DNA of 64,000 bases from Microbacterium enclense (GTDB taxonomy: Bacteria > Actinomycetota > Actinomycetes > Actinomycetales > Microbacteriaceae), in assembly GCF_004022425.1 (NCBI RefSeq), contig NZ_RBZY01000007.1:10441-74440 (forward strand), read 5' to 3'. A program made the position numbers and the translations under genes. Shown here piece by piece: positions 1-64,000 of this stretch; the stretch's first letter is position 1; every line of letters starts with the position of its first letter. The notes beneath the pieces are model-generated. The model had not been told where the DNA came from. It saw only the letters and a list, made by a program, of their open reading frames with translations, and ran no database searches.

Positions 1-17
1 AGGCGGGACGGGAGGGG

Positions 18-977
18 CTACCGCGCGCGGGTGCGGGGGTCCATCGCCTCGCGCAGCGACTCGCCCAGCAGCGTGAAGCCCAGCGCCGTCACGGCGATGC
101 AGATGCCGGGGAGGAACGCCAGCCACGGCGCGATCGCGAGTTCGGCCTGGGCGTAAGTCAGCATGCGGCCCCACTCGGCGGTCTGCGGAAGCCCGCCGCC
201 GAGCCCGAGGAACGACAGCGCCGCCGCGTCGATGACGGCCGTGGCGAGCGTCAGGGTGCCCTGCACGATGACGGGGCCGACGCTGTTGGGCAGGACGTGC
301 GTCATCGTGATCGTGCGCCGACTGAGGCCGAGGGTCTGTGCGGAGAGCACGTAGTCGGCGCCGCGCTGTTGGAGCATCGATGCGCGGAGCAGGCGCGCGA
401 ACACCGGCACCTGCGAGGCTCCGATCGCGATCATGATCGCCAACTGGCTCTGACCGAGGATCGCGGCGATCGACACCGCGAGCAGCAGGTTCGGCACCGA
501 CAGCAGGATTTCGACGAAGCGCATGACGAGCACGTCGACCCAGCCGCCGAACATCCCGGCGAGAAGACCCAGCGCCATGCCGCCGAGAAGACCCATCGCC
601 GTCGAGATCACGCCGATCTGCAACGACGCCTGCGCACCCCAGATGAGCTTTGACAGAACGTCGCCGCCGAAGCGGTCGAGGCCGAGCGGGAACTCCGCCA
701 ACTCGCCGGGCCCCGGGATGTCGGTCGGGGTGATGAAGCGCTGACCGGGCAGCGACTCGGCCGGGTACGGCGCGAGCAGAGGGGCCAGCGCCGCGACGAG
801 CAGGAACGCCACGACGATGATCGCCCCTATCCACGCCACGGGGCTGCGGCGCAACCGCTGGAAGACGTCGCGCCAGAAGCCGCCGCGGGCCTGCGCCGAC
901 AGGAGCTGGGCGTCGACCACGGCGTTGTCGTCGACGGGGCCGCCGCTGGGGGCGGGAGGGAGGATGCCGGAACTCAA
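18..977 (-). CDS. Dipeptide/oligopeptide-type ABC transporter permease (DppC-like)
   Basis: Inner-membrane permease of a peptide/nickel-class ABC importer, about 319 aa. After a Pro/Gly/Asp-rich cytosolic N-terminus there is a first membrane span (AWIGAIIVVAFLLVAALAPL), a periplasmic loop with the DppC-typical PLGLDRFGGDVLS, then about five spans and the ATPase-contact EAA loop (ADYVLSAQTLGLSRRTI). No ATG fits the family N-terminus; a TTG at 977 that overlaps the upstream stop as TTGA is chosen because it keeps the 4-bp coupling common in this window. It follows the DppB-like permease and binding protein in one operon. The ATPase genes probably lie beyond the left edge. The substrate cannot be read from sequence. 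Confidence 0.85.
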   Translation of the reverse strand: MSSGILPPAPSGGPVDDNAVVDAQLLSAQARGGFWRDVFQRLRRSPVAWIGAIIVVAFLLVAALAPLLAPYPAESLPGQRFITPTDIPGPGELAEFPLGLDRFGGDVLSKLIWGAQASLQIGVISTAMGLLGGMALGLLAGMFGGWVDVLVMRFVEILLSVPNLLLAVSIAAILGQSQLAIMIAIGASQVPVFARLLRASMLQQRGADYVLSAQTLGLSRRTITMTHVLPNSVGPVIVQGTLTLATAVIDAAALSFLGLGGGLPQTAEWGRMLTYAQAELAIAPWLAFLPGICIAVTALGFTLLGESLREAMDPRTRAR

Positions 978-1978
978 CTGACTCTCACTCTCGGGTCGAT
1001 GACGCTGTACGACAGGTCGACGAGCAGGTTGATCAGGGCGTAAGCGATCGCGATGAAGATGATGAAGCCCTGCAGGACCGGGAAGTCGCGCGTGAAGATC
1101 GCGCGCGCCAGGAACTGCCCGATGCCCGGGAAGGCGAACACCGTCTCGGTGAGCACCGCCCCGGCGATGAGGAGCCCCGCCTGCAGGCCCACCGTCGTGA
1201 TGACCGGCAGCATCGCGTTCCGCAGGATGAAGCGGTTGCGCAGCGTCGAGGCGGCGATGCCCTTCGCCCGCCCGGTCCGCACGTAGTCGGCGTTCTGGAC
1301 CTCGAGCACCGACGCGCGCGTGATGCGCACGATGATCGCGAGAGGGATCGTGCCGAGCGCGACGGCCGGAAGCACCAGGTGGAGCACGGCATCCCAGGCC
1401 GCGTCGAACTCCCCGGTCATGATGCCGTCGAGCACGTAGAGGTTCGTGTAGTGCGTCGCGTCGATGCGGGGGTTCTGGCGACCGTCGGAGGGCAGCCATC
1501 CCAGCTGCACCGCGAAGACGTACTTCAGGATGAAGGCGAGGAAGAACACCGGGATCGTGATGCCGATGAGGCTCAGCACGACCGCGATGTGGTCCCACGC
1601 CTTGCCGTGGCGACGTGCGGCCCAGTATCCGAGCGGGATGCCGATCCCCACCGCCACGATCAGCGCACCGATCGACAGTTCGAGAGTGGCGGGGAAGCGA
1701 CGCCAGAACTCCTCGAGCACCGGGCGTCCGGTCTGGATGGAGGAACCGAAGTCACCCGAGAGCAGGCGGCCGAGCCACGTGAAGTACTGCACGTAGAGCG
1801 GCTCGGTGAAGCCGTACAGCTCGTTGATCCGGGCGACGGCCTCGGGGGTAGCCCGTTCGCCGAGCAGCGCGACGGCGGGTCCGCCCGGCAGCGCGCGGAC
1901 CCAGAGGAACAGAAGGACGGAAAGCCCGAACAGCGTCGGGACGAGCAGGAGCAGACGCCTGCCGATGGTGCGGAGCAC
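974..1978 (-). CDS. Dipeptide/oligopeptide-type ABC transporter permease (DppB-like)
   Basis: Partner permease of the same importer, 334 aa, GTG start. It has the DppB layout: a first span at residues 10-28, a large periplasmic region, then five spans, with the EAA loop NADYVRTGRAKGIAAS near residue 230. The C-terminus (DLSYSVIDPRVRVS) matches the conserved end of the family. It lies between the binding-protein gene, from which it is separated by a strong hairpin, and the DppC-like gene, which its stop codon overlaps. Confidence 0.9.
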   Translation of the reverse strand: MLRTIGRRLLLLVPTLFGLSVLLFLWVRALPGGPAVALLGERATPEAVARINELYGFTEPLYVQYFTWLGRLLSGDFGSSIQTGRPVLEEFWRRFPATLELSIGALIVAVGIGIPLGYWAARRHGKAWDHIAVVLSLIGITIPVFFLAFILKYVFAVQLGWLPSDGRQNPRIDATHYTNLYVLDGIMTGEFDAAWDAVLHLVLPAVALGTIPLAIIVRITRASVLEVQNADYVRTGRAKGIAASTLRNRFILRNAMLPVITTVGLQAGLLIAGAVLTETVFAFPGIGQFLARAIFTRDFPVLQGFIIFIAIAYALINLLVDLSYSVIDPRVRVS

Positions 1979-2012
1979 GGGTTCTCACAGGGCTCGGGGG
2001 CGGGGGGACGCG

Positions 2013-2058
2013 GGATGCCGCGGGCCCGGCGCCACGGGGGCGCCGGGCCGCGGCATCC
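2013..2058. terminator. Intercistronic hairpin between dppA-like and dppB-like genes
   Basis: Arms of 21 and 20 bases (2013-2033 and 2039-2058) pair almost completely, with one bulged base and a five-base loop. The arms begin and end with GGATGCC and GGCATCC. It sits just after the binding-protein stop and has no T run, so it may act as a partial terminator or as a 3' stabiliser giving more binding protein than permease; this is inference from position. Confidence 0.65.
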
Positions 2059-2061
2059 GGA

Positions 2062-3726
2062 TCACTCTGAGAGGGTGATCTCGTTGTAGACCTCGTCCTG
2101 CACGGGGCTGGCCGGGTACGACGTCACGCGCGAGGCGAAGGCCAGCGTCGGGACGGGGTTGGCCAGCGGCACACCCGGCAGGAACTGCGCGATCTGCTCG
2201 TTGACCGCCTGGTAGGCCGGCTCCTGTTCGTCCTCGGTCGCGAGGCCGCGGGCCGAGGTGAGGGCCGAGAACAGCTCCGCGTTGTCGAAGCCCCACTCGT
2301 TCGAGGGACCGCCGAAGAACGTGCCCACGAAGTTGTCGGGGTCGTTGTAGTCGCCGGTCCAGCCGAGGAGGTGGATGCCGTGGTCGGCGCCGCCCTGGAT
2401 GAGATCGAGGTACTCGCCCCATTCGTTCGACACCGGGTTCACGACGATGCCCACGGCCTGCAGCTGCGACTGGAGGTTGGTGAAGATCTGCTCGGGGTTG
2501 GGCATATACGGCCGCGAGATGTTGACGGGGTAGTTGAACGTCAGGGTCAGCGGGTTGGCCTCGGTGAAGCCCGCCTCGGCCAGCAGAGCCGTGGCGGCCG
2601 CCTGGTCGAAGTCGTACGTGGTGACGTCGGGGTTGAACCCGATGACGCTGTCGGGCATGAACTGGGATGCCACGGTGGTGCCCTCGGGCAGCACCTGGGT
2701 GACCAGCTGCTCCTTGTCGATCGCCCGGGCGATGGCCTCGCGCACGCGAGGATCGGCCAGCGCCGGATCGGCCTGGTTCATGCCGAGGTAGAGGATGTTG
2801 AACGGATCGCGGTTGACGAGCATGTAGCCCGCGCTCTCGAGAGCGCCGAGGTCGGCGGGGGCGACGAGGTCGTAGCCGTCGATCGAGCCCGATTCGAGCG
2901 CCTGACGGCGAGCCGTGGTGTCGCCGATGACGCGGAAGATGACCTGCTGGACCTGGCCCTGCTCGCCCCAGTAACCGTCGTACGCGCTGACGGTCGCGTC
3001 GGCGCCGGGCTCCCACGAGTCGAAACGGAACGGGCCGGTGCCGGTCGGGTGCGCCTGCGCGTACTCGCTGAGCGTCGGCGCCTCGGAGGTGCCGCCCACC
3101 TCGTCGGCCGCGTACTCCTCGAGGGCCGTCGGGCTCTGAATCGCGAACGCGGGAAGCGACAGCGCCGGAATGAACCCCGCGAACGGCTCGGTCAGGGTGA
3201 TGGTCACCTCGCTCGGGCTCGCGGCCTCGCACCCGCCGTAGATCGAGGTGCCGGTGTCGGCGTAGCCGCGCATGATCTTGCCCCAGTAGTACGACAGGCT
3301 CTCGGACTGCGCGATACCGGTGAAGTTGTTCTGGCGGTCGAAGTTGAAGCACACCGCATCGGCGTCGAACTCGGTGCCGTCGTGGAAGGTCACGCCCTCT
3401 TTGAGCTGGAACGTGTACGAGAGGCCGTCGTCGGACTGCTCCCAGCTCTCGGCGAGCATCGGGGCGGGGTCGGCCGTTCCGGACTCGACACCGACGAGAC
3501 CCTCGAAGATCTGGCGGGAGATGCGGAACGACTCCCCGTCGCTCGCGAACGCCGGGTCGAGGCTGGACGGGTCGCCGGACGCGCCGAAGACGAACGTCGA
3601 GTCGACGTCTCCGGTGGCGCCGCCGCCGTCGTCGTCGCGCTGGCTCGTGCACGCCGAGAGGGCGAGAGCACCGATCGCGAGCACCGAGCCGCCGATGAGC
3701 AGGCGTCGTCGAAGAGAACCTTGCAT
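2062..3726 (-). CDS. ABC transporter substrate-binding lipoprotein (DppA/OppA-like)
   Basis: Extracytoplasmic solute-binding protein, SBP family 5, 554 aa. The N-terminus MQGSLRRRLL is followed by a hydrophobic stretch and a lipobox ending LALSAC with Cys26 as the lipidation site, then a Ser/Thr/Asp/Gly linker. The mature part has the family-5 pattern (GDPSSLDPAFASDGESF, LKEGVTFHDGTEFDADAV). The ATG at 3726 is preferred over upstream starts because it places the signal peptide correctly and has GGAAGG nine bases upstream. It is the first gene of the importer operon. Location beside nitrogen genes suggests a nitrogen-containing ligand, but nothing in the sequence fixes it. Confidence 0.92.
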   Translation of the reverse strand: MQGSLRRRLLIGGSVLAIGALALSACTSQRDDDGGGATGDVDSTFVFGASGDPSSLDPAFASDGESFRISRQIFEGLVGVESGTADPAPMLAESWEQSDDGLSYTFQLKEGVTFHDGTEFDADAVCFNFDRQNNFTGIAQSESLSYYWGKIMRGYADTGTSIYGGCEAASPSEVTITLTEPFAGFIPALSLPAFAIQSPTALEEYAADEVGGTSEAPTLSEYAQAHPTGTGPFRFDSWEPGADATVSAYDGYWGEQGQVQQVIFRVIGDTTARRQALESGSIDGYDLVAPADLGALESAGYMLVNRDPFNILYLGMNQADPALADPRVREAIARAIDKEQLVTQVLPEGTTVASQFMPDSVIGFNPDVTTYDFDQAAATALLAEAGFTEANPLTLTFNYPVNISRPYMPNPEQIFTNLQSQLQAVGIVVNPVSNEWGEYLDLIQGGADHGIHLLGWTGDYNDPDNFVGTFFGGPSNEWGFDNAELFSALTSARGLATEDEQEPAYQAVNEQIAQFLPGVPLANPVPTLAFASRVTSYPASPVQDEVYNEITLSE

Positions 3727-3879
3727 TTTCTGTTGCCTTCCGGGGGGGAGAAAGGAGCAGGTCGACGGCGCTGTCCACAACGTCGTGCCGCGCTCCGTTT
3801 TGCTGTTCCCCCGACCGTACATGCAGACGCGCGTCGCGCCCATTGCCCGCGCGTATCGATCGTGTTTCGGCCGACGGGC

Positions 3880-3944
3880 CGCGTGAGGGGTCAAGAAGTG
3901 TCGCTTCACGGGCTCCCAGGCGACACTTATCGACCCCTCACGCG
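3880..3944. repeat. Long intergenic inverted repeat
   Basis: Two 25-base arms (3880-3904 and 3920-3944) are reverse complements except at two positions and flank a 15-base loop. Each arm contains TGAGGGGTC and AAGTGTCGC. It lies just downstream of the MBL-hydrolase stop and upstream of the transporter operon. It could terminate the guanidine/urea operon, but the absence of a T run and the arm length suggest a REP-like mobile intergenic repeat. The rest of 3727-3948 shows no gene. Confidence 0.8.
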
Positions 3945-3948
3945 GGAG

Positions 3949-4779
3949 TCACCGGGAGCGGACGATCGCGGACCACACCGGGAAATCCGGGTCGTGGGCG
4001 GGCCACACCTCGGACGACGGGGCGCGGTGAAGGGATGCCAGGCGCGAGATCGCGTGGTCGGCGAGCGCGGGGCCGTCGGGTCCCACCGTCGAACCGCAGC
4101 GGACCTCGCGCTCGATGTTGTCGAGCAGGTCCGCGGCGTCTCCCGCCAGGACGACGGTGCGCTCGGGCAGCTCCACGACGAACGACTGGTGCCCCGGGGT
4201 GTGGCCGGACGTGTCGATCGCGGCCAGACCCGCGGCCAGCGGCGTATCGCCGTCGAGGAGGCCCAGCGTGAGGCCGTCGCGATCGAGGTCGGCGCGGAAC
4301 AGGAAGTCGCCCCGCGGGTCCGTCGTCTCGCGCACGTGCTGCCACTCCCGTCGCTGCACGAGCAACGGCTGGTCGGAGGCGAGCAGGCGGGCGGCGCCGG
4401 TGTGGTCGAAGTGGGAGTGCGTGAGCAGTGCCGCCGCGAGATCGGCGAGGTCGAGCCCGGCCTCGCTGATCTGATCGACCAGCGGGTCGCCGGGCGGCAC
4501 GATCGGGGCGTAGTTCTCGTAGTCGAAGGATGCCGTGCGCGTGGCGCGGTCGCGGATGCGCGCCGGGTCGAACCCGCCGTCCACGAGCACCCACCCCTCG
4601 TCGAACACGACCGCTACCGCCGTCACCGGCTCCATGAGGAACCGGAAGCTGCTGCCGCCCTCCAGCGAGACGGCCTCGGGGATCGGCTCGTACGCCACGA
4701 CCATGGGCACGAGACGGCGGGGCCGCCCGCTCAACCGCAGCGACGGAAGCGACGTGAAGTCGACGACCGTCGAACTCAC
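3949..4779 (-). CDS. MBL-fold metallo-hydrolase, N-acyl-homoserine-lactonase-like
   Basis: A 276-aa metallo-beta-lactamase-fold hydrolase. The dinuclear zinc motif HSHFDH is at residues 121-126, with further ligands in HTPGHQSF, in GDAADLLDN and in WPAHDPDF, which is the ligand order of AHL lactonases and related hydrolases. GTG at 4779 overlaps the allophanate hydrolase stop as GTGA, so it is the last gene of the operon. Quorum-quenching lactonase activity is possible, but the operon context suggests hydrolysis of a side product or small amide/lactone from guanidine or urea metabolism. The exact substrate is unknown. Confidence 0.85.
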   Translation of the reverse strand: MSSTVVDFTSLPSLRLSGRPRRLVPMVVAYEPIPEAVSLEGGSSFRFLMEPVTAVAVVFDEGWVLVDGGFDPARIRDRATRTASFDYENYAPIVPPGDPLVDQISEAGLDLADLAAALLTHSHFDHTGAARLLASDQPLLVQRREWQHVRETTDPRGDFLFRADLDRDGLTLGLLDGDTPLAAGLAAIDTSGHTPGHQSFVVELPERTVVLAGDAADLLDNIEREVRCGSTVGPDGPALADHAISRLASLHRAPSSEVWPAHDPDFPVWSAIVRSR

Positions 4780-6446
4780 GCCGTCGCCGCCCGGTACGCG
4801 CGCCAGCCGCCGTGCGCGGTGATATCGCTCGCCCCCTCCAGGGCGACGGCCTCGCACAGGAATCCAGCGACGTTCGACCCGTCCGCGAGCACCGCGGAAC
4901 CGATCCCCATGGGCGCGGGCAGATCCGCGACGAAGCGTCCGAACCCCGCGGCCGGAAGCCGCCACACCTCCCCCGCGATCGCGGCCCCGCCCTCGGCCAC
5001 CCGGGCGAGGCCCGGCTTCGGGGGAACCGTGTCGAGCGCGTACAGCCGGTACTGCGCGCCGGTCTCCACCTCGGCGAGGAACGTTCCGCCCGCGGCGACG
5101 AGCTGGTGGTTCAGCGGCTGTCCGCGCAGGTGCGCGCCCACGACCAGCAGGTCGACGGACGGCGCCTGGATACGCTCGGCGAGCTGCGCGAGCGTGCGGT
5201 CGGCGAAGGGCGCACCGGTGAGCATCACGCCGAAGGCCCGGCCGCCCACGACCCCCGCGGGCACGGCGAGGGCGCTCCGGTCGAGCAGGTTCGCGAAGTT
5301 CGTGTATCGGCCCATGCGGCTGTTCGCGCCGACCGGGTCGGCGGCGACTTCGTCGAGGGTCGGATGCCACGTGGTCGTCGGCGTGAGCAGTGCCACGGTT
5401 CCGTCGAGTCGGCGCAGTCCCTCGGCCCCGAGGCGGTCGAGACGCTCGCGGTCGCGGAAGTAGTCCGCGGCCCGCGCCTCGGCCCCGGCGAGCACGATGC
5501 CGGCCACCGTCGGGTCGAGGTCGGTGCCGACGAGCTCGGGGTGGGCGGCGATGAAGTCGCCCACCGCCGCCGTGCGCTCGGCCACGAACGCGCCGCCGTA
5601 GAGCAGCGACGCGGCTTCGAGGAGCGGCGCGATGTCGACCTCCACGATCTCGACGCCGGAGGCGGCGAGCGCCGCAACCACGCCGGCGAACGCCTCGGCC
5701 CAGCCGTCGGCGAGACCCTCGAGATGCTCCGCCGTCGGGACGGCCACGCGCGGGCGCGCGTCCAGCGGTGGGGCGGGGCGGTCCTCGCGACCGAGCGGGT
5801 CGATCCCGTCGGGGCCGGCCATGAGCTCGGCGGCGGCACGGGCGGCGGCCAGGTCGCGCGCGAACACCGTGACGCAGTCGAGCGTGCGGCACGCGGGCAC
5901 GACCCCGGTGGCGGGCACGAGCCCGACCGTGGGCTTGACGCCCACGATGCCGTTGAGCGCGGCGGGGACGCGGCCCGACCCCGCGGTGTCGGTGCCGAGC
6001 GCCAGGTCGACGATGCCGAGGGCCACGGCCACGGCCGAGCCGGAGCTGGAGCCGCCCGAGATGCGAGTCGGGTCCCACGCGTTGCGGACGGCGCCGAACG
6101 GGCTGCGGGTCCCGACGAGGCCGGTGGCGAACTGGTCGAGGTTCGTCTTGCCGATCACCACGGCCCCGGCGGCGCGGAGCCGCGCCACCGAGGTCGCGTC
6201 GCGCTCCGGACGGTACGCGTACGCGCGGCTCCCGGCCGTCGTCGGCATCCCCTCGACGTCGATATTGTCCTTGACGGCGGCGACCGTGCTGGCCAGCGGC
6301 AGGCGCTCCCCGGCCGCGACTCCGAGGTCGACCTCGGCCGCCTCGGCGAGCGCGTCGTCCTCGTCGCGGACCGAGATCCACACCTCGGGGCGGTCCACCT
6401 CGCGCATCCGGGCGTAGGCGGCCCGGACCCGCTCGACGGCGCTCAC
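4776..6446 (-). CDS. atzF: Allophanate hydrolase
   Basis: Cytosolic amidase-signature enzyme, 556 aa, which cleaves allophanate to two ammonia and two CO2. The N-terminal amidase domain shows the Ser-cisSer-Lys triad: Lys59 in AAVKDNID, serines in GGSSSGSA near residue 133, and nucleophile Ser157 in GTDTAGSGR. The roughly 120-residue C-terminal domain (AVEVETGAQYRLYALDTVPPK-like region, then the GFGRFV stretch) is the AtzF/DUR1,2 allophanate hydrolase domain. GTG at 6446 overlaps the carboxylase stop. It takes the product of the upstream carboxylase and DUF1989 proteins, completing ATP-dependent guanidine or urea breakdown. Confidence 0.93.
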   Translation of the reverse strand: MSAVERVRAAYARMREVDRPEVWISVRDEDDALAEAAEVDLGVAAGERLPLASTVAAVKDNIDVEGMPTTAGSRAYAYRPERDATSVARLRAAGAVVIGKTNLDQFATGLVGTRSPFGAVRNAWDPTRISGGSSSGSAVAVALGIVDLALGTDTAGSGRVPAALNGIVGVKPTVGLVPATGVVPACRTLDCVTVFARDLAAARAAAELMAGPDGIDPLGREDRPAPPLDARPRVAVPTAEHLEGLADGWAEAFAGVVAALAASGVEIVEVDIAPLLEAASLLYGGAFVAERTAAVGDFIAAHPELVGTDLDPTVAGIVLAGAEARAADYFRDRERLDRLGAEGLRRLDGTVALLTPTTTWHPTLDEVAADPVGANSRMGRYTNFANLLDRSALAVPAGVVGGRAFGVMLTGAPFADRTLAQLAERIQAPSVDLLVVGAHLRGQPLNHQLVAAGGTFLAEVETGAQYRLYALDTVPPKPGLARVAEGGAAIAGEVWRLPAAGFGRFVADLPAPMGIGSAVLADGSNVAGFLCEAVALEGASDITAHGGWRAYRAATA

Positions 6447-9400
6447 GCGTCCACCGCCACGGCCGCGAGCAGCTGACCGGCGGCGACCGTCTCGCCCGGC
6501 CGCACGAACACCTCGGCGACGGTCCCCGTCACCGGCGACCCGATCGGGGTCTCCATCTTCATCGCCTCCAGCACGATCATCTTCTGCTCCTTCTCCACGG
6601 CCGCGCCCTGCGCGGCATCCACTCTCCACACCGCGGCCGCGAACGGCGCGGTCACCCCCACCGTGCCAGGCGGCAGCTCGCCGCCCGCGGTCGGGGCAGC
6701 CGCCGGCGCCTCGTCGACGCGGTCGAACTCGCCGCTGGCCCGCCACCGTTCGCGCTCCTCGTCGAAGGCGCGGCGCTGGCGCTCACGGAACTGCTCGATC
6801 CCCGGTGCCTCGTCGGCGAGGAAGCGCTCGTACTCGGCCAGGGCGAATTCGCCCTCGACGGTCTCGAAGTTCCCGCGCCCGGCATCCACGTCCGCCCGCA
6901 GGTCGAGGAGTTCCTCGGCCGAGACGGGATACCACCGGATGCGGTCGAAGAACCGCAGCGCCCACGGGTTCTCGGTGAACAGCCCGCCGCGGCGGAAGCG
7001 ATTCCAGATCTGGACCGTGCGGCCGACGAATTGGTAGCCGCCGGGGCCCTCCATGCCGTAGATGCACATGTACGCGCCGCCGATGCCGACGGAGTTCTCG
7101 GCCGTCCACGTCCGCGCCGGGTTGTACTTCGTCGTGACGAGGCGGTGGCGCGGGTCGAGCGGTGTCGCCACCGGTGCGCCGAGGTACACGTCGCCGAGGC
7201 CCATCACGAGGTACTGCGCGTCGAACACGGTGCGGTAGACGTCGTCGACGCTGTCGAGACCGTTGATGCGGCGAATGAACTCGATGTTCCACGGCGTCCA
7301 CGGGGCGTCGTCGCGCACACCCGCCATGTACCGCTCGATCGCCAGCCGCGTCGCGGGGTCGTCCCACGACAGCGGCAGGCGCACCTCGCGCGACGGCACG
7401 ACGAGCTCGGACGTGGGCGGCAGATCGTCGTCGAGCTCGCGCAGCAGCCCCACGAGTTGCGACGCGCGCAGCACCGAGGCATCCGTGTGCACCTGGAGCG
7501 ACCGGATGCCGGGGGTGACGTCGAGGATGCCTCGCGGCGCTTCTTGCGCGAGGCGTTCCTGCAGCGCGTGCACGCGCATCCGCAGGCCCAGGTCGAGCAC
7601 CTGGTCGCCGAACTCGACGAGGACGTTGTCGTCGCCGTCGCGGCGGTAGGTGGTCCGCGGGCGCAGCACGCGCTCCCCCTCGACCTCGGCCTCGCGCGAG
7701 GCGATGACGCCGTCGTCGCCGTCGCCGGCTCCCACGAGGGGCGGAGCGGCGACCGCCGGGTCGAGCGACGCCGCGTCGGCCTCGCGCACCGGCGCGAACC
7801 GCACGACGTCTCCCGGCCGCAACTGCCCGAGCTTCCAGAGATCCGCGGATGCCACGACCACCGGACACACGAACCCGCCCAGGCTCGGCCCGTCGGGGCC
7901 GAGGAGCACGGGGGTGTCGCCGGTGAAGTCGAGCGCGCCGACGGCGTACGGCGTGTCGTGGATGTTGGAGGGGTGCAGCCCCGCTTCGCCGCCGTCGATG
8001 CGCGCCCAGGTGGGCTTCGGACCGGTGAGGCGCACACCGGTGCGGGCGGAATTGACCTGCACCCGGTACTCCGCGCGGTACAGCGCGTCGATGTCGTCGC
8101 GGGTGAAGAACTCGGGAGCGCCGTGCGGACCCTCGGTCACGGCGATCACCCACCAGTCGGCGATGTGGGGACGCCGATCGAGAGGCGTCGGCGCCGGGTC
8201 GGCGACCGCGGCGGCGCCGGGACGGAGCACGTCTCCGGTCACGAGCGCCCGGCCGCCGTGCCCGCCGAAGCCGCCGAGCGTGAAGGTCGACGCGCTGCCG
8301 AGGTACTGAGGCACGTCGATGCCGCCGCGCACCGCGAGGAAAACGCGCATGCCCGGGCCCTCGGCGGTGCCGATGCGCAGCACGCCGCCCGCGGGAACCT
8401 CGATCGGCTCCCACTGCGCGGCGGCGACCCCGTCGACCTCGACCGCGACCGGCGCTCCGGTCACCGCGACGACCGAGGCCACGCTGAAGCGCAGGGTCGG
8501 GCCGGTGAGCGTGATCTCCAGGCCCGGCGCACCCTCGGGGTTGCCGACGGCGAGGTTGGCCTCGCGGAAGGACACGGCATCCATGGGCCCCGACGGCGGA
8601 ACGCCGACCTGCCAATACCCGACGCGTCCGGGGAGGTCCTGCACGGTGGTGAGCATGCCGGCATCCATCACGTCGATGCGGGGGTCGGGGTCGCGCGCGT
8701 CGTCGAGGGTGCCGGTGTCGTGCGCCACGGCGCGGACGCGCGGGTCGTCCACGATCTCGCGGATCATGCCGGCGCCGGTGACGATGCCGTCGATCCGCGT
8801 GTCGGCGAGCGCGGCGGACAGCCGGTCGAGGGCCGCGTCGCGATCGGCGCCGTACGCGATGACCTTGCCGAGCAGCGGGTCGTAGAACGGCGACACCTCG
8901 CTGCCCGCCTCGACCCAGGCGTCGACCCGGATGCCGTCGCCCTCGGGCAGCTGCACGGCGGTGACGAGTCCGGTGGACGGGGTGTTGCCGCGATCGGGGT
9001 CTTCGGCGTAGATGCGGGCCTCGACCGCGTGCCCGCGGGGTTCGCGGGCCTCGTCGAACAGCGCGTCGGGCACCGCGGTGGGACCGCCGCCGGCGAGGTC
9101 GAGCATGAGGCCGACGAGGTCGACGCCGAACACCGCCTCGGTGACGGGGTGCTCGACCTGCAGGCGCGCGTTGACCTCGAGGAAGTAGGCACGCTCCGCT
9201 ACGGGATCGTAGACGAACTCGGCGGTGCCCGCGGAGCGGTAGCGGATGCCGGATGCCAGCGCCGCGGCGGTGCGGTGCAGTTCCGCGCGCACCGCGTCGG
9301 GGAGTCCGGGCGCCGGCGCCTCCTCGACGACCTTCTGGTTGCGGCGCTGCAGCGAGCAGTCGCGGTCGCCGAGGACCGCGACGCGGCCCGCGCCGTCGCC

Positions 9401-10045
9401 GAAGAGCTGCACCTCGACGTGGCGCGCGGGGCGCACGAACTTCTCCAGGAACACCCCGGGCGTCCCGAAGCTCGCCGCCGCCTGGCGGACCACCGCGTCG
9501 TACGCGGCGCGGAGCTCGTCGGCATCCGCGCACACGCGCATGCCGATGCCGCCGCCCCCGCCCGTGGCCTTGAGCATCACGGGGTATCCGATGACGGATG
9601 CCGCGGCCTCGGCCTCGTCGACGGATGCCAGCACACCGGTGCCGGGGAGGAGCGGCACACCCGCGGCCTCGGCGAGCGCCCGCGCGCGGTGCTTCAGGCC
9701 GAAAGCCTCGAGCTGCTCGGGCGTCGGACCGACCCAGGCGAGCCCCGCCGCCTCGACGGCGCGTGCCGCGTCGGCGTTCTCGGCGAGGAACCCGTACCCC
9801 GGGTGGATCGCCCCGGCACCCGTGGCGCGGGCGGCGTCGAGGATTGCCTCGATGCGCAGGTACGACTCGGCCGCCGGAGCGGGGCCGAGGCGCACGGCCT
9901 CGTCGGCCTCGCGGACGTGGGGGGCGGCGCGGTCCGCGTCCGAGAACACCGCGACGGTGCGCAGGCCCCGCTCGCGCGCGGAGCGCAGGATGCGGCGGGC
10001 GATCTCGCCGCGGTTGGCGACGAGAAGCGTGTCGAAACCGGTCAC
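6443..10045 (-). CDS. Biotin-dependent guanidine/urea carboxylase
   Basis: A 1200-aa single-chain biotin carboxylase. Domains in order are biotin carboxylase (residues about 1-450, ATP-grasp with glycine loop KATGGGGGIGM), the KipA/AHS2-type carboxyltransferase half (from about 460, DAGMLTTVQDLPGRVGYW), the KipI/AHS1 half (from about 800, TYRRDGDDNVLVEFGDQVLD), and a C-terminal biotinyl domain with EAMKM carrying the biotin lysine. Enzymes of this architecture were annotated as urea carboxylase; those encoded with two DUF1989 proteins are now known to act mainly on guanidine, giving carboxyguanidine. Both flanking genes overlap by 4 bp (GTGA), so all are translationally coupled. Substrate preference for guanidine is inferred from context. 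Confidence 0.93.
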   Translation of the reverse strand: MTGFDTLLVANRGEIARRILRSARERGLRTVAVFSDADRAAPHVREADEAVRLGPAPAAESYLRIEAILDAARATGAGAIHPGYGFLAENADAARAVEAAGLAWVGPTPEQLEAFGLKHRARALAEAAGVPLLPGTGVLASVDEAEAAASVIGYPVMLKATGGGGGIGMRVCADADELRAAYDAVVRQAAASFGTPGVFLEKFVRPARHVEVQLFGDGAGRVAVLGDRDCSLQRRNQKVVEEAPAPGLPDAVRAELHRTAAALASGIRYRSAGTAEFVYDPVAERAYFLEVNARLQVEHPVTEAVFGVDLVGLMLDLAGGGPTAVPDALFDEAREPRGHAVEARIYAEDPDRGNTPSTGLVTAVQLPEGDGIRVDAWVEAGSEVSPFYDPLLGKVIAYGADRDAALDRLSAALADTRIDGIVTGAGMIREIVDDPRVRAVAHDTGTLDDARDPDPRIDVMDAGMLTTVQDLPGRVGYWQVGVPPSGPMDAVSFREANLAVGNPEGAPGLEITLTGPTLRFSVASVVAVTGAPVAVEVDGVAAAQWEPIEVPAGGVLRIGTAEGPGMRVFLAVRGGIDVPQYLGSASTFTLGGFGGHGGRALVTGDVLRPGAAAVADPAPTPLDRRPHIADWWVIAVTEGPHGAPEFFTRDDIDALYRAEYRVQVNSARTGVRLTGPKPTWARIDGGEAGLHPSNIHDTPYAVGALDFTGDTPVLLGPDGPSLGGFVCPVVVASADLWKLGQLRPGDVVRFAPVREADAASLDPAVAAPPLVGAGDGDDGVIASREAEVEGERVLRPRTTYRRDGDDNVLVEFGDQVLDLGLRMRVHALQERLAQEAPRGILDVTPGIRSLQVHTDASVLRASQLVGLLRELDDDLPPTSELVVPSREVRLPLSWDDPATRLAIERYMAGVRDDAPWTPWNIEFIRRINGLDSVDDVYRTVFDAQYLVMGLGDVYLGAPVATPLDPRHRLVTTKYNPARTWTAENSVGIGGAYMCIYGMEGPGGYQFVGRTVQIWNRFRRGGLFTENPWALRFFDRIRWYPVSAEELLDLRADVDAGRGNFETVEGEFALAEYERFLADEAPGIEQFRERQRRAFDEERERWRASGEFDRVDEAPAAAPTAGGELPPGTVGVTAPFAAAVWRVDAAQGAAVEKEQKMIVLEAMKMETPIGSPVTGTVAEVFVRPGETVAAGQLLAAVAVDA

Positions 10046-10722
10046 GGGCGCGTCACCACCATGCGCAGCGGCGTGCAGCTGAAGTCGTTGCACGGGTTGT
10101 TCATCTGCGGGCAGTTGGACACGATCACCAGCACATCGCGCTCGGCGCGGAGGGCCACGCGCTTGCCCGGCGCCGACATCCCGTCGACGATGCCGAGCGA
10201 CCCGTCCTCCTCGACCGGCACGTTCATGAACCAGTTGAGGTTCGAGACGAGGTCGCGGGCCCCAAGGCCGTAGCGCGCGGCCTCGGCGAGGAAGTTCTCG
10301 CGACAGCCGTGCTGGTACAGCGTGTGGTGGCCGTAGCGGAGGGTGTTCGACTCCTTCGAGCACGCGCCGCCGATCGTGTCCTGCCGGTCGACCTCGTTGC
10401 CGACCACGGTCATGAGCGGAAGACCGACGTTGCTGCGCAGCACCGTGCCGGTGCGGACGTAGACGTTGCGCTGCCACGCGATCGTGTCGGCGGCGCTGTA
10501 GCGCTCGTCGGTGTCGTCGGCCGCGTAGACGAGGAAGTCGGCGGACTGGTTGCCGCCCACGTCGACGATCGTGAGGACATCGCCGGCGCGGACGATGCCC
10601 GACCATGGCGCGCGCGGCGCGACGCGCTCGTCGAGCACGACCTCGCCGGGAGCGAGGGGCTCTGACCAGTCGAGGGGGACGTCGTCGGCGTGGACGGGAC
10701 GGTCGGGAACGGTGGTGATCAT
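10042..10722 (-). CDS. DUF1989 protein (urea carboxylase-associated protein 2; carboxyguanidine deiminase subunit)
   Basis: A 226-aa DUF1989 family protein. The family signature is visible as GNQSADFLVY near residue 60, GGACSKESNTLRYGHHTLY with the conserved Cys and His residues near 120, and NWFMNVPVEEDG near 170. Together with the next gene it matches the CgdA/CgdB pair shown in other bacteria to deiminate carboxyguanidine to allophanate. ATG at 10722 follows GAGGAG at a good distance. Its stop overlaps the carboxylase start. Which of CgdA or CgdB it corresponds to is not decided here. Confidence 0.88.
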   Translation of the reverse strand: MITTVPDRPVHADDVPLDWSEPLAPGEVVLDERVAPRAPWSGIVRAGDVLTIVDVGGNQSADFLVYAADDTDERYSAADTIAWQRNVYVRTGTVLRSNVGLPLMTVVGNEVDRQDTIGGACSKESNTLRYGHHTLYQHGCRENFLAEAARYGLGARDLVSNLNWFMNVPVEEDGSLGIVDGMSAPGKRVALRAERDVLVIVSNCPQMNNPCNDFSCTPLRMVVTRP

Positions 10723-10736
10723 GGTGCTGCTCCTCG

Positions 10737-11576
10737 TCAGATCCCCGCCAGGGCGGCGTACGTGATGCTGTTGCGATACGCGCGTTCGCGCTCGGGGGTG
10801 AGGGAGAACACGGCATCCTCCTCGCCCGTCGGCTGCGACGCCCACGCGGTGACCTGCAGCGGACCGACGACGTAGTCCTCGCGCGGGTCGAGCGGATGCG
10901 GGACGTTGGCGACCAGCACGATCAGCGGCAGTTCCGCGACGAGCTCCACGAAGGCCCCGGGGCCAGCCGAACCGAGCCACTCGAGGTCGCCCTCGGGGTT
11001 CGCGCGCACCCCCTGGAAGAACGACACCGCCGGCGGCAGGTCGCGCACGGTCAGCCCGTGCTTGCTCGCGGCGAGCCGCAGCAGGCCGTGGCCCGATGGC
11101 GACGGCCCCTCGGGCGCGGCGTCGCCGTACCGTTCGATCGCGTACGCGTCGCTCGAGGTGCCGCAGAAGGCGTCGTGGTGGCCCGAGGTGTCGGCGGCGA
11201 TCGTCGCGAGCACACGCCCGTCGCCGGAGAGCAGCGGATGCCCCTCGCCCAGGTACGCCTGCCACGGGATCTTCTGGGTGTCGGCGACGTTGAGGCGCTC
11301 GCCGGGTTCGACGGCGTTGAAGAGCAGCACGGTGGCGCACGCGTCGCCGGTGGGATCCGTGAAGCGCAGTCGCGTCCCGCGGGCGACGCGCAGATGCGTG
11401 TAGCCGCCGGGGGCCACCGTCTCGGCCCAGCGCAGGTCGTCGTCCGCGACGCCCTCCGGCCGGAAGGGGGCGGTGTAGGGCGGAAGATATGGCATCCATT
11501 CGGATCGCGCGGCGCGGGCCCGTGCGTCCTCGCGGGCCCGCCCCACGTCTCCCAGTGCGTCGACACGACCGTCCAT
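10737..11576 (-). CDS. DUF1989 protein (urea carboxylase-associated protein 1; carboxyguanidine deiminase subunit)
   Basis: First gene of the operon, 279 aa, a second DUF1989 member. It has the conserved core GDACATVLLFNAVEPGERLN, TSGHHDAFCGTSSDAYAI with the metal-site His/Cys cluster, and SFFQGVRANPEGDLEW. It is longer than its partner owing to an N-terminal extension rich in Arg and Ala. ATG at 11576 has AGAGGTGG upstream. A TetR-type operator lies 10 bases before the start, so the operon is probably repressed by the divergent TetR gene. Confidence 0.88.
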   Translation of the reverse strand: MDGRVDALGDVGRAREDARARAARSEWMPYLPPYTAPFRPEGVADDDLRWAETVAPGGYTHLRVARGTRLRFTDPTGDACATVLLFNAVEPGERLNVADTQKIPWQAYLGEGHPLLSGDGRVLATIAADTSGHHDAFCGTSSDAYAIERYGDAAPEGPSPSGHGLLRLAASKHGLTVRDLPPAVSFFQGVRANPEGDLEWLGSAGPGAFVELVAELPLIVLVANVPHPLDPREDYVVGPLQVTAWASQPTGEEDAVFSLTPERERAYRNSITYAALAGI

Positions 11577-11586
11577 GCGCCACCTC

Positions 11587-11603
11587 TTTCTGTCGATTGA
11601 CAG
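11587..11603 (-). promoter_or_regulatory. Probable TetR operator of the guanidine/urea operon
   Basis: On the minus strand the sequence reads CTGTCAATCGACAGAAA, with inverted CTGTC/GACAG half-sites four bases apart. It lies between the operon start and a weak -10-like TAATAC just upstream. A 14-of-17 match occurs at 13084-13100 ahead of the symporter gene. Confidence 0.6.
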
Positions 11604-11650
11604 GTATTAGAACAGGCCCGCGTTTCGGCGGCGTTACGAGGGCTCCCGGG

Positions 11651-11656
11651 TACGGT
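11651..11656 (+). promoter_or_regulatory. -10 element of leaderless tetR transcript
   Basis: TACGGT lies six bases before the ATG at 11663, leaving no room for a ribosome binding site. This spacing is the signature of leaderless transcripts and recurs at several genes in the window. Confidence 0.5.
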
Positions 11657-11662
11657 GGGGGC

Positions 11663-12319
11663 ATGGCGCCGACGAGAACCGGACGACCCCGGGCATCCGG
11701 CTCCTCCCCCACCGGACTTGGGACGCGCGCCGACGTCCTCGCCGCCGCGGCCGCCCTCTTCGGCACGCGCGGGTACGCCTCGGCCAGCACCCACGCGATC
11801 GCCGAGGCCGCCGGCATCCGTCAGGCGACGCTCTACCACCACTTCGCCCGTAAGCAGGACATCCTGCTCGCGCTGTTGCTCGACACCGTGCAGCCCTCGC
11901 TCGACGTCGCCGCGCAGCTGCTCGCCCGCGACGAGGAACCGGCCGCACGCCTGTGGGCGCTGTGCGTCGCAGACGTCACGCTGCTGGCTGATGCCCCGCA
12001 CAACACCGGCGGGCTGTATCTGCTGCCGGAGGTGTCGGACGCGGCGTTCGAGCCGTTCCGTGAACGCCGCAGCGAGCTCGAGACGACCTACCGCACGCTC
12101 GTGGCCGCGTGCGGGCTCGACGCCGCCCGCGCGGCCGCCGGCGCGGCGCTCGTGCTGGCGCTAGTGGAGAGCGTGATCCTGCAGCGCAAGGGGGGCCAGA
12201 CGGCGACCCTGGATGCCACGACCATCGCCGCCGCCGCGTTGCGCGTTCTCGACCTCGACGCCGCGACGCGCGAGCGTGCGGCCGCCGCGGGTCCGGCGGT
12301 GCTGTCGGCGCTGGGCTGA
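11663..12319 (+). CDS. TetR-family transcriptional regulator
   Basis: A 218-aa repressor. The N-terminal helix-turn-helix is at residues about 44-63 (AIAEAAGIRQATLYHHF), followed by a helical ligand-binding domain with no close family match that I recognise. It is transcribed divergently from the DUF1989/carboxylase operon across an 86-bp gap holding an inverted repeat, so it most likely represses that operon and releases it on binding guanidine, urea or a derivative. The same repeat ahead of the symporter at 13132 suggests a two-target regulon. Confidence 0.9.
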   Translation: MAPTRTGRPRASGSSPTGLGTRADVLAAAAALFGTRGYASASTHAIAEAAGIRQATLYHHFARKQDILLALLLDTVQPSLDVAAQLLARDEEPAARLWALCVADVTLLADAPHNTGGLYLLPEVSDAAFEPFRERRSELETTYRTLVAACGLDAARAAAGAALVLALVESVILQRKGGQTATLDATTIAAAALRVLDLDAATRERAAAAGPAVLSALG

Positions 12320-12326
12320 GTCCGGC

Positions 12327-12597
12327 CTACTTCTCGTAGACCTCGCGGCGATGGCCGGCGTGAACGACCACCACGGTGAGCACGTCGTCCTGGATGCGAT
12401 AGAGCACGCGGTAGTCGCCGGTACGCACCCGCCACTCGGGCCGGGCCGTCAGCTTCTTGGCTGCGGGCGGGCGCGGTTCGTCCGCGAGTAGCTCGATCAC
12501 GGCCTGGATGCGACGCTTCGCCTCCGGGGGCAATTTCTTGATGGCGCGGACCGCCGACGGGAGGACCTGACGGGAGGACCTGGATCCGATACGTCAC
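12327..12597 (-). pseudogene. RelE/ParE-type toxin gene, frameshifted by a 13-bp tandem duplication
   Basis: The gene starts with GTG at 12597, overlapping the antitoxin stop as GTGA, and reads VTYRIQVLPS before a perfect 13-bp tandem repeat shifts the frame. Removing one repeat gives an 85-codon RelE: VTYRIQVLPSAVRAIKKLPP, then RRIQAVIELLADEP and the RelE core RPEWRVRTGDYRVLYRI, ending HAGHRREVYEK. As it stands only residues after the repeat are open in frame (68 codons from a weak internal start at 12533), lacking the first helix. The toxin is therefore probably inactive, or restored when the repeat collapses. Everything outside the repeat looks intact, so the lesion is recent. Confidence 0.85.
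12556..12581. repeat. 13-bp tandem duplication inside the toxin gene
   Basis: GACGGGAGGACCT occurs twice head to tail (12556-12568 and 12569-12581) with no mismatch. Thirteen is not a multiple of three, so it changes the reading frame. Slipped-strand collapse would restore the toxin. Confidence 0.95.
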
Positions 12598-12857
12598 GGA
12601 ATCAGACCGAGGTCGCGCTTGACGTCGTCCCAGGGGACGGGCGTCTCGCCCAACCGATCGGTTTCTTCCCACGCTTCGTCGACCGCACGGATGTCCGCGA
12701 GCTCCTCGGCATCCTCGAGCAGCCGTTCGAACTGCGCGGCGTCCACCACCGCGGCGACTGGTCGGTCGCGCCGAGTGAGGTAGACGGGTTCCGTGCGCGC
12801 ATCGTCGACGATCGCGGCGAGACGCCCTCGGGCGTCGCTGATGGCTACACGGCTCAT
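12594..12857 (-). CDS. Phd/YefM-type antitoxin
   Basis: An 87-aa antitoxin. The N-terminal Phd/YefM DNA-binding fold is clear (MSRVAISDARGRLAAIVDDA, then PVYLTRRDRPVAAVVDAAQF), followed by an acidic C-terminal part expected to bind the toxin. It lies upstream of the RelE gene with a 4-bp overlap, the usual antitoxin-toxin order. An AGATGTACATCT palindrome 27 bases upstream is a good candidate for autoregulation. With the toxin frameshifted, the antitoxin may persist alone. Confidence 0.87.
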   Translation of the reverse strand: MSRVAISDARGRLAAIVDDARTEPVYLTRRDRPVAAVVDAAQFERLLEDAEELADIRAVDEAWEETDRLGETPVPWDDVKRDLGLIP

Positions 12858-12883
12858 GCGTCTATTCTCACCTAATTGCGTCG

Positions 12884-12895
12884 AGATGTACATCT
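12884..12895. promoter_or_regulatory. Palindrome upstream of antitoxin, candidate operator
   Basis: AGATGTACATCT is a perfect 12-bp palindrome upstream of the antitoxin start and is AT-rich against a GC-rich background. Phd/YefM antitoxins usually bind such a site; binding here is inferred. Confidence 0.5.
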
Positions 12896-13083
12896 TGCAC
12901 GATTTGCGCGGGCCGCCTCCCCCACGAGACTGCAACCGACCGACAAGCCCCCCGCAGCCTCCAGCCGAGATGTCAGCGGCGCGCAGTCTCGCGGGTCGAG
13001 GCGCCGGACCCCCGCGCCGCGGGCGATTTCACGCGCCTTTTACACGGCCGAAACCACGGCGGACCTCGGCGAGCGGATCGTTT

Positions 13084-13100
13084 CTGTCAAGCAATAGAAA
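13084..13100 (+). promoter_or_regulatory. Probable TetR operator upstream of the symporter
   Basis: CTGTCAAGCAATAGAAA matches 14 of 17 bases of the minus-strand site at 11587-11603. It lies 31 bases before the symporter ATG. The remainder of 12858-13131 holds no convincing gene. Confidence 0.5.
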
Positions 13101-13131
13101 CCCGAACCGCCCTCATCGCCGGGAGCCCGCC

Positions 13132-14646
13132 ATGATCATCCTCGGAGTCGCCGTCAGCGTCGTCCTCATTCTCGTCGTCGGCGTCGCCGTGGCCCGCAAG
13201 GTCGACGGCGACAGCGCGAACTACCTCGTCGCCGGGCGGCGCCTGGGTGTGCCGCTCGTCGCGGTCTCGCTCACCGCGGCCGCGGTCGACGCCAACGCCA
13301 CGGTCGGAAACACCGACCTCACGTCGCAGTTCGGCTTCTGGTCGGGGGCCTCCCTCGCCATCGGCCTCGCCCTGTGCCTCCTGCTGACCGGGCTCTTCCT
13401 CGCCAAGCGCATGAACGCCATGAAGCTGTTCACCCTCGGCGACTTCTTCCGACTGCGCTACGGACGCCCCGTCGAGGTGCTGGCATCCGTGCTCATGATC
13501 GTGTCGTTCACCGTGCTCCTCGCGGGCAACCTCGTGGCGTGCGGCTTCCTGCTCGAGCACTTCGCCGGGATCCCGTACGCCTGGGGCGTCGTGCTGGCCG
13601 TGCTGCTCGTGCTCACCTACACCGTCGCCGGCGGGCTGTTCTCCGACGCTTACACCGCAGCGATCCAGACGGCGATCACCATCGTGGCCGCGATCGTGCT
13701 GCTCGCCTGGGTCGCGGCGTCCTACGGCATCGTGATCCCCGAGGGGATGGGCCCGTTCGACCTCCAGCAGCTCAGCGACCCCGCCGCAGGCGCCCCGATC
13801 AACTGGGCCACGCTGATCTCGCTCGCCATCGGCGACATCGTCGCGATCGACTTCATGCAGCGCATCTTCGGGGCGAAGAGCCCCACGGTCGCGCAGCGCT
13901 CGTGCTTCATCGCCGCGGGACTCACCGCCGCGATCGGCACCGTCTTCGCCATCGTCGCCCTGAGCGTCTCGTCGACGCTGGGCATCTCGGTCGAGAACGG
14001 CCCCGTGCTGTACACGCTGCTCGGCGACTACGCCCCGCCCATCATCGCGATCCTCGTGCTCTCCGGCATCGTCGCGGCGTCGTTCTCGACGGCATCCGGC
14101 GCGATGCTGGCGACCTCGGCGATCGCGGTGCGCAACGTCTTCACGGTCCGTCGCCACACGGGCACGGGCCCCGACCCGCTCCTGCGCTGGACGCGCATCG
14201 CGATGATCCCGTTCGTGATCATGGGCGCCTTCCTCGCCATCCGCGTCAGCCAGACCGGCATCCTGCTCACCCTCGCGTTCGACCTGATGCTCGCGTGCCT
14301 CGCCGCACCGTTCCTGATCGGGGTGTTCTGGAAGCGGCCCGGGGCGGTCGCCGCCCTCGGCGCGATGGCCGTCGGGTTCGTCGTGCGCATGACGCTGCTG
14401 GCGCTCACCCCGACGCTGTACGGCGTGCCGAACGACATCCTGTACATCCCGAACGACGTCATCGGCGCGGACTTCGACGGCTGGGCGACGCTCGTCTCGG
14501 CCCTCGTCGGATTCGGAACGTACGTCGCGTTGGGCCTCGCGATTCCCCGCCGGTCCTCCGAACTCGACCACGAACTGGCCGTGCTGGCCGACCTCGAAGC
14601 CGAGCGGGAGGCATCCGAGAAGGTCGAGGTGGGGGCGCCGTCCTGA
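13132..14646 (+). CDS. Sodium:solute symporter (SSS) family transporter
   Basis: A 504-aa integral membrane protein with about 13 predicted spans and SSS features: DGDSANYLVAGRRLGVPL near the N-terminus, AVDANATVGNTD in the first core helix, the GGLFSDAYTAAIQ segment near residue 165 and the FSTASGAMLATSA segment near 320. ATG at 13132 has GGGAG nine bases upstream. SSS proteins include urea, proline and polyamine carriers. The shared TetR-like operator makes uptake of guanidine, urea or a related compound the best guess. The last 40 residues are an acidic cytosolic tail. Confidence 0.88.
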   Translation: MIILGVAVSVVLILVVGVAVARKVDGDSANYLVAGRRLGVPLVAVSLTAAAVDANATVGNTDLTSQFGFWSGASLAIGLALCLLLTGLFLAKRMNAMKLFTLGDFFRLRYGRPVEVLASVLMIVSFTVLLAGNLVACGFLLEHFAGIPYAWGVVLAVLLVLTYTVAGGLFSDAYTAAIQTAITIVAAIVLLAWVAASYGIVIPEGMGPFDLQQLSDPAAGAPINWATLISLAIGDIVAIDFMQRIFGAKSPTVAQRSCFIAAGLTAAIGTVFAIVALSVSSTLGISVENGPVLYTLLGDYAPPIIAILVLSGIVAASFSTASGAMLATSAIAVRNVFTVRRHTGTGPDPLLRWTRIAMIPFVIMGAFLAIRVSQTGILLTLAFDLMLACLAAPFLIGVFWKRPGAVAALGAMAVGFVVRMTLLALTPTLYGVPNDILYIPNDVIGADFDGWATLVSALVGFGTYVALGLAIPRRSSELDHELAVLADLEAEREASEKVEVGAPS

Positions 14647-14665
14647 CCCGCACGCCGACCTCGCG

Positions 14666-14703
14666 GGGCCGGGCGACGCCGAGCGGCGAGCCCGGCCCTT
14701 TCG
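14666..14703 (+). terminator. Rho-independent-type terminator after the symporter
   Basis: GGGCCGGGC (14666-14674) pairs with GCCCGGCCC (14690-14698), with an inner CGCC/GGCG stem and a short T stretch following. It begins 20 bases after the symporter stop. Confidence 0.75.
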
Positions 14704-14730
14704 CGGTCGTCATGGGCGTGTCGGTGCGGT

Positions 14731-14763
14731 TGCGGATCCATTACTGTACGTTTAGGATCCAAT
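14731..14763. promoter_or_regulatory. GGATCC operator pair A
   Basis: Two GGATCC cores at 14734-14739 and 14755-14760 are 21 bp apart. The second, in TTTAGGATCCAAT, ends four bases before the GTG of the cupin gene, so its AGGA can also serve as the ribosome binding site. Confidence 0.8.
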
Positions 14764-14764
14764 C

Positions 14765-15133
14765 GTGACCCACGTGATCCGTCCCGCCGAGCTGGATGCC
14801 GCCGAGCTCGAGGCCAAGCCCCTCGCCCCACCGAACGCCGAACCGCTGTCGGGCGAGATCATCGTCCGCGGCAAGGTGCAGTTCGTGAACGACGACCGCA
14901 CGATCATCTCCGGCGTGTGGGAGAGCGATCCCGGGACGTCGCGGTGGGAGTTCCTGACCCGGGGCGAGATCGTCCACATCCTGGCCGGCCGCATGACGGT
15001 ACAGCGCGACGGTGAGGAGGCTGTCGAGCTCACCGCCGGCAGTGCCGCGTACTTCCCGATCGGGTGGACCGGGGTCTGGAGCGTCGTCGAGCCCGTCCGC
15101 AAGCTCTACGTCGTCTACAAGCCGGAGGCGTGA
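14765..15133 (+). CDS. Small cupin-domain protein (DUF861/EutQ-like)
   Basis: A 122-aa single-domain cupin. The beta-barrel core runs from about residue 50 (SRWEFLTRGEIVHILAGRMT) to 105, resembling Cupin_3/DUF861 proteins such as ureidoglycine aminohydrolase relatives. Only one of the usual metal-binding histidines is obvious, so it may bind ligand rather than metal. It leads a four-gene operon of hydrolases under operator pair A. The GTG start abuts the operator. The substrate is not known. Confidence 0.8.
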   Translation: MTHVIRPAELDAAELEAKPLAPPNAEPLSGEIIVRGKVQFVNDDRTIISGVWESDPGTSRWEFLTRGEIVHILAGRMTVQRDGEEAVELTAGSAAYFPIGWTGVWSVVEPVRKLYVVYKPEA

Positions 15134-15140
15134 TCGCGAC

Positions 15141-15779
15141 ATGCGACGCATCATCGATCTGAGCATCCCCGTCCATCCCGAGATGCTCCACTGGGGACGC
15201 CGTCCGACCTACGAGATGGTCGAGGAGATCACCGAGACCAGTCCCAGCGAAGTCTCTCGGTGGCTCATCGGCGCCCACACCGGGACGCACGTCGACGCGC
15301 CGAGCCACTTCGTCAAGGGCGGTACGACGGTCGATTCCCTTCCCATCGACCACACCGTCGGCGAGGCGCGGGTCCTGGACCTCCGCCACGTCGAGAAGGA
15401 GATCACCGCCGACGATCTGATCGCCGCCGGAGCCGAGGGAGCGAAGCGGGTCCTGTTCAAGACCCGGAACTCGACGGACGCGCTCACGCGAACCGAGAAG
15501 AGCTCCACGTGGGTGGGGCTCGGCCCCTCGGGCGCGCAATGGCTGGTCGACCACGGCGTCGTGTTCGCCGCGAACGACTACATGACCATGGAGGCGCCCG
15601 ACCACACCGTCGAGTGGCCGACGCACGTCATCCTGTGCAAGGCCGGCGTCGTGATCCTCGAGAACGCCAACCTCGCCGAGGCGGAGCCGGGCGACTACTA
15701 CCTCGTCTGCCAGCCGGTGCCCTTCGAGGGGCGAGAGGCGGCTCCCGCGCCGACGATCCTCATGCAGGACCTCCCGTGA
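15141..15779 (+). CDS. Cyclase-family hydrolase (kynurenine formamidase / isatin hydrolase type)
   Basis: A 212-aa member of the cyclase family (PF04199) of manganese or zinc amide hydrolases. The metal motif HTGTHVDAPSHF is at residues 46-57, with His46, His50, Asp52 and His56 as expected ligands, and the C-terminal half keeps the ILENANLAEAEPGDYYLVC stretch. Known relatives open cyclic amides (isatin) or remove formyl groups from aryl amines. In this island it could open a lactam or hydrolyse a formamide. Its stop overlaps the RidA-like start as GTGA. Confidence 0.88.
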   Translation: MRRIIDLSIPVHPEMLHWGRRPTYEMVEEITETSPSEVSRWLIGAHTGTHVDAPSHFVKGGTTVDSLPIDHTVGEARVLDLRHVEKEITADDLIAAGAEGAKRVLFKTRNSTDALTRTEKSSTWVGLGPSGAQWLVDHGVVFAANDYMTMEAPDHTVEWPTHVILCKAGVVILENANLAEAEPGDYYLVCQPVPFEGREAAPAPTILMQDLP

Positions 15780-16279
15780 CGGCTGCCCTCTCGGCCGAAC
15801 GACGCGCCCTCGAACTCGGGCTCGAGATCCCCGACTACACGAATCCGCCATACGGCGGCCGTTACGGTCAAAGCCTCAAGGCGTTCCACCGGACCGGCGA
15901 TTTCGTCGAGCTCAGCGGCATCACGCCCGAATCGCGCGCGGGTGTCCAGGTCCACCCCGGCCTCGTCGGAAGCGAAGTGACGCTCGAACAGGCGCAGGAG
16001 GCCGCGCGACAGACCGCGATCAACAGTCTCGGCCTCATCCGCCTCGCCGTCGGCTCGCTCGACGCGGTCGCCGGACTCTCGCGGGCGCTGTGCTTCGTCC
16101 TGTGCGGGCCGGAGTTCGACCGCCTCAACGACGTGTCCAACGGCGCCACCGATCTCTTCCTCGACGTCTTCGGCCCGGAGATCGGCGCCGTCGGCCGCGC
16201 GAGCATCGGCGCGACGAGCCTGACCCGTCGCAACAGCTTCGAACTCTGGCTGAGCTTCGAAGCCCGCCCCACCCCCTGA
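15776..16279 (+). CDS. RidA/YjgF-family protein
   Basis: A 167-aa RidA-fold protein with an N-terminal extension of about 35 residues. The core shows TGDFVELSGITPE near 40, the LIRLAVGSLDAVAGLSR helix and the conserved Arg in VGRASIGATSL. RidA members deaminate reactive enamines or imines, and 2-aminomuconate deaminases belong here. In an operon with amide hydrolases and a flavin or copper amine oxidase regulon, clearing an imine intermediate is a reasonable role, but it is inferred. Confidence 0.85.
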   Translation: MTAALSAERRALELGLEIPDYTNPPYGGRYGQSLKAFHRTGDFVELSGITPESRAGVQVHPGLVGSEVTLEQAQEAARQTAINSLGLIRLAVGSLDAVAGLSRALCFVLCGPEFDRLNDVSNGATDLFLDVFGPEIGAVGRASIGATSLTRRNSFELWLSFEARPTP

Positions 16280-16294
16280 CACCCGGGAGCCCTC

Positions 16295-16978
16295 ATGCAC
16301 ATCGTCCTCGTCCACGGTTCCGGTGGCAGTGCAGGATCCTGGTCGTCCGTCGTCCCGCTCCTGCAGGAGGCGGGGATCTCCTCCACCACGTTCGACGGCC
16401 CATCGCAGTCTCTGCACGACGACGTCGCGACGGTACGCCACCTCGTCGACGCCGCCGACGACGACGTGCTCCTCGTCGGACACTCGTACGGCGGTGCCGT
16501 CATCACCGGAGCAGGCACCCACCCGCGCGTGCGGGGTCTCGTGTACGTCGCGGCCTGGGTGCCGGACGAGGGCGAGAGCGTCAACCAGCTCGTCGGGGAG
16601 TTCCCCGAGGCCGAGGTGGGCCGGTGGTTCAGCCGCGGCGAGGACGGGAGCTGGATTCCGGATGATTCGCCCGCAGCGCGAGAGGCGCTCTCCTGGGACG
16701 TCCCCGCCGAGGTGTGGGAGCGCAAAGTGCAGGACCGGCGCACGTCGGCGGACGCCATCTTCACCGAGCGCAGCGATGTTCCGGCGTGGCGCGACCGCCC
16801 GTCGTGGTACCTCCTGGCGACGAGCGACAAGCACATCCACCCCGAGGCGCAGACGTACATGGCCACTCGCGCCGGAGCAGAGATCGTGACGGTTCCCACG
16901 AGCCACGCGGTGCCGCACGCGGCGCCCGAGGCGGTCGTCCGCACGATCACCGAGGCCCTCTCCGCCGTCTCGAACTGA
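16295..16978 (+). CDS. Alpha/beta-fold hydrolase
   Basis: A 227-aa single-domain alpha/beta hydrolase of the small EstC/MhqD-like kind. HGSGGSAGSW near residue 8 gives the oxyanion loop, GHSYGG near 68 holds the nucleophile Ser, and the catalytic His is in SHAVPHAAPE near the C-terminus. The RBS GGGAG is seven bases upstream. It is the last gene of the operator-A operon and converges on the minus-strand amidohydrolase with 15 bp between stops. An ester, lactone or ureido substrate is possible. Confidence 0.85.
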   Translation: MHIVLVHGSGGSAGSWSSVVPLLQEAGISSTTFDGPSQSLHDDVATVRHLVDAADDDVLLVGHSYGGAVITGAGTHPRVRGLVYVAAWVPDEGESVNQLVGEFPEAEVGRWFSRGEDGSWIPDDSPAAREALSWDVPAEVWERKVQDRRTSADAIFTERSDVPAWRDRPSWYLLATSDKHIHPEAQTYMATRAGAEIVTVPTSHAVPHAAPEAVVRTITEALSAVSN

Positions 16979-16993
16979 ACGGGTCGGAGCGAC

Positions 16994-18247
16994 TCACTGG
17001 GCGAGGCCGTCGAGGTCCTTCACGAGACGGCCGCCCTGGACGACCGTGCGGACTCGCGACGGATCGGCCAAGGCCCCGATGTCGCGGAGCGGATCGACGT
17101 CGGTGACCACGAGGTCGGCGAGCTTGCCCTGCTCGACCGAGCCCAGCGCGTGCTCGAGTCGCAGCAGGCGCGCGCCGACCAGTGTCCCGGCGCGCACCGC
17201 CTCCAGCGGCGACAGGCCGACCCGCACGAGGTGGGCGAGCTCGGTGAGATTGCGCCCCTGCGCGTGGATGCCGGCATCCGTTCCCAGCGCGACGGGGACC
17301 CCCGCGGCGACCGCCGCCGAGATGGAGGCGAGACCGCGCTCTTGACGCGCGAGCCGAGCGGCATCCGCGGGCCCGGGCGGCGTCCGCAACAGCGTGCTGA
17401 GGGTCGGGACGAGCACGACTCCCCGCTCCCGCATCAGAGCGATGGTGTCGGCCGTGAGGTCGTACCCGTGCTCGATGCTGGCGGCCCCGCCCTCGACGGC
17501 CGCTCGAACGGAGGCGTCGCTCTGCGCGTGAGCTGTCACGGGCTGCCCCGCGCGGCCGGCCATCTCGGCGACGATCGCGGCGACGTGTTCGCGCGGGACC
17601 CCGGCATCGCTCGGGGAATCGTGGGGCGTGCTCACCCCACCCGACGTGCACACCTTGATGACATCCGCCCCGGTGCGCACGAGCGCGCGGACGGTGCGCA
17701 CGACCTCGTCGAGAGTGTCCACGACGGCCGCCCCGGATGCCAGGCCCCTCTCCGCCCACACCGGCAGTGTTCCGTTGGCATGGACCGGGTCGGCGTGCCC
17801 GCCCGTCGGCGAGAGCATCGCGATCGCCAGGTGCAGGCGCGGGCCGAGGATCTCCCCGGACGCGATCGCGGAGCGATAACCCGGCGTCAGTCCGCTGAGG
17901 TCGCGCGCCGTCGTCACGCCGGCGTCGAGGGTCGCCCGCAGGTTGCCGACGGCGGCGATCACGGCCTCTTCCGGGAACCAGAGGCGCTGGCGCTCGGCAT
18001 CCACACTCGTACTCATCACGAGGTGCACATGCGCGTCGATGAAACCGGGGAGAACCCAGCGGCCCCGGACGTCGATCTCACGCCCGGGTGCGCCGGCGCG
18101 ACGGGGACCGACGTAGACGATCCGGTCGCCGCTGACGCCGACCTCGGCGTCGTCGACGGGGGCCGTACCCGTGCCGTCGATGAGAGTGCCTCCGACCAGA
18201 CGCAGTTCTTCCGTTCCGCTGGGGACGTCGGGGAGTCGAGCCGTCAT
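16994..18247 (-). CDS. Amidohydrolase-superfamily metal hydrolase (imidazolonepropionase/prolidase-like)
   Basis: A 417-aa TIM-barrel amidohydrolase with intact metal ligands: HVH in GFIDAHVHL, a Lys in DVIKVCTSGG, His in VTAHAQS and SIEHGYDL, and the Asp in ALGTDAGIH. It groups with the Xaa-Pro dipeptidase and imidazolonepropionase-related subtype acting on cyclic amides or dipeptides. It overlaps the last transporter gene by 4 bp (ATGA), so it acts on an imported compound. Confidence 0.87.
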   Translation of the reverse strand: MTARLPDVPSGTEELRLVGGTLIDGTGTAPVDDAEVGVSGDRIVYVGPRRAGAPGREIDVRGRWVLPGFIDAHVHLVMSTSVDAERQRLWFPEEAVIAAVGNLRATLDAGVTTARDLSGLTPGYRSAIASGEILGPRLHLAIAMLSPTGGHADPVHANGTLPVWAERGLASGAAVVDTLDEVVRTVRALVRTGADVIKVCTSGGVSTPHDSPSDAGVPREHVAAIVAEMAGRAGQPVTAHAQSDASVRAAVEGGAASIEHGYDLTADTIALMRERGVVLVPTLSTLLRTPPGPADAARLARQERGLASISAAVAAGVPVALGTDAGIHAQGRNLTELAHLVRVGLSPLEAVRAGTLVGARLLRLEHALGSVEQGKLADLVVTDVDPLRDIGALADPSRVRTVVQGGRLVKDLDGLAQ

Positions 18248-19020
18248 GCCACCAACCGGAATCCCGGTGACCCCGGATCGGCCTCGAGGAGACGTCGCGT
18301 GTACCAGTGCTGCGGATCGGCGTACACCTGCTCGACCGGCCCGCTCTCGACGATGCGACCGCGATGCATCACCGCGACGTCGTCGCTGACCCGCTGGACG
18401 ACGGCGAGGTTGTGCGAGATGAACATCATCGTGAGGTTCTGCTCGGCCTTGATCGCGGCGAGCAACTCGAGGATCTGCGCCTGGACCGATACGTCCAGGG
18501 CCGAGGTGATCTCGTCGGCGATGACGAACGCGGGGTCGATGACGAGGCTGCGGGCGATGGCGACGCGCTGACGCTGACCACCCGAGAACTCGTGCGGATA
18601 CCGGTGCATCATGTCGGCGGTCAGACCCACCCGCCGCAGCTCCGACGCGATCCGCTCCTCGAACCGCGCCACGCTTCCGCGCCGCGGGTCGAGGGCCTCC
18701 GCGAGCGTCTGCCCGATCGTGCGCCGCGGCGACAACGACGAGTAGGGGTCCTGCGGGATCATCTGCACGCGCCGGCGATGCGCATAGAGCGCCCGGCCGC
18801 GGTGCACGCGCGACAGGTCGGTCCCGTCGACCTCGACCCGGCCGCTCGTGGGAGCCGCGACACCCACGAGCACCTTCGCCAACGTCGACTTCCCGGAGCC
18901 CGATTCCCCCACCACGCCGAGCGTCCGACCGCGGGGGACGGCGAAGGAAACACCGTCGAGCACCGTCACGGTGCCGTACGCGACCCGCAGGTCGTCGATG
19001 GACACCATCGATGAACTCAT
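18244..19020 (-). CDS. Peptide-type ABC transporter ATP-binding protein (DppF-like)
   Basis: A 258-aa ATPase with Walker A GESGSGKST near residue 40, Q-loop IPQDPYSSL, signature SGGQRQR and Walker B FVIADEITSAL. It lacks most of the usual 60-residue C-terminal oligopeptide extension, ending soon after HWYTRRLLEADPG. It pairs with the ATPase half of the adjacent permease-ATPase fusion. Both neighbours overlap it by 4 bp. Confidence 0.92.
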   Translation of the reverse strand: MSSSMVSIDDLRVAYGTVTVLDGVSFAVPRGRTLGVVGESGSGKSTLAKVLVGVAAPTSGRVEVDGTDLSRVHRGRALYAHRRRVQMIPQDPYSSLSPRRTIGQTLAEALDPRRGSVARFEERIASELRRVGLTADMMHRYPHEFSGGQRQRVAIARSLVIDPAFVIADEITSALDVSVQAQILELLAAIKAEQNLTMMFISHNLAVVQRVSDDVAVMHRGRIVESGPVEQVYADPQHWYTRRLLEADPGSPGFRLVA

Positions 19021-20744
19021 CGGGGTCCTTCCTCTCCGGTAGCGCCGACGCGCGTCTGTACGACCGGCGACGAGGCCAAGAGCCTCCGCGTGTACGGGTG
19101 GTGGACCGACTCCTCGGACATGCCGCGGACGTCGTCGATGCGCTCCACGATCTCCCCGTCCTTCATCACGAGCACGCGATCGCACAGCGCCCGGACGACG
19201 CTGAGGTCGTGGGAGATGAACAGCATCGACGTCCTCGATTCCGTGTTCAGACGCTTGAGGAGGGTCAGGACCTCGCGCTGCACCGTGACGTCCAGGGCGG
19301 TCGTCGGTTCGTCCGCGATGAGGAGCGCAGGTCGGGTGCTCATCGCCGAGGCGATCATGGCCCGCTGCTTCATCCCACCGGACAGCTGATGCGGATACTG
19401 CCGCAGCCGCCCCTCGGGATCGGTGAGCATGACCGATCTGAAGCCGCCGACCAGCATGGACAGCGCCGCACGTCTCGTGTGCCGCAGCCGCACGCGGAGG
19501 ACGTCCGTGAGCTGGATGCCGAGGATGAGAGCAGGATTGAGGGCGGTGCCGGGGTCCTGATAGACGAAGGCGATGCGCTCGGCCAGGTAGCGGTCGCTCA
19601 CGCGGCCGGTGAGATCCGTTCCGTCGAGCGTCAGCGTGCGCGCACGCGCGTGCAGCCCCTCGCCCAGGAGGCGGCCGACGACGGAGGCGGTGACGGACTT
19701 GCCCGACCCGCTTTCGCCCACGATGCCCAGGATCTCGCCGCGGCGGATCGTGAACGACACGTCGGAGACCAGGGCGCGGCCGGAGTCCGCGTGCTGGACG
19801 TCGAGGCCGTCGACCACGACGAGGTCCTCCGCATCGCCCACGACGGACCGCCCGCCGGCCGCCGAGACCAGACGCGCCCGGCCGGTGTTCGATCGCGGGT
19901 TGGCGGCCGCCGCGAGGCCGTCTCCCACAAGCAGGGCCGCGAGAGAGGTGATCGTCAGGGCGACGGCCGGACCCACGATGACGATCGGGTTGACGACGAT
20001 CTTGCTGAGTCCCTCGCTGAGCAGACGTCCCCAGTCGAATGCCGGCGACGGGGCGCCGAGACCCAGGAAGGACAGGCCGGAGATCTCGACGAGCGCGCCC
20101 GAGAAGGCTCCGGCGATGAGGATGAGAGTCGGCTCGGCCATGTTCGGCAGAATGTGCCGCACCGCGAGACGGAAGGGCGAGACCCCCAGCAGGCGCGCGG
20201 TCTGCACGTACTCGCTCGACGCGACCTTCGCCGCGAGGTTCGCCGTCAGACGCGCGAAACCGGCGATGTTGGCGATCGCGATGGCGACCACCAGCTGCAC
20301 CACGCCTTGGCCGAGGATGGCCGCGATGATGATGGCGACCAGCATGGTGGGGTAGCTGATCGCGAACTCGATGCCGCGCAGGCTCAGTTCGCGCAGACGC
20401 CGCGGCGCGAGCCACGTCGCCACACCGAGCGCGATGCCGACGAGCGCGGAGAGGGCGGTGGCCGCCGCCGCCATGAGGACGGTCGGCTGGGTCGCCACGA
20501 GGGTGCGGGCGAGCATGTCCCGGCCGAGCGTGTCGGTACCGAGCGGGTGCTCCGGCGTCGAGGACAGGTTCGGGGGCCCGCCGAGCTGCGTCGCCGCAGT
20601 CCCGAACACGACGGGCGCGAAGACGGCGACAACGGCGACGGCACCGAGGAGCACGAGGCCCGTGACCAGCGGCAGGTTCCACCGGAACGTGCGCGGGCGC
20701 GACGGAACGTCGGCGAGCAGGGCGGCGGGAAGGGTGTCAGCCAC
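19017..20744 (-). CDS. Fused ABC transporter permease and ATPase (DppC-DppD)
   Basis: One 575-aa polypeptide combines two subunits usually made separately. Residues 1-285 are a DppC-like permease with five or six spans and EAA loop SSEYVQTARLLGVSPF; residues about 310-560 are a DppD-like ATPase with Walker A GESGSGKSVT, signature LSGGMKQR and Walker B LLIADEPTTAL. The linker (about 285-305) is short and polar. No stop or frameshift separates the halves. The fusion fixes one ATPase to one permease, leaving DppF and DppB as separate partners. Confidence 0.92.
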   Translation of the reverse strand: MADTLPAALLADVPSRPRTFRWNLPLVTGLVLLGAVAVVAVFAPVVFGTAATQLGGPPNLSSTPEHPLGTDTLGRDMLARTLVATQPTVLMAAAATALSALVGIALGVATWLAPRRLRELSLRGIEFAISYPTMLVAIIIAAILGQGVVQLVVAIAIANIAGFARLTANLAAKVASSEYVQTARLLGVSPFRLAVRHILPNMAEPTLILIAGAFSGALVEISGLSFLGLGAPSPAFDWGRLLSEGLSKIVVNPIVIVGPAVALTITSLAALLVGDGLAAAANPRSNTGRARLVSAAGGRSVVGDAEDLVVVDGLDVQHADSGRALVSDVSFTIRRGEILGIVGESGSGKSVTASVVGRLLGEGLHARARTLTLDGTDLTGRVSDRYLAERIAFVYQDPGTALNPALILGIQLTDVLRVRLRHTRRAALSMLVGGFRSVMLTDPEGRLRQYPHQLSGGMKQRAMIASAMSTRPALLIADEPTTALDVTVQREVLTLLKRLNTESRTSMLFISHDLSVVRALCDRVLVMKDGEIVERIDDVRGMSEESVHHPYTRRLLASSPVVQTRVGATGEEGPR

Positions 20745-21783
20745 GCTGCTCTCCCAGGGTTCGGGGGTCGATGACGCCGAGCACGATGTCGATGACGAGC
20801 GTCGTCAGGAGCGAGATGACTCCGATGACGAAGACGGCGGCGCGGATGACGGGGTAGTCCTTGTCGATGGCGATCGCCTGCACGATGACGCTCCCGAGCC
20901 CCGGCCAGGCGAACACCGCCTCCGTGATCAGCGCGGAACCGAGAAGGGCGGTGAGGATGATGCCCGAGAGCGTGAGGGCCGTGGTCAGGAGGTTGGGGAG
21001 CATGTGCCGCCCGTAGATGGTGAGCGACGGGAGACGCCAGCCGCGGGCCGACCTCATGTAGTCCTGTTCGAGGATCACGGCGGTCTCTCGCCGGACGATG
21101 CGCGCAACGGAGCACAGTCCGCCGAGGGTCAGGGAGGCGATGGGAAGGATCGCGGCGGTCCCGAGCGTGTACGCGGGCGAATACGCCGGCGGCAGGACGC
21201 GCAACCACACCGCGAAGACGACGACGAACGCCGTCGCCTGCACATAGGTGGGGATGGATGACACGAGCCCGGTGACGCCGTTGAAGGCGTGATCCAGAAC
21301 GCGGTGCCGGCCGTTACGGGTGAGGACCCCTACGGTCATGCCCAGCGCGAGGCCCAGCACGAGCAGCAGAACGACGGCGGGGATCGTCAGAGCGAGCGTG
21401 TTCGGCGCCGCCGCCATGACGACGTCCATGGCCGGGATGCGGTATTTGAAGGAGTCGCCGAAGTCGAACTGGGCGACGGCGGTGACGTACGTCCACAGCT
21501 GCACCGGGAGCGATTGATCGAGCCCGAGCTGTGTCCGGACCAGTTCGACCTGGGCGAGCGACGCGCTCTCCCCCGCGATCGCCGTGGCCGGGTCGCCCGG
21601 GATGAGCTGCACGATGAGGAAGGTGACGACCACGAGGAGCACGAGGTTGACGACGAGACCGACGCCGCGGCGGAGGAGGAATGCCCGCCACGCGCGGCCG
21701 AGGCCGGCCGCGCGTGGCGGATCATCCGTCGTGGGGGTGCCCGGACCGGAGGTCTCGGCAGTGTCGGCGATCGCGTGGGTCAT
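20737..21783 (-). CDS. Peptide-type ABC transporter permease (DppB-like)
   Basis: A 348-aa permease with a cytosolic N-terminus of about 35 residues, a first span (VGLVVNLVLLVVVTFLIVQL), five further spans and EAA loop EQDYMRSARGWRLPSL. It ends DIVLGVIDPRTLGEQRG as DppB proteins do. It overlaps the fused permease-ATPase gene by 8 bp and follows the binding-protein gene after a 60-bp gap. Confidence 0.9.
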   Translation of the reverse strand: MTHAIADTAETSGPGTPTTDDPPRAAGLGRAWRAFLLRRGVGLVVNLVLLVVVTFLIVQLIPGDPATAIAGESASLAQVELVRTQLGLDQSLPVQLWTYVTAVAQFDFGDSFKYRIPAMDVVMAAAPNTLALTIPAVVLLLVLGLALGMTVGVLTRNGRHRVLDHAFNGVTGLVSSIPTYVQATAFVVVFAVWLRVLPPAYSPAYTLGTAAILPIASLTLGGLCSVARIVRRETAVILEQDYMRSARGWRLPSLTIYGRHMLPNLLTTALTLSGIILTALLGSALITEAVFAWPGLGSVIVQAIAIDKDYPVIRAAVFVIGVISLLTTLVIDIVLGVIDPRTLGEQRG

Positions 21784-21843
21784 CGCGTCCTCTTCTCGAA
21801 GGTCCGGTCCGGGCGGGATGGGGGTGGTGGAACGGGGCGGGCG

Positions 21844-23418
21844 TCAGCCGGTGATGCGCATCGCCGACGGGTCCCAGTAGCCCGACAGCACGTAGCTGGC
21901 GAAGCCGGCACGCGAGACATAGCGGTGGGTGTCGGTGATGAGCGGCATCATGTCGACGCGTTCGAGGATCGTGCGCTGCGCCTCTTCGAACTCCGCGCAC
22001 TGCGTCGCCTGGTCCGTCGCGGTCATGCCGGCCTCGTAGGCGGCCAGCCCCTCCGGGTTGTCGGTGTAGGCCACGTTGGTTCCGCCCTCGGCGTAGGTCG
22101 GGCCCAGGTAGCGCGCGATGGACAGGTGGATGAGGCCCGCCTCGGCGTTCTCGGCGGCGACCGCGAGGTCCCACGTCTCGGGCTGGGTGCGCATCTGCTT
22201 CGACCAGTCGGCCGGGTCCGGAGCGCTGACCTCGACCGTCGCACCGGCGGCGCGGAGCGACTCGGCCAGGTAGTCGGCGGCGGGGTCCCAGTTCGACATG
22301 ATCAGGAGGCGAATGGTCTTGCCCGCGAGCACGGGGGCCGCTGCGGCGGGGTCGTAGCTGCCCAGGAGCGACGGCTCCTCGAGCGCGCAAGAGTAGTTCG
22401 CGCTGTTCACCGTGTACTGCGCCTCGCCCAGCCCGTCGAGGGACGCCTGGTTGAACGCCTCCGGGTCGATCGCCTGCGTCACCGCGGTGCGCAGGGCCTT
22501 GTCGCCCGCGAAGACGGAGCCCGAAGCCGGGTCCTGGTTGAAGACGAGGTTGTAGGCCGAGCTCGAGAAGGTGACGTCGCTGAAGCCGTCCACACCCTCG
22601 AAGCGCGTGTAGTTCGAGTCGTAGAAGCGCGCGATGTCGACGCCACCGGCCTCGAGCAGGTTGGCGCTGGTGTTGAGGTCGGACTGCACGGTGAGGTTGA
22701 TGGTCTTGGCGGGTTCGCCCTCCACCGTCGTCCAGGCGGGCCACGCGTCGTAGTCGTCCCGGAGGGTGTAGGTGGCGCTCTTGCCGGCCACGGATTCCGC
22801 GAGGGTGTAGGGGCCGGAGAAGGCCCCGGCGACGGTTCCGGCTGCGAGGCCCTCGGGGTCGGCGATGCCGGCGGGGCAGATGATCCCGGTTCCGGGGCGG
22901 GTGAGGCCGCTGAGCATCTGCGAGTAGGGCTGGCTCAGGGTGATCTGCACCGTTCCGGCGGCGTCGTCCGCGACGAAGGTCGGGGCGCCCTGGCCGAACG
23001 CCTGAGCCTTCCACGTCTTGGCGCCGCTGTCCTCGAGGCCGACGAGGTACTCGAACGATGCCGCGACCACGCTGGGGGTGATGGCGGTCCCGTCGGCACA
23101 CGTCGCGCCGTCGCGGATGGTGAAGGTGTAGTCCGACGCCGATGCGACGTCCCACTCGGTGGCGAGACCGCCGGTCAGGGGCTCCGAGTCACCTTGCCGC
23201 AGGAGGGTGTCGAACCCCAGACGCGCGATGTAGGCGTCGGAGGTCGCTGAAGCCTTAGCGGGATCGAACGTCGCCGGGGCGTACCAGATCTCGGTGTTGA
23301 TGGTGTCGGTCGCCGGTGCGCCGCTCGCTTCGGGGGCGGTGGAGGCGGCGCAGCCGGTGACGGTCAGAGCCGCTGCGGCCGCGAGGGCGACGCCGGCGAG
23401 CATCCGTGTTCTCGTCAT
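21844..23418 (-). CDS. ABC transporter substrate-binding lipoprotein, SBP family 5
   Basis: A 524-aa extracytoplasmic binding protein and first gene of the island's importer. MTRTRMLAGV leads a hydrophobic signal ending LTVTGC with Cys23 for lipidation. Family-5 landmarks include WYAPATFDPAKAS and FTIRDGATCADGTAITP. ATG at 23418 is chosen over 23433 because it has GGGAGAA upstream and a compact signal peptide. The promoter region carries operator pair E about 70 bases upstream, so uptake is co-regulated with the catabolic genes. Confidence 0.92.
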   Translation of the reverse strand: MTRTRMLAGVALAAAAALTVTGCAASTAPEASGAPATDTINTEIWYAPATFDPAKASATSDAYIARLGFDTLLRQGDSEPLTGGLATEWDVASASDYTFTIRDGATCADGTAITPSVVAASFEYLVGLEDSGAKTWKAQAFGQGAPTFVADDAAGTVQITLSQPYSQMLSGLTRPGTGIICPAGIADPEGLAAGTVAGAFSGPYTLAESVAGKSATYTLRDDYDAWPAWTTVEGEPAKTINLTVQSDLNTSANLLEAGGVDIARFYDSNYTRFEGVDGFSDVTFSSSAYNLVFNQDPASGSVFAGDKALRTAVTQAIDPEAFNQASLDGLGEAQYTVNSANYSCALEEPSLLGSYDPAAAAPVLAGKTIRLLIMSNWDPAADYLAESLRAAGATVEVSAPDPADWSKQMRTQPETWDLAVAAENAEAGLIHLSIARYLGPTYAEGGTNVAYTDNPEGLAAYEAGMTATDQATQCAEFEEAQRTILERVDMMPLITDTHRYVSRAGFASYVLSGYWDPSAMRITG

Positions 23419-23484
23419 GAGGGGTTCTCCCATGGGTTCGGGTAAAGCGTGGGGTCGCATCGCCACTTCGGCGCGCAGGTCAAG

Positions 23485-23518
23485 TTTGGATCCAAAATGT
23501 TTAATTACGCATCCAATT
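23485..23518. promoter_or_regulatory. GGATCC operator pair E
   Basis: TTTGGATCCAAA is a perfect 12-bp palindrome with core 23488-23493; a degenerate partner GCATCCAAT has its core at 23509-23514, again 21 bp away. It lies upstream of the binding-protein gene. Confidence 0.75.
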
Positions 23519-23542
23519 TTGTTTCGCGCCGGTTACAAGTCG

Positions 23543-24142
23543 TTACGATCGACGTCGCAGCCACTCCGTGACGTCGGAGGCGAGCACGAGCGCGTCGCGC
23601 TGCACGTATTGGATCGCCGTCAGCGCGGCGTCGTGCGCCGGTCGGCTCGACCCGGCCACGCAATCCGTCAGCACCCGTACGCGATAGTCGTGCTGATGCG
23701 CATCGATGGCCGTGTAGTGGATGCAGACGTCGGTGAGGCCGCCCACGAGCAGCACCGTGTCCGCACGATACGACTTCAGGACGAGCTCGAGCTCTGTCGC
23801 GAAGAACGCGGAGTAGCGGCGCTTGCGGATGACGAACTCCTCGGGACGCGGCTGCAGCCACGAGGCGAGTTCGGTTCCGGGGTCCCCCTCGATGCAATGG
23901 ACTCCCTCGGCGCCGTCCAGCTCACGTCCGATGTCGACGAGGCTCGCCTTGTGCACCTCCTGGATGAACACGACCGGAACGCCGTTCTCGCGGCACGTGG
24001 CGATGAGATCGCGCACACGTGGAGCACGCTCGGCCCGACCATCCATGACCGGGATTCCGGCGGTCGGTTCGGTTCCGGCTCCCCCCTGGATGTCCACCAC
24101 GACGAGGACGGGGCGTTCGACCCCCTCCCACACCGCCGTCAT
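23543..24142 (-). CDS. Isochorismatase-like cysteine amidohydrolase
   Basis: A 199-aa cysteine hydrolase with the family triad Asp17 (LVVVDIQGG), Lys107 (VIRKRRYSAF) and Cys140 (GLTDVCIHYT). Relatives include N-carbamoylsarcosine amidase, ureidoacrylate and maleamate amidohydrolases, all releasing ammonia or carbamate from small amides. ATG at 24142 overlaps the deaminase stop. It ends a three-gene operon that starts at operator pair B, and probably hydrolyses an amide made by the two enzymes before it. Confidence 0.87.
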   Translation of the reverse strand: MTAVWEGVERPVLVVVDIQGGAGTEPTAGIPVMDGRAERAPRVRDLIATCRENGVPVVFIQEVHKASLVDIGRELDGAEGVHCIEGDPGTELASWLQPRPEEFVIRKRRYSAFFATELELVLKSYRADTVLLVGGLTDVCIHYTAIDAHQHDYRVRVLTDCVAGSSRPAHDAALTAIQYVQRDALVLASDVTEWLRRRS

Positions 24143-24600
24143 GCCACGGCTCCGCGGCGCCCGGTGCGCACGTGCGCGAACGGCAGCAGCTCGGTGACCG
24201 CGATGGCCCGATGCCCCTCCCCCGCGGCGACCCACACCCGGGCCTCGGACGCGTGCTCGAGCAGCAGTTCGGCACACACCCCGCACGGTTCGATGAGGTG
24301 CTCGGTGCCCACCGGCCGGCGCAACACCGACACGACGGAGCACACCGACTCTCCCGCGATCGCCGCGGCGCTGATCGCAGCGGTTTCGGCGCACACCGAC
24401 GCCCGCCCCGAACTCGACTCGACGTGGAGCCCGGTGACGACCGAGCCGTCAGCGAGACGGAAGGCGCTGGCGACCTCGTGCCGGCCGACGGCATAGCGGG
24501 TGTGCAGCAGATCCCGCGCGAGAGCGAGGAGCTCGGCATCCGCCTCGTCCATGCCGTCGGGGGTGCCGCCCAGGACGGGACGGGAGGGCGAGACCGTCAT
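24139..24600 (-). CDS. Cytidine deaminase-like zinc hydrolase
   Basis: A 153-aa protein of the cytidine/blasticidin-S deaminase fold. The zinc site reads CAE at residues 70-72 (Glu72 as proton shuttle) and PCGVC at 105-109. Overall length and the preceding GLHVESSSGRASVC are closest to CDA and blasticidin-S deaminase. Context argues for deamination of an amino-heterocycle or a guanidine-like group in the imported compound rather than nucleoside salvage. It overlaps both neighbours by 4 bp. Confidence 0.85.
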   Translation of the reverse strand: MTVSPSRPVLGGTPDGMDEADAELLALARDLLHTRYAVGRHEVASAFRLADGSVVTGLHVESSSGRASVCAETAAISAAAIAGESVCSVVSVLRRPVGTEHLIEPCGVCAELLLEHASEARVWVAAGEGHRAIAVTELLPFAHVRTGRRGAVA

Positions 24601-25367
24601 GACGCGTCGATGCCGAGCAGACGGGCGAGGTTCCCACCCTCGACCAGGGCACGGTCGGCGGGGTCGGTCACGACCTTGGAGATCTTCAGCCGCTCTATAT
24701 CGAAATCGGAGCCGGGCCACTCGGTGCCCATGAGGATCTTCTCCGCGCCGAGGCGAGCGTAGGCGCGCTTGACGTCGGCCATCAGCGTCGCCGACGTCTC
24801 GAGGTAGACGTTCTCGCGTCGCTCCGCGACGATGATCGCCTCGGGCACGTTCCACACCGCTCCCATGTGGGCGATGACCGTCGGCACGTCGGGGTGGTCC
24901 TTCACGATCTCCTCGATCGCGAACGGAGCACAGAACGCGTCGTCGAGCGCGTTGATGATCACCGTCATCCCGTGCCGAGCGCACTCGCGGAAGACCGGGT
25001 CGAGCAGTCCGTGATCGGCGACGTGGTAGCCGTGCATGCTCGGGTGGAGCTTGAGACCCCGGATGCCGGCTTCCGCCAGCCGGGTGATCTCCTCGATCGC
25101 GTCGTCGGCCTGCGGCATGACCTGGCCGAATCCGATGAAACGGTCGGGGTGGGCATCCTGCAGACCGATGATGAAGTCGTTCTCGATGCGCTGGGCCAGC
25201 GAGCAGACCATGGCCATGTCGACCCCGGCGGCATCCATCCGGTCGAGGATGCGCTTCGGATCGAACGGGACGTGCGCGGGCGGCTCCTCGCCGGGGCGCG
25301 CACCCGTCAGATAGTCGGAACGCCCGCGGACGTTCTGGGTGGTGTTGTATGCGTCGAGGATCTTCAT
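24597..25367 (-). CDS. Amidohydrolase_2-family protein lacking the HxH metal motif
   Basis: A 256-aa TIM-barrel protein of the Amidohydrolase_2 (ACMSD-like) family. The usual N-terminal DxHxH is replaced by DAYNT (residues 5-9), and the late Asp of the GTD motif is Glu216 in ILMGTEWP. His108 (KLHPS) and His167 (VIAHMG) are kept. A normal two-metal or one-metal site is therefore unlikely; metal-independent lactone hydrolysis or another chemistry is possible. ATG at 25367 has AGGAGG upstream. It is first in the operon leaving operator pair B leftward. Confidence 0.82.
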   Translation of the reverse strand: MKILDAYNTTQNVRGRSDYLTGARPGEEPPAHVPFDPKRILDRMDAAGVDMAMVCSLAQRIENDFIIGLQDAHPDRFIGFGQVMPQADDAIEEITRLAEAGIRGLKLHPSMHGYHVADHGLLDPVFRECARHGMTVIINALDDAFCAPFAIEEIVKDHPDVPTVIAHMGAVWNVPEAIIVAERRENVYLETSATLMADVKRAYARLGAEKILMGTEWPGSDFDIERLKISKVVTDPADRALVEGGNLARLLGIDAS

Positions 25368-25396
25368 CGCGCGCCTCCTTGATGGACGTACCATTG

Positions 25397-25429
25397 ATAG
25401 GATCCATTTGACACCAAACTGGATCCAAA
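25397..25429. promoter_or_regulatory. GGATCC operator pair B
   Basis: Cores at 25400-25405 and 25421-25426 are 21 bp apart in the 83-bp gap between divergent starts 25367 and 25451. A TTGACA (25408-25413) lies between the cores and may be the -35 of the rightward promoter, so binding should block it. Confidence 0.8.
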
Positions 25430-25450
25430 CCGAAACCCGGGGACCCCGTC

Positions 25451-26458
25451 ATGATTCAGACCGTTCTCGGCCCCGTCGAGCCGGCCCAGCTCGGGCGCAC
25501 ATCGACGAACGAGCATCTGCTCGCCGACTCGCGGCACCTGCGGCGACCGCTGCGCGGCGGCGAGTGGTGGGACGGCGACGTCCGACCCGAGAACCTCGGC
25601 GACCTGCGCTGGAACTGGCTGGCCTCGGCCGACAACCTCCACCTGGATTCCGCCGACGTCGCCGTCGACGAACTCGCCCGGGCTCACGCCGACGGGCTCC
25701 GGGCGGTCGTCGAAGCCACGTCGGTCGGGATGGGACCCGACCCCTCGCGGCTGCCCGACATCGCGCGGCGGGCCGGAATGCACGTCGTCGCGGCCTTCGG
25801 CAGCTACATCGACAAGACGCTGCCCGAGAGCTGGAAACAGCAGAGCGACGACGACATGCGGGCGGTCTTCTCGCGCGCGCTGTCGGAGTCGATCCCGGGC
25901 AGCACGGTGCGTGCGGGTCTTCTGGGACTGATGGGAACGAGCGCCGACATCACGCTCGCGGAGGAACGCGCGCTGCGGGCCGCCGGATCCGCCGCCGCCG
26001 AAGCCGGGTGCGCCGTCTCGATCCGCCTCGACGCGGCAGCCCGCCGCGGGCCGGAGGTGGCGGCGTTGTTGGCATCCGAGGGGCTGGACCCGCGCCGCAT
26101 CCTGTTCTGCAACATCGACAAGGTGATGGATGCCGCCTACGTGCACGACATCGTCGACACCGGCGCGGTCGTCGAGTTCGCCTTCGGGAGCGAGAACTAC
26201 TTCGCCGACGGGGCGCGGGATGCCACCGACGGCGAGCGCATCGCATTCCTCCTCGCGCTGTGCGAGGCGCGGCCGGAGGCGCGCATCACCCTGTCGTCCT
26301 CGGTGTGGACCAAGGGACAGCTCGCCCGTCACGGCGGGATGGGCTACGGCCACGTCGTGCGACGCGTCGTGCCCGTTCTCGAGCGAGCCGGTGTGCCCTC
26401 GTCCCGTCTCGAGCGCATGCTCGTGACCGAACCCGCCGAGCTGCTCGACCGCGGCTGA
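25451..26458 (+). CDS. Phosphotriesterase-family protein with most metal ligands replaced
   Basis: A 335-aa TIM-barrel protein that aligns along its whole length with phosphotriesterase-homology proteins such as E. coli Php. The metal ligands are not kept: HxH is NEH (Asn20, His22), the bridging Lys is Arg154 (STVRAGLLGL), the two barrel His are Arg192 (SIRLD) and Asn221 (CNIDKV), and the last Asp is Ser284 (LSSSVW). Surrounding family residues, such as GGMGYGHVVRRVVPVL, are intact, so the change looks selected rather than decay. It stands alone, divergent from the amidohydrolase operon, under operator pair B. Confidence 0.83.
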   Translation: MIQTVLGPVEPAQLGRTSTNEHLLADSRHLRRPLRGGEWWDGDVRPENLGDLRWNWLASADNLHLDSADVAVDELARAHADGLRAVVEATSVGMGPDPSRLPDIARRAGMHVVAAFGSYIDKTLPESWKQQSDDDMRAVFSRALSESIPGSTVRAGLLGLMGTSADITLAEERALRAAGSAAAEAGCAVSIRLDAAARRGPEVAALLASEGLDPRRILFCNIDKVMDAAYVHDIVDTGAVVEFAFGSENYFADGARDATDGERIAFLLALCEARPEARITLSSSVWTKGQLARHGGMGYGHVVRRVVPVLERAGVPSSRLERMLVTEPAELLDRG

Positions 26459-26570
26459 GGCACCGCCCCGGCTTCCCGGCATCCGCGGACACGGCGGCGG
26501 AACGGGGTGGAGCTGGAGCACGTGCCCATGCTCGCCCGCCTGTGTTGCGGGACTGTTTCGATCTGCGCTC

Positions 26571-26605
26571 CTCCGGGCGTCCTCCCGGCGGGAGAACGCC
26601 CGGAG
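26571..26605. terminator. Bidirectional terminator between convergent genes
   Basis: CTCCGGGCGT (26571-26580) pairs with ACGCCCGGAG (26596-26605). It lies between the phosphotriesterase-like stop and the amidase stop. The rest of 26459-26609 shows no gene. Confidence 0.7.
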
Positions 26606-26609
26606 CCTG

Positions 26610-28037
26610 TCAGGCGGGGAGAGACGTGGGGACCGCGCCGACGTGTCCCAGCACGTCTTCGAGCGCCGCCCCCAGGGCGAGCAGCCCCGCGTCGCCGCGT
26701 GAAGGCCCGACGATCTGCATTCCCACGGGGAGGCCGGCGCCGGTGAAGCCGGCCGGGGTGGCCAGGACGGGGTGCCCCGTCACCGTCAGGCGGCACGCGG
26801 CCCGCTGCCAGAGGAAGTAGCGCTCGAAGACCGTGCCATCGACCTCGGCGACCCACTCCACCTCGGCGGGTGGCGCGGCGACCGGGGCCGCGGGGAAGAC
26901 GATGCCGTCCAGTCCCTGCAACGCCGCGGCGGTGCGGCGGAAGATCACGGTGCGGTGCGCCAGTGCCGCCGCGTAGACGTCGGCGGTCAGGGCGCGCCCC
27001 TCGGCCACGTTGCGGAGGTAGTCGTCGCGGAATCCGGCCCGTCCCTCGTCGAAGCGAGCCTTGCCGTCCGCCCCGAAGTTGAACATCTCGATGGCCTGCC
27101 AGCACTCGTCGGCACCCTCGAAGTCGGGTTCGATATCGACGAATTCGACACCGGCGGACTCGAGCACCCGCCGCGCCTCGCGGAGAACGGCGCGGACCTC
27201 CGGATCGATCGGGAGTCCCCCGACGTCGTCGCTCCACCCGAGGCGGAGCGAGCTCGGGTCGCGCTCGGGCAGCTCCAGGAACACCGCGGGGTCGTCGACC
27301 CACGACAGCGGGGCTCGGTCGTCGCGGCCGGTGATCCCGCTGAGCAGACGCGCCGCGTCGCGCGAGTCGCGCGCCATCGGACCGAGCACCCCGTGCGGGT
27401 CCCATCCGTTCCCGGTTCGCGCACTGGGCACGGTTCCGGGGGTGGGGCGCAGGCCCACGATGTTGCAGAGCGAAGCCGGGTAGCGGATGCTCCCGCCGCT
27501 GTCCGACCCGTCGGCGATCGGCAGCATGCCGGCGGCGAGAGCCGCGCCCGCACCTCCGCTGGATCCGCCGGCGTGGCGGCTGAGGTCCCACGGGTTGCGA
27601 CACACGCCGCGGACGGGGTTGAACGTCAAGGTCCCGAGCCCCGCCTCAGGGGTGTTGGTCTTGCCGATGATGAGGGCGCCCGCGCGGCGCAGATTCGCCG
27701 CCAGCAGACTGTCCTGCGATGCGGGACCCGCGTCGCGGTACGCTTCCGACCCGTGCGAGGTGGGGAGCCCCGCGACGTCGATGAGATCCTTCACCCCGGT
27801 CGGAAGGCCGTGCAGCGGACCGAGCCGGTCGCCGCGAGCGACGGCCCGATCGGCCTCACGGGCCATCTCCAGCGCGTCGCGCTCGGAGACGAGAGAGACG
27901 AAGGCGGCCACGTCGCCCTCCACCTCGGCGATGCGGTCGAGGTGCACCCGCATGACCTCCTCCGCAGAGATCTCGCCCCCGGCGATGCCTTCGGCCAGCG
28001 CCGTCGCGCTCCATCGATAGAGCGGAATCTCGCTCAT
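26610..28037 (-). CDS. Amidase-signature family amidase
   Basis: A 475-aa amidase with the Ser-cisSer-Lys triad at Lys83 (GVKDLIDV), Ser159 (AGGSSGG) and Ser183 (SDSGGSIR). Length and layout fit broad-specificity amidases and 6-aminohexanoate-cyclic-dimer hydrolase relatives. It is last in the long operon from operator pair C, overlapping the metal-dependent amidohydrolase by 4 bp, and likely cleaves a carboxamide or gamma-glutamyl-amide formed by earlier enzymes; that role is inferred. Confidence 0.88.
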   Translation of the reverse strand: MSEIPLYRWSATALAEGIAGGEISAEEVMRVHLDRIAEVEGDVAAFVSLVSERDALEMAREADRAVARGDRLGPLHGLPTGVKDLIDVAGLPTSHGSEAYRDAGPASQDSLLAANLRRAGALIIGKTNTPEAGLGTLTFNPVRGVCRNPWDLSRHAGGSSGGAGAALAAGMLPIADGSDSGGSIRYPASLCNIVGLRPTPGTVPSARTGNGWDPHGVLGPMARDSRDAARLLSGITGRDDRAPLSWVDDPAVFLELPERDPSSLRLGWSDDVGGLPIDPEVRAVLREARRVLESAGVEFVDIEPDFEGADECWQAIEMFNFGADGKARFDEGRAGFRDDYLRNVAEGRALTADVYAAALAHRTVIFRRTAAALQGLDGIVFPAAPVAAPPAEVEWVAEVDGTVFERYFLWQRAACRLTVTGHPVLATPAGFTGAGLPVGMQIVGPSRGDAGLLALGAALEDVLGHVGAVPTSLPA

Positions 28038-29374
28038 GCGGGGTCCTTTCGGTAAACGGTTCGACCGGAGACCTCCGTGCGGAGGACCGGGAGGCTGCGC
28101 AGGTCGTCGATCGCCACGGCGGTCGGATCGTCGGACCACAGCACCCAATCGGCGCACGAGCCCGGGGCGAGCACACCGCGATCGGCTTCGGCGTACGCCG
28201 CCCGGGCCGCGCCGGTCGTGTAGGCGGCGAACGCCTCGGGAAGGGTGATGGCCTCCGCGGCGTCGAGGGGGCGTTCTTCTCCCGCGATCCGCCGGGTGAC
28301 GGCCTGCCAGATGAGGTGCCGGGGGTCAAAGGCGAAGAACGGCCCGTCGGACCCGAACGCGACGGTCGCGCCGTGGTCCAGCCAGCTGCGGACGGGATTC
28401 GCCCGTTCCGCGCGGTCGCCGAGGGCGGCGCGCAGGCCCGCCCCGTTGTGCCAGATGATCGAGGGCTGGAGCGACGCGATCACGCCGGCGCCCGCGGCCT
28501 GAGCCATCGCCACCGCCGGGGTTTCGAGATAGCCGTGGATGATCTGGAACCGCAGATCCGCCACGGGTGTGCCCGCGGTGACGGCGGCATCCACCGCCAG
28601 GGCGACCGCCGCCGAGCCCACCGCGTGGGTGCCGACGCCCCACCCGTGCGCGGCGCACCAGGCGACGAGTCGGCGGTACTCGGCCTCGGGGATCCGACGC
28701 AGGCCCGTGTACCCCGAGGCGTCCCACGGACGGTCCAGCCACGCCTGACCCTTCAGCGCCTCCCCGTCGAGGTACACCTTGATGCCCCCGAGCGACAGGA
28801 CGTCGTCGCCGAATCCGGTCGCGACGCCGATGCCGGCGAGACGGGAGATCACGTCGTCGATCTCGGCGGTATCCCCGGTCGCGAGTTCGAGATAGGGCAT
28901 CGCGACCGTGCGCATGGTCAGCAGCCCGCGCCGCCGCGCCTCCCGATAGCCGCGCATCTCGTCGGGCGTCACCGCGGGGTCCACGACGGTCGTCATGCCG
29001 AGCGCGTGCAGGAGCGGCTGCACCCGCTCCAGCGCCCGGATACGGTCGCCGAACGGGGGATGCTCGGGGCCGTCGTCGTCGAAGCTCTCCCGCATCGCGA
29101 CGATGAAGCGGTCGACGTCGTCTTCCGGCTGCAGGTAGTCGAGAGCCTTGAGCCCGGCGCGCTGCATATGCATGTGGGCGTCGATGAGCCCGGGCGTGAC
29201 GACGCCGCGCAGGTCTTCCTCGCGCACGCAACCGCCCCACCGGGAACGCAGTTCCGCCGCGACCCCGACGTCTCGAACCCGCCCACCGGCGACGACGAAC
29301 GCGTCGGCTTCCGGCTCGTCGGGGGTCATGGTGACCACCCGATCGGCGCGGTAGAGCACGGCATCCATCGTCAC
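28034..29374 (-). CDS. Amidohydrolase-superfamily metal hydrolase (YtcJ/AmhX-like)
   Basis: A 446-aa TIM-barrel amidohydrolase with intact ligands: HMH in GLIDAHMHM, carbamylated-Lys candidate in GGIKVYLDGEAL, His in VGTHAVGS and IIHGYLE, Asp in AFGSDGPFF. The YLDGE element is typical of the YtcJ subgroup of exoamidases. The start may be GTG at 29374, overlapping the dehydrogenase stop as GTGA, or ATG at 29368; the former follows the operon's pattern. Probably hydrolyses an N-acyl or cyclic amide. Confidence 0.86.
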   Translation of the reverse strand: MTMDAVLYRADRVVTMTPDEPEADAFVVAGGRVRDVGVAAELRSRWGGCVREEDLRGVVTPGLIDAHMHMQRAGLKALDYLQPEDDVDRFIVAMRESFDDDGPEHPPFGDRIRALERVQPLLHALGMTTVVDPAVTPDEMRGYREARRRGLLTMRTVAMPYLELATGDTAEIDDVISRLAGIGVATGFGDDVLSLGGIKVYLDGEALKGQAWLDRPWDASGYTGLRRIPEAEYRRLVAWCAAHGWGVGTHAVGSAAVALAVDAAVTAGTPVADLRFQIIHGYLETPAVAMAQAAGAGVIASLQPSIIWHNGAGLRAALGDRAERANPVRSWLDHGATVAFGSDGPFFAFDPRHLIWQAVTRRIAGEERPLDAAEAITLPEAFAAYTTGAARAAYAEADRGVLAPGSCADWVLWSDDPTAVAIDDLRSLPVLRTEVSGRTVYRKDPA

Positions 29375-30837
29375 GCCTCCGGGATCGCGATGACGACGCT
29401 CTTGGTCTCGAGGAACCCGCGCAGGCCCTCCTCGCCGAGATCTCTTCCGAGTCCCGACTCCCCCGTGCCGCCGAACGACAGCGCCGGGTCGAAGAGGTTG
29501 TACGTGTTGATCCACACCGTCCCGGCGTCCAGTGCGGCCGCCATCCGGTGCGCCCGGCCGAGGTCGCGCGTCCACACGCCCGCCGCGAGGCCGTACGCGG
29601 TGTCGTTCGCGATGCGGATGGCATCCGCCTCGTCGTCGAAGGGGATGATGCCGACGACCGGACCGAAGATCTCCTCGCGGGCGATGCGCATGTCATTGGT
29701 GACGCCGGCGAACAGGGTCGGCTCGACGTAGTACCCCGGCTCGCGCACCCCGCCACCGGCGAGCAGCGTCGCGCCCTCGTCGACGCCCGCGCGGATGTAC
29801 CCGAGAACACGCTCGCGTTGCTCTTCGGAGACGAGCGGCCCGACCGTGATCCCTCCGTCCAGGCCGTCGCCGACCGGCACGCGACCCACGGCCGCCGTCA
29901 TCCGCTCCGTCATCTCGGCGAGGATCGACCGCTGCACGAGGAGGCGGCTCCCCGCGGTGCACATCTGCCCCGAGTGGCCGAAGGAGGCGCGCATCGCGGT
30001 GAGGACCGCGGCATCCAGGTCGGCGTCCTCGAACACGATGTTCGGGCTCTTGCCGCCGAGCTCCAGCGTCACGCGCGTGAAGTCGTCGGCGGCCGCGTGC
30101 GCGACGAGCCGACCGACCTCGGTCGAACCGGTGAAGGTGATCTTCGCGATGCCGGGGTGCGCAGTCAGGGCCGCCCCGACCGAGCCGTCGCCGGTGAGGA
30201 TGCTCACCGTGCCGGCGGGAACGCCCGCCTCCGCCAGGATGCCACCGAGCCGCAGCAGCGTGAGAGGGGTGTCCTCCGCGGGCTTGGCGACCACGGGGCA
30301 GCCCGCGGCGAGCGCCGGGGCGAGCTTGAACGCCGCGGTCATGATCGGGAAGTTCCACGGCAGGATGATCGCCACCGGGCCGACCGGTTCCTGCACCGTG
30401 TAGACGTGGTGCCCGCCGCCGTCGACCGCGACGACCGTGCCGCCGAGGCGCGAGGGCGCGCCGGCGAAGTGCCGGAATGTCCGCGCGGCCATCGCCGTGT
30501 CAGCCCGCGACCGCTCGATCGGCTTACCGTTGTCGCGCGTCTCGAGCACCGCGAGCTCTTCGAGACGCTCCTCGATGAGGTCGGCGACGCGGTTGAGGAT
30601 GCGCGCGCGCTCGAGCGGGGCGAGGCCGCGCCAGCGCCGGTCGGCGTGGGCTTCGACGGCGAGCGCGACCGCGGCGTCGACATCCGCGGCCGTGGCGTCG
30701 GCCACGGTGGTGAGCACCTCACCGGTGGCGGGGTCGATCACCGCGCGCGCGGGGCGCTCGCCGCGTGGCATCCGCTCTCCCCCGAGGAGGAACGGTTCGT
30801 ACTCCGGCAGGGCGGTGACGGTGGTGCGAAGGCTCAT
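29371..30837 (-). CDS. NAD(P)-dependent aldehyde dehydrogenase
   Basis: A 488-aa aldehyde dehydrogenase with catalytic Glu in LELGGKSPNI, catalytic Cys in FGHSGQMCTAGSR and the NAD-binding FTGSTEVGR. It resembles betaine- and gamma-glutamyl-aminobutyraldehyde dehydrogenases. The gene begins seven bases after the ligase stop. In the putrescine gamma-glutamyl route a ligase, an amine oxidase and an aldehyde dehydrogenase act in series, and this operon supplies the first and third. Confidence 0.92.
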   Translation of the reverse strand: MSLRTTVTALPEYEPFLLGGERMPRGERPARAVIDPATGEVLTTVADATAADVDAAVALAVEAHADRRWRGLAPLERARILNRVADLIEERLEELAVLETRDNGKPIERSRADTAMAARTFRHFAGAPSRLGGTVVAVDGGGHHVYTVQEPVGPVAIILPWNFPIMTAAFKLAPALAAGCPVVAKPAEDTPLTLLRLGGILAEAGVPAGTVSILTGDGSVGAALTAHPGIAKITFTGSTEVGRLVAHAAADDFTRVTLELGGKSPNIVFEDADLDAAVLTAMRASFGHSGQMCTAGSRLLVQRSILAEMTERMTAAVGRVPVGDGLDGGITVGPLVSEEQRERVLGYIRAGVDEGATLLAGGGVREPGYYVEPTLFAGVTNDMRIAREEIFGPVVGIIPFDDEADAIRIANDTAYGLAAGVWTRDLGRAHRMAAALDAGTVWINTYNLFDPALSFGGTGESGLGRDLGEEGLRGFLETKSVVIAIPEA

Positions 30838-30844
30838 GGGGTCC

Positions 30845-32374
30845 TCAGAAGATCTCGAAGTACTCGCGCTGCTCCCAATCGGAGACGTGGCGAAGGTAGC
30901 GGGCGAACTCCGCCCTCTTGATGGTCGCGTACCAGTCGACCACGACGTCGCCGAGCGCGGCCCGGAAGACGGCGTCGGCCTCGAACGCGTCGACGGCGGC
31001 GCCGAGGGATGCCGGCAGCGACGGCGCGTCCGTGCGGTACGGGTCGGTGGTCGGCGCGGGCGGGATGAGACCCTGGTCGATGCCGTCGACGCCGCTGATC
31101 AGCTGCGACGCGATGTAGAGGTACGGGTTGGCCGCGGGCTCGCCCGAGCGGTTCTCGAGGCGCGTCGCCGGGTCGCCGACGCCACCGACCGCGCGCACCA
31201 TCGCCCCCTTGTTGTCGATGCCCCACGCGATGCGGTCGGGCGCGAGGGAGTTCGGCTGGTAGCGCTTGTATCCGTTGACCGTCGGGGTCGTGAAGACCGC
31301 CGCGGCACCGGCGTGCGCGAGCAGGCCGCCGAGGTACGCCGAGCCGAGCAGCGACAGCGTCGTGCCGGGAGCGTCAGGCATGAACGCGCCGCGTCCGGTC
31401 GCCCGCTCGGTGAGCGATTGGTGCAGGTGCCACCCGGTGGACGCGCCCTCGGCCCCCTGGGGGCGCGACATGAAGGTCGCGTGGTAGCCGAGGCCCGCGG
31501 CGATGCGTCGGACCGCTGTGCGGCACAGGACGATGGCATCCGCGATCTCGGCGGCGGAACCTGCCTCCATCGTGATCTCGAACTGGCTGGGGCCGAACTC
31601 CAGCTCGATCGAGCGCAGCGGCAGGTCGAGGAGCGTGAGCCCGCGGTACAGCGCGTCGACGAGGGGCTGCATGCGGTCGAGCCCCTCCTCGAGGAGCAGC
31701 TGCGATCCGCGCGTGGTCGGGGCGGTGAGAGATGCGGCGCCCGGACGACCGGGCGCACCGACATGCTCGGTGCCGAGGGCGGCATCCTCGGCACGGAAGA
31801 CGTGGAACTCCAGCTCGGCGCCGACGGTCATGTCGTAGCCGCGCGAGGCGAGCGTGGTCAGCTCGTTGCGGAGAATCGTCCGGGTGCAGAACGGCACGGG
31901 GCTGCCGTCGGGGAAGTGCAGGTCGCACAGGAGCCAGGCGGTCCCCGGCGCCCACGGCAGCACGCGGAACGTGGTGGGGTCGGGCACGAGCACGATGTCG
32001 CCCGCGCCGCTGAACCCGGTGATTCCGACGCCCGTCTCGGCGCTGAACACCGAGAAGACCGACTGGCCCGACGTGTCCTTCAGCAGCAGCGAACTCGGCG
32101 CGGTGACGCCCGACCGCAGCGCCGCCGCGAGACCCCCGCGCGCGATGGTCTTCCCGCGCAGGATGCCGTGCTGGTCGACGAACGAGAAGCGCACCATGTC
32201 GATGCCGAGCTCGTCCACGACGCGGCGCATCTGACCGGCCGCGGCGTACTTCGCCTCGCTCCACAGCCCGTGGCGGTGAACGAAACCCTCGCGGTCGGCC
32301 GCGAGCATCGGGCGGGCGGAGATGCCGCCACCGCTCTCCGAGACGGGGCGCTCGTCGACGTTGCGCTCACGCAT
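30845..32374 (-). CDS. Glutamine synthetase-like gamma-glutamyl-amine ligase
   Basis: A 509-aa member of the GS catalytic family (GlnT/PuuA/IpuC/AtdA1 type). The N-terminal beta-grasp part has VRFSFVDQHGILRGKTI, the catalytic domain ELEFHVF, the Glu-rich SIELEFGPSQFEITM, HLHQSL and NSLAPDRIAWGIDNKG. Such enzymes use ATP to join glutamate to an amine through an amide. It overlaps the Rieske oxygenase gene by 8 bp, so it and the oxygenase are probably made together, as gamma-glutamylanilide synthase is with aniline dioxygenase. The amine is unknown. Confidence 0.88.
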   Translation of the reverse strand: MRERNVDERPVSESGGGISARPMLAADREGFVHRHGLWSEAKYAAAGQMRRVVDELGIDMVRFSFVDQHGILRGKTIARGGLAAALRSGVTAPSSLLLKDTSGQSVFSVFSAETGVGITGFSGAGDIVLVPDPTTFRVLPWAPGTAWLLCDLHFPDGSPVPFCTRTILRNELTTLASRGYDMTVGAELEFHVFRAEDAALGTEHVGAPGRPGAASLTAPTTRGSQLLLEEGLDRMQPLVDALYRGLTLLDLPLRSIELEFGPSQFEITMEAGSAAEIADAIVLCRTAVRRIAAGLGYHATFMSRPQGAEGASTGWHLHQSLTERATGRGAFMPDAPGTTLSLLGSAYLGGLLAHAGAAAVFTTPTVNGYKRYQPNSLAPDRIAWGIDNKGAMVRAVGGVGDPATRLENRSGEPAANPYLYIASQLISGVDGIDQGLIPPAPTTDPYRTDAPSLPASLGAAVDAFEADAVFRAALGDVVVDWYATIKRAEFARYLRHVSDWEQREYFEIF

Positions 32375-33704
32375 CGACGGTCTCCTCGGCGGTCGCCTTC
32401 GGGGCGGCCCACGGCGAAGCGGAGCGACGCTCCTGCTCGCGCTGCACCCAGCGCTCCTGCCACGCGTCGTTGGCCGAGATCGTGTCCATCGCGAGGGGGC
32501 CGGTCAGCTTCGCGGCCTCCTCGGCACTCACGGGGTGCGAGGGCGTCTGCCCGCCCGCCGCGAAGGAGTCGATCGCGCGGAGCAGCAGGCGCCGGTTGGC
32601 CGTGACGGCGCGATCCGAGACGCCGAGGCGCTCGACCGTCCGATCCTGGATCGGGCCCATGCTCTCGACGGCCCACTGGTCGTGGACGTTGATGTCGAGC
32701 CCCATGCCCGTGTAGGTGAGGTCTTTCTGCTCCTGCGGGTCGAACCCCCAGTTGTTGTCGCGGTTGCGGATCGGCCGATAGTCGGGCAGCGTGACGCCCT
32801 CGAGCCGCTGCTGCAGCAGGGTGTCTTTGTCGGTGACCTCGGCGAAGTCGTACCAGATCATGTACCAGTAGTGATGCTCGTCATCGATCGGCACGTGCCA
32901 CTGCGTGAACACCTTGGTGTTGCCGAAGGGCACGACGAAGGCGTTGGGGAACATGAGGTTCGTGACGCGCACGTGCTTGATGTCGTCGGTGAGCTGGCGC
33001 AGCGCGAAGACGCGGAGACCGTGCTCGGCGCTCTCGACCTCGATGTCGGGGCGGTAGCTCTCGCCCACGAGCATCGAGAGCTTCTTGCCGGTGCCCTCGA
33101 CCTCCTCGGCGAACTGCTGCCCGTACATCTCGCGGGGGTCTTCCTGGATGAAGCGGTGAAGGAACGACACGTGGCTCGGGTCGATGCCGCCCTCCAGGCC
33201 CTGCAGCCAGTTGCAGTCCCACAGGCCCTTGAAGGCGAACGTGTACTCCTCGGGTGCGACGAAGCAGTCGTAGTCGGGGAACGGCGGCGGGTCGCCCGCG
33301 CCCATGTAGGTGAAGATGATGCCGTTCTTCTCCACGCACGGGTAGTTGGCGATACGGATCTTGCCGAGGAACTGGCTGTGCTCGGGCTCGGCCGGCTGCT
33401 CGACGCACTTGCCCTCGCCGTTGTAGAGCCACCCGTGATAGAGGCACCGGATGCCGTCCTCCTCGAGGCGGCCGTACGACAGGTCGACGCCGCGGTGGGC
33501 GCAGTACCGGCTGATGAGACCCCACCCCTCGCGCTTCTTGAACAGCACGAGGTCTTCGCTCATGATGCGGACGGCCTTCACCGGCCGCTCCCCCGGCATC
33601 TCCGACACGAGCGCGGCGGGCTGCCAGTACGAGCGCAGGAGGTTCCCGAGCGGAGTGCCGGGACCGGACCGGGTGATCTTCTCGTTGTCTTCCTGCTTCA
33701 GCAT
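32367..33704 (-). CDS. Rieske non-haem iron oxygenase, phthalate-dioxygenase type
   Basis: A 445-aa terminal oxygenase. The Rieske cluster ligands are Cys68/His70 (CAHRG) and Cys87/His90 (CLYHGW), and the mononuclear iron site is in GGIDPSHVSFLHR near residue 180. The domain order and length match the homomeric phthalate 4,5-dioxygenase/phenoxybenzoate dioxygenase class, which has no beta subunit and takes electrons from a phthalate-type reductase, encoded immediately upstream. Such enzymes hydroxylate, demethylate or dealkylate aromatic and heterocyclic rings. ATG at 33704 has GAGAGG upstream. Confidence 0.92.
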   Translation of the reverse strand: MLKQEDNEKITRSGPGTPLGNLLRSYWQPAALVSEMPGERPVKAVRIMSEDLVLFKKREGWGLISRYCAHRGVDLSYGRLEEDGIRCLYHGWLYNGEGKCVEQPAEPEHSQFLGKIRIANYPCVEKNGIIFTYMGAGDPPPFPDYDCFVAPEEYTFAFKGLWDCNWLQGLEGGIDPSHVSFLHRFIQEDPREMYGQQFAEEVEGTGKKLSMLVGESYRPDIEVESAEHGLRVFALRQLTDDIKHVRVTNLMFPNAFVVPFGNTKVFTQWHVPIDDEHHYWYMIWYDFAEVTDKDTLLQQRLEGVTLPDYRPIRNRDNNWGFDPQEQKDLTYTGMGLDINVHDQWAVESMGPIQDRTVERLGVSDRAVTANRRLLLRAIDSFAAGGQTPSHPVSAEEAAKLTGPLAMDTISANDAWQERWVQREQERRSASPWAAPKATAEETVDA

Positions 33705-33742
33705 CGCCGTTGCCTCTCGTCGTCGGTGGGTGTGTGAGGCCC

Positions 33743-34690
33743 TCAGGCCTGAAGAACCAGGACGGGGCACGCCGAGCGCGAGACGCACACCATCATGCAG
33801 TCGTTCGCGGCACGCTCCTGGGCCGTCAAGACGAAGTCGCGGTGCTCGACCTCGCCCTCGAGCACGCCCGTCTCGCAGCTGCCGCAGATGCCCTCTTCGC
33901 AGTCGGAGAGCACGTCGACACCCGCTTCGCGGATGACCTCGAGCACGCTCTGCTCGGGTTCGACGGTCAGCTCGACGCCCGTGAGCGCGAGGCGCACCGA
34001 GAACGGCCCGCCCGGCTCGTACTCCACGACGGGCGCGGTGAAGTACTCCAGGTGCAGACGACCGGATGCCTCGGGCACCAGGCGCGTGACCTCTTCGAGC
34101 ATCCGCGCGGGACCGCACGCGTACACCGCGGCACTCGGGTGCGCCGCGAACTCGGCCTCGAGGTCGGCACGCACGCCCTCGTCGCGGGCGACGACGTCGA
34201 CGGCTCCCCCGGGGATCGCGGCGAGGTCGTCGAGGAATGCCATGCGGGTGCGGGAGGCACCGAGGTACAGCACCCGCCACGGCACGCCCGCCGCGGCGGC
34301 GGCGCGCACCATGGGCAGAACCGGCGTGATGCCGATGCCGCCCGCGAGGAACAGGTACTCGTCGGCGGGGTCGAGACCGAAGTGGTTGCGCGGTCCGCGG
34401 AGCGTCACGACGTCGCCCGGGCGCAGCCGCTCGTGCACGGCGCGGGAACCGCCGCGGCTCTGCTCCTCGCGGAGGACCGCGATGCGGTACCGCGCCGAGC
34501 CCGGCTCGCCGCACAGCGAGTACTGGCGGACCGGAGCACCGGCGAGCGCCAGGTCGATGTGGGCACCGGGCGTCCACTCGGGAAGCGGACCATCGACGCC
34601 CTCGAGTTCCACCGAAATCACGTCGGCGGTCTCGAGCGTCAAGGAGCGCACTCGGGCGCGGCGCTCGGTGGCATCCTCTCGACTCGTCAT
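33743..34690 (-). CDS. Phthalate-dioxygenase-reductase-type flavin/iron-sulfur reductase
   Basis: A 315-aa single-chain reductase: FMN-binding barrel (residues about 10-105, RQYSLCGEP), NAD-binding domain (LAGGIGITPVLPM) and a C-terminal plant-type [2Fe-2S] domain with Cys in SDCEEGICGSCETGV. It passes electrons from NADH to the adjacent Rieske oxygenase. It is first in the leftward operon; the ATG at 34690 is four bases from the nearest GGATCC core, so the operator's AGGA can act as ribosome binding site, as at the cupin gene. Confidence 0.92.
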   Translation of the reverse strand: MTSREDATERRARVRSLTLETADVISVELEGVDGPLPEWTPGAHIDLALAGAPVRQYSLCGEPGSARYRIAVLREEQSRGGSRAVHERLRPGDVVTLRGPRNHFGLDPADEYLFLAGGIGITPVLPMVRAAAAAGVPWRVLYLGASRTRMAFLDDLAAIPGGAVDVVARDEGVRADLEAEFAAHPSAAVYACGPARMLEEVTRLVPEASGRLHLEYFTAPVVEYEPGGPFSVRLALTGVELTVEPEQSVLEVIREAGVDVLSDCEEGICGSCETGVLEGEVEHRDFVLTAQERAANDCMMVCVSRSACPVLVLQA

Positions 34691-34691
34691 G

Positions 34692-34724
34692 TTTGGATCC
34701 TAACAGATACAGATTGGATCCCGA
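34692..34724. promoter_or_regulatory. GGATCC operator pair C
   Basis: Cores at 34695-34700 (TTTGGATCCTAA) and 34716-34721 (ATTGGATCC) are 21 bp apart, between the reductase start and the divergent gntR gene. Placement beside gntR makes that regulator the prime candidate to bind all five pairs. Confidence 0.82.
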
Positions 34725-34782
34725 ATGCTTGGTCTGGGAGCCACATACTCGTGAATTGCGTGGCATCGCGAATGCGGTCTGC

Positions 34783-34788
34783 TAGGTT
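34783..34788 (+). promoter_or_regulatory. -10-like element of gntR
   Basis: TAGGTT lies 44 bases before the chosen ATG and eight bases before an in-frame GTG at 34797, so a leaderless start there is an alternative. Confidence 0.4.
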
Positions 34789-34832
34789 CACACCTCGTGG
34801 GATCGCGACCACGACCGACCGAGAGGGGCATC

Positions 34833-35555
34833 ATGGCCGCAGGGGGCGACACCGAGATCTCGGCGGCCGGGGGGCACGCCCTCGTCGATGAGATCGCTGC
34901 CAAGATCCGGGAACGGATCATGTCGGGCGACATCCCCATCGGTTCGCAGCTGCGGCAGGCGGAGCTCGCGAACGACTTCGGCGTCAGCCGGACGCCCGTT
35001 CGCGAGGCCCTCCGGCAGCTGCAGACGGGCGGCCTCATCGAGGTCCTCCCCAACCGCGGCGCCGTCGTGCGCGTGCCCGCGCCGTGGGAGGTGCGCGAGG
35101 CGTACGAGGTCCGCGCCGAGCTCGAGGCCCTCGCCGCGGCCCGCGCGGTCGAACGCATCTCGCGGAGCGACGTGACGCGCTTGCGCGCAGCGAACCAGGA
35201 CATGTACGACCGCTCGGTCGAACGCGAGCGGGGGCAGGGCGACCCGGCGCTCGCGAGCCGTCGCGAGAACGACGTCTTCCACAACACGATCGCGGAGGTC
35301 TCCGCCAACGCGCGTCTCGCCCGCGCGATCGAGGAGATCAACGAGACCTTCCCCCGCAACGTGTCGGCTCAGCTGCTGGTCGGCGACGACCGCCACCGCG
35401 AGGAGAACTTTCAGGAGCACGTCCGCATCATCGAAGCGATCGAGCGCGGCGACGCCGAAGCCGCCCGCCGCGAGATGCGCGAACACGTCCTGAAGGCCGG
35501 CGAGCAGCTGGCGCGGTGGTACGAGCGGCGCTCCGCGACGGTGTTCACCGGCTGA
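34833..35555 (+). CDS. GntR-family (FCD domain) transcriptional regulator
   Basis: A 240-aa regulator with a winged helix at residues about 17-82 (QAELANDFGVSRTPVREALR is the recognition region) and an FCD ligand-binding domain to about 220 with metal-ligand-type His/Asp/Asn residues (NDVFHNTIAEVSAN, EEINETF, EHVRIIEAIE). FCD regulators usually repress catabolic operons until an acidic metabolite binds, and recognise short palindromes. It is divergent from the Rieske operon across pair C. ATG at 34833 has GAGAGGGG upstream; GTG at 34797 would add 12 residues. Its last 27 codons are duplicated at 37198-37280. Confidence 0.9.
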   Translation: MAAGGDTEISAAGGHALVDEIAAKIRERIMSGDIPIGSQLRQAELANDFGVSRTPVREALRQLQTGGLIEVLPNRGAVVRVPAPWEVREAYEVRAELEALAAARAVERISRSDVTRLRAANQDMYDRSVERERGQGDPALASRRENDVFHNTIAEVSANARLARAIEEINETFPRNVSAQLLVGDDRHREENFQEHVRIIEAIERGDAEAARREMREHVLKAGEQLARWYERRSATVFTG

Positions 35556-35570
35556 CGCGGGGGCCTTCCG

Positions 35571-36377
35571 TCAGAGGAACGGGGTGAGGGCCGCGCGCAC
35601 AACGCGGGCCGCTTCTTCCGGCTCCACCTGCGGCACACATTGATGACCGAGCGCGGCAGTCCACTCCTCCTTCGTGGGCAGCCGGGCGAAGGACACCCTT
35701 GCCGCGCTCGTGTACGGCCCGAGCTTTCCAAACATCTCGACGGCTTCGCGGTCGATCTTGCCGGCATCCGCCAGCGCCCACAGGTCGTAGAGGTCGCGTG
35801 GCGCCCGACGGTCGCTCCAGGCCGCCAGCTTCGCGGCGGCGAACGCCGCTGCCGTCAGCACACGTAAGCGTGCGGGTGGTGCGTCACTGTAACGCTGCTC
35901 GATCTGTACGACTTCCGCCGGCCACGCGGGATACCCCTGCGCTGAGAGGAGTTGGAGACGAATACGGACCCCGCCGGCCTCCACCACTGACGACTCGGAG
36001 TCAACGGTGTCGCGGAGGCGTGGAGTAAACGTCGGCGTTCCGAACGCACGCCCGAGCCCGCGCACAATGGCCGCCTCTATTCGGTCGCCGATCTCGGCGC
36101 GCGACCCGGAGGCGATGAGGTCGATGTCCTCCGAGAGACGGAGATTCGTCAGATGTGTACGCGCGAGCGCGGTACCCCCGAAGAACACCACATCATCCGT
36201 GGACACCGTAGCGATCGCGGCGAGGGCGTGGGAGATGACGTGATCGCGGACGACCTGCTCCGCAGCAACACCGAATTGCGCCTCGACCACCGCGCGCTCG
36301 TGCTCGTCGAGGACGCCCGGCGTGACACGACTCGCGCGGCTTCTCGGCTTGCGGCCGTCCTGCCTTTCCGCCATCAC
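35571..36377 (-). CDS. AbiEii-type nucleotidyltransferase toxin
   Basis: A 267-268-aa toxin of the AbiE (type IV) system. The nucleotidyltransferase motif is intact: VVFFGGTALARTHL then RLSEDIDLIAS near residues 65-90, with further conserved KLAAWSDRRAPRDLYDLWAL near 205. AbiEii toxins block growth by modifying tRNA or another target. The start is GTG at 36377 overlapping the antitoxin stop, with an ATG as the next codon. It is inserted between gntR and truncated duplicates of neighbouring genes, converging on gntR with 15 bp between stops. Confidence 0.9.
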   Translation of the reverse strand: MMAERQDGRKPRSRASRVTPGVLDEHERAVVEAQFGVAAEQVVRDHVISHALAAIATVSTDDVVFFGGTALARTHLTNLRLSEDIDLIASGSRAEIGDRIEAAIVRGLGRAFGTPTFTPRLRDTVDSESSVVEAGGVRIRLQLLSAQGYPAWPAEVVQIEQRYSDAPPARLRVLTAAAFAAAKLAAWSDRRAPRDLYDLWALADAGKIDREAVEMFGKLGPYTSAARVSFARLPTKEEWTAALGHQCVPQVEPEEAARVVRAALTPFL

Positions 36378-37021
36378 TGCCTGCCCGCTTCCATCTCGTC
36401 GAGAGCCCCACGCACAGCAGCGTTCGCGCGACCGAACGTGTCGACGACACGCCGCAGATCCGCGGGCCCGACCTGCCCGCGCAGGTGACGCGCCGCGTCC
36501 ATGACCTCATCGGGCAGGCCTCCCTGTCCCGGCTTCATCAAGAGGTCGTACAGCGTCTGCGCCCGCGTGGTCACCAGAGCACGTCCGAGCTCGTTCTGTT
36601 CGAGTACGGCGTCGAGACGATCGACATCGCGCGGGACGAGGTGGACAATGCCCCCGGTGTCCAGGGTCACGGGAGGTCGTCCCGCCTCCGGGATGGCAAC
36701 GGTCGTTACACCGATAGCGCGAGGAATCGCTGCCCAATGGCGCGCGGCACCGAGCCCCATGAGGATGGCATTGCGGTTGCCGAACCGTGCAGTGGCCACG
36801 GCCAGCCCCGCCGCTTCCAGGGTGGGGCGCCATTGCCGACCATCGCGACCCTCAGGAGGTGCCGCGTAGACGCCTTTTGCGAGACGGACCAGCGCCCCGC
36901 GGTCGACGAGTCGAGCGATCGTACGCCGCGCATGGGAGAGATCCGGTTCCAGGTCTTGGGGGCGCACCGTCCGGAGCGGCGCACGCTCGATCGCACGCAG
37001 CGCGTCCACGTCGCTGACCAT
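36374..37021 (-). CDS. AbiEi-type antitoxin
   Basis: A 215-aa antitoxin with an N-terminal winged helix (ARRTIARLVDRGALVRLAKG, then VYAAP) and a C-terminal antitoxin domain (NRNAILMGLGAARHWAAIPR, ARAQTLYDLL-like region). It precedes and overlaps the toxin gene. ATG at 37021 has GAGAGG upstream. The long inverted repeat 17 bases upstream fits the negative autoregulation known for AbiEi. The module contributes phage defence or stabilises the island. Confidence 0.88.
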   Translation of the reverse strand: MVSDVDALRAIERAPLRTVRPQDLEPDLSHARRTIARLVDRGALVRLAKGVYAAPPEGRDGRQWRPTLEAAGLAVATARFGNRNAILMGLGAARHWAAIPRAIGVTTVAIPEAGRPPVTLDTGGIVHLVPRDVDRLDAVLEQNELGRALVTTRAQTLYDLLMKPGQGGLPDEVMDAARHLRGQVGPADLRRVVDTFGRANAAVRGALDEMEAGRQ

Positions 37022-37037
37022 CGGATTCACCTCTCTT

Positions 37038-37078
37038 ACTGAGACTAGCGTGACAGCTGGCGTCACGTCAGTCTCAGT
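37038..37078. promoter_or_regulatory. Inverted repeat upstream of abiE, probable AbiEi operator
   Basis: Arms 37038-37054 and 37062-37078 (ACTGAGACTAGCGTGAC and its complement with two mismatches) flank a seven-base spacer upstream of the antitoxin start. Confidence 0.7.
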
Positions 37079-37141
37079 GAGTCTGTTCCGCAGCCGCAAC
37101 GAGCGCGCCTAAGCCCGCGCCCGACCCTCGCGCGGTGCACC

Positions 37142-37197
37142 TCAACCGACCACCAGGGGCGCCGCCATCAAAACGGCCGACGCGCCCATCGCCCGCG
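37142..37197 (-). pseudogene. Truncated 3' end of a second copy of the membrane-protein gene
   Basis: The 56 bases match the 3' end of the gene at 37479 (37479-37534) at 49 positions and encode MGASAVLMAAPLVVG followed by the stop. The upstream coding part is missing and replaced by the gntR remnant. Confidence 0.85.
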
Positions 37198-37280
37198 GAT
37201 GCGCGAGCACGTGCTGAAGGCCGGAGAGCAGCTCGCCCGCTGGCACGAGCGGCGCTCCGCGACCGTGTTCACCGGCTGAC
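37198..37280 (+). pseudogene. Truncated 3' end of a second gntR gene
   Basis: It aligns with 35474-35556 of gntR with about 90 percent identity and encodes MREHVLKAGEQLARWHERRS ATVFTG plus stop, differing by one residue (His for Tyr). Nearly all base changes are silent, so the copy was under selection before it was truncated. It directly abuts the truncated membrane-protein remnant. Confidence 0.88.
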
Positions 37281-37310
37281 GCAGCTACGTGGAGCCTCTC
37301 GCTCTCTGCC

Positions 37311-37424
37311 TCAGCGGCGGGAGACGTGGCGCCGGCGCTGGCTCGGAAGGAACCCGAGGCCGATGGGAACAAGGATCCCCAAGGCGCAAACGATGGCGAC
37401 GACGAGGATGTCCATGTTCTCCAT
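37311..37424 (-). CDS. Possible 37-aa single-span membrane peptide
   Basis: The frame encodes MENMDILVVAIVCALGILVP, continuing IGLGFLPSQRRRHVSRR: one hydrophobic span followed by a basic tail. Third codon positions are mostly G or C as in real genes here. No clear ribosome binding site precedes the ATG, so translation is uncertain. It lies between the gntR remnant and the membrane-protein gene. Confidence 0.45.
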   Translation of the reverse strand: MENMDILVVAIVCALGILVPIGLGFLPSQRRRHVSRR

Positions 37425-37478
37425 CGTCGCACGAGGGAGACAGCGGGGCCAGGGGCCTGCGACGCACTCGGTGCGCCG

Positions 37479-37988
37479 TCAGCCGACCACCAGCGGCGCC
37501 GCCATCAGCACCGCCGACGCGCCCATTGCCAGCGGCGGCAGCCGCGTGACGAGCGGCCGGTCGCGGTGCGCCGTCACGAACAGCGCCACGCCCCCGACGG
37601 CGTACGCGGCCACCCCGACGAGGGTGAGGACCACGAGCGGCACAGCCCCCGCCCCGTGATGGGACGAGCCCGCGGATGCCGGGACGTGAGCCGCGAGCAG
37701 GAGCGCCGCCATGAGCACGGCGCCGAGCGCGTCGAACGCCCGCATCCGCCGGTCAGCGATCCGCCGCGCCGGCCCCGGCGCCACGGCCACCAGCGCCGCG
37801 AGAAGCAGCGCCGCCGCCCAGAACACCGCCGGCACGCTCCCACCGCCGAGCACCATGTCGCCCATCGCGAGGAGCATGAGCGCGGCGATCAGGAGTTCAC
37901 GCACGCGCACGGCGGGGCGATCGGCGGCGACGCAGCACGCGCCCGCCGCCGTCGTCACGAGCGCTCCGGCGTGGAGGACCTCCCCCAT
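37479..37988 (-). CDS. Small polytopic membrane protein of unknown function
   Basis: A 169-aa hydrophobic protein with about five membrane spans and a histidine pair in SSHHGAGAV between spans three and four; resembles DUF5134-type actinobacterial membrane proteins but I am not certain. Its ATG overlaps the stop of the copper amine oxidase gene as ATGA, and that enzyme ends in a histidine-rich tail. A role in copper supply or membrane attachment for the oxidase is an inference from this pairing. A truncated second copy of its 3' end lies at 37142. Confidence 0.75.
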   Translation of the reverse strand: MGEVLHAGALVTTAAGACCVAADRPAVRVRELLIAALMLLAMGDMVLGGGSVPAVFWAAALLLAALVAVAPGPARRIADRRMRAFDALGAVLMAALLLAAHVPASAGSSHHGAGAVPLVVLTLVGVAAYAVGGVALFVTAHRDRPLVTRLPPLAMGASAVLMAAPLVVG

Positions 37989-40015
37989 CAGTGACCGTGG
38001 TGGTCGTGCCCGTGGTGCCCGTGCGCGGAGTGGTCGTGGTGGTCGTGACCGCCCGCGTCGTGGCCGTGGAGCGCGTGTCCCTCGGCCACGGCCCCACCGG
38101 CGCCCGGCGAAGGCGCGTGGCAGTGGTCGCCGCCCGACGACGGCGGCAGGTCGAGCGAGGGGTTCCGCGTGAAGAACCCGTCCGGCTCGAAGCGCAGACC
38201 GATGCGGTGCACCGGCATGATCGGCCACTCCTCGGGCTTCGGGTAGTGGTGCACCCCGACGATCGGCCACAGCACGAGCTCGGCCCCGTCGAGCGGACGG
38301 TCCGCCTGCTGCCACGCCGTGATGCCCTCGGCCTCGAGCGGGGCCTGGTTCGGATAGTCGCCGGTGATGAAGCGCTCGTTCGGGTCGTACGCGGTGGCCC
38401 AGAGGTGCTTCGAGACGAACGGGGCCTTGCGGGCGACGACGCTGCCGGATTTGGCGAACAAACGCGTCGTGTGCATCGCCGACAGGCGGTAGGCGGTGTT
38501 CTCACCGAAGCGGTTCGTGCGCTCGGTGTTCTCCACTCGCCAGTGCACCGCGCGGGAGGCATCCGCCATGCGCCCGGCATCCTTCTCGGACGCGATGACC
38601 TCCGACACCATCTTGACCGCGTTGCCCCAGGGGTTGAGGTCTTCGTCCTCCTCGACCTCGGCGTGCACCTCGACCAGGCGGTTCTTCGGGCCGTCGATCG
38701 CGGTGTCCATGCGCACGGCGAAGTAGTGCTGGTGCGTGGGCGCCTGGACGTTCGGGCTCACCATCCGCCCGAAGGCGGGCATCTTGCCGTCGTCGATTCC
38801 CGAGACCGACAGGATGCCGGTGAGCTTGATCTCCAGCTCGATCGAGCCGTCCTGGTACAGCGACCAGTAGAAGCCGTAGTCGTAGTTCGCGACGGTGGCG
38901 AAGAACGAGATGACGAGGCGGCGCGAGCGGCGGACGTCGGCCTCACCGGTGCGGGTGTTGACGTGCTTCCAGAGGATGGAGGAGTCCTCCTCGTGCAGGC
39001 ACACGCCGTTGGTGATCGTCTGCGCCTCGCCGAGCCCGTCGAGCACGTGGGCGTCGAAGTAGTGGATCTCGCCGAGGCAGTCGCATCCGAGTTCGAGGGA
39101 TGCCGTCAGGGGCCCGGCCCCGTACTCGCCCCAGTCGAAGAAGTTCTTGCGGTACGCCGTCGGGTCGGCGTCGAGGTACGGCACGTACATCTCGTTGACC
39201 GCCGCGCGGCGGAGGATGGGACGCTCGACGTCGCCGTCGCGGTACGCGATGTCGTGCAGCACGAGCCCTTCGCGGTGCGTGAAGCCGATGCGGAACGACC
39301 AGTTCTGCCACGAGACCTTGTGGCCCTCGACGGTGAAGCCGGGGCCCTCGGGCTGCGTGATCTCCAGCGGCGCGACGTGCCGGTCGGGACCCCAGGTGCC
39401 CGAGCGGTAGTTGCCGCCCTCGCTCGCCATCGGGATGACGCCGTGGTCCTCGATGCGGATGATGTCGAGCGTCTCGAGGTCGAGGATCGGCACGAGCCCG
39501 GCGACCGGACGCGCGTAGCCGTTGTCGTCCGCGCTCTCGCGGTACCAGACGGTGCCCCACGACAAGCGACGGTCGGCGAGGTCCTCGGGCTCGAAGCCGG
39601 TGATCGACTCGGGGTCGACCCACACGTGCGTGGTGTCGGTGATCCCGCGCTTGGCGAGGGCTTCCTTCAGGAGCGGGTGCTCGCGGGCGGCGCGGGCGAT
39701 CGCCCGCGCCTCGTCGCTCGAGACGCCGGGGCGCTTGGCATCCACGGGGCTCCAGGATGCCAGCGAGGCCTCGGCGCGGTCGGTGCCCGAGGTCCAGCCG
39801 GTGACCTCCCACGCGGCGTGCGCCGCCGGGTTCATGACCACCAGACGCACGGGGCGCCCCTGACCGGGCGCGAGGCTGCGGGCCAGGCCCTCCTCGACGG
39901 CGATGCCCCAGAAGCGCGGCTCGGAGCCGATGCGCTCGTCCGCGCGCACGAGCGCGGCGACCTCGACGATCTCGCTCGGGGTGAGGGGGTCGCTCCAGTG
40001 CCGGTCGGCGGTCAT
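37988..40015 (-). CDS. Copper-containing primary-amine oxidase with His-rich C-terminal tail
   Basis: A 675-aa copper amine oxidase that converts primary amines to aldehydes, ammonia and hydrogen peroxide. Tyr378 in VANYDYGFYW is the precursor of the topaquinone cofactor; copper ligands are in THQHYFAVRMD and PVHRIGLRFEPDGFF. The N2/N3 and catalytic beta-sandwich domains match tyramine/phenylethylamine oxidases of Arthrobacter. The C-terminus adds about 45 residues unlike the usual family, with over fifteen His in repeats such as HDHHDHSAHGHHGHDHHGH. No signal peptide is visible. RBS AGGAG precedes the ATG. Confidence 0.93.
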   Translation of the reverse strand: MTADRHWSDPLTPSEIVEVAALVRADERIGSEPRFWGIAVEEGLARSLAPGQGRPVRLVVMNPAAHAAWEVTGWTSGTDRAEASLASWSPVDAKRPGVSSDEARAIARAAREHPLLKEALAKRGITDTTHVWVDPESITGFEPEDLADRRLSWGTVWYRESADDNGYARPVAGLVPILDLETLDIIRIEDHGVIPMASEGGNYRSGTWGPDRHVAPLEITQPEGPGFTVEGHKVSWQNWSFRIGFTHREGLVLHDIAYRDGDVERPILRRAAVNEMYVPYLDADPTAYRKNFFDWGEYGAGPLTASLELGCDCLGEIHYFDAHVLDGLGEAQTITNGVCLHEEDSSILWKHVNTRTGEADVRRSRRLVISFFATVANYDYGFYWSLYQDGSIELEIKLTGILSVSGIDDGKMPAFGRMVSPNVQAPTHQHYFAVRMDTAIDGPKNRLVEVHAEVEEDEDLNPWGNAVKMVSEVIASEKDAGRMADASRAVHWRVENTERTNRFGENTAYRLSAMHTTRLFAKSGSVVARKAPFVSKHLWATAYDPNERFITGDYPNQAPLEAEGITAWQQADRPLDGAELVLWPIVGVHHYPKPEEWPIMPVHRIGLRFEPDGFFTRNPSLDLPPSSGGDHCHAPSPGAGGAVAEGHALHGHDAGGHDHHDHSAHGHHGHDHHGH

Positions 40016-40028
40016 CGGGTCTCCTTGG

Positions 40029-40062
40029 TGCGGTGGGGCGGGCGGTGCGGTGGGGCGGGCGG
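40029..40062. repeat. 17-bp tandem duplication between two genes
   Basis: TGCGGTGGGGCGGGCGG occurs twice in a row (40029-40045, 40046-40062) in the 66-bp gap between the gamma-glutamyltransferase stop and the amine oxidase start. Confidence 0.9.
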
Positions 40063-40081
40063 TGCGAGGGAACGGGTGGGG

Positions 40082-41581
40082 TCAGGATGCCGGGACGAGG
40101 ACGGCGACCCCGTCGGCGCGGGGATCGCTCGCGGCGTCGCGCACGCCGGCGGTGCGCGACCGGCGGACGAGTTGCACGTGGCCGGCTTCGTCGGCGGGTC
40201 CGGGGAAGGCGGCGATCCCGAGCCCCAGGTACTCGGCCCGCGCGACGACCTCCGGCGCGACACCGGGTTCGGTCACGAGCGTCAGCCGGTCGTGACCGAG
40301 GTCGCGATCCCCGATCACCCAGCGCGGGCGGCCGAGAAGCTCGGCCAGGTCGATGTCCGGGACGGTGGCGTCGGGCAGCACTTGCGCGAGGATCCACGGC
40401 TGCGCCCGGCCGCCCTGGCATCCGGCGACCACCGTCAGGTCACCGCGGTCGACGATCGCGGGCGCGAGCGTGTGCGGCGGGCGGGCGCCGGGGCGGATCG
40501 CCGCGGGTGAGGCGGGGTCGATCGAGAACGCGCCGCCGCGGTTGTGGAGCAGGATGCCGGTCGCGGGGTCGAGCAGTCCGGAACCGAACGTCTGGTAGAC
40601 GCTCTGCACGATCGTCACGGCGTAGCCTTCGTCGTCGATCGCCACCACGGCGGCGGTGTCGCCCTGCGGACGCGGCTCGCCCGGGCCGGTGAGCGCCGGG
40701 GCGTCCAGCGCGAGCAGCGCCTCGAGGTCGACCGGGCCCGCGGCGGGGTCGCCGAGGTGGGCGCCGCGCGCCTGCGCACCGCGGACGCTCGCCTCGAGCA
40801 GGTCGCCCGCGCCGGGATGCCGCCCTCCGGCGGCCGCGACGCCGACGAGGATCGCGCCGACCGACGGCGGCGGGGCGACGCTGTACGCGGCGTCGCCGAT
40901 GGTGCGGGTCAGTGCCGCGGTGACCTCGGGGCGGTAGTCGGCGAAGTCGGCGTCCGTGTGCGTGCCGCCGTGGGCGCGCAGCGTCCGCACGAGAGAGCCG
41001 GAGATCTCGCCGTCGTAGAAGTCGCGCGGGTCGACCGCGAGGCGGCGAAGCGACGCCGCCAGCGCCGGCTGGAGGAGCGCATCGCCCTCGGCGAGCAGCT
41101 CACCGTCACGGGTGAAGACCTCGCGCAGCCCCGTGTCCGCCTGGATCGCGTCGGCGCGCGCGACCAGGGCCCGCGCGAGCCCCGCGCTCACCGGCGTTCC
41201 GCCGTCGGCGACCTCCGCCGCCGACGCCAGTGCCCGCGACACCGGCAGAACCGCGCCGAGTTCGGCGATCGCGGTCCACCCGGCGACCATGCCCGGCACG
41301 GTCACCGAGCCCGCACCGGCGCGCGGCACCTCCCTCCAGGCCGCCGCGGCGTCGGCGACGGCGGCCGGCGCGGTGCCCGCGGCGACGACCGCGGTCGTCG
41401 AGCCGTCCGGGCGACGGACCAGCGCGATGACGTCCCCGCCGAGCGCGCACTGGTGCGGATAGACCACGGTCAGCATCGCGGCCGCGGCGAGCGCGGCATC
41501 CAGCGCATTTCCTCCCGCGGCGATCGCGGAACGTCCCGCGTCGACGGCGGCGGCGTGGGGGGCGGCGAGGGCGATGGTCAC
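40082..41581 (-). CDS. Gamma-glutamyltransferase-like Ntn hydrolase
   Basis: A 499-aa gamma-glutamyltranspeptidase-family protein. The N-terminal part has GGNALDAALAAAAMLTVVYP and the GGD loop; the autocleavage/nucleophile Thr is Thr309 in PQGDTAAVVAID, though the usual following TH is AA. The glycine-rich GFGGGQ-like region is modified. No signal peptide is visible, so it may work in the cytosol, which would suit hydrolysis of gamma-glutamyl-amides made by the GS-like ligase. GTG start, one base after the flavoenzyme stop. Confidence 0.85.
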   Translation of the reverse strand: MTIALAAPHAAAVDAGRSAIAAGGNALDAALAAAAMLTVVYPHQCALGGDVIALVRRPDGSTTAVVAAGTAPAAVADAAAAWREVPRAGAGSVTVPGMVAGWTAIAELGAVLPVSRALASAAEVADGGTPVSAGLARALVARADAIQADTGLREVFTRDGELLAEGDALLQPALAASLRRLAVDPRDFYDGEISGSLVRTLRAHGGTHTDADFADYRPEVTAALTRTIGDAAYSVAPPPSVGAILVGVAAAGGRHPGAGDLLEASVRGAQARGAHLGDPAAGPVDLEALLALDAPALTGPGEPRPQGDTAAVVAIDDEGYAVTIVQSVYQTFGSGLLDPATGILLHNRGGAFSIDPASPAAIRPGARPPHTLAPAIVDRGDLTVVAGCQGGRAQPWILAQVLPDATVPDIDLAELLGRPRWVIGDRDLGHDRLTLVTEPGVAPEVVARAEYLGLGIAAFPGPADEAGHVQLVRRSRTAGVRDAASDPRADGVAVLVPAS

Positions 41582-41582
41582 G

Positions 41583-42680
41583 TCAGATCCCCCGTCGCGC
41601 GGTCGAGACGAAGGCGAGGTCGGGGCGCTCGATCCCGGTGGCGAGGTCGGCGACCGCGTCGCCGATCGCCGGCCCGAACTTGAACCCGTGCCCCGAGCAG
41701 GCCGACACCGCGATGACCTCGGGGGCGTCGGCGAGCGGCCCGATGACGAAGCGCTTGTCCTCGGTCATCGTGTACAGGCACGCGGCGAGTTCGACGGGCG
41801 CCGTGTCGAGCGCGGGAACGTACGCGTGCAGCAGGTCGCGCAGCGCCTCCGCCTCGGCGGGGGTCGGCGGGGCGACGGGCGTCTCGGGGTCCCAGACCTC
41901 GCCGGCATCCACTCCCAGTTTCACGCCGTTCCCATCGGCATCAGGGATGCCGAACACGAGCCCCTCGGGACGATCGACGGAGAAGGCCCCGAGGGCGGGC
42001 GGCAGGCCCGCGGGCTGGCCGGCACGGACGGTGACGGTGAGGATGCGCCAGACCTCGAGCAGGTCGGCCACCGAGGGCAGGAGGCGGGCGGCGAACGCAC
42101 CGCCCGCGACGACGAGACGACGCGCGCGCACGATCCCGCGATCGGTGCGGACTTCGACGCCGTCGGCGATCGAGTCCCAGCCGAGCACCCGCTCGCCGTC
42201 GCGCAGCTCGGCTCCGGCGCCTTCCGCGAGGCGGCGGAGCGCCGCCAGCGACCGTTCGGCCTCGAGCACGCCCGCCGACGGGTCGTACACGGCGCGGTAG
42301 CCGTCGGGCACCGCGAACGACGGCATGAGGGCCGCCATCTCGGCCCGGTCCTCGACGAGGACGCAGTCGGGACCCTGGAGCTGCGACGACCCCTCGTGCG
42401 CGTACAGGCCGCCCGTGCGGTGGAGGAGCGTCTCGCCCGATGCACGCTCGAGCTCGCCCCACGCGTCGACGGCCTTCTCGACGAGCGGGTTCCAGACCGG
42501 GTTCGGGTAGGCGCGACGGATCATGCGGGTACGCCCGTGCGAGGATCCGCGGGAGTGCCCCGCGACGAAGCGATCGATTCCGATCACCCGCGCGCCGCGT
42601 CGGGCGAGGCTGGCGACGGTGGACATCCCGTGGATGCCAAGTCCGAGCACGACGACGTCCGCCGAGGCGACCGCGGTCAT
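41583..42680 (-). CDS. FAD-dependent amine oxidase (sarcosine/N-methyltryptophan oxidase-like)
   Basis: A 365-aa DAO-family flavoenzyme. The Rossmann motif is VLGLGIHGMSTVASLARRG with GIDRF at the end of the second strand, and Cys in SACSGHGFKFGP matches the cysteine that binds FAD covalently in monomeric sarcosine oxidase. These enzymes oxidise secondary amines such as N-methyl amino acids. It overlaps the class V PLP enzyme gene by 4 bp. A second amine oxidase follows two genes later in the same operon, suggesting consecutive N-dealkylation and deamination. Confidence 0.88.
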   Translation of the reverse strand: MTAVASADVVVLGLGIHGMSTVASLARRGARVIGIDRFVAGHSRGSSHGRTRMIRRAYPNPVWNPLVEKAVDAWGELERASGETLLHRTGGLYAHEGSSQLQGPDCVLVEDRAEMAALMPSFAVPDGYRAVYDPSAGVLEAERSLAALRRLAEGAGAELRDGERVLGWDSIADGVEVRTDRGIVRARRLVVAGGAFAARLLPSVADLLEVWRILTVTVRAGQPAGLPPALGAFSVDRPEGLVFGIPDADGNGVKLGVDAGEVWDPETPVAPPTPAEAEALRDLLHAYVPALDTAPVELAACLYTMTEDKRFVIGPLADAPEVIAVSACSGHGFKFGPAIGDAVADLATGIERPDLAFVSTARRGI

Positions 42681-43933
42681 CGCATGATCCCCGTGGCGAT
42701 CGCCGCGACCCCGTCGACGAGGGCCGACACGTCCGTGTCGTCGTTGTACACGTGGGGCGAGGCACGCACGACGCCGGGGACGCCCCGGTCGCCGAGGTCC
42801 CACTGTCCGTGGGTCGCCGGAACCGACACGACCCGCACGCCGCGGCGCGCCAGCTCGACGACGGCGTCCGGGGATGCCACCCCCTCGACGACGAAGGTCA
42901 CGATCGCCGAGCGGGTCCCCGCCGGGTCGGCGACGGTGACGCCGTCGATTCCGGCGAGCGCGGTGCGCAGCCGATCCCCCGCGGACACGAGCCACCGCTC
43001 GGTCGCGGCCAGGCCGCGCGCGGCGGCCTCGTCCAGTGCGGCCCCGAGACCGAGACGCGCGGCGATCGCGCCTTCCCACGTCTCGTAGCGGCGGGCCGTG
43101 GCATCCAGTTCCCAGGACGCGCTGGACACCCACCGGGCACCGCGCACGTCCGGCGCGGCCGGCAGAAGGCGCTCGCGCAGGCCGTCGCGCACGTAGGCGA
43201 ACCCGGTACCGCGCGGGGCGCGGAGGAACTTCCGACCGGTAGTGACCAGGACGTCGCACCCGATCTCGCGGACATCGACCGAGAGATGGCCCACCGACTG
43301 GGTGGCGTCGAGGATGTAGGTCCCGCCGTAGCGCTGCACGACCTCTCCGATCTGCGCGGCCGGCTCGACGAGTCCGGACGACGTGGGCACGTGGGCGACC
43401 GTCACGATCGACGGTACCCCGTCCGAGAGGATCGCCTCGAGGGCTGCGACGTCGACGCGGCGGCGCTCGTCGTACGGGGCGATCACAAGGTCGATGCCGT
43501 GCTCGCGGGCCACGCTCATGAGGTGCAGCGCGTGGCTGACGTACGTGCTGCTCGAGGCGACGATGCGCTGCCCGCGCGTCGGCCGCAGAGCGTCGAGCAT
43601 GACGCGGAGCCCGCTCGAGGCGCTGTCGAACAGCGCGATCTCGCCCGGCTCGGCGCCGATCAGTCCGGCCGCGGAGGAGTAGACCGCGTCGAGGCGGCCG
43701 CGCTGCTCGGCCGCCGCCTCGTACCCGCCCTTCGCCTCTTCCAGACGGAGGTGGTCGACGACCGCGGCCACCACACCCCGCGACGGCAGGGCCGCGCCGG
43801 CTGCGTTGAAGTGACTCGCGAGCGTCGAACCCGTCGTGCGGTCACGCTCGGCGGCGACGTCGATGGTGGGCCCGTCCGCGGGCGACGCGGACGCCGAGGC
43901 CGGTGCGGCGTCTGCGAGGGGGAGCGGGTTCAT
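42677..43933 (-). CDS. Class V aminotransferase-fold PLP enzyme (EgtE/isopenicillin N epimerase-like)
   Basis: A 418-aa PLP enzyme of fold type I, class V. The cofactor Lys is in VTTGRKFLRAPRG and the PLP-ring Asp/His region is YILDATQSVGHLSVD; residues 1-40 are a low-complexity Ala/Ser leader. Closest recognisable types are ergothioneine C-S lyase EgtE, isopenicillin N epimerase and cysteine desulfurase relatives. No other ergothioneine gene is present except the divergent EgtC-like gene. It is the first gene of the leftward operon from pair D. Its true reaction is unknown. Confidence 0.83.
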   Translation of the reverse strand: MNPLPLADAAPASASASPADGPTIDVAAERDRTTGSTLASHFNAAGAALPSRGVVAAVVDHLRLEEAKGGYEAAAEQRGRLDAVYSSAAGLIGAEPGEIALFDSASSGLRVMLDALRPTRGQRIVASSSTYVSHALHLMSVAREHGIDLVIAPYDERRRVDVAALEAILSDGVPSIVTVAHVPTSSGLVEPAAQIGEVVQRYGGTYILDATQSVGHLSVDVREIGCDVLVTTGRKFLRAPRGTGFAYVRDGLRERLLPAAPDVRGARWVSSASWELDATARRYETWEGAIAARLGLGAALDEAAARGLAATERWLVSAGDRLRTALAGIDGVTVADPAGTRSAIVTFVVEGVASPDAVVELARRGVRVVSVPATHGQWDLGDRGVPGVVRASPHVYNDDTDVSALVDGVAAIATGIMR

Positions 43934-43953
43934 GGGCGACGGGATACCTCCGA

Positions 43954-43986
43954 GTAGGATCCAAACATACTACATGTGGATCCAAT
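43954..43986. promoter_or_regulatory. GGATCC operator pair D
   Basis: Cores at 43957-43962 (TAGGATCCAAA) and 43978-43983 (TGTGGATCCAAT) are 21 bp apart between divergent starts 43933 and 44013. Confidence 0.82.
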
Positions 43987-44012
43987 CTGTGTTGGACGAT
44001 CTGGGAGGTGCC

Positions 44013-44813
44013 GTGTCCCGCATGCTCGCCTATGTCGGCCCCGAGCCGCTGGCCGCCTCCGCGGCCCTCGGCGAGGACGTCCTGGCATCCTTCGCCGCCC
44101 TTTCCCGCGTCCACTCCGACGGGTGGGGAGCGGGATGGCGCACCCGCGCCGGCGTCGCGGCCCGTGTCGCGGCAGGCCGACCCGCCACCCGGGGCGATCT
44201 GAGGCGAGCGGTCCCCGTTCCCTCGACCGCCGCCGTGCTCTACCTGCGCTTCGGCAGCGCGGGGACGGGCACCGGTGAGGCCGAGGCGCAGCCGTTCCTG
44301 TTCGGCGACGGCGCGTTCCAGCACAACGGCGCCCTCGCCCCCGCCGATCGACTGCGCGCCGAACTCACCGGCGAGGAGCGCGCGTCGCTGGGCGGGAGCA
44401 ACGACAGCGAGCTGTACTTCGCCCGCCTTCGACGCGCCATCGACCCCGGCGCCGCGGTCGACCCGGCCCGGATCGCGGATGCCGTGGCCTCGGTGCGCGC
44501 GTCGTATCCCGACGCCTGCCTGAACGCGTTCCTCCTGACCCCGACCGCCCTGGCGGTCGTGCACTCGTCCGCCCGACGTCCCGCCCCCCTCGCCGCCTTC
44601 GCGGCGCGCGGACTCGACCTCGCCGACCTGCCGCCCGGCCACGGCGACGACTACAACGTCCTCGTCACCCGCCGCACCGCCAGCGGCGCGCGCGTCGTCG
44701 CGACGACCGGCATCCCCCTCGCCGGCTGGACCCCGCTCCCCGACGACACGGTCTCCCTCCTGACCCCCGAGTCCGTGGCATCCTCCCCGATCCCCCTCCG
44801 CGCGAACGTGTGA
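44013..44813 (+). CDS. Class II glutamine amidotransferase-like (EgtC-like) protein with Ser at the nucleophile position
   Basis: A 266-aa Ntn-fold protein. The family N-terminus MCRxLAYxG reads VSRMLAYVG, so the catalytic Cys2 is Ser (codon TCC). Other site features remain: HSDGWGAGWR, LYLRFGSAG for the substrate Arg, FQHNGAL for the oxyanion hole and GGSNDSELYF. The GTG at 44013 has GGGAGG upstream and fits the family start exactly. EgtC members hydrolyse gamma-glutamyl amides, which would fit a pathway that begins with gamma-glutamylation. Serine could still serve as an N-terminal nucleophile, or the protein may only bind. Confidence 0.82.
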   Translation: MSRMLAYVGPEPLAASAALGEDVLASFAALSRVHSDGWGAGWRTRAGVAARVAAGRPATRGDLRRAVPVPSTAAVLYLRFGSAGTGTGEAEAQPFLFGDGAFQHNGALAPADRLRAELTGEERASLGGSNDSELYFARLRRAIDPGAAVDPARIADAVASVRASYPDACLNAFLLTPTALAVVHSSARRPAPLAAFAARGLDLADLPPGHGDDYNVLVTRRTASGARVVATTGIPLAGWTPLPDDTVSLLTPESVASSPIPLRANV

Positions 44814-44827
44814 GGTGCCGCGCGGAC

Positions 44828-44833
44828 TAGCGT
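44828..44833 (+). promoter_or_regulatory. -10 element, leaderless transcript
   Basis: TAGCGT lies six bases before the ATG at 44840 and no ribosome binding site is present. Confidence 0.55.
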
Positions 44834-44839
44834 GGACGT

Positions 44840-45706
44840 ATGGCACGGATGCGGGTGGAACCGGACGACGCGCCGACGGCCCGATTGTCGGACGGGTCGA
44901 CCGCGCGGGTGACGGCCTCGACCTTCGTCTCGGGGTCGGAACTCGTCGTCGACGGCACGCCCCAGTCGCACGTCGACCTCGATGATCCGACGCACCTGCA
45001 CTTCGAGTACGTCGCGCGCATGGGCGCGGTCATCGACAGGCTCCGGATGCCGGGACAACCCCTCACCGCGGTGCACCTGGGCGCGGGTGCCTTGACGCTC
45101 CCCCGCTACGTCGAGGCCACGCGACCCGGATCGCGGCAGCAGGTCATCGAGCTCGAGCCGGCGCTCTGGGACCTCGTGCGGGAGAACCTCCCCCTCCCCC
45201 GCGGCGCCGCGATCCGCGTGCGCATCGGCGACGCCCGCGCGGGCCTGGGGCGCCTGCCCACCGGACTCCACGGCGCGGTCGATCTGCTCGTGAGCGACGT
45301 CTACTCCGGCGCCCAGACGCCGGCGCACCTGACCACCGTGGAGTTCTACCGCGAAGCGGCCACGCTCCTCGCCCCCGACGGCGTCCTGCTCGTCAACGTC
45401 TCGGACGGCCCGGGGCTGGCCTTCGCACGGCGCCAGGTCGCGACCGTGCGCGCGGTGCTGCCCGAGGTCATCGTGCTCGCCGAGGTCCAGGTGCTGAAAG
45501 GACGCCGGTTCGGCAACCTCGTCGTCGCCGCATCGTCCGCTCCCCTGCCCGTGGAGTGGTTGCCGCGTCTCATGGCCGCCGGCCCCCACCCCGCGAAAGT
45601 CGCCCAGGGCGCCGAGATCAACGAGTTCATCCGCGATGCGCGCCCGGCCACGGACGCCGATGCGACGCCGTCGCCGAAGCCGTCGGCATCCATCTTCGAC
45701 CGCTGA
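44840..45706 (+). CDS. Spermidine synthase-like methyltransferase-fold protein
   Basis: A 288-aa Rossmann-fold protein with the spermidine synthase core: AVHLGAGALTLPRYVEA near residue 78, QVIELEPALWDLV for the acidic loop, RIGDARAGLGRLP and LLVSDVYSGAQTP. The aminopropyl-transfer residues are only partly kept, as in the many actinobacterial fused or orphan SpeE homologues without proven polyamine role. The C-terminal 20 residues are disordered. It lies outside the GGATCC regulon. Confidence 0.83.
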   Translation: MARMRVEPDDAPTARLSDGSTARVTASTFVSGSELVVDGTPQSHVDLDDPTHLHFEYVARMGAVIDRLRMPGQPLTAVHLGAGALTLPRYVEATRPGSRQQVIELEPALWDLVRENLPLPRGAAIRVRIGDARAGLGRLPTGLHGAVDLLVSDVYSGAQTPAHLTTVEFYREAATLLAPDGVLLVNVSDGPGLAFARRQVATVRAVLPEVIVLAEVQVLKGRRFGNLVVAASSAPLPVEWLPRLMAAGPHPAKVAQGAEINEFIRDARPATDADATPSPKPSASIFDR

Positions 45707-45822
45707 CGCGCGGCGTCCCGACGCGCGCCCACGCGGGTTCGCGACCCGTCGGTGTGGCGCGGCGGACCATCCGCCACCGGCACCGCAGACTGGGAGACAT
45801 CGGCCATTCGAGAGGAGCGACG

Positions 45823-46350
45823 GTGAGCTACATCCACGGGTACGACCCCGACACGTTGCGCGAGATCACCGACTCTCGCGAGTGCGCGGAACGGCTCGAG
45901 GAGATCGGTTCGCAGCGCAGCCTCCCCGCCCTGCTCGAGCGCACCTGGCTGCTGAAGGTGCTCGACCGGTTCGACGAGGCACTGACGGTGTCGGAACAGT
46001 CCGTGCGCGTCGCCCGCATGGCCGGAACGCGCCGCGATCTGCTGCGGGCCCGCATCCTGCACGCCACGATCCAGCAATGCCGGGGGGCGTTCGCCGCCGC
46101 CGAGCACGAGCTCACCGCGTGCGCCGAGGAGGCCGAGGGCCAGGGCTGGGCCGGTATCGCCGCGTTCGCCCTGCAGCACCGCGGCAAGGTGCACTACGAC
46201 GAGGGCGATTACGAATCCGCCCGCCGCGACTTCAAGCGCGCGCTCTTCCTCCGCCAGAACGCCGGTGCCAGCGACGCCGAACTCGAGTCGACGCTCCTGG
46301 CGATCGACGCCGCCGATCGCCGGCGAACCCGCGCGGTCGTCGCGAGCTGA
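45823..46350 (+). CDS. TPR-like helical repeat protein
   Basis: A 175-aa protein with helix pairs resembling tetratricopeptide repeats at residues about 35-155 (RFDEALTVSEQSVRVARMAG, GAFAAAEHELTACAEEAEGQ, GDYESARRDFKRALFLRQNA). GTG start has AGGAG eight bases upstream. No enzymatic motif is present. Function unknown. Confidence 0.78.
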   Translation: MSYIHGYDPDTLREITDSRECAERLEEIGSQRSLPALLERTWLLKVLDRFDEALTVSEQSVRVARMAGTRRDLLRARILHATIQQCRGAFAAAEHELTACAEEAEGQGWAGIAAFALQHRGKVHYDEGDYESARRDFKRALFLRQNAGASDAELESTLLAIDAADRRRTRAVVAS

Positions 46351-46366
46351 CGTCGGAGCCCCTCTC

Positions 46367-46372
46367 TACGCT
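46367..46372 (+). promoter_or_regulatory. -10 element, leaderless transcript
   Basis: TACGCT lies seven bases before the ATG at 46380. Confidence 0.5.
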
Positions 46373-46379
46373 TTCCGTC

Positions 46380-46868
46380 ATGTCCGATCTGCAGCGTGTG
46401 CGCGTGTGGGCAGAGGCACTGATCGCCCTGCACCTCGATGAGTCATGGTCGTTCGCCTTCGACAACGCCAAGCGCCGCGCCGGGCTGTGCGACTACGGCC
46501 GACGCCGCATCAGCGTCTCGCGCTACCTCGCCGCCCGCTACGACGACGACACGAACCATCAGACCCTCCTGCACGAGGTCGCCCACGCGGTGGCCGGTGC
46601 CGCGGCGGGTCACGGGCCGTCGTGGAAGCGCGCGGCCCGCGAGCTCGGTTACGTCGGCGGCACGACCCACGCCGGTGAGACCGCGGTCGAACTGGCGCCG
46701 TGGGTCGGCACCTGCCCGGCCGGACACATCGCCTATCGCCACCGCCGGGCGACCCGTCCCACGTCGTGCGCGAGGTGCGCGCCGTCCTTCGACCCGCGGT
46801 TCGCGCTGACGTGGGTGCGCCGCGAGATCACACCCGCGACGCGGCTCGCCGCAGCGACGCCGCGCTGA
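46380..46868 (+). CDS. SprT-like zinc-metalloprotease-domain protein
   Basis: A 162-aa SprT-family protein with HEVAHA as the HExxH zinc motif near residue 65, a downstream His in GHGPSWKRAARELG, and a C-terminal zinc-ribbon-like cluster (GTCPAGH, SCARC). Relatives include SPRTN proteases of DNA-protein crosslinks, though bacterial members are uncharacterised. Confidence 0.85.
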   Translation: MSDLQRVRVWAEALIALHLDESWSFAFDNAKRRAGLCDYGRRRISVSRYLAARYDDDTNHQTLLHEVAHAVAGAAAGHGPSWKRAARELGYVGGTTHAGETAVELAPWVGTCPAGHIAYRHRRATRPTSCARCAPSFDPRFALTWVRREITPATRLAAATPR

Positions 46869-46875
46869 GCCGACC

Positions 46876-47493
46876 TCAGGCGGCGGTGAAGACCCCGTCG
46901 CGCAGCACGGGGACCACGGATGCCGCATCGCGCGCGGCCGCGGCGAGGACGAGGTCGGCTGCGCCCGCGTCCGCGCGCAGCCGCCCCGTGCCGCTCGCGG
47001 TGAGCAGGTGCCGCACGGCCCCGCGCAGCGCGCGGAAGCCTTCGCCCGCGACCGCGGCGTCGGGCGAGGCGTGGTCGATGCCGAGGTCGCCCAGCGCGGC
47101 GACGACGGCGCCCGCGCCGAGGAGGTCTTCCACGGCGAATCGCGTGTCTCCCGCGTCGGAGTCGCCCACGGCGATGACGGCGATGCTCGTGCGGTCGCCG
47201 CGTGAGCGCTGCACCTCGAGTGCATGGGCGGCCACGGCGGCCGCGTTGCGGATCCCGCCGACGACGACGTGCGCACCGGCCCGTTCCGCGGCGAGCGCGA
47301 TGCGGTCGGCGGCGTCGGCCTGCACGGGAGAGACCTCCCCGCGCTCGACAGCCGCCAGCACCCGGGCGGTCGATCCGAGCGTCTGCACCACGACCACGAC
47401 GTGAGCCGGGGCTACCCGATGGAGCCCCGCCTCGCCCCACTCAATGCGCACCTGGTACTCGGACTGCGAGAACGCGTCGGGGGTGTTCGGCAT
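46876..47493 (-). CDS. ComB-like 2-phosphosulfolactate phosphatase-family protein
   Basis: A 205-aa protein matching the ComB family along its length (QVRIEWGEAGLHRVAPAHVV, HVVVGGIRNAAAVAAHA, AVEDLLGAGAVVAALG). The metal-binding Asp expected after the VVVV strand is Gln (VVVVVQTLGST), so activity as a phosphatase is doubtful. It converges on the SprT-like gene with seven bases between stops. Confidence 0.78.
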   Translation of the reverse strand: MPNTPDAFSQSEYQVRIEWGEAGLHRVAPAHVVVVVQTLGSTARVLAAVERGEVSPVQADAADRIALAAERAGAHVVVGGIRNAAAVAAHALEVQRSRGDRTSIAVIAVGDSDAGDTRFAVEDLLGAGAVVAALGDLGIDHASPDAAVAGEGFRALRGAVRHLLTASGTGRLRADAGAADLVLAAAARDAASVVPVLRDGVFTAA

Positions 47494-47499
47494 CCTTCG

Positions 47500-47505
47500 A
47501 GCCTA
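47500..47505 (-). promoter_or_regulatory. -10 element, leaderless transcript
   Basis: On the minus strand TAGGCT lies six bases before the ATG at 47493. Confidence 0.55.
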
Positions 47506-47564
47506 CGACGGGCACCGGAGGATCCGCGGCCCGTCAACCCGCGCGCGATGCCTCGCGGAGATGG

Positions 47565-47570
47565 CACGAT
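47565..47570 (+). promoter_or_regulatory. -10-like element, leaderless transcript
   Basis: CACGAT lies six bases before the ATG at 47577; the first base departs from TANNNT but the spacing is the same as at the other leaderless genes. Confidence 0.35.
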
Positions 47571-47576
47571 GCGAGC

Positions 47577-48089
47577 ATGCGCATACTGCTGAAGTTCGAG
47601 ATCGACTGCGATCCGGATGCCGCCTGGCGAGCCCTGCACTCGCCGCGTGCGGTCGCGGAGCTCTACGGGCCCCTGCTGAACGTGGAGCCTCTCGAGGAGG
47701 CCCCGACGTCGTTCGCGTCGGGCGACGATGTGCCGGTGCAGATGCGGGTCGCGGGGATCCTCCCCGTCGGCAGACAGCTGATCTCCGTCGCCGACCGCGA
47801 GACGAGCGACGGCAACGGCCCCGTGCGGGTGTTCCGCGACTGGGGCGTCCCCCTGACCGGCGCCCTCGCCGTGCTGGACGTCTGGGATCACCAGATGGCG
47901 GTCTCGGCGGTCCCCGGAGATCCGAACCGCACGCTGTGGCGCGAGAGGCTGACGATCGGCGGCGCCGCCGCGCCCGCCCTATGGCCCGGCCTCTGGGCGA
48001 TGTGGCAGTGGCGCGCGACACGCATCCGCGCCCTCGCACCCACCTGGGCGCACGACCCCGAGCCCGCGCCGGAGTCCGCGGGAGGGTAG
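47577..48089 (+). CDS. Hypothetical protein, possible SRPBCC-like fold
   Basis: A 170-aa protein beginning MRILLKFEIDCDPDAAWRAL, which resembles the first strand and helix of START/SRPBCC ligand-binding proteins. It continues with alternating beta-strand segments (RQLISVADRETSDGN, NRTLWRERLTIGG) and a Trp-rich helix (LWPGLWAMWQWRATRIRAL). No catalytic residue is evident. I do not recognise the family with confidence. It converges on the response-regulator gene with seven bases between stops. Confidence 0.7.
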   Translation: MRILLKFEIDCDPDAAWRALHSPRAVAELYGPLLNVEPLEEAPTSFASGDDVPVQMRVAGILPVGRQLISVADRETSDGNGPVRVFRDWGVPLTGALAVLDVWDHQMAVSAVPGDPNRTLWRERLTIGGAAAPALWPGLWAMWQWRATRIRALAPTWAHDPEPAPESAGG

Positions 48090-48096
48090 TCGGAGC

Positions 48097-48747
48097 TCAG
48101 ACCAGCCCGTGGCGGTAGGCGAACACCACGAGCTGCACCCGGTCGCGCAGCGCGAGCTTGGCGAGGATGCGGCTGACGTGCGTCTTCACCGTGGCCTCCG
48201 AGAGGAACTCGCGCGCGGCGATCTCGGCGTTGCTCAGACCCGCCGCGGCCAGGGCGAAGATCTCGCGCTCCCGGTCCGTGAGAGCGGCGTAGCTCGGCGG
48301 CAGCGGGTCGGTCGCGCCCCCCTGCGCGATATGCGCGAACAGGTCGCGCGTCGCCTGCGCCGCGATCACGGCCGACCCGGCGTGCACCGTCCGCACGGCG
48401 GAGAGGAGGAACTCCGGATCCGAGTCCTTCAGGAGGAACCCGCTCGCGCCGTGCTGGATCGCCCGCGCCGCCGCCTCGTCGAGATCGAACGTCGTGAGCA
48501 CGACCACCCGCGGGGCGCCGGTATCCCGGAGGATCTCGGCGGTCGCGGTGAGCCCGTCCATCACCGGCATCCGCACGTCCATCAGCACGATGTCGGGACG
48601 CGTCGCCCGCACCACCTCGACGCCCTCTCGACCGTCGGACGCCTCGCCGACGACCTCCAGGTCGGGCTGCGAATCCAGCACCATCCGGATGCCGGCGCGG
48701 AACAGCGCCTGGTCGTCGACGAGCACGACGCGGATCGGCGAGGTCAT
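48097..48747 (-). CDS. NarL/LuxR-type response regulator
   Basis: A 216-aa regulator: receiver domain (VLVDDQALFRAG; phosphoacceptor Asp in DIVLMDVRMPVMDG; VLTTFDLDE; Lys in FLLKDSDP) and C-terminal LuxR helix-turn-helix (LTDREREIFALAAAGLSNAE, then ATVKTHVSRILAKL). RBS AAAGGA precedes the ATG. It is encoded 67 bp after the histidine kinase and forms a two-component system with it; targets are unknown. Confidence 0.93.
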   Translation of the reverse strand: MTSPIRVVLVDDQALFRAGIRMVLDSQPDLEVVGEASDGREGVEVVRATRPDIVLMDVRMPVMDGLTATAEILRDTGAPRVVVLTTFDLDEAAARAIQHGASGFLLKDSDPEFLLSAVRTVHAGSAVIAAQATRDLFAHIAQGGATDPLPPSYAALTDREREIFALAAAGLSNAEIAAREFLSEATVKTHVSRILAKLALRDRVQLVVFAYRHGLV

Positions 48748-48814
48748 CGGCACAGGTCCTTTCGAGGGGCGGGGGCGGGTCGGCATCCACTCTGCCGGGT
48801 GCTCTCCGACCCGG

Positions 48815-49969
48815 TCACGCGGCGGCGCCGATCGGCAGGATCGCGCGGACGACGAACTCGTCGGACTCGGGCTGAGCCGAGAGCGTCCCACCGGCGAGTT
48901 GCGCGCGCTCGCGCATCCCGATGACGCCGTGCCCTCCGACGGCCGGTGGGGTGCCGACGACCCGTCGGTTGCGCACGGTGAGGTCGACCCGATCCGGATG
49001 CCACGCGAAGCGCACCGTCACGCGAGCGTCGGATCCGTGGCGAAGGGCGTTCGTGAGCGCCTCCTGCAGGATGCGGTACAGCGCGAGCTGAACCGCGGCG
49101 GGCGGGTCCGCGTCGGGATGGGGGTCGACGGCGGCGTCGAGGTCGACGCCCGCGGCGCGCACCTGCGCGTAGAGCGACTCGAGGTCGGCGAGGGTGGGCT
49201 GCGGTCCTTCCGCCTGACTGTGGCGCAACTGCTGGAGAAGGAGACGCACGTCGGCGAGCGCCGCGCGTGCCGTCGACGAGATCGTCGTGAGCGCCGCCGT
49301 CGCGGCTGCCGGGTTCTGCGCGGCGGCGTACCGGGCACCGTCCGCCTGCGCGATCACCACGGCGAGCGAATGGGCGACGACGTCGTGCATGTCACGGGCG
49401 ATGCGCACCCGCTCCTGCTCGGCGATCGTGGCCTCCTCGGCCGCACGCTGCGCGGCCGCGTTCTCGGCGGCACGACGGGTTGTGCGTACCAGCGCACCGG
49501 CCCCCCACGACAGCAGAAAGGCGAAGCCAGAGGTCAGGAGCACCGCGAGGACGGCGAAGGCGCTCTCGGTCGAGAACAGCTGCAGCCCGCCGCGCAGGAT
49601 CAGATAGCCCGTTGCCGTGGCCGCGCCGAGGAACGTCGACACGAAGCCCGCCCAGTACACGCGGCGGCTGCCGTAGGCGGCCGCGGCATACAGCACCACG
49701 AACACCGCCACGTCGGTCGGACTCGGCGAGCGCAGGAGCGACATCTGCACGATCGCGGCGACCCACGCCAGAACCAGGGCCACCCCCGGCTGCAGACGCC
49801 GGAAGGCGAACGCGGCAGCGAACAGGACGGTGACGACCGCCGCGCCGAGATTGCCCGTGACATCACCGGGCGTGATCTCGATGACGAACGCGAGCAACCC
49901 GAAGAGACCGGCCGCGACGAGGTCGACGATCAGCTGGTACCGGAGCAGGGGACGCAGGGCGATGCGCAT
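48815..49969 (-). CDS. NarL-type sensor histidine kinase
   Basis: A 384-aa membrane kinase. Residues 1-160 hold five or six spans with short loops and no large sensor domain; a short coiled coil (AENAAAQRAAEEATIAEQER) links to the HisKA_3 domain with the phosphorylated His in RDMHDVVAHSLAVV, then an HATPase_c domain (QEALTNALRHGSDARV, GHGVIGMRERA). This intramembrane-sensing layout is common in actinobacteria for envelope or antibiotic stress. ATG at 49969 begins MRIALRPLLRYQ. Confidence 0.92.
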   Translation of the reverse strand: MRIALRPLLRYQLIVDLVAAGLFGLLAFVIEITPGDVTGNLGAAVVTVLFAAAFAFRRLQPGVALVLAWVAAIVQMSLLRSPSPTDVAVFVVLYAAAAYGSRRVYWAGFVSTFLGAATATGYLILRGGLQLFSTESAFAVLAVLLTSGFAFLLSWGAGALVRTTRRAAENAAAQRAAEEATIAEQERVRIARDMHDVVAHSLAVVIAQADGARYAAAQNPAAATAALTTISSTARAALADVRLLLQQLRHSQAEGPQPTLADLESLYAQVRAAGVDLDAAVDPHPDADPPAAVQLALYRILQEALTNALRHGSDARVTVRFAWHPDRVDLTVRNRRVVGTPPAVGGHGVIGMRERAQLAGGTLSAQPESDEFVVRAILPIGAAA

Positions 49970-50052
49970 TCCCGCCACGCTACGCGGGCGTGGGGGTCGT
50001 GGCATCCGTCGGTGGATGTATTCGCGAGCGGCCCCCGAGCCGCCCTGGGGCC

Positions 50053-50082
50053 GGGGCTCCCCTCGCGCCGTTGCGGAGCCCC
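50053..50082 (-). terminator. Hairpin terminator downstream of the Lrp/AsnC gene
   Basis: GGGGCTCC (50053-50060) pairs perfectly with GGAGCCCC (50075-50082) around a 14-base loop, between the Lrp gene and the kinase gene. Confidence 0.6.
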
Positions 50083-50093
50083 CACCCCGTTGA

Positions 50094-50144
50094 GTGTCCA
50101 AGACACGCGGACGGCCACAAGCCGCATCGGCGTGTCTTGGACAC
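50094..50144. repeat. Double palindrome intergenic repeat
   Basis: GTGTCCAAGACACG (50094-50107) is repeated in perfect inverted form at 50131-50144 around a 23-base spacer. Each arm is itself a GTGTC/GACAC hairpin, so two alternative folds are possible. Confidence 0.85.
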
Positions 50145-50163
50145 CGAACGACGGTGCGGCGCC

Positions 50164-50652
50164 TCAGGCCGGGAAATCGGCCGGTTCGATGGGGCGAGCC
50201 TCGAAAAAGGTCTGCAGCACGATCGTCGTCCGCGTGTTGACCTGCGCGGCCGCGCGGATGTCGCGGATCAGCGTCTCGAGGTCGCGCGGCGTGGGCACGC
50301 GCACGAAGAGCATGTACGCGGCATCGCCCGCGATGGAGTGGCACGCCTCGATCGCGGCGAGGTGGGCGAGGAGCTCGGGAGCGTTGTCGGGTTGCGCGGG
50401 ATCGAGCGGCGTGATCTCGACGAAGGCGGCGAGCGGACGGCCGAGGGCCTCGGCGTCGAGCACGGGGCGGTAGCCGCGGACGATCCCACGGGCCTCCAGT
50501 CGCCGCAGGCGCGACTGCACGGCCGACACCGATAGGCCGACCCTCTCGGACAGGTGGGCGAGGGTGGCGCGCGCGTCGAGGGAGATCTCGCGCACGATGG
50601 CCGCGTCGACGGTGTCGTCGAGCCGCGCGGGGCGAACGGAACCGTCGGACAT
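50164..50652 (-). CDS. Lrp/AsnC-family transcriptional regulator
   Basis: A 162-aa regulator: helix-turn-helix at residues about 30-55 (LAHLSERVGLSVSAVQSRLR) and a RAM ligand-binding domain (FVEITPLDPAQ, CHSIAGDAAYMLFVRVPTPR). ATG at 50652. It is divergent from the DUF6421 gene across 111 bp with an AT-rich GGAATATTTCC element, so it probably controls that gene and perhaps itself in response to an amino acid. Confidence 0.91.
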   Translation of the reverse strand: MSDGSVRPARLDDTVDAAIVREISLDARATLAHLSERVGLSVSAVQSRLRRLEARGIVRGYRPVLDAEALGRPLAAFVEITPLDPAQPDNAPELLAHLAAIEACHSIAGDAAYMLFVRVPTPRDLETLIRDIRAAAQVNTRTTIVLQTFFEARPIEPADFPA

Positions 50653-50728
50653 GGGCCGAGAGTAGCAGGATGCCGCGCGCCCGCCGTGGCGGGGTGCGTG
50701 CATTTTCCGTTAGCATGACGCTTCAACA

Positions 50729-50739
50729 GGAATATTTCC
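50729..50739. promoter_or_regulatory. Near-palindromic AT-rich site, candidate Lrp box
   Basis: GGAATATTTCC is one step from a perfect palindrome and is the most AT-rich spot of the divergent promoter region between lrp and the DUF6421 gene. Confidence 0.4.
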
Positions 50740-50763
50740 CGCCCTAACCGATCGGAGGCTTCG

Positions 50764-52170
50764 ATGACCCTCGCAACGCCCGCGCGTTCCGCGCACGACC
50801 TGCTCGACGGGCACACCGCGGCCACCGCGGAGGACACGCCCGCGTGGAACCTGCTGAAGGATGCCGCTGTCGAACTGCAGTCGCTGCAGGCCGCTGACGG
50901 CTCGGTCCCCGAGGGCACCGACCACCCCCGAGCCGCCGCGCTCATCGCCGACATCGTCGATGCGATCTCGGCCCTCATTCCCCTCTTCCCCCACGACGAC
51001 GCCTATCTCCGCGCGTCCGTCGTCGACTTCGCGCGCTGGCGGGACGGCGGCTTCGGCGTGCCCGACTTCCTCGACTCGCTCGTCGCCTTCCAGCCGCAGG
51101 AGCACCGCGTCGATGGCATCCGTCATCTCGTCGTGTTCCCGATGTACACGCAGAACGGGTCGCGCGACCGGCACGTCGAGGCCGTCCTCGTCGAGGTCAT
51201 CTGGCCCGAGTTCATCGCGCGCCTGGAGACCGAATACACCAACGGCCTGTTCGTCTCGCTGCGCCTGGTCGACTTCACGCCCGGGTACGACACGAACTCG
51301 GCGGTGCTCTTCCCCGAGACCGTCGCGATGCGCGCGGTGCCGACGTTCACGTGGGGCGCGATCTTCCAGGACCGCGAGGCCGCCCGGTACCGCCGCGTGA
51401 CCCGCGCCGCCGCCGAGATCACCAAGCTCGAGCTGCCGGCCGCCGCCGCGCAAATGCTCGACGACCAGGCGCTCACCGAGCAGACCTTCGTCATGTGGGA
51501 CCTCATCCACGACCGCACGCACATGCGCGGCGACCTGCCCTTCGACCCGTTCATGATCAAGCAGCGGATGCCGTTCTTCCTCTACTCGCTTGAGGAGCTG
51601 CGCTGCGACCTGACCGCGTTCCGGGAATGCGTGTCGCTGCAGGCGCGACTGTCCGTGCGGGACGACCTGGATGCCGCGGAGCAGGCGATGCTCGAGCACG
51701 CCGAGCTCGTGCAGTACGCGGTGATCTTCGACCGCATCTTCCGCTTCGCCATCACAGGCTCGCGCGTACGCAACTACGACGGACTCGGCGGGCAGCTGCT
51801 CTTCGCCTGGCTGCACCAGCGCCGCGTGCTGCACTGGACCGACACGTCGCTCGCGTTCGACTGGGACGAGGTCCCCGCCGCGGTGGTCGCGCTCGCGGAC
51901 GCGATCGACGAGCTGTACTGGCGCTCGATCGACCGCCCGAAGACCGCGCACTGGCTCGCCGCGTACGATCTCGTGCGCTCCGTCGTGACGCCGCACCCCG
52001 CCTCGGCGTGGGCGCGCGGACTGTCGGACGACGTACTCGCCGGGCTTCCCAAGGGGTACACCGACGCGGTGCTGGACGACGAGTTCCCCCTGTCGATGTT
52101 CTTCGAGGCGCTGGAGAAGAAGATGCGTCCCGTGATCGCCTCGACCGAGGGGATCACGGGCCGCGACTGA
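50764..52170 (+). CDS. DUF6421-family protein of unknown function
   Basis: A 468-aa soluble, probably helical protein with no known catalytic motif that I can see. Conserved-looking segments include HDRTHMRGDLPFDPFMIKQR near residue 250 with a His/Asp/His arrangement, RMPFFLYSLEELRCDL after it and RVLHWTDTSLAFDWDE near 360. From memory this is DUF6421, found next to an SDR gene and an Lrp regulator in Microbacteriaceae. The RBS GGAGG is six bases upstream. Confidence 0.8.
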   Translation: MTLATPARSAHDLLDGHTAATAEDTPAWNLLKDAAVELQSLQAADGSVPEGTDHPRAAALIADIVDAISALIPLFPHDDAYLRASVVDFARWRDGGFGVPDFLDSLVAFQPQEHRVDGIRHLVVFPMYTQNGSRDRHVEAVLVEVIWPEFIARLETEYTNGLFVSLRLVDFTPGYDTNSAVLFPETVAMRAVPTFTWGAIFQDREAARYRRVTRAAAEITKLELPAAAAQMLDDQALTEQTFVMWDLIHDRTHMRGDLPFDPFMIKQRMPFFLYSLEELRCDLTAFRECVSLQARLSVRDDLDAAEQAMLEHAELVQYAVIFDRIFRFAITGSRVRNYDGLGGQLLFAWLHQRRVLHWTDTSLAFDWDEVPAAVVALADAIDELYWRSIDRPKTAHWLAAYDLVRSVVTPHPASAWARGLSDDVLAGLPKGYTDAVLDDEFPLSMFFEALEKKMRPVIASTEGITGRD

Positions 52171-52188
52171 GGGTCCGAGCCGCGGCCG

Positions 52189-52224
52189 GGCCCGGACCGT
52201 CGGGCTGCGGCCCGAATCCGGGCC
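52189..52224 (+). terminator. Hairpin after the DUF6421 gene
   Basis: GGCCCGGA (52189-52196) pairs with TCCGGGCC (52217-52224), 18 bases past the stop. The remaining 120 bases before the SDR gene show no gene. Confidence 0.5.
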
Positions 52225-52347
52225 GTCGCGCGGAGTCCGTGGCCGACACTCCACAGGGGGTGGCGGGCGCGGCGGTGTGTCGGACACGATGTCCGCACGA
52301 CGGTACGTCGCTGGGCGACCGCCGAACCGAACCACGGAGGAGGCCGC

Positions 52348-53022
52348 ATGGGCACGGGGATCGAGGGGCGGGCGGTCCTGCTCGCCGGCGGAACGAGCGC
52401 GGCCGGGCGCAGCGTCGCCCGCGCGCTCCGGGCAGCGGGGGCCACGCCGGTCGTCGTGGGCTCCGACGCCGGTCGCCTGGCATCCGTCGCCGAAGAGATC
52501 GACGGTGTCGTCACCGCGCAGTGCGATCTCACCGACCCGGATGCCGTGGACGCGCTCCGCGACCGAGTGCGCACCGCGCACGGCGGGATCGACGGCGTCC
52601 TGCACCTCGTCGGGGGATGGCGCGGAGGCGGTGGGCTCGCGGGGCAGAGCGACGACGACTTCGCCTTCCTGCTTCGGTCATTCACCGCACTGCGCAACGT
52701 GACGAGGACCTTCGACGCCGACCTTCGAGCCTCGGATGCCGGTCGCCTCGCGATCGTGTCGTCGACCGTCGTCGCACGACCCCTGGCGGGCGGCGCGAAC
52801 TACGCCGCGGTCAAGGCCGCCAGCGAGGCGTGGACGCGGGCGGTGGCCCAGGGCTTCGCCAAGGCGGCGCGCGATGCCGGACGGGAGCAGTCGGCCGCCG
52901 CGGTGGTGTTCCGGGTGAAGAGCCTCGCGGGACTCGAAGACGCCCTCGCGCTCGCGTTCCTCGGACTGTGGGAGGACCCCGCGGCCGACATCAACGACGT
53001 GACGATCGAGCTCGGCGCCTGA
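52348..53022 (+). CDS. Short-chain dehydrogenase/reductase (SDR)
   Basis: A 224-aa classical SDR: nucleotide-binding LLAGGTSAAGRSVA, HLVGGWRGGG in place of NNAG, and catalytic NYAAVK as YxxxK with the Ser in AIVSSTVV. RBS GGAGGAGG precedes the ATG. The pairing with DUF6421 suggests a shared pathway, substrate unknown. Confidence 0.88.
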   Translation: MGTGIEGRAVLLAGGTSAAGRSVARALRAAGATPVVVGSDAGRLASVAEEIDGVVTAQCDLTDPDAVDALRDRVRTAHGGIDGVLHLVGGWRGGGGLAGQSDDDFAFLLRSFTALRNVTRTFDADLRASDAGRLAIVSSTVVARPLAGGANYAAVKAASEAWTRAVAQGFAKAARDAGREQSAAAVVFRVKSLAGLEDALALAFLGLWEDPAADINDVTIELGA

Positions 53023-53033
53023 CGCACCCCGGT

Positions 53034-54551
53034 TCAGTCACCGGTCGGCGGCGGGCCCGTGCGCTCGCGGGGTGGGGGTGCCTCGGCATCCGGGCTTCCT
53101 CCAGCGCGCGCGGCGAGCGCGGATGCCTCATCGGCGGGTCGGGGCGGATCGGCGGACGGGGCCGGATCGCCCGCCTCGTCGGGCTCGCTCGCGGGGGACG
53201 CGGTCTGGTACTGCCGGGACAGCACACGGTAGGAGCGCGTGAGGAAAGCGGCCGCCCCCGCCACCACCATGACGAGGCCGCCGAAGAGGAACACGAGCGC
53301 GATGCCGCGCCCGATCCCGTCGCCGAGCAGCCACCCCCAGGTCGCCCGACCGTCGGCGCCGTCCATGTACGGGATGATCGCGAACTCGGCGATCGGTGCG
53401 ATGAGGAACGCGGTGACCGGCGCCGACGCGGACTCGAAGGCCGCAGCGAAACCGAAGACGCGTCCCTGCGTCTCGAAGGGCACGACCTTCTGGATCACGG
53501 TCTGCTCGGCCGCCTCGACCGCCGGGATGAGTGCCATGTAGACCCAGATACCGGCGATGTACAGCCACCACCAGTCGCGCAGAGTGAACGTGGCCCCGAG
53601 GACGCCCATGCCGATGACGATCAGCAACATGGTCCGGATCGGATTGCGCCCGAGTCCGAACTTCGCCACAAGGCCGCCGCCGATGATGAAGCCGGTCGCG
53701 GTGATCCCGAGCACGAGGCCCCAGGCCTCGACGCTGAAGAGCTGAAGCCCGTAGGGGTCCATGAGCGCGAGGTACACGCCGCCGATGAGGTTGTTGAACG
53801 TCGAGAAGATGAGGAGCGCGAACAGGCCCGGCGACGCCCGAACGGCCCGGACGGCGCCCCGGACGTCGACCGCCGGCGCGCGTTCACCGGTGGGCTCGGG
53901 GCGCTTCTCGGGGATGCGGATGGTCAGGAGGTGAAGGAGGGCGGCGAGCGTCAGGACGATGGCGATAGCCAGCGTCCACCCCATGCCCAACTGCCCGACC
54001 GAGAGCCCACTGAACACGCTCGTCACGACGAACGACAGGCCCTGCACCGTACCGACCAGACCGTTCGCGTTGGCCCGGCGTTCTTCGGGGACCAGCAGAG
54101 TGACCGTCGTCGACAGCGCGATGTTGCGCATGTTCTCGATGACAGCGCCGCCCAGGACGACGCCGGAGAAGACCCAGAACCACGGCCCGCCGAGGTCGAG
54201 CAACACACGCTCGGGGAACAGGAGCCAGAGCGCACCGGCGATGAGGAACGCCGCGAGCGTGACGACCCCCGACACCACCATCACCCGGTGCTTGCGGTGG
54301 CGATCCACGATCGTGCCGAAGAGCATCGCGAACACCGCCAGCAGCAGCATGTACGCGCCGCCGATGATGCCTGTCGCGAGCACCGACCGTGTCTCGAGGT
54401 ACACCCAGAACGTCAGCGCGAACCACAGGTAGCTCGTTGTGACGTTGGCGGCGGCGGTGTTGACCAGAACGCCGAGGAACGCCCGACGACCGGTGGCGGG
54501 ATCCACGATCGGTGCCACGGCGGAGTCAGCGGGCTGAGGCGTCTCGGACAT
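53034..54551 (-). CDS. Major facilitator superfamily transporter
   Basis: A 505-aa MFS protein with about 12 spans, the loop 2-3 motif GTIVDRHRKHRVMVVSG and a long, disordered Pro/Asp/Ala-rich cytosolic tail of about 70 residues. It resembles enterobactin/macrolide-efflux-type MFS exporters (MFS_3-like). ATG at 54551 is preferred because it places the first span near residue 25. It converges on the SDR gene with 11 bp between stops. Confidence 0.87.
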   Translation of the reverse strand: MSETPQPADSAVAPIVDPATGRRAFLGVLVNTAAANVTTSYLWFALTFWVYLETRSVLATGIIGGAYMLLLAVFAMLFGTIVDRHRKHRVMVVSGVVTLAAFLIAGALWLLFPERVLLDLGGPWFWVFSGVVLGGAVIENMRNIALSTTVTLLVPEERRANANGLVGTVQGLSFVVTSVFSGLSVGQLGMGWTLAIAIVLTLAALLHLLTIRIPEKRPEPTGERAPAVDVRGAVRAVRASPGLFALLIFSTFNNLIGGVYLALMDPYGLQLFSVEAWGLVLGITATGFIIGGGLVAKFGLGRNPIRTMLLIVIGMGVLGATFTLRDWWWLYIAGIWVYMALIPAVEAAEQTVIQKVVPFETQGRVFGFAAAFESASAPVTAFLIAPIAEFAIIPYMDGADGRATWGWLLGDGIGRGIALVFLFGGLVMVVAGAAAFLTRSYRVLSRQYQTASPASEPDEAGDPAPSADPPRPADEASALAARAGGSPDAEAPPPRERTGPPPTGD

Positions 54552-54618
54552 GCCGCTCACGTTAGCCACCCCCTCCGACATGGGCCAGAGGGCCGGCGTC
54601 TGCGGCATCCCCGATGAC

Positions 54619-54624
54619 TACGCT
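54619..54624 (+). promoter_or_regulatory. -10 element, leaderless transcript
   Basis: TACGCT lies six bases before the GTG at 54631. Confidence 0.5.
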
Positions 54625-54630
54625 GGAGGG

Positions 54631-55698
54631 GTGACCCCCCTGCATGACACCGCCGTCCGCGGCTTCGCGTCCGACAACTATTCCGGCATCCACCCCGACG
54701 TCCTGGCGGCCATCGCCGCGGCCAACGAGGGCCACCAGGTCGCCTACGGGGAAGACGTCTACACGGCCCGTCTGCAGGAGCTCTTCACGGGTCTGCTCGG
54801 CGAGGGCGTCGAGGCGTACCCCGTCTTCAACGGCACGGGCGCGAACGTCGTCGGCCTGCAGTCCATGCTCCCCCGCTGGGGCGCCGTGATCTCGGCATCC
54901 ACCGCTCACATCAATGTCGACGAGGGCGGAGCCCCCGAGCGCGTCGGCGGCATCAAACTGCTGACGGTCCCCACCGACGACGGCAAGCTCACGCCCGAGC
55001 TCGTCGACCGCGAGGCGTGGGGCTGGGGCGACGAGCACCGCGCTCAGCCGCTCGTCGTCTCGATCACGCAATCGACCGAGCTCGGCACGCTGTACACGGT
55101 CGACGAGGTCCGCGCCCTCGCCGACCACGCGCACGCCCGCGGGATGCGCCTGCACATGGACGGCGCGCGCATCTCCAACGCCGCGGCGGCCCTCGACGTG
55201 CCGCTGCGGGACTTCACCCGTGACGCCGGTGTCGACGTGCTCAGCTTCGGCGGCACGAAGAACGGCGCGATGATCGGCGAGGCGATCGTCGTCCTCGACC
55301 CGGCGGCATCCACCGGACTCACGTACCTGCGCAAGCTCGACATGCAGCTCTCGAGCAAGATGCGCTTCGTCTCGGCGCAGCTGGTCGCCCTTCTCGAGAA
55401 CGACCTATGGTTGCGCAACGCCCGCCACTCCAACGCCATGGCGCAGCGTCTGCGCGCCGGGGTGGAAGCGGGACTCGCCGACGGCTCGATCCAGGGCGTG
55501 GAGTTCACCCAGCCGACGCAGGCGAACGGCGTGTTCGCGACGCTGCCCGCGGGCGTCGCCGACCGGCTGCGGACCAGCTTCCGGTTCTACGACTGGGACG
55601 AGCTGCGCCGCGAGGTGCGCTGGATGTGTTCGTTCGACACGACCGAGGCCGACATCGACGCGTTCGTCGCCGCGATCTCCCGCGAGACCACCCGCTGA
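54631..55698 (+). CDS. Threonine aldolase-family (beta-eliminating lyase) PLP enzyme
   Basis: A 355-aa fold type I PLP enzyme of the low-specificity L-threonine aldolase family, which splits threonine or other beta-hydroxy amino acids to glycine and an aldehyde. Landmarks are FASDNYSGIHPDVLAA, FNGTGANVVGLQS, LHMDGARISNAAAAL and the cofactor Lys in SFGGTKNGAMIGE. The GTG start is leaderless. Confidence 0.92.
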   Translation: MTPLHDTAVRGFASDNYSGIHPDVLAAIAAANEGHQVAYGEDVYTARLQELFTGLLGEGVEAYPVFNGTGANVVGLQSMLPRWGAVISASTAHINVDEGGAPERVGGIKLLTVPTDDGKLTPELVDREAWGWGDEHRAQPLVVSITQSTELGTLYTVDEVRALADHAHARGMRLHMDGARISNAAAALDVPLRDFTRDAGVDVLSFGGTKNGAMIGEAIVVLDPAASTGLTYLRKLDMQLSSKMRFVSAQLVALLENDLWLRNARHSNAMAQRLRAGVEAGLADGSIQGVEFTQPTQANGVFATLPAGVADRLRTSFRFYDWDELRREVRWMCSFDTTEADIDAFVAAISRETTR

Positions 55699-55737
55699 CG
55701 AGGCCCGTCCGGCATCTCACGCGCGGACGCCGGGTCG

Positions 55738-55813
55738 CCAGAACAGGCCGCGGCATCGAGAACAGGCCGTTCCGCGCGGAGGAGACCTGTTCTCGTGGTA
55801 TCCCCTGTTCTGG
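55738..55813. repeat. Nested inverted repeat, unit 1
   Basis: Outer arms CCAGAACAGG/CCTGTTCTGG (55738-55747, 55804-55813) and inner arms CGAGAACAGG/CCTGTTCTCG (55757-55766, 55786-55795) are both perfect. The loop contains the palindrome TCCGCGCGGA. A related unit follows 58 bases later. The gap 55699-56024 holds no gene beyond these units. Confidence 0.9.
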
Positions 55814-55871
55814 GTCGAGACGACGAGCCGGACTCGAGCTCGCCGATGGATGCCACGAACTTTCGGTGCCG

Positions 55872-55946
55872 CCAGAACAGGCGTTGCACCGAGAACAGGT
55901 CGATTCGCGCCGAATACGCCTGTTCCCGGGAGATCCCCTGTTCTCG
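55872..55946. repeat. Nested inverted repeat, unit 2
   Basis: The same plan as unit 1: outer arms 55872-55881 and 55937-55946, inner arms 55890-55899 and 55919-55928, each with one mismatch. The loop carries a different but still pairing stem, ATTCG/CGAAT. Confidence 0.88.
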
Positions 55947-56024
55947 CCGCACGTCGCCCGGCGTGAGGGAAGCGAACGTCGAGCCGTGACCGGATGCAAC
56001 GCGCGGCGCGCCACCCGGCCGCGG

Positions 56025-56867
56025 TCAGCGCGCGGACGGACGCCCGAGCACGAGCGTCGAGGGCGATGGACGCCAGTGCCGCGCCACGTATTCGACGGCT
56101 TCGTCGACGCCGAGCGCGCGACTGGAGTTGCCGACGCGCACCCACAGGTCGGTGATCGATCCGCCGTCCTTGGGCTGCGTCAGGTACACCGGGCGCGGAG
56201 CCGGACGACACACCACGACGCACACGATCGGAGTCCCGTCCCCGGGCGAGGCGAACACGATGCGCGGCTGGGCGGCGGCGTTGCGGCCGATCGCCTTCGA
56301 GAGCATGTCGCGCAGCCACAGCTCGAACCGGTCGTGGTCGGGCGTGCGCATGGTCGCCATGTCGCGCTCGAGCCCGACGGCCGCGCCGGTGTCGTCCGCG
56401 CCGATCACCAGCGTGCCGCCGCGGGAGTTGAGGAATGCCGCGACCGATTTCGCGACCGCGATCTCCATGCGCGTGTCCTTGCGGCTCTCCCGCACGTTCC
56501 ACCGCGCGGTCTCCTTGAACTCGACGCGGTCGGACTCCCCCGCCCGCAGCAGTGCCGCCACATCGATGTCGCCGCCGTCCCGCCGCGCGGCCGCGACCGC
56601 GGCGGCGATGACGGCCGACAGCCCGAGGCTCGCGCCGACCGAGAACAGGATCGTCGTCGGCACCCACAGCCGCGCCGCACCGCCGACCCATGCCGACAGC
56701 AGCAGCCCGACGCTCACCCCGAGCACGCCGATGACCGTCATGGTCGGCATGCTCAGCGACCGCGCGGGTCCGAACACACGCCGCAGCAGCAGCGCGATGA
56801 GACCGGCCAGCGCCAGGACCACCGGGAGCGCGATCGCGAGATCGACGAGCGAGGTGTCCATCGGCAT
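56025..56867 (-). CDS. Membrane protein with Schlafen/AlbA_2-type domain
   Basis: A 280-aa protein with three N-terminal membrane spans (residues about 8-95) followed by an AlbA_2 domain: ESDRVEFKETARWNVRE, NSRGGTLVIGADDTGAAVGL and the WLRDMLSKAIG helix. AlbA_2 domains bind nucleic acids or act as RNases in Schlafen proteins. Membrane-tethered forms are uncommon. The start may be ATG 56867 or 56861. It follows the NUDIX-like gene by 16 bp and probably shares its transcript. Confidence 0.8.
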   Translation of the reverse strand: MPMDTSLVDLAIALPVVLALAGLIALLLRRVFGPARSLSMPTMTVIGVLGVSVGLLLSAWVGGAARLWVPTTILFSVGASLGLSAVIAAAVAAARRDGGDIDVAALLRAGESDRVEFKETARWNVRESRKDTRMEIAVAKSVAAFLNSRGGTLVIGADDTGAAVGLERDMATMRTPDHDRFELWLRDMLSKAIGRNAAAQPRIVFASPGDGTPIVCVVVCRPAPRPVYLTQPKDGGSITDLWVRVGNSSRALGVDEAVEYVARHWRPSPSTLVLGRPSAR

Positions 56868-56883
56868 CCGGTTTCCGCGGGGG

Positions 56884-57504
56884 TCAGCGCAGCGCGCCCA
56901 CCGAGGCGAGACCCAGCCGGATCAGCGTTCCGCGCCCGCCCTCCATCTCCGCGGAGAGGGCGTCGGATGCCGCTTCCTCGGGCGAGAGCCAGGTGACCTC
57001 CAGCGCGTCCTGACGTGGTTCGCACGTGCCGGTGACCGGTACCACGAATGCCAAGGAGACCGCGTGCTGGCGGTCGTCGTGGAAGGCGCTCATCCCCGGC
57101 AGGGGGAAGTACTCGGCGACCGTGAACGGCGCGGGCTGCGGCGGGAGGAGCGGGAAGGCCATGGGCCCGAGATCGTTCTCGACGTGACGGAACAGCGCAT
57201 CGCGCACGGTCTCGCCGTAACGCACGCGGCCCGACACGAGGGTGCGCGTCATTTCGCCCAGCGGAGTGGCCCGCAGCAGGATGCCGACCTGCGTCACGGC
57301 GCCCATCCCGTCTGTGCGCACGGGCAGCGCCTCGACGTACAGCATCGGAAGCCGCCGGCGCGCCTCGGCGAGCTCGACCTCGCTCAGCCACGCGGGGTTC
57401 GTGTTCGGGCCGGAGCCGGTGGGCGTGCCCGAGAACGAGGCCGCGAGCGGTTCGCGCTCGTCGCCGTTGTCGCCGGGTTCGGGGTCGGGGGTGCGCACGG
57501 GCAT
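56884..57504 (-). CDS. NUDIX-fold protein (DUF4916-like)
   Basis: A 206-aa protein with a degenerate NUDIX box, GRVRYGETVRDALFRHVENDLG-like region near residues 92-113, where the usual REVxEE reads RHVEND. Hydrolase activity is uncertain. The N-terminal 35 residues are disordered. It resembles the DUF4916 group of actinobacterial NUDIX-like proteins. Confidence 0.75.
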   Translation of the reverse strand: MPVRTPDPEPGDNGDEREPLAASFSGTPTGSGPNTNPAWLSEVELAEARRRLPMLYVEALPVRTDGMGAVTQVGILLRATPLGEMTRTLVSGRVRYGETVRDALFRHVENDLGPMAFPLLPPQPAPFTVAEYFPLPGMSAFHDDRQHAVSLAFVVPVTGTCEPRQDALEVTWLSPEEAASDALSAEMEGGRGTLIRLGLASVGALR

Positions 57505-57624
57505 GCTCCCTGTATATCAACCGTCCGCGCCGATGCCTACGAGGTGGGGACGGTCTCCGCGATACGGGGGCTGGGGAGGAAGTGCCGGGATGCCACGCCC
57601 CGACGCCGTGTCGGAGGCCTTTGC

Positions 57625-57630
57625 CACAAT
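57625..57630 (+). promoter_or_regulatory. -10-like element, leaderless transcript
   Basis: CACAAT lies six bases before the ATG at 57637. Confidence 0.4.
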
Positions 57631-57636
57631 GGGCGC

Positions 57637-58290
57637 ATGAGCGAGAGTCCGATCCTCGACCCGTCCGTCGTCCGCTGGTCGGTGTCGCCGGCCGCGGTCG
57701 GCGACCGCCCCGTGCTGGTGCTGTTGCACGGATATGCGGCCGACGAGCACGATCTGTTCGGTCTCGTGCCCTATCTGCCCGACGAGCTCGCGGTCGCGAG
57801 CGTGCGCGCTCCGCTCACGCCGCCGTGGCCGACTCCCGGGGCGTCGTGGTACCCGATCGAGGGGCTGAACGGGCGTGATCCCGCCGACGTCACCGTCGCG
57901 GCGGAGGCACTCATCGCCTGGATCGCCGAGCATCTCGGTGGGCGTCCGGTCGGACTCCTCGGCTTCTCGCAGGGCGGGGCCGTCGCGATTCAGACGCTTC
58001 GCGTCGCCCCCGACGCCGTCGAGTTCGCCGTCGTCCTGGCCGGGTACGCGGCGGGTGGCGAGCTCCCCGGCGATGCCGCACTGGCCGAACGACGGCCCCC
58101 GGTGTTCTGGGGCCGCGGGTCCCGCGATGACGTGATCCCGCCGCACCTCGTCGACATGACGGCGCAGTGGCTGCCCGCCCACAGCGACCTGACGGGCCGG
58201 GTGTACCCGGGACTGACGCACTCGGTGTCCGAGGAGGAGCTCGCCGACGTGCGCGCGTTCCTCGACGCGCGGCTGGCCGCGCGCAGCTGA
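57637..58290 (+). CDS. Alpha/beta hydrolase, phospholipase/carboxylesterase family
   Basis: A 217-aa esterase: LLHGYAADEHDLF near residue 30, nucleophile Ser in LGFSQGGAVA, Asp in GSRDDVIPP and His in PGLTHSVSEEE. This order and length fit the carboxylesterase/acyl-protein-thioesterase-like family (PF02230). The natural substrate is unknown. Confidence 0.9.
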   Translation: MSESPILDPSVVRWSVSPAAVGDRPVLVLLHGYAADEHDLFGLVPYLPDELAVASVRAPLTPPWPTPGASWYPIEGLNGRDPADVTVAAEALIAWIAEHLGGRPVGLLGFSQGGAVAIQTLRVAPDAVEFAVVLAGYAAGGELPGDAALAERRPPVFWGRGSRDDVIPPHLVDMTAQWLPAHSDLTGRVYPGLTHSVSEEELADVRAFLDARLAARS

Positions 58291-58354
58291 CCGTTCCGCG
58301 GCCAGCGAACGTCAACCCCGGCCCGATGTCGGAGGTCCGGGAGAAGATGTCGGC

Positions 58355-61300
58355 ATGGCCGACGTCCTCGACAGATTCTGTCCTGCCACGCAGGACTGGT
58401 TCCGCGGTGCGTTCGCGGCGCCCACCACGGCGCAGAAGGGCGCGTGGGAGTCCGTGGCATCCGGTCGCCATGCTCTCGTGGTGGCGCCCACCGGATCGGG
58501 TAAGACGCTCTCGGCCTTCCTCTTCGCGATCGACCGCGTGTTCCGCGAGAAGTCGCCCGAGATCGTGGATGCCACGCCCCCACGCCGCGGCGCGAAGAAG
58601 GCCGCGAACCCCGCGCGCACCCGCATCCTCTACATCTCGCCCCTGAAGGCGCTCGGCGTCGACGTCGAGCGCAACCTCCGCTCCCCTCTCGTCGGCATCG
58701 GTCAGTCCGCGCGGCGGCTGGGCATCGAGGTGCCTGCCGTGACAGTCGGCGTGCGCTCGGGCGACACGAGTTCGAGCGACCGCCGCAAGCTCGTCACCGA
58801 CCCGCCCGACATCCTCATCACCACGCCCGAGTCGCTGTACCTCATGTTGACGAGCCAGGCCGCAGAGACCCTGCGGGGGGTGCACACCGTCATCATCGAC
58901 GAGGTCCACGCGGTCGCGGCGACCAAGCGCGGCGCCCACCTCGCGGTGAGCCTCGAACGTCTCGACGCCCTCCTCGACGCCCCCGCGCAGCGCATCGGTC
59001 TCTCGGCGACGGTACGGCCGATCGACGAAGTGGCCCGGTTCCTCGGGGGCGCGCAGCCGGTCGATATCGTGGCCCCGAAAGCGACCAAGGCCTTCGACCT
59101 GTCGGTCGTGGTGCCGGTCGACGACATGCTCAACCCGCCGCCCCCGCCCGGCAGCCCGGCGCCGGACGACCCGACGGACGGCGAGTGGTTCTCCGAGCGA
59201 CCCGAGAGCACCGAGATGTCGGGGTCGGTGTGGCCGCACGTCGAGGAGGCCATCGTCGACCGCATCCTGGAACGGCGCTCGACGATCGTCTTCTCCAACT
59301 CCCGGCGCCTCGCGGAGCGATTGACCGGTCGCCTGAACGAGATCTACGCCGAGCGCGTCGGGATCGACGTGCCGGAACCGACCGTGCCCGCCGCCACGAT
59401 GGCGCAGGCGGGATCCTCTGCGGGCGTCTCGGCGATCCTCGCGAAGGCGCACCACGGTTCGGTTTCGAAGGAACAGCGCGCCCAGGTCGAAGACGAGCTG
59501 AAGTCCGGTGTCCTGCGGTGCGTCGTCGCGACCAGCAGCCTCGAACTCGGCATCGACATGGGCGCCGTCGACCTCGTGATACAGGTCGAGGCACCGCCCA
59601 GCGCGGCGTCCGGTCTCCAGCGCGTGGGCCGCGCCGGTCACCAGGTCGGCGAGGTCAGCCGTGCGGCGCTCTTCCCCAAGCACCGCAGCGACGTGCTGCA
59701 CACCGCGGTCGTGACCGAGCGCATGCTGTCGGGAAAGATCGAGGCGATCGCCGTCCCCCAGAACCCGCTCGACATCCTCGCGCAGCAGACCGTCGCGGCC
59801 TCCGCCCTCGGGGCGATCGAGGTCGAGGAGTGGTTCGAGACGGTCAAGCGCAGCGCGCCGTTCCGTTCCCTCCCGCGCTCGGCGTACGAGGCCACCCTCG
59901 ACCTGCTGGCGGGGCGCTACCCGTCCGACGAGTTCGCCGAGCTGCGTCCGCGGCTCGTCTGGGACCGCGACGCGGGCACCCTCACCGGACGCCCCGGCGC
60001 ACAGCGCGTCGCGGTGACGAGCGGCGGCACGATTCCGGATCGCGGCCTGTTCGGTGTCTTCGTCGCCGGTGAGTCGCAGAACGCCCGCGTCGGCGAGCTC
60101 GACGAAGAGATGGTCTACGAGTCGCGGGTCAACGACGTCTTCACCCTCGGCACGACGAGCTGGCGCATCGTCGAGATCACCCACGACCGTGTCAATGTCC
60201 TCCCGGCGTTCGGGCAGCCCGGGAAGCTCCCGTTCTGGCACGGCGACGGGCTCGGACGCCCCGCCGAGCTCGGCGAGGCGCTCGGGAAGTTCTCGCGCGA
60301 CGTCGCCGGTGCCGACCGCGCGAAGGCCGAGGAGCGCCTGCGCGAATCGGGTCTCGACGACAACGCCATCACCAACCTCCTCGCGTACCTCGCCGAACAG
60401 CGCGAGGCGACCGGCAGCCTCCCCACCGACCGCACACTGACCGTCGAGCGCAGCCGTGACGAGGTCGGCGACTGGCGCATCATCCTCCACTCCCCCTACG
60501 GCATGCAGGTGCACGCGCCGTGGGCGCTGGCGGTGAATGCGCGGATCCGCGAGCGGCTGGGCGTCGAAGGAGCCGCGGTCGCGAGCGACGACGGCATCAT
60601 CGCGCGGGTCCCGGATGCCGCGGCCGAGCCGCCCGGGGCCGACCTCTTCGTCTTCGAGCCCGACGAACTCGAGCAGATCGTGACCGACGAGGTCGGGGGC
60701 TCCGCGCTCTTCGCCTCGCGGTTCCGCGAGTGCGCCGCCCGGGCGCTGCTGCTCCCACGGCTGAACCCGAACCGCCGTTCCCCCCTGTGGCAGCAGCGTC
60801 AGCGCTCGGCCCAGCTGCTCGAAGTGGCCCGACGGCATCCGTCGTTCCCGATCATCCTCGAAACGCTCCGCGAGGTGCTGCAGGACGTCTACGACCTCCC
60901 CGCCCTCCTCCGCGTGGCGCAGCAGATCGGCGAACGTCGCATCCGTCTCGTCGAGACCACCACCAGCCAGCCCTCCCCGTACGCGCGCGACCTGCTCTTC
61001 GGGTACGTCGGGGCCTTCATGTACGAAGGCGACTCGCCCCTCGCCGAACGTCGCGCCGCCGCGCTCTCCGTCGACCCCGCACTCCTGAGCGAGCTGCTCG
61101 GCAAGGTCGAGATGCGCGAGCTGCTCGACCCCGACGTCATCGCGCAGTTCGAGCGCGAAGCGCAGCGCCTCGATCCGGAGCGTCGTGTCCGCGGGGTCGA
61201 GGGGGTGGCCGACCTTCTCCGACTCCTCGGACCCCTGGATGCCACGGAGGTGGCCGCACGCCTCGAAGGCGAATCGGTCGACGAGGCCGCCTCGCACCTC

Positions 61301-63013
61301 GCGACCCTCGTCGACGACCGGCGCGCCATCGCGGTCACGATCGCCGGAGTCCCCCGCGTCGCCGGGATCGAAGACGCGGGGCGGTTGCGCGATGCGCTCG
61401 GTGCGGCGTTGCCGGTCGGCATCCCGAACGCGTTCCTCGAACCCCTCGCCGATCCGCTCGGCGATCTCGTCGCCCGCTATTCGCGCACCCACGGCCCGTT
61501 CACCACGGATGCCGTCGCCGAGCGTTTCGGTGTCGGCGTCGCGGTGGCGCGGCTGACCCTGCAGCGGCTCGAGTCGCAAGGTCGGCTGGCGAGCGGCTTC
61601 TTCCTGCCCGAAGCGGTGGGCGGACGCGGCGACGACACCGAGTGGTGCGACGCCGAGGTCCTGCGCCGGTTGCGCATGCGCTCGCTGGCTGCCATCCGCG
61701 GCAGCGTCGAGCCCGTCCCCCCGTCCGCGTACGCGCGGTTCCTCCCCGTGTGGCAGCACCTCACCCGACCGCTCGAGGGCGTCGATGGCGTGCTCGCCGT
61801 CGTCGAGCAGCTCGCCGGTGTCCCCATCCCGGCGAGTGCGTGGGAGTCTCTCGTGCTGCCCTCGCGGGTCGCCGACTACACCCCCGGGCTGCTGGACGAA
61901 CTGACCGCGACCGGCGAGGTGGTGTGGTCCGGACACGGAACGCTCCCGGGTCGGGACGGGTGGATCGCGCTGCACCCCGCCGAGGCTGCTCCGTTCACGC
62001 TGCAAGATCCGGACGACCCCGAAGATCCGGCACCGGACTCGCTCGAAGCCCGGCTGCTGTCGGCGCTCGAGGGCGGCGGGGCGTACTTCGCGGCGCAGCT
62101 GAAGCAGCTGGTCGGCGCCGAGAACGAGCAGTCCGTCAACGACGCCCTGTGGGCGCTGACCTGGGCCGGTCGGGTAACGAACGACACGTTCGCGCCGGTG
62201 CGGGCGCTGCTCGGCGGCGGCGGTCAGGCCCACCGTGTGGCCCGCCGCGCCCCGCGCGCCCGCATGTATCGCGGCGCCACCCTGCCGCGCCCCACGTCGG
62301 CACCGCGTCCACCGTCGCTCGGCGGCCGCTGGTCGCTCTTGCCCGAGCGCGAACCGGATGCCGCCGCCCGGGCGACCGCGACCGCGAGCCTGCTCCTCGA
62401 CCGGTACGGGGTGGTGACGCGTGGCGCGGTGCAGTCCGAGGGCGTTCCGGGCGGGTTCGCCCAGGTGTACCGCATCCTGGCGGGGTTCGAAGAGGCCGGG
62501 CACTGCCGTCGCGGCTACGTGATCGAGAAGCTCGGGGCCGCCCAGTTCGCCGCCTCGGCCACGGTGGACCGTCTCCGGGAGTTCGCCGCCGTCGCCGACC
62601 CGCCACCGCTTCGGGCCGTGACCCTGGCCGCGACCGACCCGGCCAACCCCTACGGAGCCGCGCTCGGCTGGCCCGCGCTCGAGGGCGTCACCCACCGCCC
62701 GGGACGCAAGGCCGGAGGGCTGATCGTCCTCGTGGACGGCGACCTGACGCTCTACCTCGAACGCGGGGGGCGCAGCGCCCTGGCCTTCACCGACGACGAG
62801 GCGCGACTGCAGGCGGCCGCCCGCGATCTGGCCGACACATCGCGGCGCCGTCGCCTCGACACACTCACGGTCGAGCAGGTCAACGGCGAGTTCGTCTTCG
62901 GCACCGCGGTGGGCCGGGCCCTGCGCGAGGCCGGCTTCGTCGAATCGCCACGCGGCCTGACCCTGCGTCGCCTCACCGCGGGCGACACGCTGCGCGAGGC
63001 CGCCCGTGCCTGA
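58355..63013 (+). CDS. lhr: ATP-dependent helicase Lhr
   Basis: A 1552-aa superfamily 2 helicase of the long (Lhr-HTH) type. The Lhr-Core has Walker A VAPTGSGKTLSAF near residue 45, DEVH in IIIDEVHAVAATKRG, a helicase C domain (SSLELGIDMGAVDLVIQ, GLQRVGRAGHQVGEVSR) and winged-helix parts; the C-terminal 650 residues are the Lhr-CTD with tandem winged helices. Lhr unwinds RNA:DNA hybrids and works in DNA repair in mycobacteria. ATG at 58355 has GGGAGAAG upstream. It overlaps the DNA glycosylase gene by 8 bp. Confidence 0.95.
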   Translation: MADVLDRFCPATQDWFRGAFAAPTTAQKGAWESVASGRHALVVAPTGSGKTLSAFLFAIDRVFREKSPEIVDATPPRRGAKKAANPARTRILYISPLKALGVDVERNLRSPLVGIGQSARRLGIEVPAVTVGVRSGDTSSSDRRKLVTDPPDILITTPESLYLMLTSQAAETLRGVHTVIIDEVHAVAATKRGAHLAVSLERLDALLDAPAQRIGLSATVRPIDEVARFLGGAQPVDIVAPKATKAFDLSVVVPVDDMLNPPPPPGSPAPDDPTDGEWFSERPESTEMSGSVWPHVEEAIVDRILERRSTIVFSNSRRLAERLTGRLNEIYAERVGIDVPEPTVPAATMAQAGSSAGVSAILAKAHHGSVSKEQRAQVEDELKSGVLRCVVATSSLELGIDMGAVDLVIQVEAPPSAASGLQRVGRAGHQVGEVSRAALFPKHRSDVLHTAVVTERMLSGKIEAIAVPQNPLDILAQQTVAASALGAIEVEEWFETVKRSAPFRSLPRSAYEATLDLLAGRYPSDEFAELRPRLVWDRDAGTLTGRPGAQRVAVTSGGTIPDRGLFGVFVAGESQNARVGELDEEMVYESRVNDVFTLGTTSWRIVEITHDRVNVLPAFGQPGKLPFWHGDGLGRPAELGEALGKFSRDVAGADRAKAEERLRESGLDDNAITNLLAYLAEQREATGSLPTDRTLTVERSRDEVGDWRIILHSPYGMQVHAPWALAVNARIRERLGVEGAAVASDDGIIARVPDAAAEPPGADLFVFEPDELEQIVTDEVGGSALFASRFRECAARALLLPRLNPNRRSPLWQQRQRSAQLLEVARRHPSFPIILETLREVLQDVYDLPALLRVAQQIGERRIRLVETTTSQPSPYARDLLFGYVGAFMYEGDSPLAERRAAALSVDPALLSELLGKVEMRELLDPDVIAQFEREAQRLDPERRVRGVEGVADLLRLLGPLDATEVAARLEGESVDEAASHLATLVDDRRAIAVTIAGVPRVAGIEDAGRLRDALGAALPVGIPNAFLEPLADPLGDLVARYSRTHGPFTTDAVAERFGVGVAVARLTLQRLESQGRLASGFFLPEAVGGRGDDTEWCDAEVLRRLRMRSLAAIRGSVEPVPPSAYARFLPVWQHLTRPLEGVDGVLAVVEQLAGVPIPASAWESLVLPSRVADYTPGLLDELTATGEVVWSGHGTLPGRDGWIALHPAEAAPFTLQDPDDPEDPAPDSLEARLLSALEGGGAYFAAQLKQLVGAENEQSVNDALWALTWAGRVTNDTFAPVRALLGGGGQAHRVARRAPRARMYRGATLPRPTSAPRPPSLGGRWSLLPEREPDAAARATATASLLLDRYGVVTRGAVQSEGVPGGFAQVYRILAGFEEAGHCRRGYVIEKLGAAQFAASATVDRLREFAAVADPPPLRAVTLAATDPANPYGAALGWPALEGVTHRPGRKAGGLIVLVDGDLTLYLERGGRSALAFTDDEARLQAAARDLADTSRRRRLDTLTVEQVNGEFVFGTAVGRALREAGFVESPRGLTLRRLTAGDTLREAARA

Positions 63014-63782
63014 GGGCGATACCGTCCACCGTGCCGCCGCGAAGCTGTCGGCCGCGCTCGCCGGTCGCACCGTGACGAAGTTCGACATCCGCGTCCCCGG
63101 CAGCGCCACCGCCGACCTGCGGGGCGAAACCGTGCACGAGGTGGTCGCCCGGGGCAAGCACCTCCTCGAACGCATCGGCGGGTACACGCTCCACTCCCAC
63201 CTCAAGATGGAGGGCCGGTGGGACGTGTACCGCCCGGGGGAACGGTGGCGCCGCCCGGTTTTCAAGGCTCGAGCGATCGTCGGCGTCACCGGTGCCGACA
63301 CGGTGGGATTCGACCTGGCGATGGTCGAAGTGCTGCCGACCGCCGACGAGGATCGGGTCGTAGGACACCTCGGCCCCGACCTCCTGGGTCCCGACTGGAA
63401 CGCCGCCGAGGCCGTCCGCCGAGTGTCCGCCGACACTCGCGCCGTCCACGTCGCACTGCTCGACCAGCGCAACGTCGCCGGCTTCGGCAACGTCTACGCG
63501 AACGAGTTGCTCTTCGTCCGCGGCATCGCCCCGACCGCCCCGGCGAACGAGATCGACGTCGCCGCCGCGATCGCCCTCGGTCACCGCATGATCCACGCCA
63601 ACCTCCCGCGCGCCGAACGCACCTTCACCGGCGACAACCGCCCCGGACGCCGGATGTGGGTCTACGGCCGCGACGGAGCGCCGTGCCGTCGGTGCGGCAC
63701 CCCGATCCAGGCGACGACGCTCGGCGCTTCCGCGACGAGCGAGCGCAACGTGTTCTGGTGCCCCACCTGTCAGCCGGAATGA
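63006..63782 (+). CDS. Formamidopyrimidine-DNA glycosylase family protein (Nei-like)
   Basis: A 258-aa Fpg/Nei DNA glycosylase/lyase. After Met removal the N-terminus is PEGDTVHRAA with catalytic Pro and Glu; the helix-two-turn-helix is in LLDQRNVAGFGNVYANELLF and the zinc finger is CRRCG near 228 and CPTCQ at the C-terminus. GTG at 63006 overlaps the Lhr stop, so helicase and glycosylase are co-translated in one repair operon. Confidence 0.93.
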   Translation: MPEGDTVHRAAAKLSAALAGRTVTKFDIRVPGSATADLRGETVHEVVARGKHLLERIGGYTLHSHLKMEGRWDVYRPGERWRRPVFKARAIVGVTGADTVGFDLAMVEVLPTADEDRVVGHLGPDLLGPDWNAAEAVRRVSADTRAVHVALLDQRNVAGFGNVYANELLFVRGIAPTAPANEIDVAAAIALGHRMIHANLPRAERTFTGDNRPGRRMWVYGRDGAPCRRCGTPIQATTLGASATSERNVFWCPTCQPE

Positions 63783-63992
63783 AAGCCTTTCCGAGCCCGC
63801 TGTCAACCCGCCGTCGCTCTGAAGCCGTCCGTGCGACAACGGTCAGAGACAAACCGGCGCAGCGGGAAAATGCCGTGGTCCGGCGGGAATCCGTCCGGGC
63901 GTCCGCGCCGAACAACCATGCACGGGAATGAGATCGAGCCCGCATCGGTTGTCACACAAGTCGGCTCACCCGAGAGCCGATCGGAGGGGATC
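63783..63992. other. Intergenic region with small hairpin
   Basis: No gene is evident. TCGGCT (63961-63966) pairs with AGCCGA (63975-63980) just before a likely ribosome binding site, which could be an operator for the next gene. Confidence 0.4.
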
Positions 63993-64000
63993 GTGGGAAA
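63993..64000 (+). CDS. Possible start of a gene cut by the window edge
   Basis: GTGGGAAA follows a strong GGAGGGG at 63983-63989. Only two codons are visible, so the product cannot be named. Confidence 0.35.

Follow-up and report, generated by a model that had tools for sequence, protein, structure and literature searches.

How does a bacterial genome come to carry, between two intact genes, the truncated end of each of them, joined to one another? This question is raised by the gap between a gntR regulator gene and a membrane-protein gene (mp) in a draft Microbacterium genome of 149 contigs, within the 64,000-nucleotide stretch that was analysed as a whole and is called the window below (G000:C117:10441-74440). 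The gap spans 1923 nt, and the order across it is gntR-abiEii-abiEi-mp stub, followed at once by gntR stub-mp (Table 1), just as a preliminary description of this DNA had read it; the assignment of the two genes in the gap to an AbiE module, made in the same description, is confirmed by Pfam and PADLOC.

Table 1. Features of the gntR-mp locus, in window coordinates
Feature	Position	Strand	Remarks
gntR (FCD subfamily) regulator, intact, left arm	34833-35555	+	Pfam GntR, FCD; 87.6-92.6% DNA identity to 7 relatives
abiEii, AbiE type IV toxin (nucleotidyltransferase)	35571-36377	-	PF08843; PADLOC AbiEii 1.8e-103; motifs I-II, III, IV
abiEi, antitoxin/regulator	36374-37021	-	PF13338; PADLOC AbiEi 4e-83; start checked
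Proposed abiE operator, imperfect palindrome	37034-37081		Directly upstream of abiEi; 17-nt arms, 15 complementary, 7-nt loop
Spacer from abiE operator to mp end, left-arm type	37100-37141		37101-37130 match B19 at 86.7%, beside the B19 mp gene
mp 3'-end stub, end of left arm	37142-37198	-	88% to 37479-37535; relatives continue here into intact mp
Join of the two arms	37191-37200		Set beside mp and gntR orthologues; microhomology at most 3-4 nt, by eye
gntR 3'-end stub, start of right arm	37198-37282	+	91% to 35474-35558; 90-93% to 7 relatives
37-codon ORF, right-arm gap	37311-37424	-	MENMDILVVAIVCALGILVPIGLGFLPSQRRRHVSRR; hydrophobic small protein, by eye
mp, intact, right arm	37479-37994	-	86.6-89.7% to 7 relatives; Pfam DUF5134 sub-threshold only
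Copper amine oxidase, right arm	37988-40015	-	Pfam PF01179, PF02728

The two stubs lie upstream of the palindrome that precedes abiEi and behind the mp gene, where they probably have no function. Each is a copy, in the same orientation, of the end of its intact counterpart, the final 57 nt in the case of mp and 85 nt in that of gntR, and they abut directly, with one base (37198) common to both, so that the preliminary description was right about their places and their direct junction. Chance matches fall far below this level: when each stub was shuffled 200 times and scanned along the 64 kb of the window, no ungapped match exceeded 48/85 and 37/57, against the observed 77 and 50. The divergence from the intact genes, previously put at about 10 percent and almost entirely silent, amounts to 9-12%. 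In the gntR stub, seven of the eight differing codons are silent and one changes Tyr to His, and all six differing codons of the mp stub are silent; taking both stubs together, third codon positions hold 12 of the 14 scored differences (binomial P 8e-5) and a single one of the 14 alters an amino acid, two junction codons of mp being omitted from this count. These two codons contain one extra change, Leu to Arg, that may have been caused by the join itself. The third-position bias indicates that, before their truncation, the copies belonged to separate lineages and diverged there for the most part as working genes. Both stubs are somewhat further from the orthologues than the orthologues are from each other (6-10 differences from the eight gntR orthologues versus a mean of 4.75 among these, and 5-9 differences versus a mean of 3.7 for mp), so the stubs may have changed to some extent since they were truncated, or the donor may be a deeper one.

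Where do the two halves come from? Among 366 Microbacterium genomes, one genome per species, the joined stubs are present only in the genome that contains the window (1/366, with the best two places scored per genome) and are absent from its relatives; the 141-nt double stub gives some match in 77 of the 366, in many cases short and weak. The left arm, running from gntR through abiEii, abiEi and the operator to the mp end, is an arrangement that exists elsewhere: strain T32 has the whole of abiE and matches the window over positions 30800-37083, and strain B19 matches up to and into the mp end. The abiEi-operator-mp end portion is the same in B19 and RURRCA19A as in the left arm of the window. 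In B19, the operator, the spacer and the mp end lead without a break into a complete mp gene. The left-arm sequence of the window breaks off 57 nt into mp and is followed by the end of a gntR gene. The one junction seen here links the mp end to the gntR end and has little or no homology: by eye, it shares at most 3-4 nt with both parents, and it is placed only approximately.

The right arm consists of the gntR end, 196 nt (37283-37478) that hold the 37-codon ORF, and mp. The Pfam search assigned no family to this ORF. The 59 named loci and four further stretches with which the 196-nt gap was compared do not match it, and no match in the other 365 genomes of the genus is longer than about 90 nt (best two places scored per genome); counting its own, 21 of the 366 genomes give a match. 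The small-ORF region itself is matched at 74-81% DNA identity over about 70-90 nt in five other Microbacterium genomes, and the 3 kb around these five places hold no match to gntR, mp, the oxidase or AbiE. No sampled genome carries the arrangement gntR-small ORF-mp, and such a second allele, like its donor, is hypothetical.

What fills the gap elsewhere? Both gene ends were found in seven other genomes, T32 (G009), B19 (G054), 5K110 (G166), G197, CSI-V (G333), RURRCA19A (G356) and FXH-28 (G364), always in the order gntR-...-mp, and the contents of the gap in the eight genomes are abiE, Abi_2 plus an orphan abiEi, a scar of the abiE operator, or sugar-use-like cassettes. The gap of T32 (1732 nt) holds abiEii and abiEi and no stubs, and those of B19 (1681 nt) and RURRCA19A (1671 nt) hold an Abi_2 gene (Pfam in both; PADLOC PD-T4-5-like in B19) and abiEi, abiEii being unmatched in these loci. 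The same Abi_2 gene is present in FXH-28 (3141 nt), alongside an abiE palindrome that lacks its abiEi and an ORF of 611 aa for which PADLOC gave no match and Pfam no family above the cut-off. In CSI-V, the 95-nt gap is occupied by a copy of the palindrome only; in 5K110 (6097 nt), the palindrome directly follows gntR and comes before a carboxylesterase, an MFS transporter, a glycoside hydrolase 3 and a LacI-type regulator (Pfam); and G197 (9214 nt), in which no palindrome match was found, has sialidase-like, LacI, glycoside hydrolase 3 and ABC sugar transporter ORFs, identified by eye. The sister strains T32 and B19 are 96% alike on the left arm, yet one has abiEii-abiEi and the other Abi_2-abiEi, so that an exchange of alleles at this gap is evident. 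Ten more distant loci (L044-L053) were also compared; mp is matched in six of them (L044, L046-L050), at 44 to 489 nt from gntR and with no abiE match in the locus, so that, among the loci compared, cargo in the gap seems to be confined to the clade of the window. The locus displays a fast turnover of abortive-infection genes within one small clade, in the form of abiE, Abi_2 with an orphan antitoxin, and operator scars.

The AbiE module looks intact, as judged by its sequence. The two genes are adjacent and co-directional, with AbiEi first and an overlap of 4 nt, and abiEii is convergent with gntR, 15 nt from the gntR stop. All four AbiEii motifs, as defined in PMC3985639, were found, with hG[G/S]...DhD, KLxAaxxR and [KR]DxxD at residues 66, 183 and 194, respectively. 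The module is accordingly predicted to act as an ordinary type IV toxin-antitoxin and abortive-infection system. To judge by titles, the literature that we found on AbiE in Microbacterium includes nothing that bears on the gntR-mp locus.

The palindrome at 37034-37081 is taken as a putative abiE operator, a reading that accords with the inverted repeats described for the AbiE promoter, which are bound by AbiEi (PMC3985639). A similar palindrome (about 77-87%) precedes abiEi at other loci in three genomes (G189, G112, G312), with no gntR or mp match in the 3-4 kb around; the view that it is an ordinary terminator of gntR or mp is rejected on these grounds. Altogether, the window palindrome is matched at 3 of the 12 abiEi loci outside the gntR-mp site and has no match at the other 9 (a palindrome in G325 was not counted, the nearby abiEi match being of only 24 residues). 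Some upstream palindrome that beats the best of 20 shuffles is present at 10 of the 12 loci; the nine loci without a match to that of the window include seven with a palindrome of their own above the 20 shuffles and two, L016 and L021, without. Given that the putative operator persists without abiEi in CSI-V, 5K110 and FXH-28, abiE would have been lost in these strains, and this loss in turn would make abiE an old resident of the gntR-mp gap in the clade.

A simple scenario appears to be able to accommodate these observations, namely, that two alleles of one variable gap became linked by a single illegitimate join, of which the segment is the scar; we assign to this scenario a probability of about 0.72. 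The gap lies between gntR and mp, a convergent gene that belongs to an amine-oxidase cluster; allele 1 would be gntR-abiEii-abiEi-operator-mp and allele 2 gntR-small ORF-mp. DNA of one of these alleles, derived from a related Microbacterium, would enter the cell. Homologous recombination would integrate it at one end, and at the other a microhomology join would link the end of mp to that of gntR; the two intact genes, abiE and the small ORF would all be kept, with only the two stubs left over. Because the copies diverged mostly as working genes, two source lineages are called for, and import of related DNA is the natural source. What could be traced of such an exchange? Sliding identities show an affinity of the window to T32/B19 on the left and to CSI-V/G197 on part of the right, T32 and B19 themselves looking atypical at 40.5-44 kb; the tree of the left side places the window with a support of 0.034; and neither the sliding identities nor the trees locate a crossover. 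A Ku gene is present in the genome, with a match in 1 of 14 control genomes, as is a ComEC gene, which is matched in 10 of the 14 and so says little and is no sign of competence. The plasmid search returned 12 records with weak partial matches covering 2-7% of the query.

Could the same sequence have arisen by a longer path? The preliminary description proposed a merger of two related catabolic clusters, or a deletion between tandem copies: two diverged copies of the gntR...oxidase cluster would have come to lie in tandem, and a deletion would then have fused the end of the first mp gene to that of the second gntR. Single-crossover integration is one way in which such a tandem pair could arise. 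The final sequence would be exactly identical to that left by a join of two alleles, a short-lived tandem copy is compatible with it, and tandem merodiploids can arise by transformation (PMC3784515). However, this route requires a second full cluster and an extra deletion, and of such a cluster there is no sign in the genome itself, which has, in addition to the stubs, one gntR end and one mp end (40 of 77 candidate places scored) and whose one further copper amine oxidase shares just 40% identity and lies on another contig. Nor is there a second copy, be it of gntR or of an oxidase/mp pair, in the seven relatives that the preliminary description would have had searched for one: each gene end was found once per genome (40 of 94-115 candidate places scored in each), except for one 38-nt match in 5K110 (E 4e-4) that is at chance level. 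The gntR protein has exactly one match at E <= 1e-40 in each of the eight genomes (all candidates scored; 41 in the window's own genome). An oxidase at 96-97% occurs once in each of the seven relatives, and the further oxidases or oxidase fragments in six of these are only 39-46% identical and lie on other contigs or far away, so no second close gntR or oxidase exists in any of the eight genomes. We therefore regard the tandem route as unlikely. What survives of the earlier proposal is that two diverged versions of a gntR-mp region were joined, with abiE inside one of them, which the stub-free arrangement of T32 and the ends in B19 and RURRCA19A support; one junction explains all the parts, and, with no second close gntR or oxidase in the eight genomes, there is no need to invoke two whole catabolic clusters that merged.

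The other alternatives fare considerably worse. The cargo is flanked by a duplicated 3' gene end, which resembles the duplication of an attachment site, so that a circular or cassette-like element (gntR end-abiE-mp end) might have integrated into the 3' end of gntR; but no integrase is recognizable by eye among the ORFs of the segment (the family search covered the two abiE proteins, the small ORF and mp), the gntR repeats differ by 9%, the corresponding place holds abiE or abiEi in T32, B19 and RURRCA19A without any repetition of gntR, and the mp stub is left as unexplained cargo. An integrase-driven duplication is accordingly rejected, and integration of an element in any form seems very unlikely. 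Even less credible is a duplication in place, in which gntR end-abiE-mp end was copied in tandem and the second abiE then decayed and was replaced; this would account for the order of the stubs and is rejected on the codon-position bias, nearly silent differences of 9-12% not being expected from decay. Equally far-fetched is an assembly artefact that fused alleles of two strains: the genome is indeed a draft, but the contamination estimate is 0.09, the join sits inside an 83 kb contig, and the second allele was not found elsewhere in the assembly.

A join of two alleles, if that is what occurred, invites a broader and rather doubtful generalization, that the gap is an integrase-free cargo site at which alleles are swapped and also added end to end by illegitimate joins, with the flanking genes kept and small defence genes piling up. 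Should this be the case, gene-end stubs would be a general mark of additive events and, were such joins common, a simple way of finding them. At the least, the locus illustrates cleanly how a site might gain allelic cargo by addition instead of replacement, with the stubs recording the event.

How does this picture compare with known systems? Defence hotspots are sites at which variable cargo occupies a fixed place between conserved genes. The gntR-mp gap is like the defence islands and hotspots of Escherichia coli (PMC10121019) in this respect; it differs in being a small site, without an integrase by eye and with sugar-use-like cassettes as well, and in being known from eight genomes only. 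The module resembles the AbiE type IV toxin-antitoxin systems in its bicistronic abiEi-abiEii layout and the full set of AbiEii motifs (PMC3985639), and its upstream palindrome is a candidate for the inverted repeats of those systems. Compared with these systems, the genes are ordinary, and the unusual feature is the scar beside them. The closest parallel to the join is homology-facilitated illegitimate recombination, on which the original papers are said to concern Acinetobacter, Pseudomonas stutzeri and Streptococcus pneumoniae. The process has also been reported in E. coli conjugation (PMC3240628), and the proposed event would share with it the use of homology on one side, a near-homology-free join on the other, and the addition of foreign DNA; unlike that experimental system, the event here is deduced from its end product, with a hypothetical donor and only the non-homologous side seen. 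A similar mechanism is proposed by the authors for the orphan immunity arrays of the Vibrio cholerae T6SS, in which a homology-anchored incoming allele displaces part of the resident one and leftovers remain beside the new allele (PMC5361080). The Vibrio arrays keep whole immunity genes that are perhaps selected, whereas the leftovers here are gene ends of 57 and about 82 nt that are probably functionless. The process appears to be of a known kind, and the segment appears to be a clear, if unexceptional, record of DNA passing between related bacteria.

Palindromes of the abiE type (the proposed operator upstream of the antitoxin/regulator gene abiEi) occur in CSI-V, 5K110 and FXH-28; no match to abiE was found within these three loci, and the lone palindromes are apparently remnants of lost abiE. 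In B19 and RURRCA19A, an Abi_2 gene, to which the orphan abiEi is convergent, takes the place of the toxin gene abiEii, for which there was no match in the two loci. Possibly, the abortive-infection gene was swapped and the antitoxin gene retained. The gap between gntR and the membrane-protein gene of 5K110 and G197 holds LacI-type regulators and glycoside hydrolases, in sugar-use-like cassettes. DNA resembling the 37-codon ORF is present in five other Microbacterium genomes; a Pfam search with this ORF yielded no family.

Features of the window and of related Microbacterium loci
Feature	Genome	Position	Remark
abiE-type palindrome	CSI-V	L039:10763-10822	
abiE-type palindrome	5K110	L037:5603-5646	
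abiE-type palindrome	FXH-28	L042:11721-11781	
Sugar-use-like cassette	5K110	L037:5672-11682	Pfam
Sugar-use-like cassette	G197	9214-nt gap in L035	read by eye
Abi_2 + orphan abiEi	B19	L036:5847-7321	convergent
Abi_2 + orphan abiEi	RURRCA19A	L040:10839-12348	convergent
37-codon ORF	window	37311-37424	predicted small hydrophobic protein

Identity to FXH-28 changes stepwise across window 25000-29500 (93-94% at 25000-26000, 82-85% onward to 29500, ~90% beyond), a sign of further exchanges in the cluster. At 40500-44000, the sister strains T32 and B19 are mostly 77-88% identical to the window and CSI-V, a greater divergence than further left, which suggests an import into the T32/B19 lineage.
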